Part shown: in pieces, positions 1-64,000 of the stretch
How positions within the stretch are numbered: the first letter of the stretch is position 1
How the letters are laid out: every line of letters begins with the position of its first letter
Origin: Gordonia pseudamarae
GTDB taxonomy: Bacteria > Actinomycetota > Actinomycetes > Mycobacteriales > Mycobacteriaceae
NCBI RefSeq assembly: GCF_025273675.1
Contig: NZ_CP045809.1
Location: forward strand, 3,596,001 to 3,660,000
Direction: 5' to 3'
DNA length: 64,000 bases
Notes under the pieces: model-generated
Databases searched by the model: none
The model's input: the letters and a program-made list of their open reading frames with translations, nothing else
Told to the model about the DNA's origin: nothing
Position numbers and translations under genes: made by a program

Positions 1-1
1 C

Positions 2-277
2 GATCCACCCAGGTCGGACCAGCGAACCGAACTCTCCCGACGCGGCACGGACGTCATCGAATTGGAACCCGGATCATCTCTCGGACAATGGCTCTCGGAC
101 GCCGGCCAGCGAGCGGCAGTAGTTCGTCCCGACCGGTATGTGATGGTCTCCGGAAAATCCGTCGCCGCAGTGTACACCTACGCCCCGCAAACAGCCGTCA
201 ACAGCAACACCGCGTACGCCGGATGCGGACCGCCGACCCCCCGGGTTCCCCGCCGGCAAATCCCCGATGCGGGTTGA
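2..277 (+). CDS. C-terminal end of a flavin-dependent aromatic monooxygenase (partial)
   Basis: The reading frame is open from the window edge to a TGA at 275-277. It contains a stretch like LGQWLSDAG followed by VVRPDRYV, which resembles the C-terminal thioredoxin-like tail of FAD-dependent aromatic ring hydroxylases (MhpA/PheA family), where a WL...ALVRPDGYV motif is usual. The N-terminal FAD domain lies outside the window, so the substrate cannot be judged. It converges on the ABC transporter genes, with about 12 bp between the two stop codons. The last 25 or so residues are proline-rich and look unlike the family, so the true end may be altered. Confidence 0.5.
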   Translation, partial: DPPRSDQRTELSRRGTDVIELEPGSSLGQWLSDAGQRAAVVRPDRYVMVSGKSVAAVYTYAPQTAVNSNTAYAGCGPPTPRVPRRQIPDAG

Positions 278-289
278 CATATCGCATTC

Positions 290-1051
290 TCATCCACAAC
301 AGCACACCATCTCCCTCCCGCGCTGTCGTACTCGGCGCGTGGTGGCGGGCAGGGCGGCGACCGAGGTGGTGATCCGGCCATCGACGACGGCGACGAGGGC
401 ATCGAGGGCATCGCGGTGGATCAGGTCGTGGGTGACGAGCAGTGTGGCCGTGCCACGCTCGTGGGTAAGCCGCGCGATGAGCTGCATGATCTCGGCACCG
501 CGCTCCTGATCGAGGGCGCTGGTGGGCTCGTCCACCAGGAGAACCTCAGGGTCGTGTACGAGGCCGCGGGCGATCGCGACCCGCTGGCGTTGCCCGCCGG
601 AAAGCTGGTGAGGGTGTTTGTCGGCGTGCTCGGTGAGGCCCACCGCATCGAGCAACTCCCCGACACGGGCATCGATCTTCACCCGCCTGTTCCGGACGGC
701 GGCCCCGCCGAGCCGGGCCATGACCTGCAACTGCTCACGCACGGTCAGCGCGGGGAGCAGGTTGGACTGCTGGAAGACGATGCCGATGCGCTCGCGGCGC
801 AGCGTGGTCGCGGCGGTCCTCGACAGCTGGGCGGCGTCGACAGTGTCCGTGTCGTTGCCGATGAGGACGCCGCCGGAGTCGGGGCGGATCAGGGTCGCGG
901 CGACGGCCAGGATGCTGGACTTGCCCGATCCGGAGGGTCCGGTGATGCCGGTGACGGTGCCGTTGTCGCCGCGGAGGGTGACATGGTCGACGGCGGTGAT
1001 GCGGTTCTGGCCGTCGGGGAAGGTGAGGGTGACGTCCTGCAGTTCGATCAT
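290..1051 (-). CDS. ABC transporter ATP-binding protein (MacB/LolD-like)
   Basis: This 253-residue ATPase of the lipoprotein/antimicrobial-peptide exporter class powers the permease encoded just upstream. The Walker [10 protein letters not shown], a Q-loop (VFQQSN), the signature LSGGQRQRVAIARG and Walker B VLLVDEPTSALD are all intact, followed by the H-loop in LLVTHD. The start ATG at 1051 overlaps the permease stop (ATGA), so the two are translationally coupled; the frame also runs open further upstream, but that part is a shadow of the permease. Next to a divergent two-component system, this is the usual layout of an envelope-stress or antibiotic-responsive exporter. Confidence 0.9.
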   Translation of the reverse strand: MIELQDVTLTFPDGQNRITAVDHVTLRGDNGTVTGITGPSGSGKSSILAVAATLIRPDSGGVLIGNDTDTVDAAQLSRTAATTLRRERIGIVFQQSNLLPALTVREQLQVMARLGGAAVRNRRVKIDARVGELLDAVGLTEHADKHPHQLSGGQRQRVAIARGLVHDPEVLLVDEPTSALDQERGAEIMQLIARLTHERGTATLLVTHDLIHRDALDALVAVVDGRITTSVAALPATTRRVRQRGREMVCCCG

Positions 1052-2139
1052 CGGTTGCTCCCGAGGGCGGTGAGCGGGTCGGCCTTGGTGACCGAGCGCA
1101 GCGCGAACGCGGCTCCCGCGAGACCCAGTACCGCCATCACGGCGGCCGGGGCGAGGGTGGTCAGCGGGCTGACGATGAACGGCAGCGCCCGACCCGCGAG
1201 CATGCCGAGGCCGAGCACGGCGGCGAGTCCAACGCTGATCCCGGCGGCCAGGACGATGAGAGCCTGGCCGAGGGAGTCTCGTATAAGTGAACCGGTGGTG
1301 GCGCCGAGCGCCTTGAGGACGGCGATGTCGCCGGCGCGCTGCATCGTCCACACGGTGAAGAACGCACCCACGACGAGGGCGGAGATGCCGAACAGCATGG
1401 CGATCATGAGCCCGAGCGATCCGATCTCGGACCGGAACGCCTCCAGCGCGGTCAGACTCGACAGTCGTGTCTGGGCGACCGTGCCGGTCTCGGAACCGAT
1501 GGCCGCCCAGTCCGCGTCGCCGGTGACGGCGAGGACGGTCGCCTCCCCGGTGCCGCCGACACGCTTGCCGGCCGCACTCCACGCGTCCAGCGACATGACG
1601 GCGACCGGGGTGTGGCTGTACCAGAGGTCCCCGCCGATGGAGGCGACGGTGAAGTCGGTACCGGTGATCGAGATCGTGTCACCGACCTCAACGCCGAGGT
1701 CCTCGGCCGCTCCGGCGGAGAGACCGACCTCGTTGTCGTGGGCGGGGGTGAGGTCGACCAGCGGGCCCGATCCGGTGCCCGAAGCATCCGGCGGTAGCCC
1801 AAAGAGCGCGACACCGGTCGGGTCGTCGGTGCCGTCGGCCGATGCGCGCGACTGGACGATCCCGACCCGTGTCACCGACGTGACCCCGTCAGCGTGTTCC
1901 CACGCCCGCACGGTGTCCGGATCGAGGGAGGAGGTGGCGTAGCTCGGTGCGCTGCTCTGGGGCTGCTGCAGCACGAGACGGTCGCCGGGCAGGTGTAGCA
2001 CGGAGGAGATGTTCTGGGCGGCAAGCCCTCCGGTCAGCCCCGAGAGGAACCCGACGAGCAGGGTGATCAGGGCGACGACGGCCCCGATGAGCAAGAACCT
2101 GCCACGGGCGAACCGCAGCTCTCTCCACGCGACGAACAC
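1048..2139 (-). CDS. ABC transporter permease, FtsX/MacB-like
   Basis: A 363-residue membrane protein with one N-terminal transmembrane helix (about residues 10-32), a large extracytoplasmic domain, and three C-terminal helices (about 225-250, 270-300 and 315-335): the 1+3 topology of FtsX-domain permeases. I chose the GTG at 2139 because a GAGGGGAAAGG Shine-Dalgarno stretch lies about 8 nt before it; the frame also runs open to 2178. It forms a two-gene operon with the ATPase and is transcribed away from the sensor kinase. The substrate is unknown; export or mechanical transmission is more likely than import because there is no binding protein. Confidence 0.88.
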   Translation of the reverse strand: MFVAWRELRFARGRFLLIGAVVALITLLVGFLSGLTGGLAAQNISSVLHLPGDRLVLQQPQSSAPSYATSSLDPDTVRAWEHADGVTSVTRVGIVQSRASADGTDDPTGVALFGLPPDASGTGSGPLVDLTPAHDNEVGLSAGAAEDLGVEVGDTISITGTDFTVASIGGDLWYSHTPVAVMSLDAWSAAGKRVGGTGEATVLAVTGDADWAAIGSETGTVAQTRLSSLTALEAFRSEIGSLGLMIAMLFGISALVVGAFFTVWTMQRAGDIAVLKALGATTGSLIRDSLGQALIVLAAGISVGLAAVLGLGMLAGRALPFIVSPLTTLAPAAVMAVLGLAGAAFALRSVTKADPLTALGSNR

Positions 2140-2291
2140 GATGAGTACCTTTCCCCTCGCGCACTCTGCACGAGCCACCCCTCAACCCTCGTCTCCGGAG
2201 GCAAGGGCCGGCATCGCCCGAATCATGGGATTCGCGGTCAACCTTTCGGTTGATGGCCGGGGAAACCGACTCGCATAGGCTGGGGATTGTC

Positions 2292-3482
2292 ATGCCGCAC
2301 TCCACCCTCGCCCCGGTGTTCACCGGTCTCCGGCTCGGCCTGCACGCTCTGCTCATCGGGCTCGCGGGCTTCGCCGTGCTGCGCGCATTCGTCGTCTCGT
2401 CCCCGGCCGCCGTATGGGTACTGACTGTCGGGATCGCATTCGTCGCGGTCTACCTCACCGGCGCCGGGGCCGCCCGCGCGCTCCGGACGAAGATCCCGCG
2501 GCGCGGCTTCGCCGTCGGCTGGGCGGCGGCGCTCACGCTGCTGTGGGCAGTGCTGACATGGTTGAGCCCCGAGGGCGCCTACCTGGTCTTCCCCCTCTTC
2601 TTCCTCTACCTTCACGTCCTGCCCGGCCCGCGCGGGGTCGCGGCGATCGTGGTCACGACCGCGTTCGCGATCTTCGCGCTAGGCCTGCACCTCGGCTTCA
2701 GCGTGGGCGGGGTGATCGGCCCGCTCATCGGCGCCGGCGTCGCCCTGCTCATCGGGCTGGCCTATCGCGCGCTCACCCGCGAAGCCGAGGAACGCGAACG
2801 ACTCCTCACCGAACTGATCCACACCCGGCAGCAACTCGCCGACACCGAGCGCGAACAGGGCGCGCTGGCTGAGCGGGCACGATTGGCCCGCGACATCCAC
2901 GACACCGTCGCCCAGGGGCTCTCCTCGATTCAGATGCTCCTGCGGGCCGCCGAACGCGACACCCCCGAACCCGGCGCCGGGTATCTGAGAACGGCCCGCG
3001 AGGCCGCGGCCGACAGCCTCGTCGACACGAGGCAGATCATCCGCGAACTCACCCCCGCCCGTCTCGACGACGGCCTCGCCGCCGCGCTGCGCAGGCTCGG
3101 CCAGGAGCAATCCGACCGCGCATCGGTCCCGATCGAGGTGACCGCCGAGGACCTCGCCCTCCCGATGGGCACCCAGACCGCACTGCTGCGCATCGCTCAG
3201 GGTGCATTGTCCAACGCGATCCGTCACGCGAACGCCACCCGGATCACCATCGCACTCGCCGCAGACGACGCCGTATCACTGGTGGTGCGCGATGACGGGC
3301 ACGGCTTCGATGTGTCCACCGCGGTCGCTGACTCCCCCGAGGCCGGCTCGTTCGGACTGCACGCCATACGCGAGCGGGTCGAACAACTCGACGGCACCCT
3401 CACCATCACCTCGGCCCCCGGCCACGGCAGCGAGGTCACCGCCCGGCTGCCGCTCCCGACGGAAAGCAGGACACGGCCATGA
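2292..3482 (+). CDS. Sensor histidine kinase (DesK/NarL-partner type)
   Basis: A 396-residue membrane sensor kinase. The N-terminal 150 or so residues hold five or six hydrophobic helices with no large external domain, so it probably senses the membrane itself. They are followed by a short coiled linker rich in Arg and Glu, a HisKA_3 dimerisation domain with the phospho-acceptor His in ARDIHDTVAQG (about residue 201), and a HATPase_c domain with an N-box (LSNAIRHA) and G-boxes (DDGHGFD, GLHAIRERV). The response regulator start overlaps its stop (ATGA). The ATG at 2292 is the first good start; the frame extends to 2250 without a clear ribosome site. It probably controls the divergent ABC exporter. 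Confidence 0.88.
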   Translation: MPHSTLAPVFTGLRLGLHALLIGLAGFAVLRAFVVSSPAAVWVLTVGIAFVAVYLTGAGAARALRTKIPRRGFAVGWAAALTLLWAVLTWLSPEGAYLVFPLFFLYLHVLPGPRGVAAIVVTTAFAIFALGLHLGFSVGGVIGPLIGAGVALLIGLAYRALTREAEERERLLTELIHTRQQLADTEREQGALAERARLARDIHDTVAQGLSSIQMLLRAAERDTPEPGAGYLRTAREAAADSLVDTRQIIRELTPARLDDGLAAALRRLGQEQSDRASVPIEVTAEDLALPMGTQTALLRIAQGALSNAIRHANATRITIALAADDAVSLVVRDDGHGFDVSTAVADSPEAGSFGLHAIRERVEQLDGTLTITSAPGHGSEVTARLPLPTESRTRP

Positions 3483-4099
3483 TCCGGATCGTGCTCGCCG
3501 ACGATCACCCCGTGGTGCGCGCGGGGTTGCGTGCGATGCTTGCCGGTGACCCCGATCTCGACCTGATCGGCGAAGCCGCCACACCCGACGACGCCGTCGC
3601 CCTCGTGACCGACCTGAGGCCGGACGTCGTGCTCATGGACCTGCAGTTCGGGACGGCGGAGACCGGTGCCGATGCCACCCGCCGCATCCGCGCCCTACCA
3701 GCACCGCCGGCGGTGCTGGTGCTCACGAACTACGACACCGACGGTGACATCCTCGGCGCCGTCGAGGCCGGCGCGAGCGGCTACCTCCTCAAAGACGCCC
3801 CACCCGATGAGCTGATCGCCGCGATCCGCGCCGCCGCCGCGGGAGAGACCGCCCTGGCCCCCGCGATCGCGGGCCGCCTACTCGCCCGGATGCGCTCACC
3901 GCGGCCCGGCCTCAGCACCCGCGAGCTCGAAGTTCTGCGCCTCGTTGCCGGCGGCGCGACGAATAACGACATCGCCACGCGCCTGCACATCAGCGAAGCG
4001 ACGGTGAAATCCCACCTCGTGCACATCTACACCAAACTCGGCGTCTCCTCCCGCACGGCCGCTGTCGCCACGGCCCGCGACTCCGGCCTGTTCCGGTAA
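3479..4099 (+). CDS. LuxR-family response regulator (NarL/FixJ type)
   Basis: A 206-residue response regulator paired with the preceding kinase. The N-terminal receiver domain has the acidic pair (LADDH), the phospho-acceptor Asp in VVLMDLQ (about residue 53) and the conserved Lys in LLKDAP. The C-terminal domain (about 145-206) is a LuxR helix-turn-helix: LSTRELEVLRLVAGG, then TRLHISEATVKSHLVHIYTK. By analogy with similar actinobacterial cassettes its likely target is the promoter region of the ABC exporter in the 150-bp divergent gap at 2140-2291. Confidence 0.92.
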   Translation: MIRIVLADDHPVVRAGLRAMLAGDPDLDLIGEAATPDDAVALVTDLRPDVVLMDLQFGTAETGADATRRIRALPAPPAVLVLTNYDTDGDILGAVEAGASGYLLKDAPPDELIAAIRAAAAGETALAPAIAGRLLARMRSPRPGLSTRELEVLRLVAGGATNNDIATRLHISEATVKSHLVHIYTKLGVSSRTAAVATARDSGLFR

Positions 4100-4621
4100 A
4101 CCCACGACGCCCCGCCGCCGGCCGGAGAACGACTCCATGGACGCGTTGTTTCCGGCTGCGCCGGCGCGGCCCATCACGCCGACCATATCGTGACGGTTGG
4201 GAGCGTGGGGCTGCCGCAACAACCGGCACATCCACCACGGCACGGGCGGCGGCGGCGGCTGGTACCAGGCCGACGGCGAAGAGCCCGTGAGCCCGTGAGC
4301 TCGGTGCCGGGCACGGTGAACGCATGAGCATCCTGGATGAGACTTACACCTAGTCCTGGACCGCTCTGAGTATGGCCAAAGACGTGTACACCGACTGGCT
4401 TCCACGCCGGAGTCGTCTACCTCGGCGACCGCGCGTTCGTGGACGGGGAGAAAATCGGTGCGACCGGCCTCTGTGGCTCTGGCGGCTTCGCCCTCCCCAC
4501 CCGTCGGGAGGTGACGATCCGCCGTGGACGGTTCGATCCTTCCCGTATCCACGAAGCAGCCGACCTCATTCCTCAGCGCGCAGCGCGGTCGCGACGGCGA
4601 CCGCGGTCCGGGCGGCCGGGG
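4100..4621. other. 520-bp gap with a possible gene remnant
   Basis: There is no intact gene here. Around 4400-4600 on the plus strand a frame reads GVVYLGDRAFVDGEKIGATG and then GGFALPTRREVTIRRG, without a start and ending in low-complexity Arg-rich sequence. It looks like the worn C-terminus of a larger protein, perhaps a DUF4143-type ATPase, but I cannot confirm that. The rest shows no clear signal. Confidence 0.3.
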
Positions 4622-5449
4622 TCAGCCGCCGAGGGTGTAGCGTCCGGTGGCGATGGCGGCGATGACGCCTCCGTCGATCAGGAAGTCGGCGCCGGAGATG
4701 AACCTTCCGTTCTCGCCGAGCAGTAGCGCGGCCAGTTCGGCGATCTCGGTGGGGGTGCCCATACGTCCGGCTGCGCTGGTGGTGATCATGTTCTCGTAGC
4801 CGGCCCGGTTGGGTCCGTCCATCTCCTGGATGGCGAGTGGGGTGCAGATCACTCCGGGACTGATCGCGTTCAGCCGGGCGCCGCGGTCGGCCCAGGTGAC
4901 TGACTCCGCCTGGACCCGCAGCGAGTTGGCCCGCTTGGCGACGCCGTACGCCATGCCGGGGTCATCAATCGCGGCGATGAACTCGAGGTCGGCCAGCTCC
5001 GCGGCGGGGGTGACGCGCAAGGAATCTGCCAGGTCGGCGGAGAGCGGATCGCCCATATGGCCGGCCTGGCTGGCGATCACGACACCGGCACCACCGTCGG
5101 CGATGACCTTGCCGAACTGCTCCAGGACGTGAGCGGTGCCGATCAGATCGACCGCGATGATCTTCTGTGCGGGCGCGAGGTTGGGCGAGACCCCAGCGGT
5201 GTGGATCAGCGTGTGCACATCGCCGAGCGCGGCGGCGTCGGCGGCCAGTGTGGCCACCGAGGCGGGATCAGAGGTGTCGACCACGTGGGTTGTCACCCGG
5301 TAGCCCTCGCCGGTGAGGAGGGTCGTGGCGGCATCCAGATTGGTCCGGTTGATGTCGGCCAGCACAATGGTGCGGTCCTGGGCGACGCGGCGGGCGATGG
5401 CCAGACCCATCGAGCCGGCTCCGGTAACGACGACGACTTGGTTGTTCAT
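4622..5449 (-). CDS. SDR-family oxidoreductase
   Basis: A 275-residue classical short-chain dehydrogenase. The Rossmann glycine motif is TGAGSMGLAIARR at the N-terminus, with Asp in LADIN suggesting NAD(H) preference. The catalytic motif is YGVAKRAN (Tyr and Lys spaced four apart) and the C-terminal FISGADFLIDGG is typical. The ATG at 5449 has an AGGAGAACAG ribosome site directly before it; upstream extension is not needed. It is divergent from the MmyB-type regulator at 5587, a very common pair in Actinobacteria in which the regulator represses the dehydrogenase. A decayed paralogue lies at 7746-8592. Confidence 0.9.
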   Translation of the reverse strand: MNNQVVVVTGAGSMGLAIARRVAQDRTIVLADINRTNLDAATTLLTGEGYRVTTHVVDTSDPASVATLAADAAALGDVHTLIHTAGVSPNLAPAQKIIAVDLIGTAHVLEQFGKVIADGGAGVVIASQAGHMGDPLSADLADSLRVTPAAELADLEFIAAIDDPGMAYGVAKRANSLRVQAESVTWADRGARLNAISPGVICTPLAIQEMDGPNRAGYENMITTSAAGRMGTPTEIAELAALLLGENGRFISGADFLIDGGVIAAIATGRYTLGG

Positions 5450-5586
5450 TCTGTTCTCCTCGGGTTGACTCGTCGATCGGCTCCGTTCGGACGGGAGCGG
5501 CGACACCTTCAAGGAAACGCGTTTGCCACCGGCGTCTGGAAGGTCGTGCTGATCCGTGTCCTGGCAGGGCACCCTAAAGTGAGGTC
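5450..5586. promoter_or_regulatory. Divergent promoter region, SDR / MmyB regulator
   Basis: A 137-bp gap between two divergently transcribed genes must hold both promoters and probably the operator for the regulator at 5587. A candidate -10-like element for the plus strand gene lies near CCTAAAGT (5572-5579). No clear palindrome stands out. Confidence 0.4.
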
Positions 5587-6423
5587 ATGACGGGCGGCGA
5601 CATAGGTGAGTTCCTCCGGTCGCGGCGCGCCGCGGTGAGCCCCGAGGATGCGGGTTTCGCGGTCAGTGGTCGCCGGCGCGTGCCGGGACTGCGTCGCGAG
5701 GAGGTTGCGCTGCTGGCCAACGTGAGCGTCGATTACTACAACCGGATTGAGCGCGGCCAGTTGGCGGGGGTGTCCGATCAGGTGCTGGAGGCGATCGCGG
5801 GTGCCCTGCGGCTTGATGAGTTTGAGCGCCGCCATCTGCTCGACCTGGTCGATCAGGGCCGGGCCGGGATATTGGTTTCGCAGCGGACGCGCTCGACCAC
5901 TGTGCTGCGTCCGTCGGTTCGGGCGATGGTCGAGCAAACCCGCGGGGTGCCCTGCTTCGTCCAGAACTCGATCGTAGACATCCTGGCGATCAACCCGTTG
6001 ATGCTGGAGTTGTACCGTTCCGATACCCCCAATGCAGGCTCGACGGCGAACTACCCGAGGGAACTGTTCTTGAACCGGGCGTCCAAGGATTCGTGGTGGG
6101 ACTGGGACCAGCGAGCCTGGGAGACCACGGCCATGCTGCGCTATGCGGTCGGCCGGTACCCGGTCGATGAGGACCTCAATGCGCTGATCGCCGATCTCAA
6201 CGAGCAGTCGCCGGAATTCCGGCAGTTGTGGGCGTCACACGAGGTCAGCTTCAGTCGTAGCGGCACGAAGCTCATCCGTCATCCGGTCGTCGGAGACGTC
6301 GAGGTTGACTACGAGGCGATGGAACTGGGCGGAGACGAGGGTTTGCTGCTGTTTGTGTACTCGGCCTCGCCCGGATCAGCCGGGCGCGCCGCACTCGACC
6401 GGTTGGAAGCCGCGATCGAGTAA
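5587..6423 (+). CDS. XRE-family regulator with MmyB-like ligand-binding domain
   Basis: A 278-residue transcription factor. Residues about 20-70 form the helix-turn-helix with the hallmark RRVPGLRREEVALLANVS followed by YYNRIERG. The rest is the PAS-like MmyB domain that binds a fatty-acid-like ligand, including the NSIVDILAINPLM stretch and the C-terminal DYEAMELGGDEGLLLFVYSA. Full length for the family. It faces the SDR gene, the expected regulatory target. A C-terminal fragment of a second copy is at 8713-8829. Confidence 0.92.
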   Translation: MTGGDIGEFLRSRRAAVSPEDAGFAVSGRRRVPGLRREEVALLANVSVDYYNRIERGQLAGVSDQVLEAIAGALRLDEFERRHLLDLVDQGRAGILVSQRTRSTTVLRPSVRAMVEQTRGVPCFVQNSIVDILAINPLMLELYRSDTPNAGSTANYPRELFLNRASKDSWWDWDQRAWETTAMLRYAVGRYPVDEDLNALIADLNEQSPEFRQLWASHEVSFSRSGTKLIRHPVVGDVEVDYEAMELGGDEGLLLFVYSASPGSAGRAALDRLEAAIE

Positions 6424-6434
6424 GAGGTGCACCG

Positions 6435-6801
6435 GTGGTGCCTGGCTCAACCGTCCCTTCCGGACGTCCACGCCACTGGGCGTCCGTACTCGCCGACGAC
6501 GTGGAGACGCTGGATCGTCTCCTCGATGACGGCTTCACAGCCACTCAACATCAGCGGCTACGTCCAGCCGAAGGACGAATGGCTCGCCGACATCAGCAGC
6601 GGGCAGATACAATACCACTCCAGCGAAGAGGTGGCATGGGAACTGACCATCGATGGCGACACCGCGATCATCGAGAGTCGCACCAGCATCGATGCCACCA
6701 TCTACGGGACCCGCCGGGTGTGGAACCTCACCGGCACCGCCCGCCTGGCCAAAGTGGATGGTGAATGGAGAGTCATGCAATCCGTGGCCGGCACATTCTG
6801 A
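6435..6801 (+). pseudogene. Frameshifted DUF4440/NTF2-like protein
   Basis: Two frames together spell an NTF2-like (DUF4440) domain: ADDVETLDRLLDDGFTAT in one frame and then ISGYVQPKDEWLADISSG through GEWRVMQSVAGTF in the next. The join is near 6547, where ACTCAACATC would restore the frame if one A were removed (Thr-His-Ile). The start region is also weak: the first 20 or so residues do not look like the family. I therefore call it a pseudogene with one inserted base; a sequencing error is the alternative. Confidence 0.6.
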
Positions 6802-6966
6802 CAGAGGAACGGGTGGATGGTCTTACCGGCCAGGGCCCCCGCTCGTGGGATCGGCCTTCGCGAGCATCAGCAGGTCGGCGTTGTTCGTCGCCGACGCCCG
6901 GTTGCGGACGAGGATCTGGCCCGGGCCGGGCTGGGGCCCGGCGTCTCGGCCAGGACCCGCTCCTGA

Positions 6967-7743
6967 TTACTGGCTTCCTCCGGCGATCCGTGACAGATCG
7001 TCGCGGAACCGTGCGGGCTCGTCATCCACCGGCACCGTGTTGGTGTCCAGGACGCCGTCCAGCGCCCCGGGTTCGTCGGGACGGAGCGCAGCGAACACCG
7101 CGGCGAGGTCGTCCTGCTCCGCACCCCTCTCCGCGGCGAGCTCGAGGGTCTTCCGGTTCGCGGGGTCGGAGCTCAGGCTGTCGACGAGCACTCGGGCGAT
7201 CTCGTCGCGGGCGATGACGCCGTCGGCGGGTCCGCCGGACTGGGCGGTGTCGCCCTGGCGCATGACGATGCGACGCTGGTCGGCGTCGTTGTAGTCGAAC
7301 CAGCCGGGGCGGACGATCGTGTAGTCGTTGCCACTGGCCCGGACGAGCCGCTCGCCGCGGCGCTTCCAGGCCGCGTAGGGGACGCCGGGACGGGTGGTGC
7401 CGACGGCCGTCATCAGCGCGATCCGCACCGGCCGGCCGGCGAGCGCGGCGAGCACGTTCGCGACGCCGGCGTAGTCGATGTCGCGGACGTCGGACTCCCG
7501 GGTGCTCGAGCCGTGTGTGAAGACGATCGCGTCGACGTCGTCGACGGCCGCGTCGAGCGTGTCAGGACGGGCGAGGTCGCCGACGACGAACTCGACTCCG
7601 TCCGGCAGCAGGCGCTCGGCTCCGTTGCGGTCGCGGACGAGGGCGCGCACGTCGTAGCCCTGGCGGAGCGCCTCGGAGACGGCGTGGCGGCCGATGCTGC
7701 CGGTCGCGCCGACGATGAGGGCCGTGGAGTTCTCGGGCGTCAC
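6967..7743 (-). CDS. NAD(P)-binding SDR, NmrA/atypical type
   Basis: A 258-residue extended/atypical SDR. The N-terminal motif LIVGATGSIGRHAVSEAL is the GxxGxxG nucleotide-binding loop of NmrA-like proteins, followed by ALVRDRNGAERL and VVGDLARPDTL. There is no clear YxxxK; AAWKRRGERLVRAS takes its place. The start GTG at 7743 has a GAAGGA ribosome site and sits 2 bp after the stop of the upstream SDR pseudogene, so they formed an operon. The frame stays open upstream only because of a frameshift in that neighbour. The function is unknown; quinone-reductase or NAD(P)H-sensing roles are usual in the family. Confidence 0.82.
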   Translation of the reverse strand: MTPENSTALIVGATGSIGRHAVSEALRQGYDVRALVRDRNGAERLLPDGVEFVVGDLARPDTLDAAVDDVDAIVFTHGSSTRESDVRDIDYAGVANVLAALAGRPVRIALMTAVGTTRPGVPYAAWKRRGERLVRASGNDYTIVRPGWFDYNDADQRRIVMRQGDTAQSGGPADGVIARDEIARVLVDSLSSDPANRKTLELAAERGAEQDDLAAVFAALRPDEPGALDGVLDTNTVPVDDEPARFRDDLSRIAGGSQ

Positions 7744-7745
7744 TG

Positions 7746-8592
7746 TCAGTCCTTCGGGGTCGGGGCCTGGCCGGAGATCGAGCCGTAAAAGAACGACGCG
7801 GTGCCGCCGCCTGTCGATGAGGACGTCACTGCCGGTGATGAACGCGCCGCGCTCGGTCATGAGCAGTTCGCCGACGGTGCCGATCTCGTCCGGGGTGCCG
7901 GCGCGGCCGGCGGGGGCGAGTTCGATCATCCGTCGGTAGCCGGCACCGTTCGCGCCGTTGAGCTCGTCACGGGCGAGTGGGGTGATGACGATGCCGGGGC
8001 TGATCGCGTTCACCCGCGCCCCACGCTCGCCCCAGCGCACGGCCTCGGCTTGCACGCGGAGCACGTTGGCGCGTTTGGAGACCTGGTAGGCGTGCAGGCC
8101 GTCGCTGAGCCGACCGGCCTGCAGCATCGGCAGGGCGAGCAGCTCGTCGACGGGCGTGGTCGCCGGCGCCCGGTCCTGGTCCACAGACAGCGCCGGGAGG
8201 CGATGCCCGGACTACGAGGAGATGACGACGGCGGATCCGCCCGCGGCGATCACGCGGCCGAACTCCTCGAGGACGAGGGCGGTGCCGTACAGGTCGACGT
8301 GCAGGATCTGGGCGATGCTTGCTTGGCTGGCCGAGACTCCGGCGGCGTGGATCACGCCGGTGACCTCGCCGAGGCCGGTGGCGGTCTCGGCCAGCGCGTG
8401 CACCGAGTCGCGGGAGGAGACATCCACCACGGCGGTGCTCGTCTCGAACCCCGCGTCGGCGAGCACCCGCGCAGCGGCGTCGGCGTTCTCCTGGCGCACG
8501 TCGGCCAGCAGCACATGCTTGCCGGAGCCCACCCGGCGGGCGATGGCCTGCTCGATCAGACCCGCCCCGATGGCGACGATGACACTGGTCAT
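7746..8592 (-). pseudogene. Decayed SDR oxidoreductase with a nonsense codon and a frameshift
   Basis: A paralogue of the SDR at 4622-5449. The N-terminal half (IVAIGAGLIEQAIARRV, with the first Gly motif degraded from TGAG) runs to an in-frame TAG at 8212-8214 where CAG (Gln) is expected; the frame continues without shift into SGHRLPALSVDQDR and the catalytic YQVSKRAN. Near 7818 one extra base breaks ITGSDVLID from the usual GG-rich tail; removing it restores a frame ending at TGA 7746-7748, next to the next gene's start. Two independent lesions make it a pseudogene rather than a sequencing slip. Confidence 0.8.
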
Positions 8593-8712
8593 GATGTTCC
8601 CTCTGTCCCCTTTCGATCTGTGAGGTCCGAAGCGATCCCCGCCTCGTCCATCCCTGCCCTCACATCCTCGTCCGGCGGTGAGCGCCGTTACCAGACACCG
8701 TCAGTACCTCCC

Positions 8713-8829
8713 TTCGACGTGTGCGCCTCAGCGAGTGAACTCCTCGAGCTGAACTACGAGCCGATGGAACTGACGGCCGACGCCGGCCTGACGATGATCA
8801 TCTACAGCGCGGAACCCGGCAGCCCATAG
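8713..8829 (+). pseudogene. C-terminal remnant of an MmyB-type regulator
   Basis: The frame ends in LNYEPMELTADAGLTMIIYS followed by AEPGSP, which matches the last part of the intact regulator at 5587 (DYEAMELGGDEGLLLFVYSA...PGSAG). The rest of the gene is gone. Its place beside the decayed SDR mirrors the intact regulator/SDR pair, so a second such pair once stood here. Confidence 0.65.
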
Positions 8830-9268
8830 GCAGATACCCTCGCGCTGCTGGCAAGCCTGCACGCTGACCGGCCGGCGCAGCGGAGCCTCGACGACTCACC
8901 GCGCCCCTCCTGAGACCGTCTCGACCTCACGGAACGACCGGGGACGGGCGCTCGCACTCACCCAATTCCACTGTTTCGACATCTATGTCACGCTGAGCGG
9001 CGTCGTCCGACCCGTCGATCAGGCATCGACGGGTCGGACCTTGCCACGTCGGCGGGTTCCCGGCCGATGCCGGTGCGCACAGGGATACCCGTGGTACCTG
9101 GTTCACCTGTTCGACCGGGCCGAGGATTGATGGGGCGGCCACGGGACGTGGCGACTGCGGCTGACGATGAGGTTCGAGCGGACGCCGGACGGCCATATCG
9201 CACAGGACACCGTCGCCTCGACGTGGTGATCCGCCCGGTTGACTGATGGTGATGGACAGGAGCCAGGA
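8830..9268. other. Gap without recognisable gene
   Basis: About 440 bp with no convincing reading frame on either strand. It carries the promoter of the antiporter at 9269 by position, but I see no clear -35/-10 pair. Confidence 0.4.
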
Positions 9269-10655
9269 ATGGACGGACTGGAGGTCACGGTACTGCTCGG
9301 GGCAGCGGTCCTGGCAGGGACGCTCCTCGCGCCGCGGTTGCGGATCGCGACGCCGCTCGCCCTGGTGGTGCTCGGCATCCTGCTTGCCTTCGTACCGGAG
9401 GTGCGAGACGTACAGCTGCCGCCCGAGACGGTGCTCCTGCTGTTCCTGCCGGTCATGTTGTTCTGGGAGAGCCTGACCACCTCGCTGCGCTCGATCCGGC
9501 GCGACCTGCGCGGGATCGTCCTGTTGAGCACCCTGTTGGTGGTGGCGACCGCCTTCGCCGTCGCAGGCATCGCGCACCTCATGGGCCTGCCGTGGGAGGC
9601 CGCGCTCATTCTCGGTGCAGCGGTCGCGCCTCCGGACGCGACCGCGGTGGCGGCGCCCGGCCGGATGCTGCCCCGGCGCAACTTCACGCTCCTGAAAGCC
9701 GAGAGCCTCACCAACGACGGCACGGCGCTGGTGGTCTACGCGATCGCCGTCGGGCTCGCGACCGGCGGGTCTTATACGCCGCTGGACGTCACGGCGATAG
9801 TCACCCTGTCGTACGTGGGCTGCATCGCCGCCGGCGTCGTGGTCGGGCTGCTCGCCGTCTCGGTGATGCGGCGACTGACGGAAGCGCTGGTGATCAACAT
9901 CGCGCTCCTGCTCGTACCTTTCACCGCGTTCCTGTCAGCGGAGCTGATTCACGCCTCCGGTGTGCTGGCGGTCGTTACCTCCGGACTGATCGTCGCCTAC
10001 GCGGGCCCGCGGATCAGCACCGCGGCTTCGCGCGCCCAGACCGAGGCGGTCTGGCCGCTGGGATCGACCCTCCTCAACGGCGCGCTCTTCGTGCTGATCG
10101 GCATCGAGGCGCAGGTTGTCGTCCGCGACATCTCCGCCGAGACCGTCGGCCGGCTCACCGCCATCACGATCGCAGTGTGGATCATCCTCATGGTGGTCCG
10201 CTTCGCTTTCGAAACGCTGAGCATCACGGTGATCCGGCTGCTGGATCGACGCCCGTCCCAGCGGCAACGCCGCATGACCTATCGCGCCCGCATGGTGAGC
10301 TCCGCAGCGAGCTTCCGAGGCGCGGTGTCCCTGGCGATCGCCCTCGCCGTGCCCGTCACGACCGACGCCGGCGATGCCCTGGCCGGGCGGGACGAGATCG
10401 TCTTCGTCACCGCCGGAGTGATCCTGCTGACCCTGCTCGTGCAGGGCCCACTCCTCCCGGTCATCGTGCGCTGGGCGCGCCTGCCCGAGGACGCGCAGGA
10501 GCAGGAGGAGGAGCAACTCGCCGAACGAGCATTGAGCAGCGCCGCCGTCGCGGCGATCGACGAGCTGGCCGATGAACTCGGCATCGGCACGCACGCGCGC
10601 GAGCAGCTCCGCCAGGACTACCACCGACACCTCGAGTTCACGAAGCCCCCGCTAG

Positions 10656-11630
10656 ATGGTTGATTCCTTGAAGGTGCCGTCGGCAACGAGGTAGGCGGAG
10701 GGCTTCAAGATCAATGTGTGACGAAAGAACTCGAAACCCTCCTGACTGAACTCTATGTCCTCATCGACGACCACGTCGTCGAACCCCGCTCGGGACGCGG
10801 CTGGCGCCCGCTGCTCTCCGATGCCGAACTGCTCACGCTCGCGGTAGCGCAGGTGTTGCTCGGGTTCGACAGTGAACGGCGTTGGATCCGGCACGTCCAC
10901 GGCAACGAGCAACTGCGCGCACTGTTCCCGTATCTGCCGGGCCAGTCCGACTACAACAAGCGTGTCAGGGCGGCACGAGGGTTGCTGTGCAAGACAATTC
11001 AGGCGGTGGCACGGCTCTCACCGTCGTGGTTCGACGACCTGTGGATCACCGACGCCACCCCGGTTCCGTGTGGCATGTCAAGGGAAACGGTCAAGCGGTC
11101 CGGCCTGGCCGGGCACGCCGGATACGGCTACTGCGCGTCACACTCGCGTTTCTACTGGGGCTTGAAGTTGTATCTGGTGTGCGCCGGCGACGGGATGCCG
11201 ATCATGTGGTGCCTGGCGCATCCGAAGATCGGTGAACGCGAGGTGGTGACCGCGCTGCTCGAACGCGATCACCACCTCATCCGCTCCGGGCAGGTGCTGC
11301 TCGCCGACAAGGGCTTCTCCGGAAAGACGTTCGCTGCCACAACCGCCGCGATGGGCCTGCGGTTGCTGCGCCCGGACCGCAAGGACGAGACCTACCGCAA
11401 CGGCAACCTCGGCGGGGTGCGGCAGTGGATCGAATCGGTCAACCAGACCCTCAAAGGGCAGCTCGGCCTGGAGAAACACGGCGGCCGGACCACCCACGGA
11501 GTGTTCGCCCGAGTGAGTCAACGCCTCCTGGCGATGTCCGCCGGCATCTGGCACAACTGGACCACCGGCATCACCACCAAACGATCCCTGATCGCGTACG
11601 ACCACTGACCGCGTCCAAGGAATCAACCAT
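10656..11630 (+). mobile_element. IS982-family insertion sequence with CTAG target duplication
   Basis: The ends are inverted repeats: ATGGTTGATTCCTTG at 10656 and its reverse complement ending at 11630. The 4-bp CTAG is repeated at 10652-10655 and 11631-11634, a plausible target-site duplication. One transposase gene fills the 975-bp element. It sits inside the 3' part of the antiporter gene. Confidence 0.85.
10718..11608 (+). CDS. IS982-family transposase
   Basis: A 296-residue DDE transposase with a GTG start. The N-terminal LLSDAELLTLAVAQVLLGF and FPYLPGQSDYNKR, the central WITDATPVPCGMSRETVKRS (first Asp), AGYGYCASHSRFYWGLKLYL and LLADKGFSG (second Asp) and the late QWIESVNQTLKG (Glu) follow the IS982 pattern. 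Length is normal and there is no frameshift, so the element may still be active. Confidence 0.9.
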   Translation: MTKELETLLTELYVLIDDHVVEPRSGRGWRPLLSDAELLTLAVAQVLLGFDSERRWIRHVHGNEQLRALFPYLPGQSDYNKRVRAARGLLCKTIQAVARLSPSWFDDLWITDATPVPCGMSRETVKRSGLAGHAGYGYCASHSRFYWGLKLYLVCAGDGMPIMWCLAHPKIGEREVVTALLERDHHLIRSGQVLLADKGFSGKTFAATTAAMGLRLLRPDRKDETYRNGNLGGVRQWIESVNQTLKGQLGLEKHGGRTTHGVFARVSQRLLAMSAGIWHNWTTGITTKRSLIAYDH

Positions 11631-12083
11631 CTAGTGGAAGGCGACAACGATCCCGACGACGCTGACCGCCGTTCCAATGCGCGCGAAGAGAACGAAAGCG
11701 GCGCCGCGCCGATAGGCGTCGCGGACGACCAGTCACGGCTGCGGCTGGCGGTGCTCGCCCGCAAGCGCGGGTACTGCTCAGGCTCAAACGAGACGGGGCC
11801 ATCGACGACGCCGTCGCCCGCAGAATCCAGACACGCCTGGACGTCGAGGAGCTGAGGCTGACTGGCCTGGACCTGCTCGACTGAGCACCGGCGCGCAGCC
11901 GGAGCGGCCGCGTGAGGCCCGGATGGGAGGTACTGGCAGTAGCTTCCTCCCGATCCTCATCCGCGGTCGAATAGTTGAGGGCGAAGACCGGCGGGGTGCA
12001 CCCACCGATTCAGCCGGAGGCCGCGACCACGGACAGTCCTGGGCCGGCCGCCGAGAACCGAATGACATCAGGAGTACACGCAC

Positions 12084-13115
12084 ATGCGCGCAGCAGTCAT
12101 GCACCACGCCGGGGACGTCCGCATCGAGACGGTCCCCGACCCGGTGATCCAACAGCCCACCGACGCGGTCGTCCGCGTGGTCGCCGGCTGCATCTGCGGA
12201 TCGGACCTGTGGCCCTACGCATCCATGGCGGCCTCGGAGACGGCACGCCGGATGGGCCACGAATTCGTGGGCGTGGTCGAGGAGACCGGCGCTGAGGTCT
12301 CCGGCGTCGCCGTCGGCGACTTCGTGATAGCCCCGTTCGTCGCCTCCGACGGGACCTGTGACTTCTGCCGGGAGGGCCTGCAGACCTCCTGCCGCCACGG
12401 GGCCCACTGGGGCGGCGCCAACGACGGCGGCCAGGGCGATCGGGTCCGTGTCCCGCAGGCCGACGGCACCCTCGTGGTCGTCCCCGCCGGATTCGACCAG
12501 GCGCTGATCCCGTCGCTGCTGGCGCTCTCGGATGTGATGTCGACCGGGTACCACGCTGCCGTCACCGGCGGCGTCGCCCCGGGCAAGTCCGTGACGGTGA
12601 TCGGTGACGGCGCGGTCGGGCTCTCGGCCGTGCTCTCGGCGAAGTTGCTCGGCGCCGAGCGGATCATCCTGATGGGCCGCCACCAGGCACGTACCGATCT
12701 GGGCCGCGAGTTCGGGGCCACCGACGTGGTCGCCGAACGCGGCGACGACGGCATCGCCCGGGTCACCGAGCTCACCGGCGGCGACGGCACCCACGTCGTC
12801 CTGGAGGCCGTGGGGCTGAAGCCCGCGCTGGAGACAGCGTTCGCGATCGTCCGCGACGGCGGCGTCATCAGTCGGGTCGGCGCTCCGCAGTACTCCGGGG
12901 TGCCGTTCGGGTTCGGCGGCTTCCTGCGCAACGTGACCCTGACCGGCGGCGTCGCCCCGGCCCGCGCCTACATCCCGACGCTGCTACCGCTGGTGCTGGA
13001 CGGGACGATCGAGCCCGGCCGCGTCTTCGACCGCACCGTGGACCTGGACGGCGTTCCCGACGGATACCGCGCGATGGCCGACCGCGAGGCCCTCAAGGTC
13101 CTCGTCCGCCCCTGA
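12084..13115 (+). CDS. Zinc-dependent alcohol dehydrogenase
   Basis: A 343-residue medium-chain dehydrogenase. Catalytic zinc ligands are seen in GCICGSDLW (Cys) and GHEFVGVVEE (His-Glu); the structural zinc loop CDFCREGLQTSC has three closely spaced cysteines. The Rossmann motif is GDGAVGLSAVLSAK. It starts at ATG 12084 with GGAG about 9 nt before. The aldo/keto reductase begins 18 bp downstream, so both probably form one redox/detoxification operon. The substrate is unknown. Confidence 0.88.
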   Translation: MRAAVMHHAGDVRIETVPDPVIQQPTDAVVRVVAGCICGSDLWPYASMAASETARRMGHEFVGVVEETGAEVSGVAVGDFVIAPFVASDGTCDFCREGLQTSCRHGAHWGGANDGGQGDRVRVPQADGTLVVVPAGFDQALIPSLLALSDVMSTGYHAAVTGGVAPGKSVTVIGDGAVGLSAVLSAKLLGAERIILMGRHQARTDLGREFGATDVVAERGDDGIARVTELTGGDGTHVVLEAVGLKPALETAFAIVRDGGVISRVGAPQYSGVPFGFGGFLRNVTLTGGVAPARAYIPTLLPLVLDGTIEPGRVFDRTVDLDGVPDGYRAMADREALKVLVRP

Positions 13116-13133
13116 CCGATCGAAGGAGCCCCC

Positions 13134-14150
13134 ATGGAATACCGCCGGCTCGGACGCACCGGCGTGTCCGTCAGCCCCCTCGCCCTGGGCACGATGATGT
13201 TCGGCCCATGGGGCAACGACGACAAGGCCGACAGCATCCGCATCATCCATCGAGCGCTCGACGCCGGGATCAACTTCGTCGACACGGCCGACGTCTACTC
13301 GGCGGGCGTGAGCGAGGAGATCGTCGGGAAGGCTTTGCAGGGGCGACGCGACGACGTGGTCCTCGCCACGAAGTTCTTCATGCCGATGGGCAAGGGTCCC
13401 AACCGTTCCGGCGGGTCGCGCAAGTACATCATGCGCGCCGTCGAGGACTCCCTGCGCAGGCTCGGCACCGACTACATCGACCTTTACCAGGTCCACCGCC
13501 CCTCGGCCACGACCGACGTCGAGGAAACCCTGGGCGCGCTCACCGACCTCGTCCGGCAGGGCAAGGTCCGATACCTCGGCTCCTCGTCCTACTCCGGCTC
13601 GCAGATCGTCGAGGCCCAGTGGGCGGCCCGCGAGCGGGGGCTCGAGCGCTTCGTCACCGAGCAGCCGCCGTACTCGATCCTCGTGCGCGGCATCGAGGAG
13701 GACGTCCTGCCCGCCGTGCAGCGGCACGGCATGGGCACCTTGACCTATAGCCCCCTCGCGGGCGGCTGGTTGTCGGGACGCTGGCGGAAGGACTCCGCGG
13801 GACGGCCTACCTCCTCGGCGCGGCCCAGCGCCCGCTTCGACATGACCGCGCCCGCGAACCTCCGCAAGCTGGACGCCGTGGAGACCCTGGCCCTGCTCGC
13901 CGAGGACGCCGGGATCCCGCTCCTGCAGCTGGCGATCGCGTTTGTCATCCGCCACCCGGGCGTCACCAGCGCGATCATCGGCCCGCGCACCATGGACCAG
14001 CTGGAGTCCCAGCTGCCCGCCGCCGGAACCCCCCTCTCCGCCGACGTCCTGGACCGGATCGATGAGATCGTCGCGCCCGGCGTGACCGTCAACCCCGACG
14101 ACAACAGCTACGGCGCCCACGAGCTGGCCCCGACCGCCCGGCGCCGCTGA
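13134..14150 (+). CDS. Aldo/keto reductase
   Basis: A 338-residue (beta/alpha)8 NADPH-dependent reductase. The catalytic set is visible: Asp and Tyr in DTADVYSAGVSEE, Lys in VLATKFF, and His in YQVHRPS; the C-terminal SAIIGPRTMDQLE is the nucleotide-phosphate loop. The start has an AAGGAG ribosome site. Second gene of an operon with the alcohol dehydrogenase; together they would interconvert aldehydes or ketones and alcohols. Similar proteins act on sugar or aryl aldehydes. Confidence 0.9.
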   Translation: MEYRRLGRTGVSVSPLALGTMMFGPWGNDDKADSIRIIHRALDAGINFVDTADVYSAGVSEEIVGKALQGRRDDVVLATKFFMPMGKGPNRSGGSRKYIMRAVEDSLRRLGTDYIDLYQVHRPSATTDVEETLGALTDLVRQGKVRYLGSSSYSGSQIVEAQWAARERGLERFVTEQPPYSILVRGIEEDVLPAVQRHGMGTLTYSPLAGGWLSGRWRKDSAGRPTSSARPSARFDMTAPANLRKLDAVETLALLAEDAGIPLLQLAIAFVIRHPGVTSAIIGPRTMDQLESQLPAAGTPLSADVLDRIDEIVAPGVTVNPDDNSYGAHELAPTARRR

Positions 14151-14480
14151 CGCCTCTCGTCCGCGCCTCGCCACGATGCGCGGGTTTCCGTGGTACGGCA
14201 TCTCGGCCGCACTCGCGGCCCGGACAGGTGGACGGCCGGCCTGGTTCGACGGGCTCACGTGCGTGGGAGGCTGTGGCGCTCCCCCGCTGCTCAGGGACTC
14301 CCGCGGATCGTCGCGATCGGACCTCAGCCGGAATCCGCCGCAGCCTGGCACGCAACACCAACGACGCGGCGATGATCACCGCCTCCGGTGAGCACCGTCG
14401 GCACGCGTGGGTAGCCGTGGACTATCCACAGCCCATCATCAGGCATTGCGGTTATTTCGATTAGTCGGCAAACTGGCTAC
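14151..14480. other. Gap; promoter side of the antitoxin gene
   Basis: About 330 bp with no reading frame I can support. The last 70 bp turn AT-richer (around GCGGTTATTTCGATTAG) and probably carry the promoter of the antitoxin at 14481. Confidence 0.35.
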
Positions 14481-15011
14481 ATGAGCACCGCCACCGCACC
14501 CCGCCGAAAAGGAACGTTCTTCCCTCCGACAGACGCCACCAACCTCGACGCCCTCATGGACCTGTCGAAGTTCCTCGACCACCACGATGAGCCCGCCACG
14601 CTCCTCGGCCCCGACGGTGAGCAAATCCCCCTCCCGCTGGAGGTCTACAGCACGCTGACACAGATCGTGGAAGCCATGTGCGCTCACCGTGCAGTCGTGG
14701 TCGCTCCGGTCGATCAGAAGCTCTCGACTCAGGAGGCCGCCGACTACCTCGGCATCAGCCGCCCCACGCTCATCAAACTGCTAGAGAGCGGCAAGATCCC
14801 CTTCGAGACCGTCGAGGGCAGCCGTCACCGGCGCGTGGAGTTGGGTGACCTGCTCGACTACCAGTCGCAGCGGACTGTGGAGCGGCGCAAGGCATTGCAA
14901 GTTCTCGTGGATGACACCGAGGAAAGCGGCCTGTACGACGTGCCCGCCGAGGACTACCGCGACGCCGTACGCACTGCTCGCCACGAGATTGCTGAGGAGC
15001 GCAAGGGGTAA
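14481..15011 (+). CDS. Antitoxin with excisionase-type helix-turn-helix
   Basis: A 176-residue protein with a C-terminal-half winged HTH_17 domain (STQEAADYLGISRPTLIKLL, then GKIPFETVEGSRHRRV) of the type found in antitoxins paired with PIN-domain ribonucleases. The N-terminal 60 residues may be the toxin-binding and dimerisation part. The next gene overlaps its stop by one base (TAATG) and begins like a PIN toxin (LLDACVLV), which supports the antitoxin call. Because that toxin is broken, this is likely an orphan antitoxin. Confidence 0.75.
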   Translation: MSTATAPRRKGTFFPPTDATNLDALMDLSKFLDHHDEPATLLGPDGEQIPLPLEVYSTLTQIVEAMCAHRAVVVAPVDQKLSTQEAADYLGISRPTLIKLLESGKIPFETVEGSRHRRVELGDLLDYQSQRTVERRKALQVLVDDTEESGLYDVPAEDYRDAVRTARHEIAEERKG

Positions 15012-15145
15012 TGGCGGGGTTTCGCCCGTTGCTCGACGCTTGCGTGCTGGTGCGACCAACAAAGTTGACCTGCGCCTCACGTTCGCCGAGCAACGGGCGT
15101 ACTTCCCGCTGTGGAGAGACCGAATCATGGAGGAGACTGGACGTA
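15011..15145 (+). pseudogene. Truncated, frameshifted PIN-domain toxin
   Basis: The start reads MAGFRPLLDACVLV, the first strand of a PIN ribonuclease with its catalytic Asp. After about 15 residues one base is missing; the next frame continues as a PIN protein (VDLRLTFAEQRAYFPLWRDR, then IMEETGR). The gene then ends abruptly where GIY-YIG sequence begins. The remaining catalytic acidic residues are lost, so it cannot be an active toxin. Confidence 0.65.
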
Positions 15146-15490
15146 TCACCGGCAGGCCACTTCAAAGGCATCGACCGCACCGAGCCCATCGCCGCCCTCC
15201 AGGATCGCTGGGTACCGGAGAGCCGTGTGATCTACATCGGCAAAGCCAACGCCGGAAAGACCGGGCGTCGCGGACTCCATGTGCGCCTGAGCGAGTACCG
15301 CCGCTACGGAGCCGGTGAGCCCGTCGCGCACACCGGAGGCCGCCGTGTCTGGCAGCTCGCCGGTCACGCCAACTTTCTCGTCGGCTGGCGCGAGATATCG
15401 GACGCCGACGCCGCCCCGACCGAGAGCGCCATGATCGCCGCGTTCCGTGACCACCACGGCCGTCTGCCCTTCGCCAACGGGCGGCTGTGA
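15136..15490 (+). pseudogene. GIY-YIG nuclease-like domain, N-terminus replaced
   Basis: From about SPAGHFKGIDRTEP the frame encodes a small GIY-YIG domain: VIYIGKANAG is the YIG motif, LHVRLSEY carries the catalytic Arg, PTESAMIAAF the metal-binding Glu and LPFANGR the terminal Asn motif. It is in the same frame as the PIN start codon at 15011, so a 159-residue chimera could be made, but residues 16-50 of that product are out-of-frame junk. I think a deletion fused the two genes. The domain itself looks intact and might be active if translated. Confidence 0.6.
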
Positions 15491-15560
15491 GGCCCACTGA
15501 AACCCTTGGCCCACCGTTGGCCCACTGAGGCTCTGAGTCGGGCTACCCCGGGAATGAGAA

Positions 15561-15581
15561 ACCCCTCCGACGCAGGGGGGA
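15561..15581. terminator. Hairpin near the left end of the integrated element
   Basis: ACCCCTC-CGACGCA-GGGGGG forms a short GC-rich stem-loop just outside attL. It is probably the original terminator of the tRNA-Ala gene, displaced when the element inserted. Confidence 0.5.
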
Positions 15582-15589
15582 TTCTGCTT

Positions 15590-15632
15590 GTGGAGCTAAG
15601 GGGACTCGAACCCCTGACCCCCACACTGCCAG
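15590..15632. repeat. attL: 43-bp direct repeat of the tRNA-Ala 3' part
   Basis: Identical over 43 bp to 22454-22496 (begins GTGGAGCTAAGG, ends CACTGCCAG). It holds the T-arm and the 3' anticodon arm of tRNA-Ala. Only the right copy continues into a whole tRNA, so this left copy is the displaced end made by integration. Confidence 0.92.
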
Positions 15633-15787
15633 GGTGAATACGGGTGTACTCGGGTGTCTCCCGCGTCGCTCGGCGTCGCGCCTGCCAGCGGTTCTACGTC
15701 CTCATGCGTCTACCGAGTCGCACCGGGTGTCTCGGTGTCTTAGGCAATCGGTAGGCAATCGCCCGCAGCCCCGAACACGCGTTCGCG

Positions 15788-16351
15788 TCAGTGCAGGTGT
15801 AGACGCCACTGGTCGCCGCCACCGGGCACGATCGGCCGGGCGGCGGGCCAGCGGCCCGAGCGGATCGCCGAGAGCTGGATCACCGCTTCGTCGGCGTACT
15901 CGGACAGACGTAGCGCGGCGTCGACCTGCTCGCCGCTGACCTCGCGATACCCGTACAGCCGAGCCGCAAGCTCGCGGATCGGCCGCCAAGTGGTCTCGAC
16001 CACTCGGCGCGTTCGGTCGAGGGTGCCCGGGTCACCGCTCGCGGTCAGCGCGTCGCGGTCGTCGCAGTGAACGCCGAGGCGGTCGGTCACGGCGTAGGCG
16101 CTGAACCTCGGGCCGCGCTCGAATCGCAGCTCGGCGACAGTACCGGCGAGGTCGACCTCGCCCGGCTTGCCGAGCGGTGCGGCGGCGAACTCGCAGCGGC
16201 CGGCGTGGCCGAGGCTGTCGGGCGCGTGGATCACGGCGCGCCGCACGGTCAGGCCCATGACGCGCCCGACGACGGCGTGCGCCGCCTCGTGCAGCGCGGT
16301 CGTCAGTTCGCGCCGCTCGGTGGCGGTGAGGTCGGTCAGTGTCTTGGTCAT
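15788..16351 (-). CDS. M41-like zinc metallopeptidase domain protein
   Basis: A 187-residue protein with HEAAHAVVGRVMG near residue 21, the HExxH zincin motif in the context used by FtsH (M41) peptidases. There is no AAA module and no membrane helix, so it is a free-standing peptidase domain. The third zinc ligand might be in the acidic region around DALTASGDPGTLDR. The start ATG at 16351 overlaps the stop of the zinc-ribbon gene (ATGA). Last gene of the leftward operon of the element, where it could cleave a regulator or a helper/host factor. Such proteins occur in actinobacterial prophages, with unknown roles. Confidence 0.75.
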   Translation of the reverse strand: MTKTLTDLTATERRELTTALHEAAHAVVGRVMGLTVRRAVIHAPDSLGHAGRCEFAAAPLGKPGEVDLAGTVAELRFERGPRFSAYAVTDRLGVHCDDRDALTASGDPGTLDRTRRVVETTWRPIRELAARLYGYREVSGEQVDAALRLSEYADEAVIQLSAIRSGRWPAARPIVPGGGDQWRLHLH

Positions 16352-16539
16352 CGGTTCGATTCCTTCGGGTGTCCCTGCTCGATGTAGTGGGCGTTTCGCC
16401 GCTGCTGTCGTGTCGGCGGCCGATCGAGGCCGATCCGCGCCGTCATGCACCGATCGCACGTGTACCCGTGCACGGTGCCGCGCCACCGGACCGTCGGCGT
16501 CCCGCAGCCGGTGCAGGCGTGCAAGTAGTCGGCGCTCAC
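16348..16539 (-). CDS. Small zinc-ribbon protein
   Basis: A 63-residue protein with two cysteine pairs, ACTGCGTP and YTCDRCMT, spaced like a zinc ribbon, and a basic C-terminus (RQQRRNAHYIEQG). The GTG start at 16539 overlaps the preceding stop, so it is translationally coupled. Function unknown; possibly nucleic-acid binding. Confidence 0.65.
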   Translation of the reverse strand: MSADYLHACTGCGTPTVRWRGTVHGYTCDRCMTARIGLDRPPTRQQRRNAHYIEQGHPKESNR

Positions 16540-17270
16540 CGCTCGACCTCGATTCCCAGCTCGCGCAGCGTCTCCCGGTGCTGGTCGGCCTCGGATCTCG
16601 GCGTCGAGGTGGCGCACTCGCGGCGATAGAACGCGGCACGCTCGGCCCGGCGGGTCAGCGAGAGCGCCGCTCGGTCGATCCCGCGCAGCGCCTCGACCAC
16701 GGTGTCGCTCACCGCCGAGGGCTCACCGTCGGGCGAGACGACGCGGCCGAGGTAGTCGGCCAGCGGCTCAGCGAACGGGCGCGCCATGTCGGCCAGGGTC
16801 GCCGCCCACGATCCGCCGGCGAGATCGTCGCGGGTCAGAGTCGGCCGATTCGGGCGCGGTGCGAGAGCGCGCAGCGCACGGCGTGCACGGCCTCGATCGT
16901 CGGGTCGCACGGCGTCGAGCTGGCCGCGCGCGCCACGATCGGCGAGCAGGTCGGCCAGCGTCGACACGGCGGCGAACGTCGCGTCGATCACCTCGTCGGC
17001 GGGCGCGAGGTACGCGCCCGGGCTCGGCTCGGCGGCCACCACCTCGGCGACCGGGCCGAGGATCGCGGCGACCTCGACGGCGAGATCGAACCGTCCGTCG
17101 AGCGCGACGGGTAAGCGGTTGCGCCGCCGCGCTCGCTGCTCGGTCTGGTCGTAGATGATCGGCTCGGTACGAGCGGGCCAGCGGCGTTGTCGGGCGCGCA
17201 GCGCCGCGTGTGTCGGCGTCGAGGTGTCGCGGTGGTCGATGTCGCGGCGCGTGGTGTGTCGAACTGTCAT
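16536..17270 (-). CDS. Conserved hypothetical protein of the element
   Basis: A 244-residue protein that I do not recognise. The ATG at 17270 is preceded by a strong AGGAGG ribosome site. It is rich in Arg, Ala and Asp, with predicted helices around residues 65-100 (VEVAAILGPVAEVVAAE, STLADLLADRG) and 170-200 (LADYLGRVVSPDG, VVEALRGIDRAAL). No membrane segments or known motifs. It lies in the leftward operon between the HTH protein and the zinc-ribbon protein. Confidence 0.65.
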   Translation of the reverse strand: MTVRHTTRRDIDHRDTSTPTHAALRARQRRWPARTEPIIYDQTEQRARRRNRLPVALDGRFDLAVEVAAILGPVAEVVAAEPSPGAYLAPADEVIDATFAAVSTLADLLADRGARGQLDAVRPDDRGRARRALRALAPRPNRPTLTRDDLAGGSWAATLADMARPFAEPLADYLGRVVSPDGEPSAVSDTVVEALRGIDRAALSLTRRAERAAFYRRECATSTPRSEADQHRETLRELGIEVER

Positions 17271-17307
17271 GGTGACGATTCCTCCTAAGTCGTTGTTGTG
17301 CAGTCGA

Positions 17308-18042
17308 TTACGGCGCGTTGTGGATGATCGTCGTCGGCCGGTTACCGCCGAGGCGTTGGGCGAAGCCCGGGAACGCGGACGGCGGTGCGTAGACGCGGCG
17401 CGGTGTCGGCTCGGGCTCGGCGACCGGCTCGGGTTCGACGGGCTCGGGTGCGGCCGGCGCAGGTGCGCGCACCGGGTAGTCGTCCACGTCGGCCCACGAC
17501 TCGACGTCGGTTTCGGCGCTGTGCGCCACGCTCGCGGGCGAAACCGGCTCGCTGGTCTGGTTACCCTCGGGCACCGCCGATCGGGCGGCACCGTGGATCC
17601 CGGGCAGCGTGCCCGCGAGGGCGTCGGCCATGTCGGGGCGCAACGACGCGATCAGCTCGACCGCAGCCTCGGCGAACTCGCGCTCACCGATCGGCTCGAC
17701 GCCGACCGACACGGCGGTCGGTGCGTTCAGGCCGAGCAGTTTGGTACGGCGGTCGATCACGCCGAGCACGATCCGCGCGGCGTCGGTGTCACCGGCGATC
17801 GCAGCCGACCAGTGCCCGGCCATGAGCGCGTCGAGGCGTTCGGATTCGAGGCGGCGCAGCTCGGCGACCCCCTCGGCCTCGACGCGGTCGAGTAGGCGGC
17901 TCACCGCCTTACGTGCGCCGCTCTCGTCGGCGTAGGCGAGCCGGGCGGCGATCTCGCGGTACGGCAGGCCGTCGCGGCGCAGGTTCAGCGCAGCGACCGC
18001 GCGTTCGCGCTCGCCGGGCTGGGGCTGGTCAGGCTTGGGCAT
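17308..18042 (-). CDS. HTH protein resembling a small terminase subunit
   Basis: A 244-residue protein. The N-terminal 80 residues form a helix-turn-helix (LRRDGLPYREIAARLAYADE) followed by a helical ERLDALMAGHWSAAIAGD and RIVLGVIDRRTKLLGLNAP, the pattern found in small terminase subunits and related phage DNA-binding proteins. The C-terminal half is Pro/Glu/Ala-rich and probably disordered. ATG 18042 has a GAAGGGA ribosome site. In a satellite such a protein could redirect packaging; in an IME it could be a plain regulator. Confidence 0.6.
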   Translation of the reverse strand: MPKPDQPQPGERERAVAALNLRRDGLPYREIAARLAYADESGARKAVSRLLDRVEAEGVAELRRLESERLDALMAGHWSAAIAGDTDAARIVLGVIDRRTKLLGLNAPTAVSVGVEPIGEREFAEAAVELIASLRPDMADALAGTLPGIHGAARSAVPEGNQTSEPVSPASVAHSAETDVESWADVDDYPVRAPAPAAPEPVEPEPVAEPEPTPRRVYAPPSAFPGFAQRLGGNRPTTIIHNAP

Positions 18043-18226
18043 GGTGTTTCCCTTCGGTGTGAGTGGCGGACATGCCAGAACGGACAGCGGTGAACGCGCC
18101 GGCGAGGTCGAGCGCGAGCACGTGCCGGGCGACCTCGGCGAGGCCGTCGGTATCGAGACGCCCGGCCATGAACGCGTCGGCGGTCTCCCGGCCGAGCGCG
18201 TCATAGCCGGCGGTCGGTGCGCTCAC
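18029..18226 (-). CDS. Small hypothetical protein
   Basis: A 65-residue acidic-to-neutral protein (ALGRETADAFMAGRLDTDG, then ARHVLALDLAGAFTAVR). The start overlaps the stop of the upstream gene (ATGA at 18223-18226) and its own end overlaps the start of the HTH gene, so it is part of a tightly packed operon. No family recognised. Confidence 0.55.
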   Translation of the reverse strand: MSAPTAGYDALGRETADAFMAGRLDTDGLAEVARHVLALDLAGAFTAVRSGMSATHTEGKHHAQA

Positions 18227-18507
18227 CGCTCGGCCACCTCGGCGAGGCGGGTCAGTGCGGCGGCGATCGATTCGAGCGCGGCGGCGGAACGCTCCGCAGC
18301 TTCGGCCGACGCGACCGCAGCGAGTGCCGAGGTCACCTCGACGGCGTCGCGGTGCCCGCCGCTCTCGGCGTCGAGCACGTCGGCGGCCGAGCGGGCTCGG
18401 TCGAGCGCAGCTCTCGGCGGCAGCGGCGTCAGGTCAGGGCCGAGGCCAAGCTCGGCCGCCGCCGCTCGGCGTCGGCGTTCTCGGCTCAGTTCGTGAATCG
18501 CGGTCAT
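18223..18507 (-). CDS. Small alanine-rich helical protein
   Basis: A 94-residue protein, mainly a long Ala/Glu/Arg helix (about residues 35-94), likely a coiled coil. The ATG at 18507 has a GGGAGC ribosome site; the frame runs open further up through the repeat array but that part is not expected to be coding. First gene downstream of the AGTTCGT array, so these repeats may control it. Confidence 0.55.
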   Translation of the reverse strand: MTAIHELSRERRRRAAAAELGLGPDLTPLPPRAALDRARSAADVLDAESGGHRDAVEVTSALAAVASAEAAERSAAALESIAAALTRLAEVAER

Positions 18508-18616
18508 GTCGGTTGCTCCCTCGGGTTGGTCACAGCTCCCGGCGTTGGGTAGCTGTGTGTCGGCGACGGGTGCGGTGTCACACCGCTCTCGGGCCATGGC
18601 CGCCCGATGTCGGTTG

Positions 18617-18735
18617 AGTTCGTTACGTCGAGGTCGCCCCGGACCCCGCCAGTTCGCACCGAGTGAGTTAGTTCGTCCTATAGACGAACTAACGAACTCG
18701 ATCTCGGGACTTCGACAGTTCGTTTTGACGAACTG
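18617..18735. repeat. AGTTCGT iteron-like array with two palindromes
   Basis: Seven copies of AGTTCGT/ACGAACT or close variants lie in 120 bp. Four of them form two perfect inverted repeats: GTTAGTTCGTC-CTATA-GACGAACTAAC (18667-18693) and CAGTTCGT-TTTG-ACGAACTG (18716-18735). The array fills the gap between the ATPase gene and the next gene in the leftward operon. It could be a replication origin for the excised element or an operator. Confidence 0.7.
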
Positions 18736-18755
18736 CGTTGAACTGTTGAGCTGGC

Positions 18756-20237
18756 TCATATTCCGACCGCCTCGACGGTGAACGGATCGGCCCCGGGCGA
18801 GAGCAGCTTCGCGTTGCGCGGCCCGGCCGTGACGTCGAGATCGCCCGATCGAATCGCGGCGGCGATGGCCTGACGCGCCACGCGTTGCGGTATCGCGTGC
18901 TCGTCGCGTAGGCGGATCTCGGCGGCGTTCTTCGACAGGGTGCCGGGCTCGGCTCGGATCAACGCCATGAGTTCGGGCAGCGCTGCGCGGGCGTTGGAAT
19001 CGCGTCGGTTGCCCTCGCCGTACGCGAGTCGGCGGGTCTCGGGATCGAACGTGAGCAGCCCCTCAGGCAGCGAGACGTCACGGCCCAGCGCCGAGAAGTA
19101 TCGAGGCCGCCGCCCGTCGTCATCGCTGTCGTCACCGCCGCGCGCGATCTTCCATTCGGCGTCGGGCCAATCGCGCAACCGTGAGTCACCGCGAGCGCGC
19201 TCGGCCTCGTGCCCCATGTGCGTCACGACCAAGCCCTCGGTTGCGCCGATCTCGGCGAGCAGCGCGTCGAACGCGACCAGAACCCGGCCGGCGTCTTTGT
19301 CCTCGCTCAGCCCGAGCGCGTCGAGGATCGGCCGCAGACAATCGAGAATCACGACGTCGGCACCGGAGAGCTGCGCGGCCCACCGTGCACGCGTCGCTGG
19401 GTCGAGAATGTCGAACGTCGAGACCGCACCGCGCAGCGGGAGAACCGAGACTCGCTCGGTGTTGTCGATCGCCTGCTCGCGCAGCCAGCGGCGCAGTGTG
19501 CGCGTGTCGAGTTCGGTGTCGATCAACGCGACCCGACCCACCGGCACCGCGTCGAACCTGTCGAGGAACTTGTCGCCGTCGACCAGCGACCGCAACACGT
19601 TGCCGACCAGTGTCGATTTACCGGCCTTGAACTGCGCGGCGAGCAGTACACGCCCGCCCGTGGGCCACAGTTCGCCGACGCGGTAGGCGGCCTCGTCGTC
19701 GGGCTGCGCGAGCAGATCAGCGAGGTTCGTCGGGGCGGGCGGCACCACGGCCGCCTCGCGCTGCGCGGCGAGCGAGCGGGAGCGCGTGCCGATCTGACGG
19801 CGAACGTCGTCGGCGATCGCGGCTGCCTCTATCAGTAGCGCCGCGATCCCGTCGAGGTCGAGCGGTGTCAGTGCGGCGAGCTGGTCGTCGGTCGCGCCGG
19901 CGGACACCGCCGCGTCACCCTTGACCATGAGCGTCGGCGTCTTGCTCCCGAGCGTGAATGCGTTGTCGCGCTCGACCTTGTCGGCGAGCTTGCGCGCCCA
20001 CAGTTGCGAGGTCGTCGGGAGATCGGCCAGCGCGAAACGGCAACCGGCCCACCGCTTGAGACGCGCCTCGGTCGCCACCTCACGCTCGGCGGTCGCCCGG
20101 GCGGTCGGCGGGTTGCTCGGGAACGGGCTCACCGTTTCCGCCGCGAGAGCGGTAGGATCGAAGACCGACCCCGTGCCCTCGGGTTCGCGTTGCCCGTCCG
20201 GTGAGGCCACCGGGCGGGCACTCTCATTCTTGGTCAA
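18756..20237 (-). CDS. RepA/RecA-like AAA ATPase of the element
   Basis: A 493-residue ATPase. Residues about 190-400 form the RecA-like fold: Walker A LLAAQFKAGKSTLVGNVL, Walker B SGADVVILDCLRP, and VVTHMGHEAERARGDSRLRD, as in RepA-type hexameric helicases. The C-terminal 90 residues look like a winged helix (LSKNAAEIRLRDEHAIPQRV). An iteron-like array lies just beyond its stop. It probably replicates the excised element; an alternative is a plasmid-type AAA protein with a regulatory role. Confidence 0.8.
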   Translation of the reverse strand: MTKNESARPVASPDGQREPEGTGSVFDPTALAAETVSPFPSNPPTARATAEREVATEARLKRWAGCRFALADLPTTSQLWARKLADKVERDNAFTLGSKTPTLMVKGDAAVSAGATDDQLAALTPLDLDGIAALLIEAAAIADDVRRQIGTRSRSLAAQREAAVVPPAPTNLADLLAQPDDEAAYRVGELWPTGGRVLLAAQFKAGKSTLVGNVLRSLVDGDKFLDRFDAVPVGRVALIDTELDTRTLRRWLREQAIDNTERVSVLPLRGAVSTFDILDPATRARWAAQLSGADVVILDCLRPILDALGLSEDKDAGRVLVAFDALLAEIGATEGLVVTHMGHEAERARGDSRLRDWPDAEWKIARGGDDSDDDGRRPRYFSALGRDVSLPEGLLTFDPETRRLAYGEGNRRDSNARAALPELMALIRAEPGTLSKNAAEIRLRDEHAIPQRVARQAIAAAIRSGDLDVTAGPRNAKLLSPGADPFTVEAVGI

Positions 20238-20334
20238 TTCCCTTGCCTCACTTCACAAGTTGACGGCGAGACCGGCCGAGGTCCGAAACCATGCCGGCCG
20301 GTCTCGCCGGATCACCGCGCGCTAGTTGGTCTCG

Positions 20335-20568
20335 TTACGCCGAGGTGGCGGTCTCGCCCTCAGTCAGCAGCCGATACAGCGCCGCCGCCGGGACTCGCAG
20401 ACGCCGCGCGCCGAGGCGGATCGTCGGGATATGCCCGGCTTGCGCGAGCCGGTAACCGTAAGCGCGGGAGACGCCGAGGTATTCGGCGGCGCGCTCGATG
20501 CTCACGGTGGGCGGTCCCTCGCGCAGCTCGTCAAGTGTCGGGGCGGCGGTGCTGTCGGTTGTGGTCAT
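20335..20568 (-). CDS. Excisionase-like HTH protein
   Basis: A 77-residue MerR/HTH_17 protein: VSIERAAEYLGVSRAYGYRL, then GHIPTIRLGARRLRVPAAAL, the pattern of Xis proteins. I chose ATG 20568. It is divergent from the gene at 20622 with only 53 bp between them, so it may both repress that rightward operon and assist excision. Confidence 0.78.
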   Translation of the reverse strand: MTTTDSTAAPTLDELREGPPTVSIERAAEYLGVSRAYGYRLAQAGHIPTIRLGARRLRVPAAALYRLLTEGETATSA

Positions 20569-20621
20569 GTCTCTAGCGTCGTTACTCGCATGGCGAATGT
20601 CTAGCGTGTAGAGTCGCCAAC
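20569..20621. promoter_or_regulatory. Divergent control region between excisionase and integrase operons
   Basis: This 53-bp gap separates the leftward excisionase/replication side and the rightward integrase side of the element. A direct motif CTAGCGT occurs twice (20573-20579 and 20602-20608), a candidate binding site for the excisionase-like protein. Confidence 0.5.
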
Positions 20622-21176
20622 ATGAGCACAGCACGGCGAGACCGGGGAGACGTTGCCTCAATCACATACGCCGACCCACAGCCCAAGCGCCGCAGTCCGT
20701 TTCGAGCGCCCGCACCCGATGAACGCGTCGCGATCCGCCTTCACGGACACCCGCGTACCTACGTCGTGCGCGTCGTGACAACCGGCCGCGAGCCACAGCT
20801 CACCGAGTTGTCGGTCATCGCCGACGCGGGAACTACCGTCGACCCGGCGGCGCTCCGCGAGATCCCGGCCCGCCGCCTCGCATACTCGGCCGCGCAGTGG
20901 ATCGCGCGACTCGGCGGCCAGGTCGCCTACGCGAGCGACCAGGCCGAGACCCGCACGCGACCCGAGGACGCCGACCCGCGAGTGTGGGACGCCGCGCGGA
21001 TCGCCGACCGGGCGCTCGCCCTCGGGCTGCCCGTGCGCCAGACCGTCGCCGACGACCTCGTGGTGTCGACGCGCACCGCCGACCGCCTACTCGCCAAGGC
21101 CAAGGCCGAGGGATTCCTCGACGCCGACGACCTGCCGAAACGCCCACAACCCCGACAGAAGGACACGAACCGATGA
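20622..21176 (+). CDS. Element-encoded HTH protein upstream of integrase
   Basis: A 184-residue protein. The C-terminal third (ARIADRALALGLPVRQTVAD, then VSTRTADRLLAKAKAEGFL) reads as a helix-turn-helix; the N-terminal part (VAIRLHGHPRTYVVRVVTTG) is beta-rich and unknown. Its stop overlaps the integrase start (ATGA), so the two are co-translated. Probably a regulator of integration. Confidence 0.65.
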   Translation: MSTARRDRGDVASITYADPQPKRRSPFRAPAPDERVAIRLHGHPRTYVVRVVTTGREPQLTELSVIADAGTTVDPAALREIPARRLAYSAAQWIARLGGQVAYASDQAETRTRPEDADPRVWDAARIADRALALGLPVRQTVADDLVVSTRTADRLLAKAKAEGFLDADDLPKRPQPRQKDTNR

Positions 21177-22375
21177 GCGCCGACGACACCCGCAAGCGCG
21201 GCCCGAGAACCGACGACGGTCTGACCAAGCTCGCCGACGGGCGTTGGCGAGCCCGGCCGACCCTCGGCACCGACCCGGTGACCGGCAAACAGGTTCGGCC
21301 CTACCGCACGTTCTCGACCAAGGGCGCAGCTCGCGAATGGATCACCGAGCAGCGCAAGCAGTGGGACGCGCACACGTGGTCGGCCAAGTCCGAACGCACC
21401 TTTGACGACGTCGCCGACCACTGGCTCAAGGTGCGCGCCGCCGACGACGGCACGCGCGCGAACACGATCCGCGCCGATCGCGAGTCGCTGGCATACGCCC
21501 GGCGGGCGTTCGGGTCGGTGGCCGTGCAGAAGCTCACGCCCGAGGTGCTGGTCGACTGGTCGCTGAACCTGACCACCAAGCCCGGCACCAACGCCGACGG
21601 CACGCCCAAGCCCGGCCGACCGCTCGCGGCCTCGACCAAGCGGCGCGCGATCGTCACGGTTAAGGCCGTCATGGCGCACGCGGTGCGGATGCGGTGGGTG
21701 AACTACGACCCGACCGCCAACCTCGACGCGCCCGGTCAGAAGGTGATTGTGGCCGTCGCCGAGGGTGAGATCTGGACGCCCGAGCAGATGACGGCGTTTC
21801 TCGACTCGGTGGCCGACCATCGCCTCGCTGGTTGCTTCGCCCTGACACTGCTCGGCCTACGCCGCGAGGAAGTCGGCGGGCTGCGCTGGTCGGATCTCGA
21901 CCTCGACGCGGGCGAGCTGCGTATCCGTCAGGCTCGGGTCGACGTCAACGGGCGCGACGTCGTCGGCGACCCGAAGAACGCGCGCAGCGTGCGCGACCTG
22001 CCGATCCCGCCGCGCGAACTCGCGATGGTCAAGGCGATGCGCACCGCCCACCTCCGCGAGCGCATGGCCGTCGGCCGGCCACTGGCCGAGGGCGATCTCA
22101 TCCTCGCTCGGATCGACGGGTCGCCGCTCCCGGTGCGCGACTACACGCGGTTGTTCACCGCTCGGCGCAAGGCGGCCAAGCTCCCGCCGATCACGCTGCG
22201 CAACCTTCGGCACTCGTCGGTCTCGCGTATGCGGGCGGCGGGCGTACCCGCCGACGTCGTGGCGGCGTGGCACGGCCACAGCGAGCGCATGACGACGGCG
22301 GTTTACGGGCGCGTGAGCGACGACCGACTCAAGGCCGCCGCTGACGTATTTTCCAAGGCCGTAGGCAATAGTTAG
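21173..22375 (+). CDS. int: Tyrosine integrase
   Basis: A 400-residue phage-type integrase. Parts in order: an N-terminal AP2-like arm-binding region (DGRWRARPTLG), a SAM-like core-binding domain (FDDVADHWLKVRA), and the catalytic domain with Arg in LGLRREEVGGLRW, LRNLRHSSVS with Arg, GHSERMTTAVYG with the nucleophile Tyr. In the usual HxLRH box the first His is replaced by Arg (TLRNLRH), which is uncommon. It points at the tRNA-Ala end, 80 bp before attR. I chose ATG 21173 because it overlaps the preceding stop; the long open frame further upstream is a shadow of that gene. Confidence 0.92.
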   Translation: MSADDTRKRGPRTDDGLTKLADGRWRARPTLGTDPVTGKQVRPYRTFSTKGAAREWITEQRKQWDAHTWSAKSERTFDDVADHWLKVRAADDGTRANTIRADRESLAYARRAFGSVAVQKLTPEVLVDWSLNLTTKPGTNADGTPKPGRPLAASTKRRAIVTVKAVMAHAVRMRWVNYDPTANLDAPGQKVIVAVAEGEIWTPEQMTAFLDSVADHRLAGCFALTLLGLRREEVGGLRWSDLDLDAGELRIRQARVDVNGRDVVGDPKNARSVRDLPIPPRELAMVKAMRTAHLRERMAVGRPLAEGDLILARIDGSPLPVRDYTRLFTARRKAAKLPPITLRNLRHSSVSRMRAAGVPADVVAAWHGHSERMTTAVYGRVSDDRLKAAADVFSKAVGNS

Positions 22376-22413
22376 GCAATCCGGCGAGGGTAGGCAACGA
22401 CCCCACCAACGAC

Positions 22414-22447
22414 GAAACCCGTTCCGACGCAGGTCGGAACGGGTTTC
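22414..22447. terminator. Bidirectional terminator between integrase and tRNA-Ala
   Basis: GAAACCCGTTCCGAC and GTCGGAACGGGTTTC form a 15-bp perfect stem with a 4-base loop, with A and T runs on the two sides. It would end integrase transcription and, in reverse, the tRNA. It replaces the displaced terminator at 15561-15581. Confidence 0.8.
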
Positions 22448-22453
22448 TCATCG

Positions 22454-22496
22454 GTGGAGCTAAGGGGACTCGAACCCCTGACCCCCACACTGCCAG
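22454..22496. repeat. attR: 43-bp direct repeat inside tRNA-Ala
   Basis: Perfect match to 15590-15632. The tRNA 3' part in this copy joins the host-derived 5' part, so the tRNA gene stays functional after integration. Confidence 0.92.
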
Positions 22497-22527
22497 TGTG
22501 GTGCGCTACCAGCTGCGCCATAGCCCC
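22455..22527 (-). tRNA. tRNA-Ala (GGC)
   Basis: A full cloverleaf on the minus strand: acceptor GGGGCTA with TAGCTCC, D-arm GCGC...GCGC, anticodon stem CCACA/TGTGG around loop CTGGCAG (anticodon GGC), and T-arm AGGGG-TTCGAGT-CCCCT. The CCA end is not encoded. Integration site of the element. Confidence 0.95.
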
Positions 22528-22644
22528 GTATTCGGTTGTCGCTCGCGGTTTCCCTGAGCGCCTTTGAAAAGTTACACCACCATCGGCACGCTCACCAAAT
22601 CGTCCCGGTCACCTGCGTAAACGCGGCGACCGGGACGATAACGG

Positions 22645-23376
22645 TTACTTCAGGAGGTCGGTTAGCCAGGTGTCGCTGAGAGTGACCAGCTTGCCGTCGT
22701 GCAGCACCGATGGGGTGCTGACCTGTCCGCCGGTGGCCTTGGCGAGTGTCTGCTGCGCCGCGTCGGCGTTCTCCTCGGCCTTCTTGACGCGGGCACCCGA
22801 GGAGATGCACGCCTGGGTGTTGCTGCTCGCGCCGGCGTCGGCGGCGAACTCGGCCAGTTGCTTGTTGTCGTGGTCGGTTGAACCGCCCTCGGTGGGCTGG
22901 TTCTGGAACAGGGTGGAGTGGAACTTCTCGATCACGTCCTGCTTCTCGCCACCGTCGGCGACGCACTGGAAGGCCGCGGCCGCGCGGGTGGAGTAGTCAC
23001 CGGATGCCGAACTCCTGTTGAGGAAGTTGAGCATGTGGTAACGCACCCGCAGCTGCTTGTTGTTGACCGCTTCGAGGATCTGCTGACCCTGCGAGGCCTC
23101 GAACTGGCCACAGGCCGGGCACATGAAATCCTCGAACACGTCGATGGTGACGGGTGCGGATTCCTCGCCGATGGCCAGCGCGGTGTTGGTGAGCTGCGAT
23201 TCGTCGACCTGCTCGCCGCCGTCGTTGTTGCTCCACACGATGCCGCCGATGACGACCGCAGCGATCACCACAATCGCCACACCGAACAGGATGTAGGTCA
23301 TCGTGCTCGAGTTGGATTGTGGCTTGTACCCCGATTTTCCTACCTTGGGCACCTGTTGCTTGCGGTCTTTGCTCAC
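22645..23376 (-). CDS. Membrane-anchored DsbA-like thioredoxin-fold protein
   Basis: A 243-residue protein with a short basic cytoplasmic tail, one membrane helix (about residues 26-49, TYILFGVAIVVIAAVVIGGI) and an external DsbA/DSBA_4 thioredoxin domain. The redox motif is CPAC in FEDFMCPACGQFE and the cis-Pro is in GGQVSTPSVLHDG. It probably forms or isomerises disulphides in exported proteins. A monocistronic gene next to the tRNA. Confidence 0.88.
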   Translation of the reverse strand: MSKDRKQQVPKVGKSGYKPQSNSSTMTYILFGVAIVVIAAVVIGGIVWSNNDGGEQVDESQLTNTALAIGEESAPVTIDVFEDFMCPACGQFEASQGQQILEAVNNKQLRVRYHMLNFLNRSSASGDYSTRAAAAFQCVADGGEKQDVIEKFHSTLFQNQPTEGGSTDHDNKQLAEFAADAGASSNTQACISSGARVKKAEENADAAQQTLAKATGGQVSTPSVLHDGKLVTLSDTWLTDLLK

Positions 23377-23497
23377 TGACCTGTCCTTCTGCTGTTCAGA
23401 GCCAGGCCGTCACGACACGGCCGGGCTGAGTGTCTCCTCGACAACTTTAGCGACCAGGCCGTAAGAGCTTCCTGAACGCGTGCCCGACGTTTCCGGG

Positions 23498-25141
23498 TCA
23501 CCCACCGAGCGCGGCGTCGACGACCTCCTGCGCCTGCTCCTGCACCTGGGCCAGGTGATCGGCGCCCTTGAACGATTCGCCGTAGATTTTGTACACGTCC
23601 TCGGTGCCCGACGGACGGGCCGCGAACCAGGCGTTCTCGGTGGTCACCTTGAGCCCGCCGATCGCCGCGCCGTTCCCGGGCGCCTCGGTGAGGATCGCGG
23701 TGATCGGTTCACCGGCGAGTTCGGTGGCGGTGATCTGGTCGGCCGACAGCTTGGCCAGCGTCGCCTTCTGTTCGCGACTGGCCGGGGCGTCGACGCGGGC
23801 GTACACCGATTCGCCGTAGGTGTCGGCGAGCCTGCGATAGTGCTGCGACGGCGACTGTCCGGTCACCGCCTGGATCTCGGCGGCGAGCAACGCCAGGATG
23901 ATGCCGTCCTTGTCGGTGGACCACGGCCTGCCGTCGAACGTGAGGAACGAGGCCCCCGCGCTCTCCTCTCCGCCGAACGCGATCGACCCGTCGAGCAGGC
24001 CGTCGACGAACCATTTGAATCCCACCGGCACTTCCAGGAGCGTGCGGCCGATACCGGCCACCACCCGATCGATGAGTGAGGACGACACGAGTGTCTTGCC
24101 CACCGCCGCAGCCGGGTTCCAGCCGGGGCGGTGCGTGAACAGGTATTCGATGGCGACGGCCAGATAGTGGTTCGGGTTCATCAGACCGGCGTCGGGGGTG
24201 ACGATGCCGTGGCGGTCGGAATCGGCGTCGTTGCCGGTGGCGATGTCGTAGTTGTCGCGGGCGGAGATCAGCGACGCCATCGCGTTCGGCGAGGAGCAGT
24301 CCATCCGGATCTTGCCGTCGGTGTCGAGGGTCATGAAACCGAATGTGGGGTCGACCGTGGCGTTGACGACGGTGAAGTTCGGCAGGTCGAACCGTTCACC
24401 CAGCTCGGCCCAGTAGCCGACCGACGCACCGCCCATCGGGTCGGCGCCGATCCGCACACCCGCCGAGCGGATGGCGTCGATGTCGACGACGCCGGCCAGA
24501 TCGGCGAAGTAGCCGTCGATGAAGGAGTGGTCGGCGACCAGGTCACTGGCCCGCGCCGCCTCGAACGACACCCGCCTGACCCCGGAAAGACCTTCGGCGA
24601 GAAGCTGGTTGGCCCGATCGGCGACCACCGAGGTGATGCCGGTGTCGGCCGGACCGCCGCTGGGCGGATTGTATTTGAATCCGCCGTCGCGGGGTGGGTT
24701 GTGCGACGGGGTGACGACGATGCCGTCGGAGAGCACACCCGGGTGGTCACGGTTGAAGGCGAGGATCGCGTGACTGACCGCAGGGGTGGGCGTGAACGCG
24801 TCACCGGCCGCCGTGCATACGCTGACCCCGTTCGCGACGAGCACCTCCAGCGCGCTGCGCCATGCCGGGATCGACAGCAGGTGGGTGTCGAAACCGATGA
24901 ACAGCGGCCCGGTGATCCCCGCCCCCGCACGGTATTCGACGATCGCCTGCGTCGTCGCCAGGATGTGATCCTCGTTGAACGCGTTGTCCAGACTCGATCC
25001 GCGATGCCCGGAGGTACCGAACACGACCTGCTGCAACGGATCCGACGGATCGGGCTTGTTCTGGTAGTAGGCCCGCTCGACGGCGTCGACGTCGATCAGA
25101 TCTTCGGGTAAGGCCGGGGTTCCTGCGCGCGGGTGAGCCAT
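23498..25141 (-). CDS. pgm: Phosphoglucomutase (alpha-D-glucose specific)
   Basis: A 547-residue enzyme interconverting glucose 1-phosphate and glucose 6-phosphate. The N-terminal [12 protein letters not shown] binds substrate, the active-site serine lies in [14 protein letters not shown], the metal loop is DADSDRHGI, the sugar loop [10 protein letters not shown], and the C-terminal phosphate loop [15 protein letters not shown]. Full length for the Pgm family. It feeds glycogen, trehalose and arabinogalactan precursor synthesis. Confidence 0.96.
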
Positions 25142-25269
25142 AGGCCGATTCTGCCATCGGAGCGGTCCGCGCGCGCATGATCACACCACGTTCACCGTCA
25201 GTCCACAGACCGGCCCCAGATCGTCGCCGGCCGGACATCGCGGCCGGCACATCGTGTAGAACGGCAGGC

Positions 25270-25887
25270 ATGCTTCTGCGCGCCCCGTCGTCCCCGGCAC
25301 TGGCCGTCCTGGTGTTGCCCGGCGGTACCGATTCCAGCTACAAACCGTTCAGCCCACTCCAAGGGTCCGCGATGCGCATGTACCCGTTCAGTGCCTCCAT
25401 CCGCGCCCGCTACGGGTCGGCGGTGGCGGTGCGCGACGTCCGCTATCGGGTGTACGGCTGGAACGGGGAGCAGAACAGTCCGATGCTGTACGCGCGCAAA
25501 GCCCTCGACGACATCACCGCACGCCATCCGGGGATTCCGGTGGCGCTCATCGGGCATTCGATGGGCGGCCGGGTCGGTGCGCGGCTGGCCGCGCACCACA
25601 GCGTCGGATCACTGCTCGCCCTCGCCCCGTGGTGGCAGTTCGCCGACTGGCGACACATCCACGACGACGTCCGGGTGGTTGCCGTGCACGGCACCGCCGA
25701 CACCCGCACCTACGCACGGCGCACCGAGAAGGGTGTCGCCGAACTCTCCGCACGCGGAGTCGACGCGACATATGTACCGATCCCCGGCGGGGGCCATCCG
25801 ATGCTCGACCACATACTCACCTGGCAGGGTGAGGCGCTTCGGTTCGTCGGGCGTTCGCTCGAGGAAGCCCGCGCGCTCGCACGGTGA
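25270..25887 (+). CDS. Alpha/beta hydrolase
   Basis: A 205-residue single-domain hydrolase. The nucleophile elbow is ALIGHSMGGRVGARL (Ser), the acid may be Asp in VHGTADTRT, and the His is in PGGGHPMLDH. The oxyanion strand is VLVLPGGTDSS. The ATG at 25270 fits a start just after the divergent pgm promoter. Substrate unknown (dienelactone hydrolase-like fold). Confidence 0.85.
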   Translation: MLLRAPSSPALAVLVLPGGTDSSYKPFSPLQGSAMRMYPFSASIRARYGSAVAVRDVRYRVYGWNGEQNSPMLYARKALDDITARHPGIPVALIGHSMGGRVGARLAAHHSVGSLLALAPWWQFADWRHIHDDVRVVAVHGTADTRTYARRTEKGVAELSARGVDATYVPIPGGGHPMLDHILTWQGEALRFVGRSLEEARALAR

Positions 25888-25991
25888 GCGGACCTGCCTC
25901 GCAACTGTTCTCACCCGTGCGCAGGCGGTGTCGTCGACAGTAGGTAGTTGTGCGGATGTGCCCCGGTGGCACCGACGCCAGACTCGACACC

Positions 25992-28205
25992 ATGACAACG
26001 CCCGCAGATTCCCGAGCTGCCGTCCTGACCGGCCTGAACAGGCTGTCCGACGACGTCACCGACCTGTCGGCGCGCCTGGCGCGGGTCGGCGCCGAGGTGG
26101 ACTCGCTCACCGCGCTGCTCAGATCCGGTGCGGCACCCACCCCCGCAGCGCCGATGCCACCACCGGTTCCGACCGCGCCACCGCACGTTCCGGCCGATCC
26201 GATCGCCGCCGGACCGAATACCGTGTTCTCCGGCATGAACACCATGGTCACCCCGGCGTTCGCCGGCACCGCATTTCCCTGCTCCGTCCCGACCGGCGTG
26301 GGCCATCAGGCCCGACCGTTCCCCCAGGGGCCGGCCGCCGGATATCCGGCACCGGGATTCCGGCCTCCCGGCGGCGTGGGAGCGTTTGCGGGCGGTCAGC
26401 CGATCGGACCGGCCGGCCACCCTGCTCCTGCCCGGTCCACAATGCCCCCGATGCCCGCGTACGGTGCGCCGCACTACCCCGCTCCCCCGGTAGTCCCTCT
26501 TTCCGAACGTCTGTCGGCGGCGTTCGATCGCGGTCTGGTCGGCAGGATCCTCGCCGGCCTCGGCGTCGGCGTCACCCTGATCGGTGTCGTTCTGCTGCTG
26601 GTGCTGGCCGCGCAGGCGGGCTGGCTCGGGCCCGGTCTACGAGTTGCCGGCGGCGGCGTCCTCGCCGCCGCACTGGTCGGCGGCGGTCTATGGCTGTCGG
26701 GCAGACCCGGATACCGGACCGGCGCGATCTCGCTGTGCGCCACCGGTGTCGGTGCCGCCTATCTCGACGTTCTCGCCGCCACCGTCATCTATCGCTGGCT
26801 GCCCGAGCCGGTCGGCCTGGTGGTGTGCGGAGTGATCGGCGGGGCCGGGCTGGCGCTGGCGCACCGGTGGTCGAGCGAGGCCCTCGGGCTGCTCGTGATG
26901 GTCCCACTGATGGTTCTGGCACCCATCATCACCGGCGGATTCGACCTGGTCACCGCGTGTTTCATGCTGGCGCTGTCGGCGGCGGGACTGCTGACGCAGA
27001 TCGACCACGATTGGGTCGGACTGTTCACCGCACGGGTCGTCGCCACATCTGCCACCCTGACCGGCGTGCTGGTGACCAACGCCGACGACCTCCGCGTGGA
27101 CGGCATGTCGGCGTGGCTGTACCCGGTCGCGGGCCTGCTCGGCGTCGTTCTCGCCTTCGGTGGTGCCCTGCTCGCACTGCGCCGCACCGGTCTCGGTGCC
27201 CAGTACGCGGTGGCTGCCGCACTCTCGCTCGTCCCGTTCGCGGTCGCGGGCGGTTCGACGCAGTCGGCGCCGGTCGCGATCTGCCTGCTCGGCTGCGCCG
27301 CTGTGCTGCTGGTCGTGGTCTACACCGCGCCCGGCCTACCCGGTGTGACGCCCGCCGTCCGGCAGATTTGGCTGGCCGCCTCGGCCACAGCCGTGTTCGC
27401 CGCCGCCACCATGCTGCTCGGCGGGCCGGCGCTCGCGGTCACCGTCCTGGCCGTCGCGGTCGTGTGCGCGGTGGCCGCACCCGTCCTCGGTGACACCGGC
27501 AAGGCCGTCCTGTTCATCGCGACAGCCTTCGGCACGCTCGGCGCGCTGAGTTTCCTGAACGCCGATCGACTCGCCGCACTTGTCGTCAACGATCAACTCG
27601 ACGGCCCGCGACAGTCATGGGAGCCGCTGTACGCGATCGTGCTGGGCACGGCGGCGATCGCGATCGGCCACGGCTACCAGCGGCTCACCGACCGTGAATC
27701 GGCGCGCATCATGTGGTGCTTCTCCGGGTTCGTCGCGGTGGCCGCGATCACCGACCTGTGCGTGAGCGTCGGCGTCCTCGTCGACCCCGATGCGGGCTTC
27801 CGCGCCGGACACGTGGCGGCGACCATCGTGTGGATGACGACGGCCGCCGTCCTGCTCGGCTACACGCGCCGACGGCCCGGGGCGAGCGCAGCGACGGGAA
27901 ATGTTCCGGCGAGCGCAGCGACGGGAAATGTTCCGGCGAGCGCAGCGACGGGAAATGTTCCGACGAGCGCAGCGTTCGGCAGTGCCGACGGACCGTTGCG
28001 GGCATTGACGCTGACCGCCGGGCTGATACTGGTGGCGGCGGCCGTCGCGAAGCTGTTCCTGTTCGATCTGGCCGCGCTCGACGGGGTGTTCCGGGTGATC
28101 GTGTTCATCGTCAGCGGGCTGATGATCCTGACGCTGGGCAGCGTGTACGCCAAGTCCCTGACCACGATGACCCGGCCGGGCGATCGTCACGCGCACGCGC
28201 CGTGA
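25992..28205 (+). CDS. DUF2339 multi-spanning membrane protein
   Basis: A 737-residue protein. It has an N-terminal coiled coil (LSDDVTDLSARLARVGAEVD), a long Pro/Ala-rich linker (about residues 50-165), and then some 18-20 hydrophobic helices, as in DUF2339 proteins. The family function is unknown. A late cytoplasmic or external loop (about residues 630-660) carries three copies of a nine-residue repeat (ASAATGNVP). ATG 25992 is chosen after the AT-poor leader. The next gene overlaps its stop. Confidence 0.85.
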   Translation: MTTPADSRAAVLTGLNRLSDDVTDLSARLARVGAEVDSLTALLRSGAAPTPAAPMPPPVPTAPPHVPADPIAAGPNTVFSGMNTMVTPAFAGTAFPCSVPTGVGHQARPFPQGPAAGYPAPGFRPPGGVGAFAGGQPIGPAGHPAPARSTMPPMPAYGAPHYPAPPVVPLSERLSAAFDRGLVGRILAGLGVGVTLIGVVLLLVLAAQAGWLGPGLRVAGGGVLAAALVGGGLWLSGRPGYRTGAISLCATGVGAAYLDVLAATVIYRWLPEPVGLVVCGVIGGAGLALAHRWSSEALGLLVMVPLMVLAPIITGGFDLVTACFMLALSAAGLLTQIDHDWVGLFTARVVATSATLTGVLVTNADDLRVDGMSAWLYPVAGLLGVVLAFGGALLALRRTGLGAQYAVAAALSLVPFAVAGGSTQSAPVAICLLGCAAVLLVVVYTAPGLPGVTPAVRQIWLAASATAVFAAATMLLGGPALAVTVLAVAVVCAVAAPVLGDTGKAVLFIATAFGTLGALSFLNADRLAALVVNDQLDGPRQSWEPLYAIVLGTAAIAIGHGYQRLTDRESARIMWCFSGFVAVAAITDLCVSVGVLVDPDAGFRAGHVAATIVWMTTAAVLLGYTRRRPGASAATGNVPASAATGNVPASAATGNVPTSAAFGSADGPLRALTLTAGLILVAAAVAKLFLFDLAALDGVFRVIVFIVSGLMILTLGSVYAKSLTTMTRPGDRHAHAP
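27882..27962 (+). repeat. Three 27-bp tandem repeats inside the DUF2339 gene
   Basis: Three perfect or near-perfect copies of a 27-bp unit beginning GCGAGCGCAGCGACGGG, with a partial fourth (ACGAGCGCAGCG). Each adds nine residues in frame, so copy-number change would alter loop length without breaking the gene. Confidence 0.9.
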
Positions 28206-28732
28206 CGGCGTCGCGGCCCACCGATCCCGGACCGCGGCGCCGGGCCGGGTTCGGTGTGGGCAGGGTCGCCGACCACAGGGCGGGAGCGGCGGGCCTGCTC
28301 GCCGTGTGCGGGGCGATCGCCACGCTGCTGTGCCTGTACGCCGCGAACTGGGTGCCCGGCCAGGACCCGGGCGGCAGCACGTTCGTCGACGCGGCCCGAC
28401 GGGTGCCCGAGTTGTGCGGCACACATGCTCGTCCGGGATGGCCTACGACCGTGGCGCGGGCGTTCTTTGTCTGGGGCCACGGTCTGCTCGCGGCGGCCGC
28501 GACGGTGACGGCGATCGCCGTTCTCGCCGGCCGGCGCACCGTCGCGGTCATCGCGGCGGTCTTGTCGGCGGGTCTGGTCGGCTGGATGGAGGCCGCGCTG
28601 AAGCTTTCCCATATCGGCGACACCGAGTGGACCCGGTACCTCTCGGTCATCGGGGTCGCTCTCCTGGCCGTCGGTGTCGGTGTCGCCGGAGGCCGGACCC
28701 GGCCGGACGGTACTGTCGGCGGTCGGCGGTGA
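28202..28732 (+). CDS. DUF3995-like membrane protein
   Basis: A 176-residue protein with four hydrophobic helices (LLAVCGAIATLLCLYAANW, LLAAAATVTAIAVLA, VAVIAAVLSAGLVGWMEAAL, VIGVALLAVGVGVAGG) and a PELCGTHARPGW loop. The GTG start at 28202 overlaps the DUF2339 stop (GTGA). Probably an operon partner; function unknown. Confidence 0.7.
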   Translation: MTASRPTDPGPRRRAGFGVGRVADHRAGAAGLLAVCGAIATLLCLYAANWVPGQDPGGSTFVDAARRVPELCGTHARPGWPTTVARAFFVWGHGLLAAAATVTAIAVLAGRRTVAVIAAVLSAGLVGWMEAALKLSHIGDTEWTRYLSVIGVALLAVGVGVAGGRTRPDGTVGGRR

Positions 28733-29019
28733 CCGAATTGAATGAGTGCTGACCTGCGGTCACCGCTGTCCGGTCAGCACGTACCCGTCTCGCCCCTGTC
28801 GGGAGTCGGTGTCGGCCGGCATCTCGAATGTCACCGCGCGATCGTGAAAGCTCACCCGACGACACGGCCCGCGTGCGATGTTGGCGTCATCGCCGCAATA
28901 GACCGGTGAACCCTCGGCAATCCCCACGAACAACTCTGTTCGGCAGACCTCCTGCCCCCGACGATGCGGGCGGAACCGACAGATGCCGCACCCGTGTGGT
29001 GCACAAGGAGTTGGAATCG

Positions 29020-29904
29020 ATGTCCGACGTTGCATACGTGAAACCCGCAGACCTGGTGAACAGGTTGGTCGACGCGGGCGAGTACAAGGCGCTGCTGTCG
29101 ACGCGCGACACCCTCGTCCGCGCGTTCATGGGCGGCGCGATCCTCGCGCTCGCGGCGGCGTTCGCGGTGACCGTCACCGTGAACACGGGGGAGCCACTGC
29201 TGGGTGCGCTGCTGTTCCCGGTGGGTTTCATCTTGCTGTACCTGATGGGCTTCGACCTGCTGACCGGGGTGTTCATGCTGGTCCCGTTGGCCTGGATCGA
29301 CCGCAGGCCCGGCATCGGGATGAAGGCTCTGCTGCGCAACTGGGGACTGGTGTTTCTCGGAAACTTCCTCGGCGCGTTCCTCGTCGCCGTCCTGATGGCG
29401 ATCATCGTCACCTACGGATTCGACACCGAACCGAACGCGGTGGGCCAGGCGATCAGCGAAATCGGGCACGGCAGGACCGTCGGCTACGCCGACCACGGGG
29501 CGGCCGGCATGCTCACCCTGTTCGTGCGGGGCATGCTGTGCAATTGGATGGTGTGCACCGGTGTCGCGGGCGCCATGATGTCCGACAGCGTCGTCGGCAA
29601 GGCGGTCGCGATGTGGATGCCGATCATGCTGTTCTTCTACATGGGCTTCGAACATTCGATCGTCAACATGTTCCTGTTCCCGTCCGGGCTGCTGCTGGGT
29701 GCCGACTTCACCATCGGCGACTACCTGGTGTGGAACGAGATCCCCACCGTGCTCGGCAACATCGTCGGCGGTCTGTCGTTCGTCGGCCTGACCATGTACT
29801 GGACGCACGCCAAGACTCGTGAGCCGCGGCTGCCCACTGCCCTGGCACCGCACACCACCGACATCGCGGTGGCCGAAAACGTCCGGGTCGACGCAACCCG
29901 TTGA
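29020..29904 (+). CDS. Formate/nitrite (FNT-family) channel
   Basis: A 294-residue pentameric channel with six helices. Family features: KPADLVNRLVDAG at the N-terminus, LRNWGLVFLGNFLGA, and MLCNWMVCTGVAGAMM, the second half of the pore with its conserved Asn-Trp. An AAGGAG ribosome site is at 29005-29010. It may pass formate, nitrite or a similar small anion; the sequence alone does not decide. Confidence 0.88.
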   Translation: MSDVAYVKPADLVNRLVDAGEYKALLSTRDTLVRAFMGGAILALAAAFAVTVTVNTGEPLLGALLFPVGFILLYLMGFDLLTGVFMLVPLAWIDRRPGIGMKALLRNWGLVFLGNFLGAFLVAVLMAIIVTYGFDTEPNAVGQAISEIGHGRTVGYADHGAAGMLTLFVRGMLCNWMVCTGVAGAMMSDSVVGKAVAMWMPIMLFFYMGFEHSIVNMFLFPSGLLLGADFTIGDYLVWNEIPTVLGNIVGGLSFVGLTMYWTHAKTREPRLPTALAPHTTDIAVAENVRVDATR

Positions 29905-30284
29905 CCGGCGATCCGTTCGGAGTTCGGCAGCCCCACCCGCGCAGCCGAGGTCCGAACGGATGACACCAAAATGGGGGAGAAACAATGTGCCCCCGACTGC
30001 TGCGACGATCACACGAACCGTCTGCCGGTCGGGGGCACTTCTGTCATGTGGCCGAACGACATTGAATCCACCCGGTGCATCCGCTGTGATTCCGCCCACA
30101 TGACGGAGACCTCGGCACCGGCACCGGACCGGCCATCGGGGATATTCTCGGTGATCACGTTGCGCGCCAGTACAAGTCACGGATATTGCACATCATGAGG
30201 TCGACTGTCGGGAGTACTTGTCAGGGGCAGATCGGGGGAATCCCCCATTCCCAAGAACGTGACGACTAGGGAACGATCAGCTCC
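29905..30284. other. 380-bp intergenic region with a GC palindrome
   Basis: No gene that I can support. It ends with the leader of the MMPL gene. GGGGGAATCCCCC at 30234-30246 is a perfect palindrome some 40 bp before the MMPL start and could be an operator or a leader hairpin. Confidence 0.4.
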
Positions 30285-32495
30285 ATGCTCAATTCACTTG
30301 CGGGTTGGTCGGTACGGCATCGGTGGATGGTGGTGGGCGGCTGGGTGGCTGCCGTGGTGTCGTGCATCATATTGGCGGGCGCCTTCGGGGGTGACTCGAT
30401 TACCGACTTCGCCGACGATGACCGGACCGAATCGGGACGTGCGTTGGCGACAATGAATGCTGCCGGCGGAGGATCGGCGGCCGATGAGGCGCGGGTGGTT
30501 TTCGCGGTCGACCCATCGGTCGCCGGCGGGATCGACAACGCTGAGGTGCGTGCGGAGGTCGACGCACTACGTGAGCGAATCACCGAGATCGACCCGACCA
30601 CACGAATGGCGGACCTCTACGCGACCGGACTCTCGCGCAATGTCGCAATCTCACCGGATCGGCGGGTTGCCTACACGACACTGACCGTCGAATCGGACTC
30701 CGACAACGAGCGCAATGCGTTGGTCGAGAAGATCAAGGACACCGCAACGGAGTTCGACGCAGACGGCGTCCGATTATCCTTCGCCGGGGACTGGTTTGCC
30801 GATGTCGCTCCCGCGGGGGTGGGCGAGGCCATCGGTCTCGGTTTGGCGATGATCATCCTACTGATCGCTTTCGGAACTGTGGTGGCCGCAGGTTTGCCCC
30901 TGCTGACGGCACTTTTCGGCGTCGGAGTCGGAGCGTCGATCCTGATCTTGCTGCAGAATGTCATCGAGACTCCAGACTTCGCGGTGTCCTTGGCGGCGAT
31001 GCTCGGAATCGGTGTCGGAATCGACTACGCGCTGCTCATTCTCACCAGGTTCAGATCAGCTCTTGCCGATGGCCACGACGTTCCGGAGGCAATCATCTCC
31101 GCGATGAATACCGCTGGACGTGCCGTGGTGTTCGCGGGCGCCACGGTGACGATCGCCATCGCCGGGCTGCTTACCCAGGGCGGAGTCATCGGGCCGACAA
31201 TGACATTGGCCGGTTGCGCTGGTGTCCTGGCAGTGCTGGTCGCGGCGCTCACCCTGCTTCCTGCTCTGCTTGCGATCGTCGGTACCCGAGTCAACAGGCT
31301 GGCCGTTCCCGGATTGCGCACCACACCGGGCTCGGAGGGGGCGTTGGCCCAACGCTGGAGCAAAATCGTTCAGCGGCATCCCTACCTTGGTGTGCTGTCG
31401 GCCTTGATCATCCTCGGTATCATGCTGATTCCGGCCTATGATCTGCACCTCGGCTTCGGCGACGCCGGGAATCGGGCGACCAGCGACACCACCCGAATCG
31501 CCTACGACGACCTGGCCCGTGGCTTTGGCGACGGGTCCAACGGTCCGCTGTTCCTGGTTGCCGAGTTGCCTGACAACCCTGACAACGGCGATAAATTGGC
31601 CGCACTCGCGGCCGAGCTCGACACGACCGATGGTGTTGCGTCGGTGAGTCCGCCGATCGGAGTCGGGTCCGTCGACGGAAACGAAGTCACGATGTTGATC
31701 GTGACCCCGACGACGGGGCCTCAAGAAGCCGCGACTCTGGACCTCGTCCACCACATTCGCGATGACATCGTGCCGAGCTCGGGACTCCCCATCGAGATGA
31801 CCGGAGCGACGGTCGGTGGCAGCGACTTCGCCGAACTAACACTTCAGCGGCTTCCGCTGATGGTCGCAGTCGTCTTGGCCTGCTCGTTCATTCTGTTGGC
31901 CTTGGCATTCCGATCACTGGTGGTGCCGGTCAAAGCTATCATCATGAATCTGTTGTCGTTGGGGGCATCCTTCGGCGTGATCGTCGCGGTCTTCCAATGG
32001 GGCTGGGGGATGGAACTCATCGGGGTGGGCAAAGTGGGTCCGACCGAGGCCTGGGTGCCGATCGTGCTGTTCGCCGTGGCATTCGGCTTGGCAATGGACT
32101 ACGAGGTGTTCTTGGTTTCACGCATCCGGGAGCGATTCCTCACGACCGGCAACCCCACCACGTCGGTGACCGAAGGCCTGGCGGCAACAGCGAGGGTGAT
32201 CACCGCAGCCGCAGCGATCATGGTCTGCGTCTTTGCCAGCTTCATCTTCTTCGACGATCGAGGTCTCAAGGCCATGGGGCTGGGGCTGGCGGTGGCAGTT
32301 TTCGTTGACGCGACGGTAGTGCGAATGCTGTTGGTTCCCTCCACGATGGAGATCCTGGGACGGCACAACTGGTACTGGCCGTCATGGCTCAACTGGGTAC
32401 CGCGGGTGGACGGCATGCACGGATCCGGTGATGACGGAGGCAAACCTGGTCCACTGATCGGCACGGGATCGGATAGTGCAGGATCGCCGAAATAG
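30285..32495 (+). CDS. MMPL-family RND transporter
   Basis: A 736-residue membrane protein with two repeated halves: one helix, an external domain and five helices each. Family motifs: WVAAVVSCIILAGAFGGDS, GIGVGIDYALLILTRFR (proton-relay Asp-Tyr of helix 4) and the matching FGLAMDYEVFLVSRIRE in the second half. Mycobacterial relatives (MmpL) export lipids or siderophores; shorter actinobacterial ones export drugs. No accessory gene is linked. Start ATG 30285. Confidence 0.92.
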   Translation: MLNSLAGWSVRHRWMVVGGWVAAVVSCIILAGAFGGDSITDFADDDRTESGRALATMNAAGGGSAADEARVVFAVDPSVAGGIDNAEVRAEVDALRERITEIDPTTRMADLYATGLSRNVAISPDRRVAYTTLTVESDSDNERNALVEKIKDTATEFDADGVRLSFAGDWFADVAPAGVGEAIGLGLAMIILLIAFGTVVAAGLPLLTALFGVGVGASILILLQNVIETPDFAVSLAAMLGIGVGIDYALLILTRFRSALADGHDVPEAIISAMNTAGRAVVFAGATVTIAIAGLLTQGGVIGPTMTLAGCAGVLAVLVAALTLLPALLAIVGTRVNRLAVPGLRTTPGSEGALAQRWSKIVQRHPYLGVLSALIILGIMLIPAYDLHLGFGDAGNRATSDTTRIAYDDLARGFGDGSNGPLFLVAELPDNPDNGDKLAALAAELDTTDGVASVSPPIGVGSVDGNEVTMLIVTPTTGPQEAATLDLVHHIRDDIVPSSGLPIEMTGATVGGSDFAELTLQRLPLMVAVVLACSFILLALAFRSLVVPVKAIIMNLLSLGASFGVIVAVFQWGWGMELIGVGKVGPTEAWVPIVLFAVAFGLAMDYEVFLVSRIRERFLTTGNPTTSVTEGLAATARVITAAAAIMVCVFASFIFFDDRGLKAMGLGLAVAVFVDATVVRMLLVPSTMEILGRHNWYWPSWLNWVPRVDGMHGSGDDGGKPGPLIGTGSDSAGSPK

Positions 32496-32594
32496 CTCAT
32501 GGTGGTGAATGGGGGTGCCCGCGGGTGTCGTTCATGCGGCCTCACAGGCGGGGACAGACTCTTTGTCGTGGCGATCTGCGGTGCTCTCCGGCCG

Positions 32595-32849
32595 TCAGAC
32601 ACCGAGACCGATGGCGACGGCGAGGACGGCGAGGAGCGGGATCACACCCTGCTTCAGCGCCGCACCGCGCTTGTCCGGGCTCGACAGGAGCAGAACGAGA
32701 GCCGCCGCGCCGATCGATCCCGCTCCGGCGAACACCAGAGCCGTTCCGGCGGCCTGGGCATCGGCTGCGTAGAGGACCACGCCGATTGCCACGAGCATGG
32801 CGCCCGCAAACGGTACCGGCGGCGATAGGGCCCGAAAAAAGTCCCCCAC
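32595..32849 (-). CDS. Small membrane protein
   Basis: An 84-residue protein with three hydrophobic helices (PFAGAMLVAIGVVLYAA, GTALVFAGAGSIGAAALVLLL, GVIPLLAVLAVAIGLGV). It starts within the tmRNA terminator hairpin. No family recognised, but the hydrophobic pattern is far from random. Confidence 0.6.
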   Translation of the reverse strand: MGDFFRALSPPVPFAGAMLVAIGVVLYAADAQAAGTALVFAGAGSIGAAALVLLLSSPDKRGAALKQGVIPLLAVLAVAIGLGV

Positions 32850-32870
32850 CTGCGCAAACAGGTGGGGGAC
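32841..32870 (-). terminator. tmRNA terminator
   Basis: GTCCCCCACCTG and CAGGTGGGGGAC form a 12-bp perfect stem with a CGCAAA loop; on the minus strand it is followed by a T run (plus-strand AAAAAA at 32835-32840). A textbook intrinsic terminator just after the tmRNA 3' end. Confidence 0.92.
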
Positions 32871-32875
32871 TTCCG

Positions 32876-33246
32876 TGGAGCTGCCGGGAATTGAACCCGG
32901 GTCCTCCGTCGAGTCGGCAGGGCTTCTCCGTGCGCAGTCCGCTGCGTCTCTACTCGGATCTCTCAGTCACGCGAACAAGCCGAGATGACGATCCCAGTCG
33001 CTGTGAGTTGTCCCGTCGCCACCCGCGACCGGCGGCGACGGTGAGCTCCCGAAGATGATGCCGGGGACCGAGGTGAGAGCACCCTCGGGCCGACAGACTA
33101 GCCGTCGCTGCTCAGGCAGCGAGGGCGTAGTCGCGCTGATTCTTATCGGCGCTTAATTGGTTGCCGCGACGCTTATACGGTGGTCTCCAGCCTGCACCGG
33201 CACGCTTCCCCTGCCTCGGCGCACGTAGTCGAATCCGATCAGCCCC
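32876..33246 (-). ncRNA. ssrA: Transfer-messenger RNA
   Basis: The 5' end GGGGCTGATCGGATTCGACT and the 3' end with TTCAATTCCCGG and CAGCTCCA pair as the tRNA-like domain. The tag reading frame is at 33112-33150 and encodes ADKNQRDYALAA before TGA, a typical mycolate-actinobacterial tag. CCA is not encoded. tmRNA frees stalled ribosomes with SmpB, whose gene is 4.6 kb away on the same strand. Confidence 0.97.
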
Positions 33247-33387
33247 GAGTCAGGTCCCTCCGGTTTTCCGGCGGGCACTCGATACTAACAACCTCTCGCC
33301 GTCTTTTCATCCCCAATTTCCCGAGTGGTCCGGCTGCGGCCCTATAGCGGCGACAACCTGCGGATACCGGCCTCCGACAGGTGGCCC

Positions 33388-33403
33388 GACCGAACGATCG
33401 GTC
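33388..33403. promoter_or_regulatory. Palindromic operator candidate upstream of acyl-CoA dehydrogenase
   Basis: GACCGAACGATCGGTC is a near-perfect palindrome (arms GACCG/CGGTC) 59 bp before the start codon, the size and form of a TetR-family operator such as those that control fatty-acid degradation genes. Confidence 0.5.
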
Positions 33404-33461
33404 ACCCGGGAGGTACTTGTATGGTTACCTACGACACACCCCGCCACCTGGAAGGCACGCG

Positions 33462-34610
33462 ATGAAGCGCCTGATCTTTGAACCCGAGCACGAACAGTTC
33501 CGCGACACGGTTCGCGCGTTCATCTCCCGGGAAATCGAGCCGCACGCGCAAGAATGGGAGGCAGCGGGTCAGGTCGATCGCGACATCTACCGCAAGGCCG
33601 GCGAGGCCGGGCTCGTCGGGTTCAACGTGGCCGAGGAGTTCGGCGGCGGAGGTGTCGACGACTTCCGGTTCAACGTCGTCGTCGCCGAGGAAATGGCCCG
33701 CGCCAGCCACGCCGGCCCCGCGTTCACTCTGCAGAACGACGTCGTCGTGCCCTACTTCACCTCGTTGTCGAACGACGAACAACGCACGCGCTGGCTGCGC
33801 GGGATGGCCACCGGCGAGACCATCGTCGCCGTCGCGATGACCGAGCCCGGCGCAGGCAGCGACCTCGCCGGGATCAAGACGAGCGCGGTCCGCGACGGCG
33901 ACGACTGGGTCCTCAACGGCAGCAAGACCTTCATCTCCTCCGGCATCAACTCCGACCTCGTGGTGGTGGTGTGCCGCACCAACCCCGACCCCGCGGCCAA
34001 GCACAAGGCGTTCTCGCTGCTCGTCGTCGAACGCGGTATGGCGGGCTTCGAACGCGGCCGCAAGCTCGACAAGATGGGCCTGAAATCGCAGGACACCGCC
34101 GAACTGCACTTCGACAATGTGCGGGTTCCGGCCGCCAACGTTCTCGGCCAGGTCGATCAGGGCTTCTATCACCTGATGCACAACCTGCCGTCGGAGCGGC
34201 TGTCGATCGCGGTCACCGCCACCGCGATCGCGCGTTCGGTGTACGAGGAGACACTGCAGTACTGCAAAGACCGCAAGGCATTCGGCAAACCGATCGGCAC
34301 GTTCCAGGCCAATCGCTTCACCCTCGCCGAGATGGCCACCGAACTAGACGTCGCCGAGGCCTACATCGACCGCTGCATCCAGGGCGTACTCGACGGCGAG
34401 GCCAGCGCGGTCGACGCCTCGAAGGCGAAGTGGTGGGGCACGGAGCTGAGCAAACGGGTCGTCGACTCGTGCCTGCAGTTGCACGGCGGCTACGGCTACA
34501 TGAACGAGTACCGTGTGGCCCGCGCCTACACCGACATCCGCATCCAGACGATCTTCGGCGGCACCACCGAGATCATGAAGGATCTGATCGGCCGCAGCCT
34601 GGGCGTCTAG
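33462..34610 (+). CDS. Acyl-CoA dehydrogenase
   Basis: A 382-residue flavoprotein that introduces the alpha-beta double bond in acyl-CoA. The FAD-binding AVAMTEPGAGSDLAG and FISSGINSD stretches, the GLKSQDTAELHFDNVRVP loop and the C-terminal QLHGGYGYMNEYRVARAYTD and FGGTTEIMKDLIGR are typical. The ATG at 33462 has a GGAAGG site upstream. Chain length cannot be told from sequence alone. Confidence 0.94.
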   Translation: MKRLIFEPEHEQFRDTVRAFISREIEPHAQEWEAAGQVDRDIYRKAGEAGLVGFNVAEEFGGGGVDDFRFNVVVAEEMARASHAGPAFTLQNDVVVPYFTSLSNDEQRTRWLRGMATGETIVAVAMTEPGAGSDLAGIKTSAVRDGDDWVLNGSKTFISSGINSDLVVVVCRTNPDPAAKHKAFSLLVVERGMAGFERGRKLDKMGLKSQDTAELHFDNVRVPAANVLGQVDQGFYHLMHNLPSERLSIAVTATAIARSVYEETLQYCKDRKAFGKPIGTFQANRFTLAEMATELDVAEAYIDRCIQGVLDGEASAVDASKAKWWGTELSKRVVDSCLQLHGGYGYMNEYRVARAYTDIRIQTIFGGTTEIMKDLIGRSLGV

Positions 34611-34619
34611 TTCCCGGGG

Positions 34620-35426
34620 CTACCGCGGCAGTTCGATCAGCTCGACGAGTGCCACTCCCGCATCCGACGACGGCGAGACCAGCGCTATCGCGTCCCGGTC
34701 GATGAGTCCGCCGTGGGAGTCGGCACCGTCGGCGTCCTCGACATGCCACGAACCGTCACCGATCCGGGTCGCGGGCAACACCCGCACCGCGTCGACCACC
34801 GAGAAGGCATGCGGCACCGTCGTGAAACTCGGTATCACCGACGATGTCGCGGTCAGGGCGTCGACGATCGCGGCGGTCACCACGAACACCGCCGCCGTCA
34901 CCGCGAACGGTTCCGCGGGCAGGCAGTGCACGATGGGCCCGGCGAACAGTTGCGCCACGATCTGTGTGCCACCGGGATCGCACCGCACTCCGTCGACGAC
35001 GGTCGAGGCGCCGAGCTGACCGAGCGCCGGACGCACGCAGTCATCGGGGCTGTCGATGGCGCCCACCACACACACGAGGTCGACGTCGGATGCCGACCGG
35101 ATGGCCTCCCGGATGCTGGAGGTATCGTCGGCGCACCGCAGCACCCGGACGCAGTCCACCCCCAGCGAACGCAGGTAGTGCGGCAACACGATGTCGACGG
35201 TGTGATCATGCGGCGCCTCCGGACCGCCCACCGGCAACACACATGCCGCCGTCACAGCCGCCCGGCCGTCGTCTCGGACGGGCAGCCGCGGCACGGCCGA
35301 CCGCAGCTTGGACCGCACGTCGGCAACGCTCCGGGTCATCGAATGCATCGACCACACCTCCCCGTAGTAGTTGTCGGCCGCATCGAGGCCGCACGTCAAG
35401 GATCGCGCCGGCGTATTGCCTGCCAT
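34620..35426 (-). CDS. MoeA/Mog-like molybdopterin-binding domain protein (divergent)
   Basis: A protein of up to 268 residues. The core (about 75-190) follows the MoaB/MoeA fold: VDIVLPHYLRSLGVDCVRVL, VDLVCVVGAIDS (in place of the TGG motif), and GPIVHCLPAEPFAVTAA in place of the LPGNPVSA loop. These key loops are degraded, so a molybdenum insertase activity is doubtful; it may be a noncatalytic paralogue. The C-terminal 50 residues resemble MoeA domain IV. The real start may be an internal Met near 35348 or 35339. Confidence 0.5.
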   Translation of the reverse strand: MAGNTPARSLTCGLDAADNYYGEVWSMHSMTRSVADVRSKLRSAVPRLPVRDDGRAAVTAACVLPVGGPEAPHDHTVDIVLPHYLRSLGVDCVRVLRCADDTSSIREAIRSASDVDLVCVVGAIDSPDDCVRPALGQLGASTVVDGVRCDPGGTQIVAQLFAGPIVHCLPAEPFAVTAAVFVVTAAIVDALTATSSVIPSFTTVPHAFSVVDAVRVLPATRIGDGSWHVEDADGADSHGGLIDRDAIALVSPSSDAGVALVELIELPR

Positions 35427-35524
35427 TCACGCGATCGTTTCCCGCAGGGGGCCGATCGCTCACATACCGCTTCCCACCGATGAGCGATGTGCGCCGCGGG
35501 GCCTCGATTCGCGCGGTGAATGTC

Positions 35525-36466
35525 CTAGCCGGAGAATCGTTCCGGCCAGTACTTGACGAGACAGTCCACCGGCTGACCGCGGCGCTCGAAGGTCGGCAGC
35601 GCCTTGCCGGTCAGCCCGGTGGTCAGCGCTGCCGCGCGTTCCCGGATCGTCCCATGCCCTTGGTCGGGGCCAGGGTCGCCGATGAGCGGCAGCAGCGTCG
35701 CGGCCTGCAGGATGTTGCGGACCGACAGGTCGTCGCGATCGAATACCGTTGCCGCCCAGTTACCCGCGAAGCAGTCGGCGATCAGCTCCCGATTGTTGCC
35801 CTGCGGGTATGAACTGTCGGGGATGCCGAGCGCCCGCGCGATCCGGAAGACCACGTTGTGCCCGTATTCGTGCGCCACCACCGTGGCCGCGGTGAAATCA
35901 CCCACGACGGCCGACGGCACCGACGCCCCGAATACGTCGCCGCGCCAGATGCCGACGAACGTTTCCACCGGCAGGATGACCGTGCCCTCGGTGATTGCGC
36001 CCTGCCCGTTCGGCTGTGAGTCGACGCCACAGAAGAAGGCGTTCTTCATATCCGAAGACACGGCGCCGATCGTGGCATCACCGTCAGTGCAGTCCGTCCG
36101 AAAAGTGGTGCCCGGTTCGATCAGTGCGCGGCCCGTCGACGGATCACCCCAGTCGAGTTCGACGAACCAGCCGCCCCACGCATCGTCGAGGTCGTCGAGC
36201 AGCGACACCAGGTAGGGCGACACCGTGGTGTCGGCATTGTCGGCAGTCACCCCGCTGCCGTCGAACTGCTGCGCCGGCGTGGGCAATTGCGGGCACGAAT
36301 CGGGCAGACAGGCTTTCGGATTCACCACAGCCGTTGACGTAACCGGGGTATCGGGCGTCCCGGCCGGGTCGCCGTCCGAGGACAACAGGTCTGAACACCC
36401 GGTGCCGACACCCAGCACCAGCGCCACGGCCAGCACGAACACTTTTCCGGCGCGGGCCACTGGCAC
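35525..36466 (-). CDS. Lipoprotein neutral zinc metallopeptidase (YpfJ-like)
   Basis: A 313-residue secreted lipoprotein: signal peptide with lipobox LGVGTGC at about residues 18-24, a Ser/Thr/Pro linker, and a zincin domain with HEYGHNV (HExxH) and the later NRELIADCFAGNW that supplies the third ligand. Family members are annotated as putative neutral zinc metallopeptidases with unknown targets. It acts outside the cytoplasmic membrane. Confidence 0.88.
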   Translation of the reverse strand: MPVARAGKVFVLAVALVLGVGTGCSDLLSSDGDPAGTPDTPVTSTAVVNPKACLPDSCPQLPTPAQQFDGSGVTADNADTTVSPYLVSLLDDLDDAWGGWFVELDWGDPSTGRALIEPGTTFRTDCTDGDATIGAVSSDMKNAFFCGVDSQPNGQGAITEGTVILPVETFVGIWRGDVFGASVPSAVVGDFTAATVVAHEYGHNVVFRIARALGIPDSSYPQGNNRELIADCFAGNWAATVFDRDDLSVRNILQAATLLPLIGDPGPDQGHGTIRERAAALTTGLTGKALPTFERRGQPVDCLVKYWPERFSG

Positions 36467-36579
36467 GGCACGTCTCCGATCACGAGAAGCTGCGGGGAAC
36501 CCTGTCGGGTCTGTGTGACAGCGAACCTAGCAGGTCCCCGGTCGACGCGGAGCCGGTGTCGGCAAGCCGAATGACATCG

Positions 36580-37887
36580 TCAGACGATCGTCAGGACGGC
36601 GGTGTCGTGCGCGGCCACCGTCACGGCAAGTCTGCCGTCGACAGCCCGGTACCGGTCGCCGGTCCAGGCATCCACACCGGCGACCCGACCGTCACCGGTG
36701 AGTCCGAGATCGCGCAACGACACCGACAATCTGCGCGGCGCCGGGCCGCGGTTGGTCAGAGATACCACCAGTCCCCTGTCGCCGATCGCCCGCGACCACA
36801 CCTCCGGATTGCCCGCGACCCGGGCACCCGCGCTGACCCGCTCGTCCTGGTCGATCCGCACGATGGCGCGATTGGTGAGGATGCGGATCGCCGACCCGGG
36901 CATCCGGGTCAGGTCGACGCCTACCATCAACGGCGCCGCCATCATCGCCCACATCGACACCTGGGTCCGCTGCTCCGATTCGGTCAGTTCACCGGAGCCG
37001 GGCGCGATACCCACCGGCAGCAGACCCGGGTCGTTGTAGGTTCCCGGCCGCACCCGACCGGCCAGCGGCGCCAGCGCGTCGATCACCTCGACGACCCCCT
37101 GTGCCTTGCGGTCCCGGCCCTCGGTCGACCAGGCGGGCACCGTCGGACCGGTCACCCTGGTGACCGTGGCGACGCCACCCCAGTACGAGTCCCATCCCGG
37201 ACGGGTCGTGTCGAGTCCGCGATTGGGGTTGATGGCGTACACGATCGGCGTGCCCAATTCACGCAGGGCATCACGCATCACGGTGAACGCGGCGATCTGC
37301 TCGTCGCGGTCGGACTGCGCCGAACACCAGTCGTAGGCAAGGTAGTCCACACCCCAGTCGGCGAATGTCGCGGCATCACGCGCCTCATGTCCGAGACTGC
37401 CGGTGCTGCCCGCGCTACGACCTGAATGCTGGGCACAGGTGCGGGTACCGGCCGCCGACGACAGCCCGAACAGCAGACCCCGATCGTGCAGATACCGCCC
37501 CAGCGCGGTCATCCCGGACGGAAAGCGGCGAGGGTCCGGTACCAGGGCGCCGTCCGCCGCCCGTTCGCGCGCGGACCAGCAATCGCCGACGATCACATAC
37601 CGGTACCCGGCATCGCGCAGACCCGACGACACCAGGGCGTCGGCCTGCTCATGGATCGCCGTCTCCGACACCTCGCAGCCAAGTGACTGGGCACTGCTCC
37701 AGCCCATCGGCGGGGTTTTCGCCACACCGTCGATGGCGGGACGCTCGCCGCCGATCCGATCCTCCGGGACGGCGGTGCATCCGGCCACGACCATCGCCGG
37801 CGCGAGCGCGGCGACCACGGCACGGGCGATCCGGCCCCGACGGTCGTGGTCCGGTCGTCCCCCGAGGACCCGGCGGATGCCCATCAC
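36580..37887 (-). CDS. Lipoprotein glycoside hydrolase family 27 (alpha-galactosidase-like)
   Basis: A 435-residue exported enzyme: lipobox VVAGC near residue 37, then the GH27 (beta/alpha)8 barrel starting TPPMGWSSAQSLGC. The nucleophile region reads WGVDYLAYDWCSA (usual DYLKYDNC), so Asp is kept but its neighbours Lys and Asn are changed. The C-terminal 80 residues are the beta-sandwich domain (RAVDGRLAVTVAAHDTAVL). It begins one base after the smpB stop, so it can be read from that operon. Alpha-galactosidase activity is likely but the altered motif leaves substrate open. Confidence 0.82.
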   Translation of the reverse strand: MMGIRRVLGGRPDHDRRGRIARAVVAALAPAMVVAGCTAVPEDRIGGERPAIDGVAKTPPMGWSSAQSLGCEVSETAIHEQADALVSSGLRDAGYRYVIVGDCWSARERAADGALVPDPRRFPSGMTALGRYLHDRGLLFGLSSAAGTRTCAQHSGRSAGSTGSLGHEARDAATFADWGVDYLAYDWCSAQSDRDEQIAAFTVMRDALRELGTPIVYAINPNRGLDTTRPGWDSYWGGVATVTRVTGPTVPAWSTEGRDRKAQGVVEVIDALAPLAGRVRPGTYNDPGLLPVGIAPGSGELTESEQRTQVSMWAMMAAPLMVGVDLTRMPGSAIRILTNRAIVRIDQDERVSAGARVAGNPEVWSRAIGDRGLVVSLTNRGPAPRRLSVSLRDLGLTGDGRVAGVDAWTGDRYRAVDGRLAVTVAAHDTAVLTIV

Positions 37888-37888
37888 C

Positions 37889-38362
37889 TCACATACCTTT
37901 GACGCGCCTGCCGACTTCCCGCTCCACTTCCCGCCTGGCGGTGCGCTGGGCGATGTCGTGACGCTTGTCGTGGGCCTGCTTGCCGCGGGCCAGCGCCAGC
38001 TCGACCTTCACCCGGCCGTCGTTGAAGTAGAGCGACAACGGGACGAGCGTCAGATTGCCGTCGCGGATCTTGCCGATCAGATTATCGATCTCACGTCGAT
38101 GCAGAAGCAGCTTCCGGTTCCGCCTGGGGGCGTGGTTGGTCCACGAACCGTTGCCGTATTCGGCGATGTTGAGCCCACGCAGCCACACCTCGCCGTCGTC
38201 GACCGTGGCGAACGCATCGACCAGCGACGCCTTGCCGTCGCGCAGCGCCTTCACCTCGGTGCCGACCAACGCGATCCCGGCCTCGTAGGTGTCGAGGATG
38301 GCGTAATTGTGCCGCGCCTTGCGGTTGGTCGCGATCACACTGCGACCTTTCTCCTTGGGCAT
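37889..38362 (-). CDS. smpB: SsrA-binding protein SmpB
   Basis: A 157-residue trans-translation factor that carries tmRNA to stalled ribosomes. The OB-fold motifs [20 protein letters not shown] and [16 protein letters not shown], and the basic tail ([19 protein letters not shown], ending GRRVKGM), are all present. It closes the prfB-mscS-ftsEX cluster, the standard actinobacterial order. Confidence 0.97.
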
Positions 38363-38377
38363 GGTTATCTCACCTCC

Positions 38378-39286
38378 TCATTCACGTACGTACACACGAA
38401 GCGTGACATACGAGGTGATTCCGGCCAACATGATTCCGCCCAGAATCAACCACGGCGCCACCACCAGGACATCCGAATTGGTGATGCGGGCAAGAATATT
38501 GATACCGTACAGGTCTTCGAGGGCCCGGTCGAAGAACAGCGCCTTGGCACCGAACAGCCCACCGATCGCCAGGAACGCACCGACCAGCGCGGCCACCATC
38601 GCCTCGAGCAGGAACGGCAGCTGCGTGTACCAGCGGGTCGCACCCACCAGCCGCATGATGGACACCTCGGTCCGGCGGGTGAATGCCGCGATCTGAATCA
38701 TATTGACTATCAATAGCATTGCCGCGACAGCGAGGACCACCGCCACCGCGAACGCGCCGTTCCGGGCGCCGTCGAGCACGCTGAAGATCCGTTTGACCAG
38801 ATCACGCTGATCCAGAACACTGTCCACACCCAGATCCTTGCGGTCGGCGAACTCGTCGAGCACTGCGCCGAACCGGTCCGGATCCTTCATCCGCACCCGC
38901 AGCGCGGCCTGAGTGCTCGACGGGTCGATCATTTCGGCGATCTCCGGGCTGTCGGCGAACGCCTCCTTCGAGGCCTCGTACGACTCCTTTTGCGAGATGT
39001 AGGTGACCGTCGCCACACCCTGCGCGTTCTCCAACTCGGTGCGCAGTGTGGCGCACGGCGCCTTCGTGCAGTCCGGATCGGACTTGCTGACATCGAGGTT
39101 CATGAAAAACTGCATCTCGACGCGGTCGAGGAAGATCTTCTGACTCTTGTCGGCCATCTGGATGACCAGCAGGCCGCCGCCGAACATCGCCAGGGTGATG
39201 GCGGTGGTCAGGATCATCGCGATGGTCATCGTGACGTTGCGGCGCAGCCCGTTGAGGACCTCGCTGAAGATGAAGTTCGCGCGCAT
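38378..39286 (-). CDS. ftsX: Cell-division ABC permease FtsX
   Basis: A 302-residue membrane protein with one N-terminal helix, an external domain (about 45-165) with a disulphide-capable pair (SDPDCTKAPCATL), and three C-terminal helices (about 173-198, 220-245, 270-295). With FtsE it transmits ATP hydrolysis to a cell-wall hydrolase at the septum (RipC in mycobacteria). Confidence 0.96.
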   Translation of the reverse strand: MRANFIFSEVLNGLRRNVTMTIAMILTTAITLAMFGGGLLVIQMADKSQKIFLDRVEMQFFMNLDVSKSDPDCTKAPCATLRTELENAQGVATVTYISQKESYEASKEAFADSPEIAEMIDPSSTQAALRVRMKDPDRFGAVLDEFADRKDLGVDSVLDQRDLVKRIFSVLDGARNGAFAVAVVLAVAAMLLIVNMIQIAAFTRRTEVSIMRLVGATRWYTQLPFLLEAMVAALVGAFLAIGGLFGAKALFFDRALEDLYGINILARITNSDVLVVAPWLILGGIMLAGITSYVTLRVYVRE

Positions 39287-39377
39287 CGTGCTCCGTTGTC
39301 GTATGTCGCCCGGGTGCAGGTCCGCCGGGTCGGGGGCCGCCGTGTCGGGGCGGTCGGGGTCCGCTGAGTCGGGACGG

Positions 39378-40064
39378 TCAGCCGATGCCGTACACGCCGC
39401 GTTCGTCGTTGCGGACCAGATGCCCGCTGTCGAATTCGAGAACCCGTCGCCGCATCGCGTCCACGATGTGCCGGTCGTGGGTGGCCATGAGCACCGTGGT
39501 GCCGCGCCGGTTCACCCGGTCCAGGACATCGACGATCTCCTCGCTGGTCTCCGGATCAAGGTTTCCGGTGGGCTCGTCGGCCAGCAACACCAGCGGACGG
39601 TTGGCGATGGCGCGAGCGATCGCCACACGCTGCATCTCGCCGCCGGACAGTTCGTTGGGCATCCGGTCGGCCTTGCCGCTCAGACCCACATAGTCGAGTA
39701 CCTCGGGTACCACCTTGCGGATCACCGACGGCTGCTTGCCGATCACCGCCAGCGCGAACGCCACATTGTCGGCGACCGACTTCTGCTGCAGCAACCGGAA
39801 GTCCTGGAACACACACCCCACCGATTGGCGCAGTTTGGGCACCATCCGGGCCTTGAGTCGGTTGACGTGGTACTCGCCCACGTACACCTCCCCGGCGGTG
39901 GGCCGGTCCTCTTTCAGCAACAACCTGAAGAACGTCGACTTACCCGAACCGGACGGTCCGATGAGGAAGGCGAACTCACCTTTGTCCACCTCCACATCGA
40001 GCCCCGACAGGGCGGGCCGACTCGACGCCTTGTACTTCATCGAGACGTTCTCCAGCTTGATCAC
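39378..40064 (-). CDS. ftsE: Cell-division ATPase FtsE
   Basis: A 228-residue ABC ATPase: Walker [13 protein letters not shown], the FtsE-typical Q-loop VFQDFRLL, signature [14 protein letters not shown], Walker [13 protein letters not shown] and H-loop MATHD. Upstream of ftsX in the same operon, with a 91-bp spacer. Confidence 0.97.
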
Positions 40065-40154
40065 AGCAAGCCAGTGTAGCCAGGGCCGCTGAGAACTCCG
40101 CTCAGACTCGCGCGGGACCGCGCGAGTCCGAGCGCCGGATGCCGCGGACGTCCC

Positions 40155-40601
40155 TCAAGGTGCCGACGACTCCTCGGCGGTGGTGGTTTCCTCCCCGTCC
40201 TCGGTGGTGATCCGCGGGATCGGTACCGGTATCCCGGGCACCGAGGTGGTGGTCAGTTTCGGCCGCCCGCCGGTGCTCGTCGACGTCCCGGTATCGCCGT
40301 CCGACGACCGGTCCGCACCGGTCTGCTCCGTGCCTGTCGTCGATGGGGTGCCGGATTCGTCGGTGCTGCTCGCCGGTATCGACGACGTGGACACCGAACT
40401 CGACGGCCACACCGACGTTTCCGGGGTCGGGGTCACCTGCCGGTTGTCGACGACCTGTCGCGCCGCCTGCTTCTGCGCATCCGGATACCGCTCCGACGTG
40501 TAGCCGTAGACGCCCTGCAGCACCAGGAACGCCACCACCAGCACCGCCGTACGCACCCGGATGCGGGTGCGGTAGATGACCTTGGGTCCGTCCTCACCCA
40601 T
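40155..40601 (-). CDS. Membrane-anchored Ser/Thr/Pro-rich protein
   Basis: A 148-residue protein: a short basic N-terminus, one membrane helix (about residues 18-36, TAVLVVAFLVLQGVYGY) and an external low-complexity tail rich in Ser, Thr, Pro and Glu. No domain recognised. It sits 2 bp downstream of the mscS stop and before ftsE, so it belongs to the division operon. Confidence 0.75.
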   Translation of the reverse strand: MGEDGPKVIYRTRIRVRTAVLVVAFLVLQGVYGYTSERYPDAQKQAARQVVDNRQVTPTPETSVWPSSSVSTSSIPASSTDESGTPSTTGTEQTGADRSSDGDTGTSTSTGGRPKLTTTSVPGIPVPIPRITTEDGEETTTAEESSAP

Positions 40602-40603
40602 GG

Positions 40604-41557
40604 CTACCGCGCACCTCCCTCATCGGAACCGCCGACCGGGGCCGGGTCGGTGTGCGTGGGTACCTCCCGGACGCTGATGCCCTCGGCGGCGAGCGCCCGC
40701 ACGATTCGGCTGCGCAGCGCACGGCTCACCGCGAACTGCTGACCCGGCAACGTCCGCGCCACCATCCTGATGGTCAGCGACTCCAGCTCGAGGTCGGTGA
40801 TGCCGAGCGGGGCCGGCGCGTCGAGCAGGAACTTATGCCAGCGCTCTTCCTCGAAGAATCGCTCACCGACCTGATCGAGGATCTCGGTGACGCACGCGAT
40901 GTCGGCCTCGCTCGGGATCGGCACGTCGACGACGGCCCGAGCCCAGTCCTTCGACAGGTTGGTGGCGGTGATGATCTGCCCGTTGGGCACGGTCACCACC
41001 TCACCGTCGCTGGTGCGCAGCCTGGTCACGCGCAACGTGACGTCCTCGACGGTGCCCTGCTTGTTGCTGCCGCCGGTAACCGCGAGATCGACCACGTCGC
41101 CGTACCCGTACTGCTTCTCGGTGACCACGAAGAATCCGGCGAGGATGTCCTGCACCACCCGCTGGGCGCCGAAACCGAGTGCTGCGCCGATCACCGCGCT
41201 CGGCCCCACCAGGCTGGTCACGGGCACATTGAGCACCCCGAGGATCTTCAGACCGCAGACGAGCGCCACGATCACGATCGACGTCCAGGCGACCACCTGG
41301 ATCACCGCCCGCATGTGTTTGGACCGCTCGGTCCGCACCAGCATGTCGCTGTCGGCGAAGTCCGCCTCGATCCGCGTCTCGTACCGTTCGGCCAGCCACC
41401 GGATGAACCGGATCACGATGGCCGCGCCGAGAACCCACAGCAGGATCGACAGGCCGTCGGTGACCACCCACCGGTACCAGTCCCCGATCATCGACTCGAA
41501 GGGCACCTGGGCCGCGGCCACCGTCGTCGACGGTGCCGCGCCCGCGTCAGCGAACAT
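40604..41557 (-). CDS. MscS-family mechanosensitive channel
   Basis: A 317-residue channel. Three helices lie in the first 145 residues, the last being the pore helix with VIGAALGFGAQRVVQDILAG, followed by the MscS beta-domain (VDLAVTGGSNKQGTVEDVTL, TVPNGQIITATNLSKDWAR). It releases osmolytes under hypo-osmotic stress. Its stop is followed by the next gene after 2 bp, and it follows prfB by 5 bp. Confidence 0.93.
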   Translation of the reverse strand: MFADAGAAPSTTVAAAQVPFESMIGDWYRWVVTDGLSILLWVLGAAIVIRFIRWLAERYETRIEADFADSDMLVRTERSKHMRAVIQVVAWTSIVIVALVCGLKILGVLNVPVTSLVGPSAVIGAALGFGAQRVVQDILAGFFVVTEKQYGYGDVVDLAVTGGSNKQGTVEDVTLRVTRLRTSDGEVVTVPNGQIITATNLSKDWARAVVDVPIPSEADIACVTEILDQVGERFFEEERWHKFLLDAPAPLGITDLELESLTIRMVARTLPGQQFAVSRALRSRIVRALAAEGISVREVPTHTDPAPVGGSDEGGAR

Positions 41558-41562
41558 ACCGA

Positions 41563-42678
41563 TCAGGCGTCGGCCGACGCCATCCGCCAGCGGATACCGG
41601 CCTCGATGAACGGGTCGATCTCACCGTCGAGGACGGCCGACGGATTGTTGTTCTCGACGTTGGTGCGCAGATCCTTGACCATCTGGTAGGGGTGCAGCAC
41701 ATACGATCGCATCTGATTGCCCCAGCTGGATCCGCCATCGCCCTTGAGTGCGTCGAGTTCGGCACGCTCCTCCTGTCGTTTGCGTTCGAGCAGCTTGGCC
41801 TGCAGCACGCGCATCGCGGCGGCCTTGTTTTGCAGCTGGCTCTTCTCGTTCTGACAGGTCACCACGATACCGGTGGGTATGTGTGTGAGCCGGACGGCGG
41901 AATCGGTGGTGTTGACCGACTGTCCGCCCGGACCCGACGACCGGTACACATCCACCCGCAGGTCGGTCTCGGCGATGTCGATGTGGTCGGTGGTCTCCAC
42001 CACCGGCAGCACCTCCACCTCGGCAAAGGACGTCTGCCTGCGGCTTTGGTTGTCGAACGGGCTGATCCGGACCAGCCGGTGGGTGCCCTGCTCCACCGAT
42101 AGCGTGCCGTACATGTACGGCGACTTCACGGCGAACGTCGCCGACTTGATGCCCGCCTCCTCGGCATAGGAGGTGTCGTACACCTCAACGCCGTAGTTGT
42201 GTTTTTCGGCCCACCGGATGTACATCCGCATCAGCATCTGCGCCCAGTCGGCGGCGTCGACACCACCGGCACCGGACCGGATGTTCACCAGGGCGTCGCG
42301 CTGGTCGTACTCGCCGGCCAGCATCGTCTTGACTTCCATCGCCTCGATGTCCACGCGTAGCGAGGCGCGCTCCTCGTCGGCGTCGGCCAGGGCCGCGGTG
42401 CGGTCCTCGCCCTCCTCCGACTCGGCCAGCTCGTACAGGACCGGCATGTCCTCCAGACGCTGGCGCAGTTCGCTCACCTTACGGAACTCCGACTGAGCGT
42501 GCGACAGCTCGCTGGTCACCTTCTGGGCATGGTCCTGGTTGTTCCACAGTTCGGGATCGGACGCCTGCATCTCCAGCTCGTCGATGCGACGGCGCAATTC
42601 CTCCAGGTCGACGACCTTCTCGACGGTGGTGAGGGTCGCGTCGAGCGATTCGAGATCAACGGTCACATCGGGATGCAC
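41563..42678 (-). CDS. prfB: Peptide chain release factor 2
   Basis: A 371-residue RF2: stop-codon reading tripeptide SPF in [16 protein letters not shown], and the catalytic GGQ in [17 protein letters not shown]. The GTG at 42678 (Met-His-Pro-Asp-Val...) is the likely start; the frame also runs open upstream. There is no programmed frameshift TGA, in contrast to E. coli. First gene of the prfB-mscS-ftsEX-smpB cluster. Confidence 0.96.
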
Positions 42679-42730
42679 AGTGATCGAGCCTACCGCCTCA
42701 CGGCCGGGAGCCGTCGTCACAGCCCCACCG

Positions 42731-43108
42731 TCACACCCCGGGCGCCTCCGGCGGCGGCTGGGCGGTCCCGAACCGCCACGTGGTCTCGGCCTTGTCAGGT
42801 TTGTAGATGACCGGCATGTCGGTGCCGATCTGCGGCCACTGGCCGAGCGCGCCGACGACCAGCGTCCCGTACACCTCGGTCGGATTCGTCTGCGGACCGG
42901 AGATGGTGCCGGAGATGGTGCAGTAACTCTCGCCGTTCTTGTCGGTCCCGACCGGACGCTCGGACACACCTGTCACGGTGAACACGCCCTGGACGAACTG
43001 GGCCGCGGCGCCCGGCGACAGGACCTTCCCGCCGCGCCCGCCCCGCCACTGCACCACCAGCGCGACGATCACGGCCACCAGCACGATGATGAAGACGAAC
43101 TCAAGCAT
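42731..43108 (-). CDS. Small membrane-anchored protein
   Basis: A 125-residue protein with an N-terminal helix ([18 protein letters not shown]) and an external beta-rich domain with [16 protein letters not shown] and [10 protein letters not shown]. Conserved-looking but not recognised. Divergent from hisN by 33 bp. Confidence 0.7.
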
Positions 43109-43141
43109 GGTCGCCAGCCTACCGGCGCTACGCTGGCCATC

Positions 43142-43942
43142 GTGTCCACTGAGAACCCGTACTCGATTTCCGATGATCTCGAACTGACGTTGTCACTGGC
43201 CGAATCGGCCGACGTGCTGACGATGCGCCGGTTCGGTGCCGTCGACCTGCGTGTCGATGACAAGCCCGACCTCACCCCGGTCTCCGACGCCGACCTGGCG
43301 TGCGAGGCGATGGTGCGTGAGCGACTGGCCGCGATACGGCCGGGCGACGAGATCCTGGGCGAGGAGTTCGGCGGCGACGTGGCGCTGTCGGGACGTCAGT
43401 GGGTGATCGACCCGATCGACGGCACCAAGAACTTCGTGCGCGGCGTACCCATATGGGCGACGCTGATCGCGCTGCTGGTCGACGGCGTGCCCGTCGTGGG
43501 CGTGGTGTCGGCCCCCGCGCTGCGCCGACGCTGGTGGGCCGGGTCCGGTCTGGGGGCGTTCGTCGCCTTCGACGACCAGCCCGCGCACGCCATCTCCGCC
43601 TCGGGCGTCACGCAGCTGGAATCGTCGTCGTTGTCGTTCTCCAGCATCTCCGGCTGGGCCGAGCGCGGACTGCGCGACAAATTCTTCGGGCTCACCGACG
43701 AGGTGTGGCGGGTGCGCGCCTACGGAGACTTCTTCAGCTACTGTCTCGTCGCCGAAGGGGCCGTCGACATCGCCTGCGAACCCGAGGTGTCGCTGTGGGA
43801 TCTGGCGCCGCTCGACATCATCGTCCGTGAGGCCGGTGGCCGGTTCACCGCCCTCGACGGCTCCTCCGGCCCGGGCGGCGGCAGCGCCGTGGCCACCAAC
43901 GGTCACCTGCACGACGCGGTCCTGGCCGCACTCACCCGCTGA
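43142..43942 (+). CDS. hisN: Histidinol-phosphatase, inositol monophosphatase family
   Basis: A 266-residue Mg-dependent phosphatase. Metal-binding motifs: [10 protein letters not shown], then [17 protein letters not shown], and late [19 protein letters not shown]. The [17 protein letters not shown] form is that of actinobacterial HisN (histidine pathway, step 8). GTG start at 43142. Confidence 0.88.
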
Positions 43943-43949
43943 CCCTGCC

Positions 43950-45113
43950 TCAAGCGCGGCAGATACCGTCGGGGCCCGCCGTCTCGATGAACTCTTCCCA
44001 TGACACATTCGCGATCGACAGATTGGCCTCGACCACACCTGCGAAAGCTGCCGCTGCACGCAATTCGAGGCCGCGGTGCGACGATTCGGTATCGGCGGCA
44101 TCGGTGCCCAGGAACAGCACCGGATGCTCCGGGTGGGCCATGGTCATGGTGTCGGCGATGACGATATAGCTGGGCCGGTCGGCTATCAGGTCGAGGAATC
44201 TATCGACGGTCCACCCCGTATATGTCTGGTTGTCGATCAGCGCCAGACCGACTTCGTACTCCTCGAACCCCTCGTGGATCGGTGCGTAAACGGTGTCGAC
44301 GGTGGTGTTCCACGCGTCGTCGTCGCTGAAACCGGTCCGGATCAGCGGCACACCGTAGGTGCCGACGTACCGTTCGACGGTGTTCCCGGCACCGCGATTG
44401 TCGCGATAGTGCGTCTCCCGCGACCGCTCCTGCTCGCGTTCGCGTTCGGCGACGGCGGAGTCGATGTACGGACCGTCGTAGGTGAACACCTCCGGGCCGA
44501 ACGCGTCGGTCACCACCAGGTCGGCGACCTCGACGGTGCTGAACTGCGCACCCACGTTGCAACCGATGACGACGCCGGTCTCGTCGTCGAAAGTCCAGGT
44601 GACCTTCTGCCGATAGGGCGCTGTCCTGGTCTTCTCACAGGGGACGGTCCACCCATTCCGGCCACGGACGTCAGCCTGCTCGGCCGGGCCGAGCGGCAGA
44701 TATGTCGGTTCCGGGGCGCGGCCACCGGCGGGCATGAATCCGGCGACCGGCCGCCGCGACGTCCCATGCCGCGAGACCTCGGGTTCGGGTTCAGGCGCGG
44801 GCCAGTCCCGGTACAATACCAGCAGCTCGCGGGGCATGTGGTTCCATGCGTTCACGGTTCCGGTGTCGATCCGCGGTGTCGACGGCGCCGCACTGCGTTC
44901 CAGACGCCCCTCCACCCGGCGGTACGTCCACCGCGGTCCGGCCACCAGGGAGACACCGTCGTCGTCCTCGACCCGCCACTGGTTCGGCGGCGCGAACCAC
45001 ACCCGTTCGGCGTCCCAGCCGTTGCCCACGTTGCCCGCTGAGTACACCGTCGCACCGATCGCCTTCGATGCCGTGGTCCGGTTGCGGTCTATCAGCTCAT
45101 CCCACGTCGGCAC
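43950..45113 (-). CDS. Conserved hypothetical protein with DUF6924-like C-terminus
   Basis: A 387-residue cytoplasmic protein. The N-terminal 240 residues (WDAERVWFAPPNQWRVED, PRWTYRRVEGRLERS) look like the outer-membrane-lipoprotein-sorting type beta fold that some actinobacteria use to bind lipids. The last 130 residues (GVPLIRTGFSDDDAWNTTVD, DRPSYIVIADTMTMAHPEHP) resemble DUF6924 as far as I recall it. Function unknown. It converges on hisN with 7 bp between stops. Confidence 0.6.
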   Translation of the reverse strand: MPTWDELIDRNRTTASKAIGATVYSAGNVGNGWDAERVWFAPPNQWRVEDDDGVSLVAGPRWTYRRVEGRLERSAAPSTPRIDTGTVNAWNHMPRELLVLYRDWPAPEPEPEVSRHGTSRRPVAGFMPAGGRAPEPTYLPLGPAEQADVRGRNGWTVPCEKTRTAPYRQKVTWTFDDETGVVIGCNVGAQFSTVEVADLVVTDAFGPEVFTYDGPYIDSAVAEREREQERSRETHYRDNRGAGNTVERYVGTYGVPLIRTGFSDDDAWNTTVDTVYAPIHEGFEEYEVGLALIDNQTYTGWTVDRFLDLIADRPSYIVIADTMTMAHPEHPVLFLGTDAADTESSHRGLELRAAAAFAGVVEANLSIANVSWEEFIETAGPDGICRA

Positions 45114-45286
45114 TGCTATGCGGCGAGGCTAACAAGCCTCGCCGAGCCGCGGTGGGCGATCGCCGTTTCGCCCTGGCCGCATGGTTCGTTCGACCTGTCC
45201 GATCGGACATCACAGCGTCGATTCGCTGCCACCGGGCCGACAGCCGACTAGCGTCCGGTCGGACACCTCGGTGAAGGAGTGAGACA

Positions 45287-45685
45287 ATGGCGGCATTCCC
45301 CGGCATCGGCCACATCGCGATCACGGTCTCCGACCTGGCGGCCAGCACCGCCTGGTACGCAAAGCTTTTCGACGCCCAGCCGGTTCTCGACGAGGATGAG
45401 GAGTCGGGCACCTTCCACCACAATGTGTTCGCCCTCGACGGCGGAATGCTATTCGGACTGCACACCCACACCGAGCAGCCCGCCGCCGAAACATTCGACG
45501 AGCGCCGCGTCGGCCTCGATCACATTGCGTTCACCATCACCCGCGACCAGCTCGACGGCTGGGTCGCCCGGCTCGACGAGCTCGGCGTCGCGCGCAGCGG
45601 TATCAAACACGCGCGCTACGGTTCCGGCATCTCGTTCCGCGACCCGGACAACATCGCGCTCGAGTTCTTCGCACCACCTGCCTGA
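45287..45685 (+). CDS. VOC/glyoxalase family protein
   Basis: A 132-residue single-domain protein starting GIGHIAITVSDLAASTAWYA, with metal ligand candidates His, GLHTHTEQ, GLDHIAFTI and NIALEFFAPP (Glu). Too little to name the reaction. It marks the left edge of the DISARM island. Confidence 0.85.
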   Translation: MAAFPGIGHIAITVSDLAASTAWYAKLFDAQPVLDEDEESGTFHHNVFALDGGMLFGLHTHTEQPAAETFDERRVGLDHIAFTITRDQLDGWVARLDELGVARSGIKHARYGSGISFRDPDNIALEFFAPPA

Positions 45686-45820
45686 CCTGAAATGTTCCTG
45701 TTGGGTCCGGATTTTCGGGTTCAACAGCCGATCGCCGCCCGCTACGCTCACCCAACGCTGGTCGGTGACCGCCGTAAACCCCGTCTGTACGAACCCATTG
45801 ATACGTTTATTCCTGTGACG

Positions 45821-48800
45821 ATGGCCGAAAACACCACGCTCGATGACCGGCATTCCCGGAGCAGCCGGTCTGCTCTGCCAACGCTCCCAGAACCGGGCCA
45901 GGTGGTCGAGGTGCGTGGGTCGATGTGGGCGGTTGCCGATGTACAAGCACAAGGCTTGACGCGCAGCTCAGCCGATGAGTCCGCCCCTGGTCTCTCGCAT
46001 GTTGTCGAGTTGCAGTCACTCGACGAGGACCGGCTCGGCGAGCAGCTCTCGGTGGTGTGGGATCTCGAAGTCGGACACACCGTCACGCCTGCTCAGGGAC
46101 TTCCCGATGTGATCCACGCCGATGCTTTTGATGAGCCAGCCACGCTGGCCGGTTTCATCGATGCGATGCGGTGGGGCGCGGTGACCAGCGCCGACCCCAA
46201 CCGTTACCAGGCGCCGTTCTGGTCGGGCGTGAATGTCGAGGCGTATCAGCTCGAACCACTCCGCCGTGCCCTCGGGGCTCCGCGCACGAATCTTCTCCTC
46301 GCCGACGATGTCGGTCTCGGCAAGACCATCGAGGGCGGACTGGTGATTCAGGAGTTGTTGCTGCGTCATCGCGCGCGCACTGCGGTCATCGTCTGTCCGC
46401 CGAGTCTGGCGTTGAAGTGGCAGGACGAGATGCGCGAGAAGTTCGGTTTGGAGTTCACCATCGTCAACTCTGAGTTGATGGCGCAGGTGCGTCGGACCCA
46501 CGGTTTGCACGCCAATCCGTTCCAGCTGTTCCCACGGGTCATCGTTAGCATGGCATGGCTCCCGCAGGTCCGTGCGCAGCGGTTGCTCCGTGATGTCTAC
46601 TCCCAGGCGACCAACCCGAAGATCGGGAAACGCTACGCCTTCGACATCCTCGTGGTGGATGAGGCTCACCACGTCGCGCCGTCGAGTCCGTCGGTGATCG
46701 CCGGTGGCCGAGGTTATGCGGTAGACACGCAACGTACCGTCGCCGTTCGCCGACTCGCGGAGCGCTGCGAGCACCGCTTGTTCCTGAGCGCCACCCCACA
46801 TAACGGCCATCCCGAGTCCTTCACGGCACTGATGGAAATGATCGACCCGCACCGCTTCGCCCGCGGCGCGAGTCTCGACGCCGCCGCGTTGAAGGACGTC
46901 ACCGTCCGCAGGCTCAAAACAGACTTGCCCGGAAAAGGCTTCAAGAAACGCATAGTCGAGGCTCTCGGCGTCGAACCGACCGACTCCGAGCAGCAGATGT
47001 TTTCCCTGCTCGATGAGATCGTGACCGCCAGCGCCAAGCTGAACGGCACCAAACCGGGCGGCGACATCGTCACGATGCTGTTGAAGAAGCGTTTCCTGTC
47101 CAGCCCGTTCGCGTTCGGAATGACACTGAGCCATTACCTCTCGTCGAAAGCCGGGCGTGGGTTGTCCGACGATGAGTACGACGATCTCTTCGGCGAAGGT
47201 CAGGCCGACGAGGAGGAGGGCCTGTGGGAGCAGGACGAGACGACGAAACTGCGTGAATCCAAGGGGTCGGACCCGCTGATCGCCGCTGAACCCGGCCAGC
47301 TCGACGCCCTGATCGAGTGGGGCCTGAGCTACGAGAGCCGGGCCGATTCGCGGCTGGACCGGCTGATCAAACATCTCGACGCCATCTGCCGACCGGATGG
47401 CAAGCACTGGTCGAATGAGCGGGTGGTGGTGTTCACCGAGTACGCCCACACCGTCGACTGGCTGACCCGGGTGCTCAATCAGCGTGGGTACACCGAGGAT
47501 CGGCTGGCTGTCATCCAGGGGTCCACTCCTACCGAGGACCGCGAGTACATCCGTACGCAGTTCACCACCGACCCGGCCACCGAACCGGTCCGTGTCCTGC
47601 TCGCCACCGACGCCGCCGGTGAGGGCATCGACCTGCAAACCCACTGCCATCGGCTGGTCAATTTCGACATCCCGTTCAACCCGTCCCGCCTGGAACAACG
47701 CATCGGCCGCATCGACCGCTACGGTCAGACCGAGGCACCGGAAGTTTTCCATTTCGTGCCGGTCGCCGGTTCCTCGACATACGCCACCGATCTGAACTTC
47801 ATGGAGCGCATCGCCCGCAAGATCGCACAGGTCGAATACGATCTCGGGTCAGCGAATCAGGTTGTCGGCGAAGAGATCCAGGGCCATTTCGGCAAGCGGA
47901 GGCAGACGAAGAAGAAGCCAAAGGGTGTCGACGCCAACGAGGTCATCAACTCGGCGCTGGCCGGCGGTATGGAACTGAACGCCCGCCTGACCCAATTGGA
48001 GCAGGGATACGACGGGTCACGCACCGAGATGCACCTCGACCCGGCCAATTTACGACGCGTCGTCGATACCGCTCTGCGCATCAATCACCAGTCGCCGTTG
48101 CTCCCCACCGACAAGTTCGCGCAAGACACCGATGCGGAAGTCTTCACCGTGCCCTCGCTGACGGCTGGTTGGCATGACGCGCTCCGTGGTCTTGACACGA
48201 GACTCAAACCCGGTGAACTGCGACCGATCACCTTTGACCCGGCCACCGCCGAAGGCCGCGCCGATCTTGTCTATGTCCACCTTGGGCATCCGATTGTCCA
48301 GAAGGCTCAGCGGCTATTGCGGCGCGCGCTGTGGAGTGTCGACTCGCCACTCAACCGGGTCACCGCAGTGGTGGTCGACGACCTCGAAGAGTCCTTCGTC
48401 GCAGCCGTCACCCGGATGGTGCTGGTTGGGCGTGGCGGCGTGCGCCTGCATGAAGAGATTTTCCTGGCGGGGGTTCGGGTGAAGGGTCGCCGGGCGATGG
48501 CCGAGGAGAAGGCCGAAGCCGCCCTCGACAAGGCACTCGACCGCGGGCACCTGTCCCTCGCGGACGACCAAGTTCGCCGACAACTCTGTGACCTGTGGAA
48601 TGTCCCCGACGCACCGCTGCGATTGCGTCTCGAAGAGTCGATGAAGTCCCGAGCAGACCGTCGGCACCAGTTGGTCACCGAGCAGCTGGCGAAGCGCCAG
48701 GCCGCAGATGTCCAGCGTGCCAAGGAGATTTTCGCGGCGTTCCGCACCAACCTGCGTGACTCCCTGGTCCGGCTACGCGCAGAGGAAGCCGAGGCTCAGG

Positions 48801-49006
48801 GGCAACTGTTCGCCGACCCCGACCAGCAGCGTCAGTGGCGGCGTGACATCGACGCCATGAACCGCCGCTTCGATGAACTCGACGACGAGGAGGCACGAGA
48901 GATCGCCGCCATCACCGACCGCTACGCGGACGTGAAGCCACACACCACTGCGGCGGCTGTCGTGTTCGCACTAACTGGCACTGATGCAGAAGGGTGGGTC
49001 AGCTGA
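45821..49006 (+). CDS. drmD: DISARM helicase DrmD (SNF2-like)
   Basis: A 1,061-residue helicase that defines class 1 DISARM systems. Walker A LLADDVGLGKTIEGGL (about residue 160), DEAH box ILVVDEAHHVAPSS (about 279), then FLSATPHNGHPES, and the second RecA domain with LATDAAGEGIDLQTHCHRLV and RLEQRIGRIDRYGQT. The C-terminal 350 residues are helical and contain a coiled coil (RRFDELDDEEAREIAAITDR). I prefer ATG 45821; GTG 45815 is equally possible and the frame is open to 45692. The methylase start overlaps its stop (TGATG), so they are one operon. DISARM blocks incoming phage DNA; how DrmD contributes is not settled. Confidence 0.9.
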   Translation: MAENTTLDDRHSRSSRSALPTLPEPGQVVEVRGSMWAVADVQAQGLTRSSADESAPGLSHVVELQSLDEDRLGEQLSVVWDLEVGHTVTPAQGLPDVIHADAFDEPATLAGFIDAMRWGAVTSADPNRYQAPFWSGVNVEAYQLEPLRRALGAPRTNLLLADDVGLGKTIEGGLVIQELLLRHRARTAVIVCPPSLALKWQDEMREKFGLEFTIVNSELMAQVRRTHGLHANPFQLFPRVIVSMAWLPQVRAQRLLRDVYSQATNPKIGKRYAFDILVVDEAHHVAPSSPSVIAGGRGYAVDTQRTVAVRRLAERCEHRLFLSATPHNGHPESFTALMEMIDPHRFARGASLDAAALKDVTVRRLKTDLPGKGFKKRIVEALGVEPTDSEQQMFSLLDEIVTASAKLNGTKPGGDIVTMLLKKRFLSSPFAFGMTLSHYLSSKAGRGLSDDEYDDLFGEGQADEEEGLWEQDETTKLRESKGSDPLIAAEPGQLDALIEWGLSYESRADSRLDRLIKHLDAICRPDGKHWSNERVVVFTEYAHTVDWLTRVLNQRGYTEDRLAVIQGSTPTEDREYIRTQFTTDPATEPVRVLLATDAAGEGIDLQTHCHRLVNFDIPFNPSRLEQRIGRIDRYGQTEAPEVFHFVPVAGSSTYATDLNFMERIARKIAQVEYDLGSANQVVGEEIQGHFGKRRQTKKKPKGVDANEVINSALAGGMELNARLTQLEQGYDGSRTEMHLDPANLRRVVDTALRINHQSPLLPTDKFAQDTDAEVFTVPSLTAGWHDALRGLDTRLKPGELRPITFDPATAEGRADLVYVHLGHPIVQKAQRLLRRALWSVDSPLNRVTAVVVDDLEESFVAAVTRMVLVGRGGVRLHEEIFLAGVRVKGRRAMAEEKAEAALDKALDRGHLSLADDQVRRQLCDLWNVPDAPLRLRLEESMKSRADRRHQLVTEQLAKRQAADVQRAKEIFAAFRTNLRDSLVRLRAEEAEAQGQLFADPDQQRQWRRDIDAMNRRFDELDDEEAREIAAITDRYADVKPHTTAAAVVFALTGTDAEGWVS

Positions 49007-52000
49007 TGGCACGCACAGCAAGTCGCGGCGGCAAGAAGATCAATGCCACCGACCAGCATCGAGCATGGCTCGAACTCGTCGACACCGACGGCCCATTCCT
49101 GGCGATCCCGCCGCTGAAGCGGGTATGGCCGCAGGGCATGCCCAGCCTCGATGACGAACGCAAAACCGCACTCGTCGACGCCCGCAAGGACTTCGAGGGC
49201 GCCTGGGAGCAACTCGATCAAGCCCCTGACGCCGACGAGGTGCGGGTTTCTTACCGCGTCGCGCGCGACAAGTGGGTGGAGACCATCTTGCGTGATGTGG
49301 CAGGGTGGGCTGAGTCGCTGTCGTGGGGTGAGGTGCCCGACGCGCAGGCTCAATCACCAAACCGTGCGGTGACGATCCGGGCGCAGGCGTCATTGAGCGG
49401 TGCTGACGGTATCGGTGCGATCGTGCATGTCGTCGACTCCGTCGACTCACTACGTCAAACACCGGGCGACCTATGGGCCGCCACCCCGATCGACCGCGTC
49501 GAAGTCATGTTGCGGGAGAGCAAGGTCTCGATCGGTATTGTCACCGACGGCCGCTGGTGGGGTCTGGTCTGCGCCCGTGACGGGGCGGTCGCCGCGTCCG
49601 GCATCATCGACGCCCTCACCTGGATCGAGGAGTCGCGCACCCGCGACGCCTTCTTCACGCTCATCGGGCGGCAGCACCTTGTCGGCGGTGATCCGTCGGA
49701 ACGACTGCCCGTCCTGTTCGAGGAATCCGTAGCGGCTGCCGAAGAGATCACCGAAGCCCTTGGTGCGCAGGTCCGCCGGGCCGTCGAGCTGCTGATCCAG
49801 TCCTTCTCCGAGTCTGCGTCCGACGCCCGCCGCCGTGGCCTCCCCGACCCGCTGCCAACGCGCACTCACGACACGTATGAAGCGGCTGTCACGGTGATGA
49901 TGCGGACCGTGTTCCTCTTGTTCGCCGAGGAACGTGGACTACTGCCGTCGGGTGAGTTGTTCGAGCAGGGCTACGGAATTGCCCGCGAGTTGGAGCGCCT
50001 CCAGGCCCGCGAAACCGAGGAAAGCGAAGAAGCACTCGACGCCACATCGTTGACGTGGCACCGGCTCCTCGCCACCAGCCAGGCCCTCTACCAGGGGGCG
50101 ACTTTCGAGAACCTTCGGATGCCAGCCTACGGTGGCTCCTTGTTCGACCCGGACCGCTTCCCGTTCCTCACCGAGATCAACGATCACGGAACCCTGGCGA
50201 TCACCGTCTCCGACCGGGTCATGCTGCACGTCCTACGATCGGTACAAGTCGCCGACATCAAGAGCGAAGCCCGACGAATCTCCTTCCGCGACATCGATGT
50301 TGAACAGATCGGCTACATCTACGAGGGCCTGCTCGGGTACACCGCCACAGTAGCCGACGAAATTATCGTCGGCCTCAAGGGCAAACTCGGCGAGGAACCC
50401 GAGATTCCACTCGCCAAGCTCGAAGAGCTGGCGACCCAACACACCGACCCGAAGAAGCTGGCCGCAGCCATCCGCACCTATGTGCTCGAAGACCAGCCGT
50501 CATGCAAACCATCAACCATGCCAGCAATCGCCAAGGCGATAAGCGCCAATGTCGAACCGAACGTCGTCAGCGCCCTCACCCAGGCCGTGGGTGACAACCT
50601 CGACCTCCGGGATCGAGTGAAACCGTGGCTCGGCGTGATCCGCCTCGACCTGCGCCAACGCCCGTTCGTAATCCTCGACGGTGGTCTCGTCGTCAAAGAG
50701 ACCCCGTCCCGCAAAAACTCCGGGGCGCACTACACCCCGAAGTCGCTGGCCGAAGATGTTGTGCTGCACGCACTTCAACCACTCTGCTATTCTCCCGGTC
50801 CGCACCAGACAGCCAACCAGGACGAGTGGAAGCTGAGGTCACCGTCAGAGTTGCGGAGCCTTAAGGTCGCTGACATTGCCTGCGGTTCGGGTGCATTCCT
50901 TGTCGCGGCCGGCCGCTACCTCGCGGATCGGCTTGTCGAAGCACTCGTCGCCGAGGACCCTGCTCGCGAGGATCGCGCTGAGCTCAAGACTTGGGCCATC
51001 CGCGAAGTAGTGGCGCGGTGCCTCTACGGCGCCGACATCAACGACATGGCCGTCGAAATGTGCAAGCTGTCACTCTGGCTCGTCTCACTTGATCGCGACC
51101 AGCCGTTCAGTTTCGTCGACGACAAGATCTTCGTCGGCAACTCGCTTCTCGGGATCACCGACCGCAGGCAGCTACGCAACCTCCACATCGACCCGAAGAA
51201 GAAGCCGAAGTTCGTCTTCTCCGAGGAGTTCGACGTAGACATCGACGGCATCCTCAAGGAGGTAGCCTCCCTCCGCAAGGACTTGACCAGCCCGGTCAAG
51301 GAAGGTGATCCGATGCTGGCGACGGCGGCCAAGCGTCGGCAACATCGGCGTTCGCGGGAACTGAGCAACCAGCTCCGCAGGTGGGCGGATGGAATCGTCG
51401 CCGCCGGCCTTGCGGTTGGGAGCAAGCCGGGTCGGGCGCTCGACGACAAATACGAGACCCTTCGTATTGCCGTGAAGAACGACGCCGACGAGAATGCACA
51501 AGTCCTCGACACGATGCTCGCGCAAGGTCTGACGCCGACCGTTGACACGGACTATGAGCGCTGGCAACCGTTGCACTGGGTGATCGAGGCACCGGACGTA
51601 GTCGTCGACAACGGCGGATTCGACGCGATCATCGGCAACCCGCCGTTCCTCGGTGGGCAAAAACTGACCGGGGCGATGGGAACCAACGTCCGCGATTCGT
51701 TCGTCAACATCATCGCCGAAGGCCGCCGGGGAAGCGCCGACCTCGTCGCCTACTTCTTCCTGCGTGCGACCTCGCTCTTGCGAACAAACGGCACCCTCGG
51801 GCTCATCGCCACCAACACCGTCGCCCAAGGCGACAGCCGCGAAGTCGGACTCGATGCAATGGTCGAGGGCGGGTTCACCATCACCCGCGCGATCCAGTCG
51901 CGGTCATGGCCAGCGGCCAGTGCCAACCTCGAGTACGCCGCCGTCTGGGGGACAGTCGGTCCGGTGGATGACGACGTTCCGCGGGTGTCCGATGACACAG

Positions 52001-53049
52001 ACGTTCGCCGCGTAAGCACCTTGCTTGAAGCGGAGGGTCGAACCGTTGGGAACCCTGTGCGACTTGATGAGAACTCGGGAATCGCTTTCATAGGCTGTTA
52101 TGCGCTCGGCATGGGATTCGTCCTCGAACCGGCAGAGGCGCAAGAGTGGATTGCCGCAGATCCCCGCAACACCGACGTACTCTTCCCATACCTCAGCGGC
52201 GAGGACCTGAACCAGCGTCCCGATGCAACAGCCTCTCGCTGGGTCATCGATTTCAACGATTGGTCTGAGGACCGCGCGCGTTCTTTCGCGCTGCCGTACG
52301 AACGTCTGGCCCAGCGTGTGAAACCCGAACGCCAGCGACGAAGACAGGACGGTCAGTACGCGCTGAGAAAGCCACTTCCCGAACGTTGGTGGCAATATGC
52401 GGAGAAACGTCCCGCTATGCGTAAGGCTATCTCAGGGTTGTCTGAGGTGTTGGTCCTCGCGCAAGTCAGCAACACTGCGCAGCCGATGCTCATTCCCCGA
52501 GGAATCGTCCCGAGCCACAAAATTGTTGTCTTCGCGTCCGAGAGCCGTGTGCTGCTGACTCTTCTATCATCCTCGCTACACTATTTCTGGGCGCGCAAGT
52601 ACTCCGGTGCGATGAAGAACGACTTGAGTTATTCTCCATCGGATGTATTTCTTACCTTCCCGATGCCCGAACCGACTGAAAGAATGGAGACAGCAGGGTT
52701 TGCTCTTGACGTAGAACGTCGGGATATTATGAAGCGGAGAGGCGTTGGTCTTACGAAACTCTACAACTTCGTAAACGACCCCGAAGTCGTCGATGTCGAC
52801 GTTCGTAGGATCCGGGAACTTCAGGTTGAGATTGACCACGCAGTCGCTGAAGCGTATAGATGGGACCTTCCGCTTCGGCACGGGTTCCACTCGTACCGGC
52901 AGGTTCGACGCTGGAGTCCTGATCCCGCAGCTCGCATCGAACTCCTTGATCGACTCCTTGAGCTGAACCATTCGCGAGTAGGCCATGTCAACGAGACTGC
53001 CGTGGACGAGGTGACAATGACGGGCGCTGAGGCTACTTTATTCGAATAA
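49006..53049 (+). CDS. drmMI: DISARM adenine methylase DrmMI with invertible C-terminus
   Basis: A 1,347-residue class I N6-adenine methyltransferase of the large type IIG/PglX-like form. SAM motif I VADIACGSGAFLVAAGRYL (about residue 621) and catalytic NPPF in AIIGNPPFLGGQ (about 877). The region from residue 920 on lies in a pair of nested inverted repeats whose other halves are downstream on the minus strand: residues 920-985 in IR-A, 985-1034 variable segment V1, 1035-1150 in IR-B, 1151-1347 variable segment V2. V2 (VSNTAQPMLIPRG..., LLSSSLHYFWARKYSG) has the look of a target-recognition domain. Methylation by DrmMI marks self DNA in class 1 DISARM. Confidence 0.92.
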   Translation: MARTASRGGKKINATDQHRAWLELVDTDGPFLAIPPLKRVWPQGMPSLDDERKTALVDARKDFEGAWEQLDQAPDADEVRVSYRVARDKWVETILRDVAGWAESLSWGEVPDAQAQSPNRAVTIRAQASLSGADGIGAIVHVVDSVDSLRQTPGDLWAATPIDRVEVMLRESKVSIGIVTDGRWWGLVCARDGAVAASGIIDALTWIEESRTRDAFFTLIGRQHLVGGDPSERLPVLFEESVAAAEEITEALGAQVRRAVELLIQSFSESASDARRRGLPDPLPTRTHDTYEAAVTVMMRTVFLLFAEERGLLPSGELFEQGYGIARELERLQARETEESEEALDATSLTWHRLLATSQALYQGATFENLRMPAYGGSLFDPDRFPFLTEINDHGTLAITVSDRVMLHVLRSVQVADIKSEARRISFRDIDVEQIGYIYEGLLGYTATVADEIIVGLKGKLGEEPEIPLAKLEELATQHTDPKKLAAAIRTYVLEDQPSCKPSTMPAIAKAISANVEPNVVSALTQAVGDNLDLRDRVKPWLGVIRLDLRQRPFVILDGGLVVKETPSRKNSGAHYTPKSLAEDVVLHALQPLCYSPGPHQTANQDEWKLRSPSELRSLKVADIACGSGAFLVAAGRYLADRLVEALVAEDPAREDRAELKTWAIREVVARCLYGADINDMAVEMCKLSLWLVSLDRDQPFSFVDDKIFVGNSLLGITDRRQLRNLHIDPKKKPKFVFSEEFDVDIDGILKEVASLRKDLTSPVKEGDPMLATAAKRRQHRRSRELSNQLRRWADGIVAAGLAVGSKPGRALDDKYETLRIAVKNDADENAQVLDTMLAQGLTPTVDTDYERWQPLHWVIEAPDVVVDNGGFDAIIGNPPFLGGQKLTGAMGTNVRDSFVNIIAEGRRGSADLVAYFFLRATSLLRTNGTLGLIATNTVAQGDSREVGLDAMVEGGFTITRAIQSRSWPAASANLEYAAVWGTVGPVDDDVPRVSDDTDVRRVSTLLEAEGRTVGNPVRLDENSGIAFIGCYALGMGFVLEPAEAQEWIAADPRNTDVLFPYLSGEDLNQRPDATASRWVIDFNDWSEDRARSFALPYERLAQRVKPERQRRRQDGQYALRKPLPERWWQYAEKRPAMRKAISGLSEVLVLAQVSNTAQPMLIPRGIVPSHKIVVFASESRVLLTLLSSSLHYFWARKYSGAMKNDLSYSPSDVFLTFPMPEPTERMETAGFALDVERRDIMKRRGVGLTKLYNFVNDPEVVDVDVRRIRELQVEIDHAVAEAYRWDLPLRHGFHSYRQVRRWSPDPAARIELLDRLLELNHSRVGHVNETAVDEVTMTGAEATLFE
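51764..51959. repeat. Inverted repeat IR-A, left arm
   Basis: 196 bp that recur inverted at 54154-54349, with about seven mismatches. The outer 91 bp (51764-51854) are perfect. Begins GTGCGACCTCGCTCTTGCG; the match stops abruptly at both outer edges. Confidence 0.95.
52108..52455. repeat. Inverted repeat IR-B, left arm
   Basis: 348 bp that recur inverted at 53658-54005 with one mismatch (52128). The 327-bp core 52129-52455 is identical in both arms. It encodes LGMGFVLEPAEAQEW through ISGLSEVLV in both copies. Confidence 0.97.
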
Positions 53050-53657
53050 CCTCCTCCTCAGTCGAACAACGATGCCTCGCCCCGTACACCCAAGTCTGCA
53101 ACGCCGGTATGCGCATCCTGATTTAGGGTGCGCGACTTATTCTCGTCAAGAAGTCGATCGAGCAACTCTATGCGTGCACGAGGGCTGACGCTCCATCGAG
53201 CGACTTGGCGGTACACATGGAACCCGTGGTCGAGTTCTAAGTCGTTCCAGCCATAGGCGCACACTGCGGCTTCGTCGACTGCAACCTGTAGGTCACGCAA
53301 GCGCGCAATATCGGTATCGTCACGGAGGTCGAAATTGTTGACCATGCTATACAGCTTAGTGGCCCCGACTCCCCGACGTGCCATAATCTCGCGTCGCTCT
53401 GAGTCCAAGGCCAAACCAACGTCCCGCAGTACATCGGTCGACTCGGGTCTAGGGAGAGATCCGAACACGAGGTCAGGCGTGTACGTGGCATCAGTTCGAA
53501 GCGTAGTGCCATATTTTATGGCCCACAATTGGTGGAGGCTCGAGGAGAGTAGCGCTTGCATAGCGAATGACGCGGTAGCGAAGACGACAACTTTCTCGTG
53601 AAATACCTGACTAGTTGGGACCCGGAGGGGCATGACAGTCTTGCTGACACGAGCGAT

Positions 53658-54005
53658 GACCAACACCTCAGACAACCCTGAGATAGCCTTACGCATAGCG
53701 GGACGTTTCTCCGCATATTGCCACCAACGTTCGGGAAGTGGCTTTCTCAGCGCGTACTGACCGTCCTGTCTTCGTCGCTGGCGTTCGGGTTTCACACGCT
53801 GGGCCAGACGTTCGTACGGCAGCGCGAAAGAACGCGCGCGGTCCTCAGACCAATCGTTGAAATCGATGACCCAGCGAGAGGCTGTTGCATCGGGACGCTG
53901 GTTCAGGTCCTCGCCGCTGAGGTATGGGAAGAGTACGTCGGTGTTGCGGGGATCTGCGGCAATCCACTCTTGCGCCTCTGCCGGCTCGAGGACGAATCCC
54001 ATGCC
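53658..54005. repeat. Inverted repeat IR-B, right arm
   Basis: Mirror of 52108-52455. Paired positions always sum to 106113, the same as for IR-A, so both repeats share one symmetry centre at about 53056.5 and V1 has no net length change. Confidence 0.97.
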
Positions 54006-54153
54006 AAGCACGATGCATCCCTGGAAGGCTATGCCAGCGTTCTCGGCGAGCCGAATTGGGTTGCCTTCAGTGCACCCTTGCGCTTCGAGGAGGGTGCTGA
54101 TGCGACGTACTTCGATGTCGTCGGCAACCCGTGGCACATCGTCGGCGACTGAT

Positions 54154-54349
54154 CCGACTGTCCCCCAAACGGCGGCGTACTCGAGGTTGGCACTCGCGGC
54201 TGGCCATGACCGGGATTGGATCGCGCGGGTGATGGTGAACCCGCCCTCGACCATCGCGTCGAGTCCGACTTCGCGGCTGTCGCCTTGGGCGACGGTGTTG
54301 GTGGCGATGAGCCCGAGGGTGCCGTTTGTTCGCAAGAGCGAGGTCGCAC
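54154..54349. repeat. Inverted repeat IR-A, right arm
   Basis: Mirror of 51764-51959. Its outer edge at 54349 is the end of all similarity to drmMI; unrelated DNA begins at 54350. Confidence 0.95.
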
Positions 54350-54412
54350 CCATTCGCAACGTTTACACCTGGTCACCGGCCGGGTAGTGGTGCCACCTGA
54401 TCCTGGCCCCAC

Positions 54413-54469
54413 CTACTTCGTCTCGTTCGGGTGGCTGGTGTGTACCTGTTCGAGGTGAACGGTTCGGTC
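54413..54469 (-). pseudogene. Severed C-terminus of the RelE-like toxin
   Basis: 18 codons (DRTVHLEQVHTSHPNETK) plus stop on the minus strand. They continue the toxin frame that is broken at 55916 by the IS256-type element: YVQ then DRTVHL. Together the two parts make a toxin of 114 residues. Confidence 0.75.
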
Positions 54470-54477
54470 CTGGATGG

Positions 54478-55915
54478 ACGAGTAGTGCCCCATAGAGTGG
54501 TGTAACTCGGTGACCAGGACCGTGGCCGGCAGCGTGTGGCTGTCGGTATGGAAGCGGTCACCGTGTGATCCTTCGAGTCAACCTCTCACAGAATCCTCGA
54601 ATGGAGTCATCACGATGACCGCACCCCACATTGTCGACCCGGCCGGCCTGTTGAGCCAAGCTCTGACCGACGCGTCACCGGATCTGATGCGCGAGCTGCT
54701 GCAGACAGTGATTAACGCCCTGCTGTCTGCGGATGCCGACGCCGTGTGCGGCGCCGAATGGGGCCGCCGGTCCGAAGAGCGCACCAACTACCGCAACGGC
54801 TACCGCCACCGACCCCTCGATACCCGCGTAGGCACCATCGACGTCGCCGTGCCCAAGCTCCGGTCGGGCACCTACTTCCCCGAGTGGTTGCTCGAACGCC
54901 GCAAACGCGCCGAGTCCGCGCTGATCACCGTGGTCGCTGACTGCTATCTCGCCGGGGTCTCGACCCGCCGGATGGACAAGTTGGTCAAGACCCTGGGCAT
55001 CGATTCGTTGTCGAAGTCGCAGGTCTCCCGCATGGCCGAAGACCTCGACGAACAGGTTGCCGCGTTTCGTCACCGCCGACTGGACGAGGCGGGACCGTTC
55101 ACGTTCGTCACCGCGGATGCGTTGACGATCAAGGTCCGCGAGAACAAGCAGGTCGTCAAAGCCGTCGTGCTGCTGGCTACCGGCGTCAACGGTGACGGTC
55201 ATCGTGAGGTGCTCGGCATGCAGGTCGCCACCAGTGAGACCACAGCCTCGTGGAACACCTTCTTCGCCGACCTCGTGGCCCGCGGCCTGGGCGGAGTTCG
55301 CCTGGTGACTTCCGATGCCCATGCCGGGCTCATCGAGGCGATCGCAGCGAACCTACCGGGAGCGGCCTGGCAACGCTGCCGCACCCATTACGCGGCGAAT
55401 CTGATGGCGGTGTGTCCGAAGTCGATGTGGCCAGCAGTCAAGGCCATGCTGCACAGCGTCTATGACCAACCCACTGCTGGTGCGGTCAATGCCCAGTTCG
55501 ACCGACTCATCGAATACACCGAAGACCGCCTACCCGACGTCGCCGAACACCTCGGCGACGCCCGTGAAGACCTGCTGGCATTCGCCGCGTTTCCTGATGA
55601 CGTGTGGCGCCAGATCTGGTCCAACAACCCCACAGAACGACTCAACCGCGAGATCCGGCGCCGCACCGACGTCGTAGGCATCTTCCCGAACCGCGATGCC
55701 ATCGTCCGGCTCATCGGAGCAGTGCTCGCCGAGCAGACCGACGAATGGGCCGAAGGCCGCCGCTACCTCGGCCTCGAAGTGCTCAGCCGTTGCCGACTGA
55801 CCGTCACCGACACCGACCACACACCGGAGGTGAACACCGACCCACTGATCCAACTACCCGCCTGACCACCTACGAAGGACCACAACCAGTTACACCACTA
55901 CGCGGGACTTGACCC
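54478..55915 (+). mobile_element. IS256-family insertion sequence
   Basis: About 1.44 kb. The ends carry imperfect 28-bp inverted repeats whose inner 12 bp are perfect (AGTGGTGTAACT at 54496-54507, AGTTACACCACT at 55888-55899). Flanking 8-mers (54470-54477 and 55916-55923; CCATCCAG and ACGTCCAG read on the minus strand) agree at six positions, a worn target duplication. It lies in the RelE-like toxin gene. Confidence 0.8.
54615..55865 (+). CDS. IS256-family transposase
   Basis: A 416-residue mutator-type DDE transposase: RTNYRNGYRHRPLDTRVGTI, VPKLRSGTYFPEWLLERRKR, first Asp in TFVTADALTIKVREN, second in LVTSDAHAGL, CRTHYAANLM, and Glu in SNNPTERLNREIRRRTDVVG. Full length and open; start ATG 54615. 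Confidence 0.95.
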   Translation: MTAPHIVDPAGLLSQALTDASPDLMRELLQTVINALLSADADAVCGAEWGRRSEERTNYRNGYRHRPLDTRVGTIDVAVPKLRSGTYFPEWLLERRKRAESALITVVADCYLAGVSTRRMDKLVKTLGIDSLSKSQVSRMAEDLDEQVAAFRHRRLDEAGPFTFVTADALTIKVRENKQVVKAVVLLATGVNGDGHREVLGMQVATSETTASWNTFFADLVARGLGGVRLVTSDAHAGLIEAIAANLPGAAWQRCRTHYAANLMAVCPKSMWPAVKAMLHSVYDQPTAGAVNAQFDRLIEYTEDRLPDVAEHLGDAREDLLAFAAFPDDVWRQIWSNNPTERLNREIRRRTDVVGIFPNRDAIVRLIGAVLAEQTDEWAEGRRYLGLEVLSRCRLTVTDTDHTPEVNTDPLIQLPA

Positions 55916-56203
55916 CTGGACGTAGAACCAGATGCGGGCGGACCCTTTGAGGGTTGGCTTATGCTGCCATCGGGTGTAGGTCTCGCCATCGCGGACGATG
56001 TCGCCGAGCTCTCCGCGCAGTGGATAGTTGGTCGGCGTTACCGCCGTCGGAGTCCGGGTCAGGAAGTCCCACGCGTCGGCCAGTGGATTGCGGGTCGTCA
56101 CTGCCAAGTCCTGCCATCCCCTCCGTGCCTGTGTGCTCGCGAAACAGATTTCGTACTCAACCCTCTTCGGCGGCCGTGGGACCAGTTTTCCGCGTTCTCC
56201 CAT
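55898..56203 (-). pseudogene. RelE/ParE-like toxin, C-terminus cut by IS256
   Basis: 101 codons, of which the first 96 are native (YEICFASTQARRGWQDLA, GELGDIVRDGETYTRWQHKP, GSARIWFYVQ) and the last five plus stop come from the insertion sequence. The missing 18-residue end, with the His-rich strand that closes the RelE fold, lies at 54413-54469. It follows the antitoxin gene by 2 bp. Probably inactive as it stands. Confidence 0.72.
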
Positions 56204-56205
56204 CG

Positions 56206-56670
56206 CTACGGGCGCTCGACGGCGGTGTCATCACTCTCATCGAGCCAATCCACCTCGGCTCCACCCAACCCGGCGGCAATGGCGGTCGAAGTTTCTCGCC
56301 ACGAAGTCAGTTCCGCAACGATCAGATGCGGCTGATCGGTGGAGAACGACGCTCGTGCGGCGTTGATGAGGTCTTGGGCACAGGTCTCCCTGTCGTCGGG
56401 GGACAGCGCGAACATCCAGGGAAACGCGCGAGCCATCCGTCCGGCGAGCGGGCCATCATCGTCCACCACTACTCCGATGAGTTGTGCGGCGAACTCAAGC
56501 AACCGGGCACGATTGTCGGCCTCCCGTTGCGACATCAGCACAAGGGGATCACCGTCACGGCGGGTCACCGTCACAGGGTGGTCCTCAGCTTCGGCGAATA
56601 CCTCAGCAGAGTGCCTGCTCAGGTCCGAAGATCTGCGCGTAGAGGTGCGGCGTGCAGTCGACGTCGTCAT
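56206..56670 (-). CDS. Phd/YefM-like antitoxin
   Basis: A 154-residue antitoxin. The N-terminal part (SSDLSRHSAEVFAEAEDHPV followed by TVTRRDGDPLVLMSQREADN) is the Phd/YefM DNA-binding fold. The C-terminal half (ARAFPWMFALSPDDRETCAQ, LTSWRETSTAIAAGLGG) would wrap the toxin. First gene of the two-gene TA operon; the toxin partner is broken. Confidence 0.78.
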   Translation of the reverse strand: MTTSTARRTSTRRSSDLSRHSAEVFAEAEDHPVTVTRRDGDPLVLMSQREADNRARLLEFAAQLIGVVVDDDGPLAGRMARAFPWMFALSPDDRETCAQDLINAARASFSTDQPHLIVAELTSWRETSTAIAAGLGGAEVDWLDESDDTAVERP

Positions 56671-56747
56671 GCAGCCACCATATTCGGAATGTATTCAGAA
56701 CTCCATCGCGCAAAGGGTGACGCATGCCTCGTCACTGAGATGGGTGG

Positions 56748-58070
56748 GTGAATACACAACAAGCACGGCGCTGCGTGCTCTATGCACGGCTCAGCGTCAC
56801 CAAGGAAGAGTCCGTTTCGATTGCCCGCCAACTGCTGTCGTGTCGTCGGTACGCCGAGGCGCGGGGCTGGGAGGTGGTCGGCGAGTTCATCGACGATGGT
56901 GTGTCCGCCACGGCCAACAAGCCCGAGGATCGGAAAGGGTGGGCCGCACTGCTCGCGGCGACCGACTTCGATGCGGTCATCATCTGGAAGGTCGACCGGC
57001 TCGCCCGGCGCGTACTCGACTTTCTGCACGCCGACGAAGCACTGCAGAAGCGTGGTGCCGGTCTCGTGGCCGTCGAGGATCCGATCGACATGACGAGCCC
57101 GCAGGGGCGGGCTTTTGCGGTGATGCTGGCGGTGTTCGGGGAGATGGAGGCCGAGGCGATTCGCGCTCGGGTGCGAGCGGCGCGGGCGCAGCTGCTGAAG
57201 GACGGCCGCTGGGCGGGCGGTGGTATTCCGTACGGTTACCGGTCGTCGACGAACCCGGACGGTCCGGGATGGGTGCTGGTCAAAGACCCGGAGCGGCAGC
57301 CGTGGCTGACCGAGATCGTGGGTAAGGCACTCGGCGGAGCGACCGTCAATGCCATCACCACCTGGCTGACCACCGCAGGGGCACCACTGCCCGAAGGCTC
57401 GATCGCCAGACGGAAGTCGGGGGCGACCGGATGGAATCGGCAAACCGTCGACGGTATCCTCCGCAACCCGGTACTGGCCGGAATGACCCCGCATAATCCG
57501 GGGCGGCCGAAAAGCGCCAAACGTGCCGACCCATTCGCGGTGTTCCGTGACGAGACCGGCGAGGCGGTCGTCAACGAGACGCTGGCGGTCATCACCACCG
57601 AAGAGTTCAGGACGCTGCAGATGCTCCTCGATTCGCGCAGTACGCCGCAGGCCCGTAAGCGCAGCGAACGCGAACCCACCAGCCCGTTCCTCTCCCGCGT
57701 CGTCCGCTGCGACGACTGTGACGTGTTCATGTGTCGGGGCACGAACCAGAAGCGACCCGTCCTCTATTGTCCGTCGTGTCGCCAGACGATGAGTCGTTCA
57801 GCTTTCGACCCGTATCTCATCACGCGGCTGCTGGATGAGCGTGGCGCCGAACCTCTCGGTGGTTCCACGGTGCGGGCTCACTGGGCCGCTGCCGGGAACA
57901 GCGACGAGGCGCGGCGGGAGATTCTGCTCACCCAACTGGCGAGTCTGCGCGTCCGCCGGGGTGTCGTCGGCCGCTACTTCGATGAGAACAGGGTGCTGCT
58001 CCGGTGGCGGGACTCGGCTGCCGAACAGCCTTCCGTACCGGAATCACAGAGTCAGGATCGCCGCCCATAG
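56748..58070 (+). CDS. Large serine recombinase
   Basis: A 440-residue recombinase. The N-terminal resolvase domain has the nucleophile Ser16 in VLYARLS and the Arg-rich SIARQLLSCRRYAEARGW and WKVDRLARRV motifs. Then come a recombinase domain (GGIPYGYRSSTN, WNRQTVDGILRNPVLAGMT), a zinc ribbon (CDDCDVFMCR...CPSC) and a short C-terminus without the long coiled coil of phage integrases. GTG start at 56748. Such enzymes integrate, excise or invert DNA. It lies 2.4 kb from the invertible drmMI cassette and has no attached phage or element genes. Confidence 0.9.
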   Translation: MNTQQARRCVLYARLSVTKEESVSIARQLLSCRRYAEARGWEVVGEFIDDGVSATANKPEDRKGWAALLAATDFDAVIIWKVDRLARRVLDFLHADEALQKRGAGLVAVEDPIDMTSPQGRAFAVMLAVFGEMEAEAIRARVRAARAQLLKDGRWAGGGIPYGYRSSTNPDGPGWVLVKDPERQPWLTEIVGKALGGATVNAITTWLTTAGAPLPEGSIARRKSGATGWNRQTVDGILRNPVLAGMTPHNPGRPKSAKRADPFAVFRDETGEAVVNETLAVITTEEFRTLQMLLDSRSTPQARKRSEREPTSPFLSRVVRCDDCDVFMCRGTNQKRPVLYCPSCRQTMSRSAFDPYLITRLLDERGAEPLGGSTVRAHWAAAGNSDEARREILLTQLASLRVRRGVVGRYFDENRVLLRWRDSAAEQPSVPESQSQDRRP

Positions 58071-58562
58071 CTGGTAATCGGTCGGCGGTCCTTGCGGCTC
58101 CCAGCCCGCGCGAACCACCATTCGTTCGCTCGCGCCATTGCTGACGTGGATCTTGCCGCTGAGCACAACCTCCACGCACTCCAACTCGGTCGCCCGCTCG
58201 ACGGCGACTTTACGTGCCTGTGAGAGGAGTTGGTCGGCGATCTGTCCGCCTTGGCCACGCACCGTCATCGATACTCCGGCCACTACGTGAAACGCATTGA
58301 GGACTTCGTCCTGCCGGTCGAATTGGAGGTGGGCGCACGCGAGTATCTCGGACTCCGCGCGCCCCACCAAGACAAGATCACCAGGCCGGAGCCGCTGCCA
58401 CAGCTGCCGCAGGTGGGCTTGCGCCTCCCACTCCCACGGTCGGATATGCGGCAGTTTTCGCCCGCCAGAAGTCCGTGGGAGGTCGGTGGTGCAGGTGAAC
58501 CCTTGCAGAATCCGAGCCTCGCGGCGAGTGGTGATGTGTTGCCAAGACAGCTCATCAGTCAT
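58044..58562 (-). CDS. GNAT-fold acetyltransferase
   Basis: A 172-residue protein. The acetyl-CoA motif is VSMTVRGQGGQIADQLLSQA (Q/RxxGxG/A) and the C-terminal VSNGASERMVVRAGWEP is also GNAT-like. The start overlaps the stop of the XRE-ImmA gene (ATGA). GNAT proteins paired with XRE and COG2856 (ImmA/IrrE) proteins have been proposed as toxin-antitoxin modules. Its end overlaps the recombinase gene end by 27 bp. Confidence 0.75.
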   Translation of the reverse strand: MTDELSWQHITTRREARILQGFTCTTDLPRTSGGRKLPHIRPWEWEAQAHLRQLWQRLRPGDLVLVGRAESEILACAHLQFDRQDEVLNAFHVVAGVSMTVRGQGGQIADQLLSQARKVAVERATELECVEVVLSGKIHVSNGASERMVVRAGWEPQGPPTDYQLWAAILTL

Positions 58563-59704
58563 CCGGCCGCGCCGGTGACCATAGCCCGCAAGTCGGCCAC
58601 TGTCGGGCGGTCGGTGAGCATCACGGCGTACGCGTCAGCGGCCGCGTCGTCGTCAGGTTCGGGGAAGTCGATGTCATCGACGGGTACATCGAGCGCCCAC
58701 GCCAACAGCTCCGGCGACGCCGAGCCCCGGTCGACTTGGTGCTGCAGCGCCGAGAGCAACGTGAGCGGGACCCGGCGCGCCGACGATTGCTGTTCCCGCA
58801 CGACGATGGGATCAGGTTCGGTCGCGAGTCCGATCGCCGCACGGTTGTCCTGTAGCAGCCGTGGCGTCGTTTTCTCCAACGCCGCCGCGACAACCTCCGT
58901 CAGCTGGCTTCCGGTGCTGCGAAGTCGGTTCCGGACAGCTTCGGTGGACACTCCCAAATCCCATACGACCCGCGCAGCGTCCGCTTCGCTCGTCAGCGTG
59001 GTGAACTCGTCCGCCACTGCTGCGGGAAGGAGCAGCGCGGCGGCGAACTTGTCTGCGGCCTGTTCGTCGGGCTGATCCCGGCGCGACGGACCATAAGAAC
59101 TGTGATGCCCCAAAGCCAGGTGCCCGAGCTCATGCGCCAGGGACCAGTTGCTGCGGAACCAACTCGACCGCGTCGCCAGAACGATCACTCCCCTGCCGCC
59201 GATCCGGACGGAGTAGTCGGTCTTCAAGCCCGGGATTCGGATCACATCGACACCGAGATTCTGCTCGGTCACGTCGGCGAACGTCCGAGTGAACGACGGT
59301 CCGAGCAGGTCCCGCAGCGTTGATGGGTCGGCGGGGAGCTCGACCGAGGCACCTGGCCCGTGCGGCGGGTAGGCGGCACGGTAGAGCGCGACCACTTGAT
59401 CGAGAACCACCTGATCGTCGGCGCGGCCGTTGTTGACGCGCACCCTGCTGCGGGCATCCCACGAATGGCGGGCCGCGACGGACACCGCGAACGGGTCGTC
59501 GGCGCCGGTGATGAGCCAGTGGGTGTCGGCACCCAACACTTCGGCGATCGACGTCACCTCAGTTAAGGACAGTCCGCGTCGGCCATTCAGCGCACGCGAC
59601 AACGCGTCCGGTGTCATACCGACACGCTCGGCAAGACGGTTCTGACTCATCCCCGCCGGCATACGACTCCGGACCCGTTGACCAAGCTCAACCATCGCGT
59701 CCAT
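58559..59704 (-). CDS. XRE regulator fused to ImmA/IrrE metallopeptidase
   Basis: A 381-residue two-domain protein. Residues about 8-65 are a helix-turn-helix (MSQNRLAERVGMTPDALSRA); residues about 130-260 are the COG2856 peptidase with HELGHLALGHHS (HExxH) and DEQAADKFAAALLLPAA giving the third ligand Glu. This fusion cleaves or senses repressors in mobile elements and defence islands. With the GNAT gene it forms an operon divergent from drmA. Confidence 0.88.
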   Translation of the reverse strand: MDAMVELGQRVRSRMPAGMSQNRLAERVGMTPDALSRALNGRRGLSLTEVTSIAEVLGADTHWLITGADDPFAVSVAARHSWDARSRVRVNNGRADDQVVLDQVVALYRAAYPPHGPGASVELPADPSTLRDLLGPSFTRTFADVTEQNLGVDVIRIPGLKTDYSVRIGGRGVIVLATRSSWFRSNWSLAHELGHLALGHHSSYGPSRRDQPDEQAADKFAAALLLPAAVADEFTTLTSEADAARVVWDLGVSTEAVRNRLRSTGSQLTEVVAAALEKTTPRLLQDNRAAIGLATEPDPIVVREQQSSARRVPLTLLSALQHQVDRGSASPELLAWALDVPVDDIDFPEPDDDAAADAYAVMLTDRPTVADLRAMVTGAAG

Positions 59705-59817
59705 TCCCCCACCCTAACCATGCTTTGGGGATTTCCCAATGGTTGGAGTATGGCCGATGGGTCCGACACGACCGATTCAACGGACCATTGTCCGACCCCT
59801 AAGGCAGACTGACCGCC
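59705..59817. promoter_or_regulatory. Divergent promoter region, XRE-ImmA / drmA
   Basis: A 113-bp gap between divergent genes. drmA must have its own promoter here because 5.5 kb of other genes separate it from drmMI. The pair AACCATTGG/CCAATGGTT-like elements around 59718-59745 (AACCATGC...CCAATGGTT) are possible operator halves for the XRE protein. Confidence 0.45.
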
Positions 59818-62800
59818 ATGGCAGAGGCAGCTACCCAGGCAACAGGCCCCCAGGCGACGTACGAGCTGAACTACGACCTGGACGGGTCGTCGAACGCGGT
59901 GCGCGAGAACCTCGTCGACATCCTCGAACGCGAACTGCTCGGCCCGATCCACGGTCCTGAGGAAACGCTGCCGTACAGCCCTCGCTCGCAGTACCTGGTC
60001 GGTCATATCGCGCCGGTCAAAATTTCCGGCGCCGCGACCGCGACATCGGAGAACACCGACGGTGACGACATCATCGAAGTGCGCACCGACACCGACGGTG
60101 CCGCCGAGGGCCGCGGTGTTCCAACGTACGCCGCCGACGACTCCGAGGCCGATGCTGAAGACGACGATGTGGAGGACCGCGCCCCCAAGCAGGGACTGAT
60201 GATCCCCGCATCGATGGGGTTGCGGTTCCAAGTCCCGGCCGACCTCGATACCTTTCGTGTGGTCGCGTCGTGGGGAACCTACGAGACGGTTGAAACTGGC
60301 AAGGTCACCAAGACCGGCAATCCGGTGCGCGAACATCAGCGGACACCGGTCGAGGAAACTCGCACCATCCGCCTCGCCGATCTGAGTCCCGGCCGCACGG
60401 CAACCGTGGTGTTGCGGGAGTCGATTGTGCTGCGGGTCGATCGCTACGACGACGCCGCGTACGGTCGGGTGCTCGTCGAGATCGCACTGTGCAACGACCG
60501 CGAAACCCCTATGCCGATCCCACTGAACATGTGGATCTTCCAAACCAAGTTGCTTGTCGACGCCGGCGGGTCCGAAGTCTTCCTACCGGTGCAGGACGTG
60601 ATGGACCACGACTGGCCCGAACACGACGACGAGATCAAACGCCTCAACTTGCAGTATCGCAACCGCATGGAATTCGCCATCGGCCGAACCTGCTCAGCCG
60701 ACTGGACGGTGAGGACGGGGGCCCGTCGCGCCACAGCCGTCGAAACGACGTGGCTCCCTATCGGCGAGACACCTCAGACAAAGGCGCGGTCGGTCGATGA
60801 TGCGCTGTTGTCGATGGACGCACTGGCGACGGTGTCTGCTGACGGGCTGCGCGCGGGACTCGAGCCACTGGTCAACGGCTACAACACCTGGCTCGGCACC
60901 CAGGAAGCCGCCGCCGCCGACTTGCCCCAGCACCTTCGGGAGACCGCCGACGCGGCCTTGTCGGAAGCCCGCCACGCACACAAACGGCTCGCCGCCGGGC
61001 TCGACCATGTCGTCACCGACGCCGAGGCGCTGCGCTGCTTCCAGTTCATGAACCGGGTCATGCGTGACCAGCGCATCGCGTCGCAGGTCGCCGCGGCTCG
61101 GGCCGCCGACTCCGCGCTACCCATCGACGCGGCCCAGGAGATTGTGGCGGCGCGCGGGCCTGCCGCCGCGTCGTGGCGTCCGTTCCAGCTCGCCTTCATC
61201 CTGATGCAGCTCGGCGCGCTGACCGACCCGACAACTACAGTCCGTAGTTCGGAGCATCTGTCGAACGTCGAGTTGCTGTTCTTCCCGACCGGTGGCGGCA
61301 AGACCGAGGCGTATCTCGGGCTCGCGGCATACACTTTCGCAATCCGACGTCGCCAAGGCGTCGTGGAATCGGCCGACGGACCGCTCGACGGCCGCAGCGG
61401 TATCGCGGTGTTGATGCGTTACACGCTTCGGCTGCTCACCGCGCAGCAGTTCCAGCGCGCGACCACACTTGTCTGCGCCGCAGAACTCGCCCGCCTCGAA
61501 GACGAAACGACCTGGGGAACAGAACCTTTCCGTATCGGCCTGTGGGTTGGAACCGATGTCAGCCCCAAACGTTTCGAGGAGGCCGACGAACAACTCAAGA
61601 AAGTGAACGAGGGCTACGGGCATCGCCTGACCGTCCTGCAGATTCAACGGTGCCCGTGGTGCGGCACACCGATCACCGGCAAGCAGGTCAAAGCGGACGC
61701 CAACTACCGCCGCGTGTTCGTGCACTGCGGCGATGAGTTGGCTCGGTGCCCATTCGCCAAAGGCGGTGCCGTCCGCGAAGGACTGCCGGTACTGACCGTC
61801 GACGAGGAAATCTACCGCCTTACACCGGCATTCGTGATCGCCACCGTCGACAAGTTTGCCCGGCTCGCACGGGAAGGCGAGGCCGCCGCACTGTTCGGGT
61901 ACGTCAGCCGACGTTGCGGACGGCATGGTTACGTCCACCAGGACTACCCGGCGTGCAACGTCGGGTCGCATACGGCGAAAAACGGCCTACCGGCGGCGAC
62001 TGTCGCACCCGTCGGCCGACTGCGTCCGCCCGACCTCATCATCCAGGACGAGTTGCACCTCATCACCGGCGCGCTCGGCACCTCCGTCGGCCTGTTCGAG
62101 GTGGTTGTCGAAACGTTGTCGTCGTGGGAGACACCCGACGGCGCATCGGTCAAACCACTCATCGTGGCCTCCACCGCGACATCCCGCAACGCCCAAGACC
62201 AAGTGCGCGGACTCTATGGCCGCCTCGTCGAGATCTTCCCGCCGCAGGTCCTCGACGTCGCCGACACCTACTTCTCGCAGGAAGTCCCGATCGATTCCAA
62301 GAACCCGGGTCGTCGCTATATCGGCGTCAGCGCGCAGGGTGTCCGGCTGTCGAGCGCCGAGATCCGCGTGGCGGAAGTGCTGCTGTCGGCCGGGCAACTA
62401 CTCCTCGACAAGGCGGGTGCGGCCGCCGATCCGTACATGACGTTGGTCGGCTATTTCAACGCCACCCGCGAACTGGCCGGTATGGCGCGCTACGTCACCG
62501 ACGACGTCCAGAGCCGAGTCAAACGGCCACGCAAGGATTCCGGATTCCCGAGTAGGCGCGGAGCGAGTTTCGGCCTGCTCAAGAAGGGTGAACTGACCTC
62601 ACGTATCGGGTCGGCGGAGATCGGTACGAACCTCGACCGACTCGGGCTCGAATTCGATCCGGACTACGATACGACAGCGGCCGCTCATCAACGCATCGCC
62701 GACGCCAAGGACGGCAAGAAGGTTCCGCGCCGCTCCGAAGCCGACTCACCCTTCGACGTCGTACTCGCGACATCGATGCTGCAGGTGGGTGTGGACGTGC

Positions 62801-63528
62801 AGCGGCTGGGGCTCATGCTCGTGGTCGGCCAGCCGAAGAACACGGCCGAATACATCCAGGCGTCCTCACGCGTCGGACGCGATCCTTCCGACCGGCCGGG
62901 ACTAGTTGTGTCACTGGGAAACTGGGCACGACCCCGGGACCTCGCGCATTTCGAACAATTCCGGCATTATCACGAGACGTTCTACGCCCAAGTCGAAGCG
63001 CTGTCGGTGACGCCTTTCTCGCCGACCTCGCTCGAGCGCGGCATCAGTGGGCTCCTCGTCAGCGCTGCCCGAGTCGTACAGGCGTCGGTTGCCGACGGGC
63101 TCTCACCGGAACGTGCGGCGTGGCGGATCAAAGATCAACGCACTGCGGTGGAGGCGATCGTAGCGAAACTGAAGAAGCGTATCGCCGCAGCCGCCCCCGA
63201 AGAAGCCTCGATCAAACGAGCAAACGACCTGCTAATCAACAGGATCGGACGTTGGGACACACGTGCCGCCAGTGCGACTGCCGGTGGCCAAACACTCGTC
63301 TACGAACGAACCGGCGAGGGCGACAAGTACCTCCCGCTCATCATCAGTCCGGAGAATCTCCAGGCGTCCGCCGGAGGATCGAAGGAGCCGCCCTTCGCGA
63401 TCGCCAACTCCATGCGCGAAGTACAGCCCGAAATCAACCTGTTGGTCAGTCCTGTCCCGGAACTACTGTTCGCCAGAACGCCCGACGACGTCGACGACTG
63501 GAAACTCCCCAGTGAGGAGGAGAACTGA
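59818..63528 (+). CDS. drmA: DISARM helicase-domain protein DrmA
   Basis: A 1,236-residue protein. Walker A LLFFPTGGGKTEAYLGLAAY (about residue 490), a zinc-binding pair in RCPWCGTPITGK (about 612), DEAH-like IIQDELHLITGALGT (about 743), VASTATSRNA, and helicase C motifs LATSMLQVGVDVQRLGL and YIQASSRVGRDPSDRPG (about 1,013). This combination is DrmA, one of the two core proteins of every DISARM system, which with DrmB binds and restrains foreign DNA. The acidic stretch at residues 100-125 (ADDSEADAEDDDVED) is unstructured. The drmB start overlaps its stop (ATGA). Confidence 0.93.
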   Translation: MAEAATQATGPQATYELNYDLDGSSNAVRENLVDILERELLGPIHGPEETLPYSPRSQYLVGHIAPVKISGAATATSENTDGDDIIEVRTDTDGAAEGRGVPTYAADDSEADAEDDDVEDRAPKQGLMIPASMGLRFQVPADLDTFRVVASWGTYETVETGKVTKTGNPVREHQRTPVEETRTIRLADLSPGRTATVVLRESIVLRVDRYDDAAYGRVLVEIALCNDRETPMPIPLNMWIFQTKLLVDAGGSEVFLPVQDVMDHDWPEHDDEIKRLNLQYRNRMEFAIGRTCSADWTVRTGARRATAVETTWLPIGETPQTKARSVDDALLSMDALATVSADGLRAGLEPLVNGYNTWLGTQEAAAADLPQHLRETADAALSEARHAHKRLAAGLDHVVTDAEALRCFQFMNRVMRDQRIASQVAAARAADSALPIDAAQEIVAARGPAAASWRPFQLAFILMQLGALTDPTTTVRSSEHLSNVELLFFPTGGGKTEAYLGLAAYTFAIRRRQGVVESADGPLDGRSGIAVLMRYTLRLLTAQQFQRATTLVCAAELARLEDETTWGTEPFRIGLWVGTDVSPKRFEEADEQLKKVNEGYGHRLTVLQIQRCPWCGTPITGKQVKADANYRRVFVHCGDELARCPFAKGGAVREGLPVLTVDEEIYRLTPAFVIATVDKFARLAREGEAAALFGYVSRRCGRHGYVHQDYPACNVGSHTAKNGLPAATVAPVGRLRPPDLIIQDELHLITGALGTSVGLFEVVVETLSSWETPDGASVKPLIVASTATSRNAQDQVRGLYGRLVEIFPPQVLDVADTYFSQEVPIDSKNPGRRYIGVSAQGVRLSSAEIRVAEVLLSAGQLLLDKAGAAADPYMTLVGYFNATRELAGMARYVTDDVQSRVKRPRKDSGFPSRRGASFGLLKKGELTSRIGSAEIGTNLDRLGLEFDPDYDTTAAAHQRIADAKDGKKVPRRSEADSPFDVVLATSMLQVGVDVQRLGLMLVVGQPKNTAEYIQASSRVGRDPSDRPGLVVSLGNWARPRDLAHFEQFRHYHETFYAQVEALSVTPFSPTSLERGISGLLVSAARVVQASVADGLSPERAAWRIKDQRTAVEAIVAKLKKRIAAAAPEEASIKRANDLLINRIGRWDTRAASATAGGQTLVYERTGEGDKYLPLIISPENLQASAGGSKEPPFAIANSMREVQPEINLLVSPVPELLFARTPDDVDDWKLPSEEEN

Positions 63529-64000
63529 TGACCGACGTGCTACCGGAATCAGACGACGACATGCTGAGCACCGACGAGGAACTCGACCCGATCAGCGACG
63601 CAGAAAAGAACGCGGTCAAGAACCGTGCCAAGGTGGGCTCCGCCAGACCTTCGTCGTTGCTCTATACCTACGGCCCCGGCGCCATCATGGACCTGCCGCA
63701 CTTCTCAATCATGCCAGCCGGCCTGGGCGACTGGGACCGGATCTGGCAGCGCCGCACTCATATTCCAACAATTATCGAACCGCGGCTCCTCAAAGTCGTT
63801 CGCGATCATCTGGGACGACAGGTGGACTCGCTGCGCCCCTACCCGTGGCAGCCGCAGCGGATGGGCATGTCCACCGAAGGTTCCGACCTCGGCATACCCG
63901 CCCGCGTGTTTCCCCAGTGGCTGCGGTGCACCGGCTGCGATTACCTCGGACCGCTACCCCGATTCCACTACACCAACACCCAACCGTTCCGACCCGACCA
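63528..64000 (+). CDS. drmB: DISARM protein DrmB (DUF1998), N-terminal part
   Basis: 158 codons are visible before the window ends. The start MTDVLPESDDDMLSTDEELD leads into the DrmB signature RPSSLLYTYGPGAIMDLPHF and then GDWDRIWQRR; a zinc-binding CTGCDYLGPLPRFHY follows. DrmB carries DUF1998 and forms a complex with DrmA. The start overlaps the drmA stop by one base. drmC (phospholipase D-like) is expected just beyond the window. Confidence 0.92.
   Translation, partial: MTDVLPESDDDMLSTDEELDPISDAEKNAVKNRAKVGSARPSSLLYTYGPGAIMDLPHFSIMPAGLGDWDRIWQRRTHIPTIIEPRLLKVVRDHLGRQVDSLRPYPWQPQRMGMSTEGSDLGIPARVFPQWLRCTGCDYLGPLPRFHYTNTQPFRPD

What the first reader, a model, noticed from the sequence alone, without database searches (positions are those of the whole stretch)
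51764..54349. Predicted invertible specificity cassette in a DISARM methylase
Seen: the last 428 residues of DrmMI lie in one arm of an inverted duplication; the other arm holds an alternative, fully open C-terminus without catalytic domain, promoter or ribosome site. Both end tail-to-tail, 8 bp between stops. All repeat positions are exactly symmetric (paired positions sum to 106113), and swapping at IR-A keeps the frame. Known: PglX of BREX systems and HsdS of type I systems switch specificity by such inversions. Inference: this DISARM system shuffles its methylase target, which would change the self mark and might be tied to how DrmAB recognises unmodified DNA. I do not know of a described phase-variable DISARM.
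Basis: partly seen in the sequence, partly recalled or inferred. Interest (0 to 1): 0.95.

Follow-up and report, generated by a model that had tools for sequence, protein, structure and literature searches.

The report
Phage defence methylase with shuffled specificity
In this bacterium, likely a Gordonia, the DNA-marking enzyme gene of a DISARM-type phage-defence operon is followed by a spare, inverted copy of its target-reading end and a DNA recombinase gene, which is predicted to flip the pieces in and out so that the cell would change which DNA it marks as self.

Summary
DrmMI (48994-53049) is followed tail to tail by an open, inverted, catalysis-free copy of its last ~430 residues (53058-54359); exact tracts of 91 and 327 bp alternate with two divergent blocks. 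The operon is class 1 DISARM. Of 71 relatives with drmMI and drmA on one contig, all 11 with an inverted silent copy have a recombinase in that slot (8 serine, 3 tyrosine); none of 60 others has a homologue of either. Synonymous codons are frozen at three points, and more weakly at a fourth, in recombinase-bearing loci. A public protein (P0004) joins the window's N-terminus and block 2 to the silent copy's block 1 (15 of 15 diagnostic residues): apparently a natural recombinant. Most likely a recombinase-driven, multi-point specificity shuffle of the DISARM methylase. No reads, methylomes or second orientation of this strain could be examined; changed specificity is inferred. New variant of a known kind; no description found in the papers searched.

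The parts
45692..49006 (+). drmD, SNF2-type helicase of class 1 DISARM
   Evidence: PADLOC DrmD PDLC02621 E=0
48994..53049 (+). drmMI, adenine methylase (expressed copy), 1351 aa
   Evidence: PADLOC DrmMI PDLC02643 E=0; Pfam Eco57I, MmeI_Mtase, MmeI_TRD
51764..51854 (+). exact tract A (91 bp), partner 54259-54349; overlaps frozen site A (codons about 924-933)
51945..52107 (+). variable block 1 of the expressed copy (diagnostic residues 990-1037)
52129..52455 (+). exact tract B (327 bp), partner 53658-53984; contains frozen site B (codons about 1049-1062, 52138-52179) and the start of frozen site C (codons about 1149-1160, 52438-52473)
52456..53049 (+). variable block 2 of the expressed copy (residues 1155-1351; by alignment MmeI TRD-C plus helical tail)
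53058..54359 (-). silent, inverted drmMI C-terminus, 433 aa, no catalytic motifs
53058..53657 (-). variable block 2 of the silent copy
53658..53984 (-). exact tract B, silent copy
54006..54168 (-). variable block 1 of the silent copy; found in the expressed position in public protein P0004
54259..54349 (-). exact tract A, silent copy (outer end of the cassette)
54480..55915 (+). IS256/Mutator-type insertion (transposase 54510-55865) between cassette and recombinase
   Evidence: Pfam Transposase_mut; 10 further full or partial copies at 90-100% in the same genome, besides 3 short pieces
55916..56747 (.). inserted Phd/YefM-type antitoxin and partner gene
   Evidence: weak Pfam PF02604, below its cut-off; 7 plasmid records at 69-76%, 6 of them annotated as antitoxin/prevent-host-death plus hypothetical, one without annotation
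56748..58070 (+). large serine recombinase, 440 aa, without coiled coil: candidate invertase
   Evidence: Pfam Resolvase + Recombinase; missing segment; Foldseek/VIA best match Bxb1
58559..59704 (-). XRE-HTH plus M78 protease, possible regulator; also in the drmMI-drmA gap of two relatives
   Evidence: L011 and L015 at 60-63%
59818..63528 (+). drmA, helicase
   Evidence: PADLOC DrmA
63528..64000 (+). start of drmB; drmB and drmC continue beyond the window (L089:7729-9771 and 9491-10465)
   Evidence: PADLOC DrmB and DrmC

Best explanation
The drmMI gene of this class 1 DISARM operon is followed by an inverted spare copy of its target-reading C-terminus and by a gene for a large serine recombinase without coiled coil, which most likely inverts DNA between matching points in the two copies, so that the expressed methylase would be fused to different recognition blocks. 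Shown: the anatomy; the open silent frame; catalytic motifs outside the repeat; a recombinase in every contiguous relative examined that has an inverted silent copy; places where synonymous codons are frozen in recombinase-bearing loci (A, B, C clearly, D weakly); a public protein in which block 1 alone is of the silent type. Inferred: exchange at the outermost point (A) would swap the whole recognition end, exchange at B or C only the distal part, so a few inversions would reach all four block combinations here. Inferred: site C lies at the border that in MmeI separates TRD-N from TRD-C, so an exchange there would replace the half that reads base pairs 3-6. Inferred: lack of the coiled coil would let the enzyme run both ways without a directionality factor. 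Untested: that the methylated motif changes, and that self-recognition by DrmAB follows it.
For: anatomy; class 1 DISARM genes; 71 loci with drmMI and drmA on one contig: 11 of 11 with a silent copy have a recombinase, 0 of 60 without; Fisher p=3.9e-13, kinship not corrected; 8 independent pairs on the tree, all concordant, p=0.0078; 21 genomes: close recombinase only in the 3 with a silent copy; recombinase match begins within 65 bp of the outer end of the silent copy in 12 of 17 loci; frozen synonymous codons; best windows A 0.58 against 0.25, B 0.74 against 0.38, C 0.66 against 0.31, D 0.57 against 0.35; whole stretch 0.444 against 0.401; P0004: 15 of 15 block-1 residues silent-type, 197 of 197 block-2 residues active-type; open frames, dN/dS below 1; 109, 111, 119, 130 (large serine recombinase without coiled coil); 121, 129 (MmeI mapping).
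Against: No second orientation of this strain was seen; P0004's source is not shown and its 8.7-kb contig could be an assembly chimera, though that would need misjoins at both tracts. In the window an IS and a toxin-antitoxin module separate cassette and recombinase, so the switch may be weak or locked here. Sites A-D share no significant common motif (best of 12 comparisons z 2.4), so one recombinase acting at all of them is not explained. Site D (z up to 1.7) is no stronger than two windows that are not exchange points (977-983, z 1.6; 1005-1012, z up to 1.8). Long exact tracts (up to 467 bp) suggest that homologous exchange or gene conversion also acts. Coiled-coil deletion makes LI integrase two-way at about 2% but inactivates phiC31 integrase (PMC10754689, passages). 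Two other Gordonia DrmMI loci have no silent copy.
Confidence: 0.82

Rival explanations
1. The arms exchange by ordinary RecA-dependent homologous recombination or gene conversion; the neighbouring recombinase plays no part.
For: Exact tracts of 327 bp (window), 336 bp (L020), 334 bp (L081), 341 bp (L147) and 467 bp (L146) are long enough for homologous exchange; no common site motif found.
Against: Association with a recombinase of two unrelated classes in the same slot; synonymous codons frozen at discrete points in recombinase-bearing loci; in L073 the exact tracts of 16 bp or more are only 46, 18 and 16 bp, with a sharp start.
Confidence: 0.12
2. The silent copy is a one-off duplication and the locus no longer switches (vestigial or locked).
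For: IS and toxin-antitoxin insertions between cassette and recombinase in the window; recombinase match split by some 5.7 kb in L032 and drmMI interrupted by an IS in L147.
Against: Silent frames are open in 16 of 16 copies read, arm-to-arm dN/dS is 0.21-0.40 in 14 of 15 loci, and P0004 shows an exchanged block in a near-identical gene.
Confidence: 0.04
3. The recombinase is the integrase of an unrelated mobile element that happens to sit in DISARM loci.
For: It is a large serine recombinase, a class mostly known from phages (recalled); its best phage matches are annotated serine integrases at 40%.
Against: It lies between silent copy and drmA in all 8 contiguous serine-type loci and in none of 60 loci without a silent copy; no plasmid match at 1e-40 and only 3 phage records at 1e-30; it lacks the segment that two integrase-like relatives have.
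Confidence: 0.02

Closest known systems
Invertible type I restriction hsdS loci (e.g. Streptococcus pneumoniae; only the abstract starts of PMC4948785 and PMC7394358 seen, in the listings; details recalled)
   Same: Expressed and silent specificity sequences exchanged by inversion between repeats; methylase target changes.
   Different: There a separate S subunit; here the recognition half of a single-chain MmeI-like methylase inside a DISARM operon, with several candidate exchange points within one gene and a serine (or, in 3 loci, tyrosine) recombinase.
BREX pglX with a partial pglX and a site-specific integrase (Lactobacillus rhamnosus; PMC7513527, passages)
   Same: Full methylase gene plus partial second copy and a recombinase gene in a phage-defence operon.
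   Different: BREX, not DISARM; the passages seen do not describe multi-point exchange within the gene or the recombinase class.
Class 1 DISARM (PMC9142583, passages; the original 2018 paper is not held)
   Same: Gene content drmD, drmMI, drmA, drmB, drmC.
   Different: No inverted silent drmMI end or recombinase gene is described in the passages seen; the words inversion, recombinase and phase variation do not occur in that paper's main text.
Phage large serine integrases (Bxb1, phiC31, LI)
   Same: Catalytic and recombinase domains, zinc-ribbon cysteines; Foldseek and VIA matches.
   Different: No coiled-coil segment; sits in a chromosomal defence operon; predicted reversible inversion rather than one-way integration.
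MmeI (type IIL RM enzyme, 5hr4; PMC4833311, passages)
   Different: DrmMI stands in an operon with helicases DrmD and DrmA; its recognition end is the exchangeable part.

Membership tests
Class 1 DISARM | drmD and drmMI beside core drmA, drmB, drmC | tested here: met
   PADLOC matches for all five
Class 1 DISARM | protects against phage | not testable with these tools
   needs an experiment
Inversion-driven specificity switch | inverted repeats shared by an expressed and a silent specificity sequence, same frame | tested here: met
Inversion-driven specificity switch | silent copy lacks its own start signals and catalysis | tested here: met
   (promoter by consensus scan only; ribosome site not tested)
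Inversion-driven specificity switch | site-specific recombinase linked to the segment | tested here: met
Inversion-driven specificity switch | alternative arrangements occur in nature | tested here: inconclusive
   P0004 has block 1 exchanged but its DNA, strain and orientation could not be seen
Inversion-driven specificity switch | arrangements differ in methylated motif | not testable with these tools
   needs methylome data
Large serine recombinase | Resolvase catalytic domain followed by Recombinase domain PF07508 | tested here: met
Large serine recombinase | zinc-ribbon cysteines | tested here: met
   C321, C324 and C344 invariant, C341 nearly so, in 26 aligned rows; Pfam Zn_ribbon_recom itself not hit
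Large serine recombinase | coiled-coil insertion in the C-terminal domain | tested here: not met
   36 residues between the last zinc-ribbon Cys and Trp379 in 25 of 25 family members aligned, 108 in P0243; a phage serine integrase has the insertion too
Small serine invertase (Hin/Gin) | about 190 aa, catalytic domain plus short HTH (recalled) | tested here: not met
   440 aa with PF07508
MmeI-type methylase | MmeI methylase and TRD domains | tested here: met

The most novel reading that the evidence does not exclude
A whole branch of actinobacterial DISARM carries a built-in specificity shufflon: a large serine recombinase that has lost its coiled coil works both ways without a helper, cuts the methylase gene at three or four codon-frozen points, one of them at the domain border of its DNA-reading end, and so lets clones keep re-drawing the self mark that DISARM reads; in Streptomyces-type loci a tyrosine recombinase took over the same job independently.
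Probability: 0.55. Interest if true: 0.9.

Novelty: new variant of a known kind. Interest (0 to 1): 0.82.

Why it matters
How DISARM tells self from non-self, and how much the methylase mark matters, is open. A natural switch that would change the methylase's target while DrmA and DrmB stay the same makes that directly testable: cells with different marks can be compared in one genetic background. It also points to a family of large serine recombinases that appear to have lost their one-way control part and may serve as reversible invertases within a gene, and it warns that a consensus genome of such a strain may show only one of several methylation states.

Tried and rejected
Scan of viral contigs with DrmMI: 2 stretches, none a relative. 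Plasmids: 30 records with DrmMI relatives, not examined further for silent copies; no recombinase at 1e-40. Common recognition motif among sites A-D: not found. Pairs of near-identical full-length DrmMI with differing ends among the 120 listed proteins: C-terminal diversity is high in many pairs, so only P0004 is a clean case; a weaker one is silent-type P0349, whose last 195 residues are 95% identical to expressed P0012. Contigs that end inside drmMI (7 of 80) fit breaks at the repeats: 5 of the 7 fall in the 14-row clade that holds 8 serine-type loci (p=9e-4), and L021 and L095 end at the same base of site B; this does not show both orientations.

Caveats. Association: the tyrosine query came from a silent-bearing locus (L065); other recombinase types in the 60 negative loci would be missed; 6 of those 60 have drmMI-drmA gaps over 200 bp and only L015 was looked into (XRE-M78). 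Independent pairs: the recombinase label was entered equal to the silent-copy label, because the two had coincided in every unbroken row, and the 7 broken rows were left out (80 of 87 rows used), so the test counts independent contrasts only; if only the serine type is counted it is 6 concordant, 2 not differing, p=0.031. Of 52 different genomes with DrmMI hits were given to the recombinase search. Exchange points: I first noticed them from the exact tracts between arms, so the arm-to-arm identities (A 0.84, B 0.93, C 0.84, D 0.79, elsewhere 0.67) are not an independent test; the codon scan leaves out pairs within a locus and is. Its 67 comparison sequences include the broken-contig loci, which may be recombinase-bearing. 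dN/dS is approximate because synonymous sites are near saturation, and divergence may predate the silent state. In one search the window, L063 and L147 rows have misframed stop gaps and the window's outer end is a few bases off; for the window I use. The DrmMI model (mean pLDDT 60.8) is reliable only in its recognition half; where block 1 lies relative to base contacts is uncertain.
Full report
What is there. The window lies in a 5.15-Mb single-contig genome. Its genus is taken to be Gordonia, because a same-genus genome (G031) gives a DrmMI row identical to that of Gordonia polyisoprenivorans L038. From 45692 on it holds drmD, drmMI, an inverted second drmMI C-terminus, an IS256-type element, a toxin-antitoxin pair, a serine recombinase, an XRE-M78 gene on the other strand, drmA and, running out of the window, drmB and drmC. 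By gene content it is a class 1 DISARM with insertions.

Check of the observation. The two arms are 91% complementary over 717 bp. All paired positions sum to 106113, with exact tracts of 91 and 327 bp and three shorter ones. Both frames are open and end tail to tail with 8 bp between the stops. The exact tracts alternate with two divergent blocks: block 1 (diagnostic residues 990-1037) and block 2 (1155-1351). The catalytic motifs at 629 and 882 lie outside the repeat.

An apparent natural recombinant. Among the listed relatives of DrmMI is P0004 (1347 aa; 9 member sequences, one contig of 8735 bp, source not shown). Its alignment shows the window's N-terminal part with 6 differences near the start, the silent copy's residues at all 15 positions that distinguish block 1, one private change at 1084, and block 2 identical to the window's active copy over 197 of 197 residues. 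Block 1 is thus of the silent type alone. From the window's arrangement that would take two inversions, one at tract B and one at tract A, or a gene conversion (inferred).

Relatives. One scan of genome contigs found 192 stretches that encode relatives and kept the best 80 as loci. An inverted second C-terminus follows drmMI in 13 of the 80. In 71 loci drmMI and drmA are on one contig: 11 have the silent copy and all 11 have a recombinase between it and drmA (8 homologous to the window's serine recombinase, 3 tyrosine recombinases in L065, L078 and L081), while 60 have neither (p=3.9e-13 without correction for kinship). On a DrmMI N-terminal tree the trait is scattered; 8 independent pairs can be drawn, all concordant (p=0.0078; caveats under Tried and rejected). 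A separate sample agrees: 39 of 397 genomes of the order and 14 of 396 of the phylum have DrmMI matches; an inverted C-terminal copy beside drmMI shows in G000, G953 and G1048, and of the 21 genomes given to only these three have a close recombinase (G170 has a 35% match elsewhere). The recombinase match starts within 65 bp of the outer end of the silent copy in 12 of 17 loci; the other five (window, L012, L039, L063, L078) have gaps of 0.26-4 kb. Proteins that resemble the silent copy are common: 999 of the 7997 candidates scored pass E 1e-40, most of the 120 listed bearing only the MmeI recognition domain.

Candidate exchange points. In a codon alignment of 25 C-terminal sequences from 13 recombinase-bearing loci and 67 others, I asked how often two sequences from different loci that share an amino acid also share its codon. 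Over the whole stretch this is 0.444 and 0.401. Seven-codon windows stand out at A (926-932: 0.58 against 0.25, z 2.6), B (1048-1054: 0.74 against 0.38, z 2.8) and C (1152-1158: 0.66 against 0.31, z 2.8); D (around 1184-1194, z up to 1.7) is weak, no stronger than two windows at 977-983 and 1005-1012. The same places carry exact tracts between the arms in many, not all, loci (in the window D is only 0.55 identical). By protein match the silent copy starts near A in the window, L009, L020, L028, L039, L063, L095 and L097, near B in L024, L032 and L073, near C in L011 and near D in L012. In L073 the match between arms starts exactly at TTG within site B. The sites share no significant common motif, which leaves open how one enzyme would serve all of them.

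Selection and decay. 16 of 16 silent copies read are open over the matched stretch (L095 is cut by its contig end; the frame of L063 runs past the usual stop), and arm-to-arm dN/dS is 0.21-0.40 in 14 of 15 loci, one being saturated. Some loci are damaged: an IS interrupts drmMI in L147, and the recombinase match of L032 is split by about 5.7 kb. In the window, the IS and the toxin-antitoxin pair lie between cassette and recombinase, so present activity in this strain is uncertain.

Known or new. Invertible specificity is well known for type I hsdS loci (search listings), and a partial pglX next to an integrase is described for BREX (PMC7513527, passages). I found no description of a phase-variable DISARM in five searches or in the passages seen of PMC9142583, PMC12707154, PMC7365801, PMC9716671 and PMC10273834. 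Of the 24 papers that hold drmMI at the start of a word (23 listed, most on unrelated subjects) I looked into four; the rest were seen as a listing only. The original DISARM paper is not held, and most subscription papers and all preprints are outside the library. I file it as a new variant of a known kind.

Noticed in passing
window 54480-55915: IS256/Mutator-type element with ten further full or partial copies in the genome, inserted between the silent cassette and the recombinase.
   Followed up: partly
window 55916-56747: Phd/YefM-type antitoxin and partner, similar to plasmid-borne pairs (69-76%), lodged inside the DISARM operon.
   Followed up: partly
window 58559-59704; L011:16579-17715; L015:14638-15774: XRE-HTH plus M78 protease gene, opposite strand, just before drmA in three DISARM loci (60-63% identity to the window's): possible regulator of the operon.
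   Followed up: no
L065, L078, L081: Tyrosine recombinase instead of the serine type in the same slot; near-identical outer repeat TTCCG[GT]CTGGTAGCCAACC between the arms of these loci (in L078 the exact tract starts one base later).
   Followed up: partly
   Followed up: no
L147:7784-9226: Insertion sequence with 25-bp inverted ends interrupts drmMI at about residue 908 in an Amycolatopsis-type genome.
   Followed up: partly
L021 end and L095 end: Two contigs end at the same base of site B with a 63-bp identical end, as if the assembly broke at the exchange point.
   Followed up: partly
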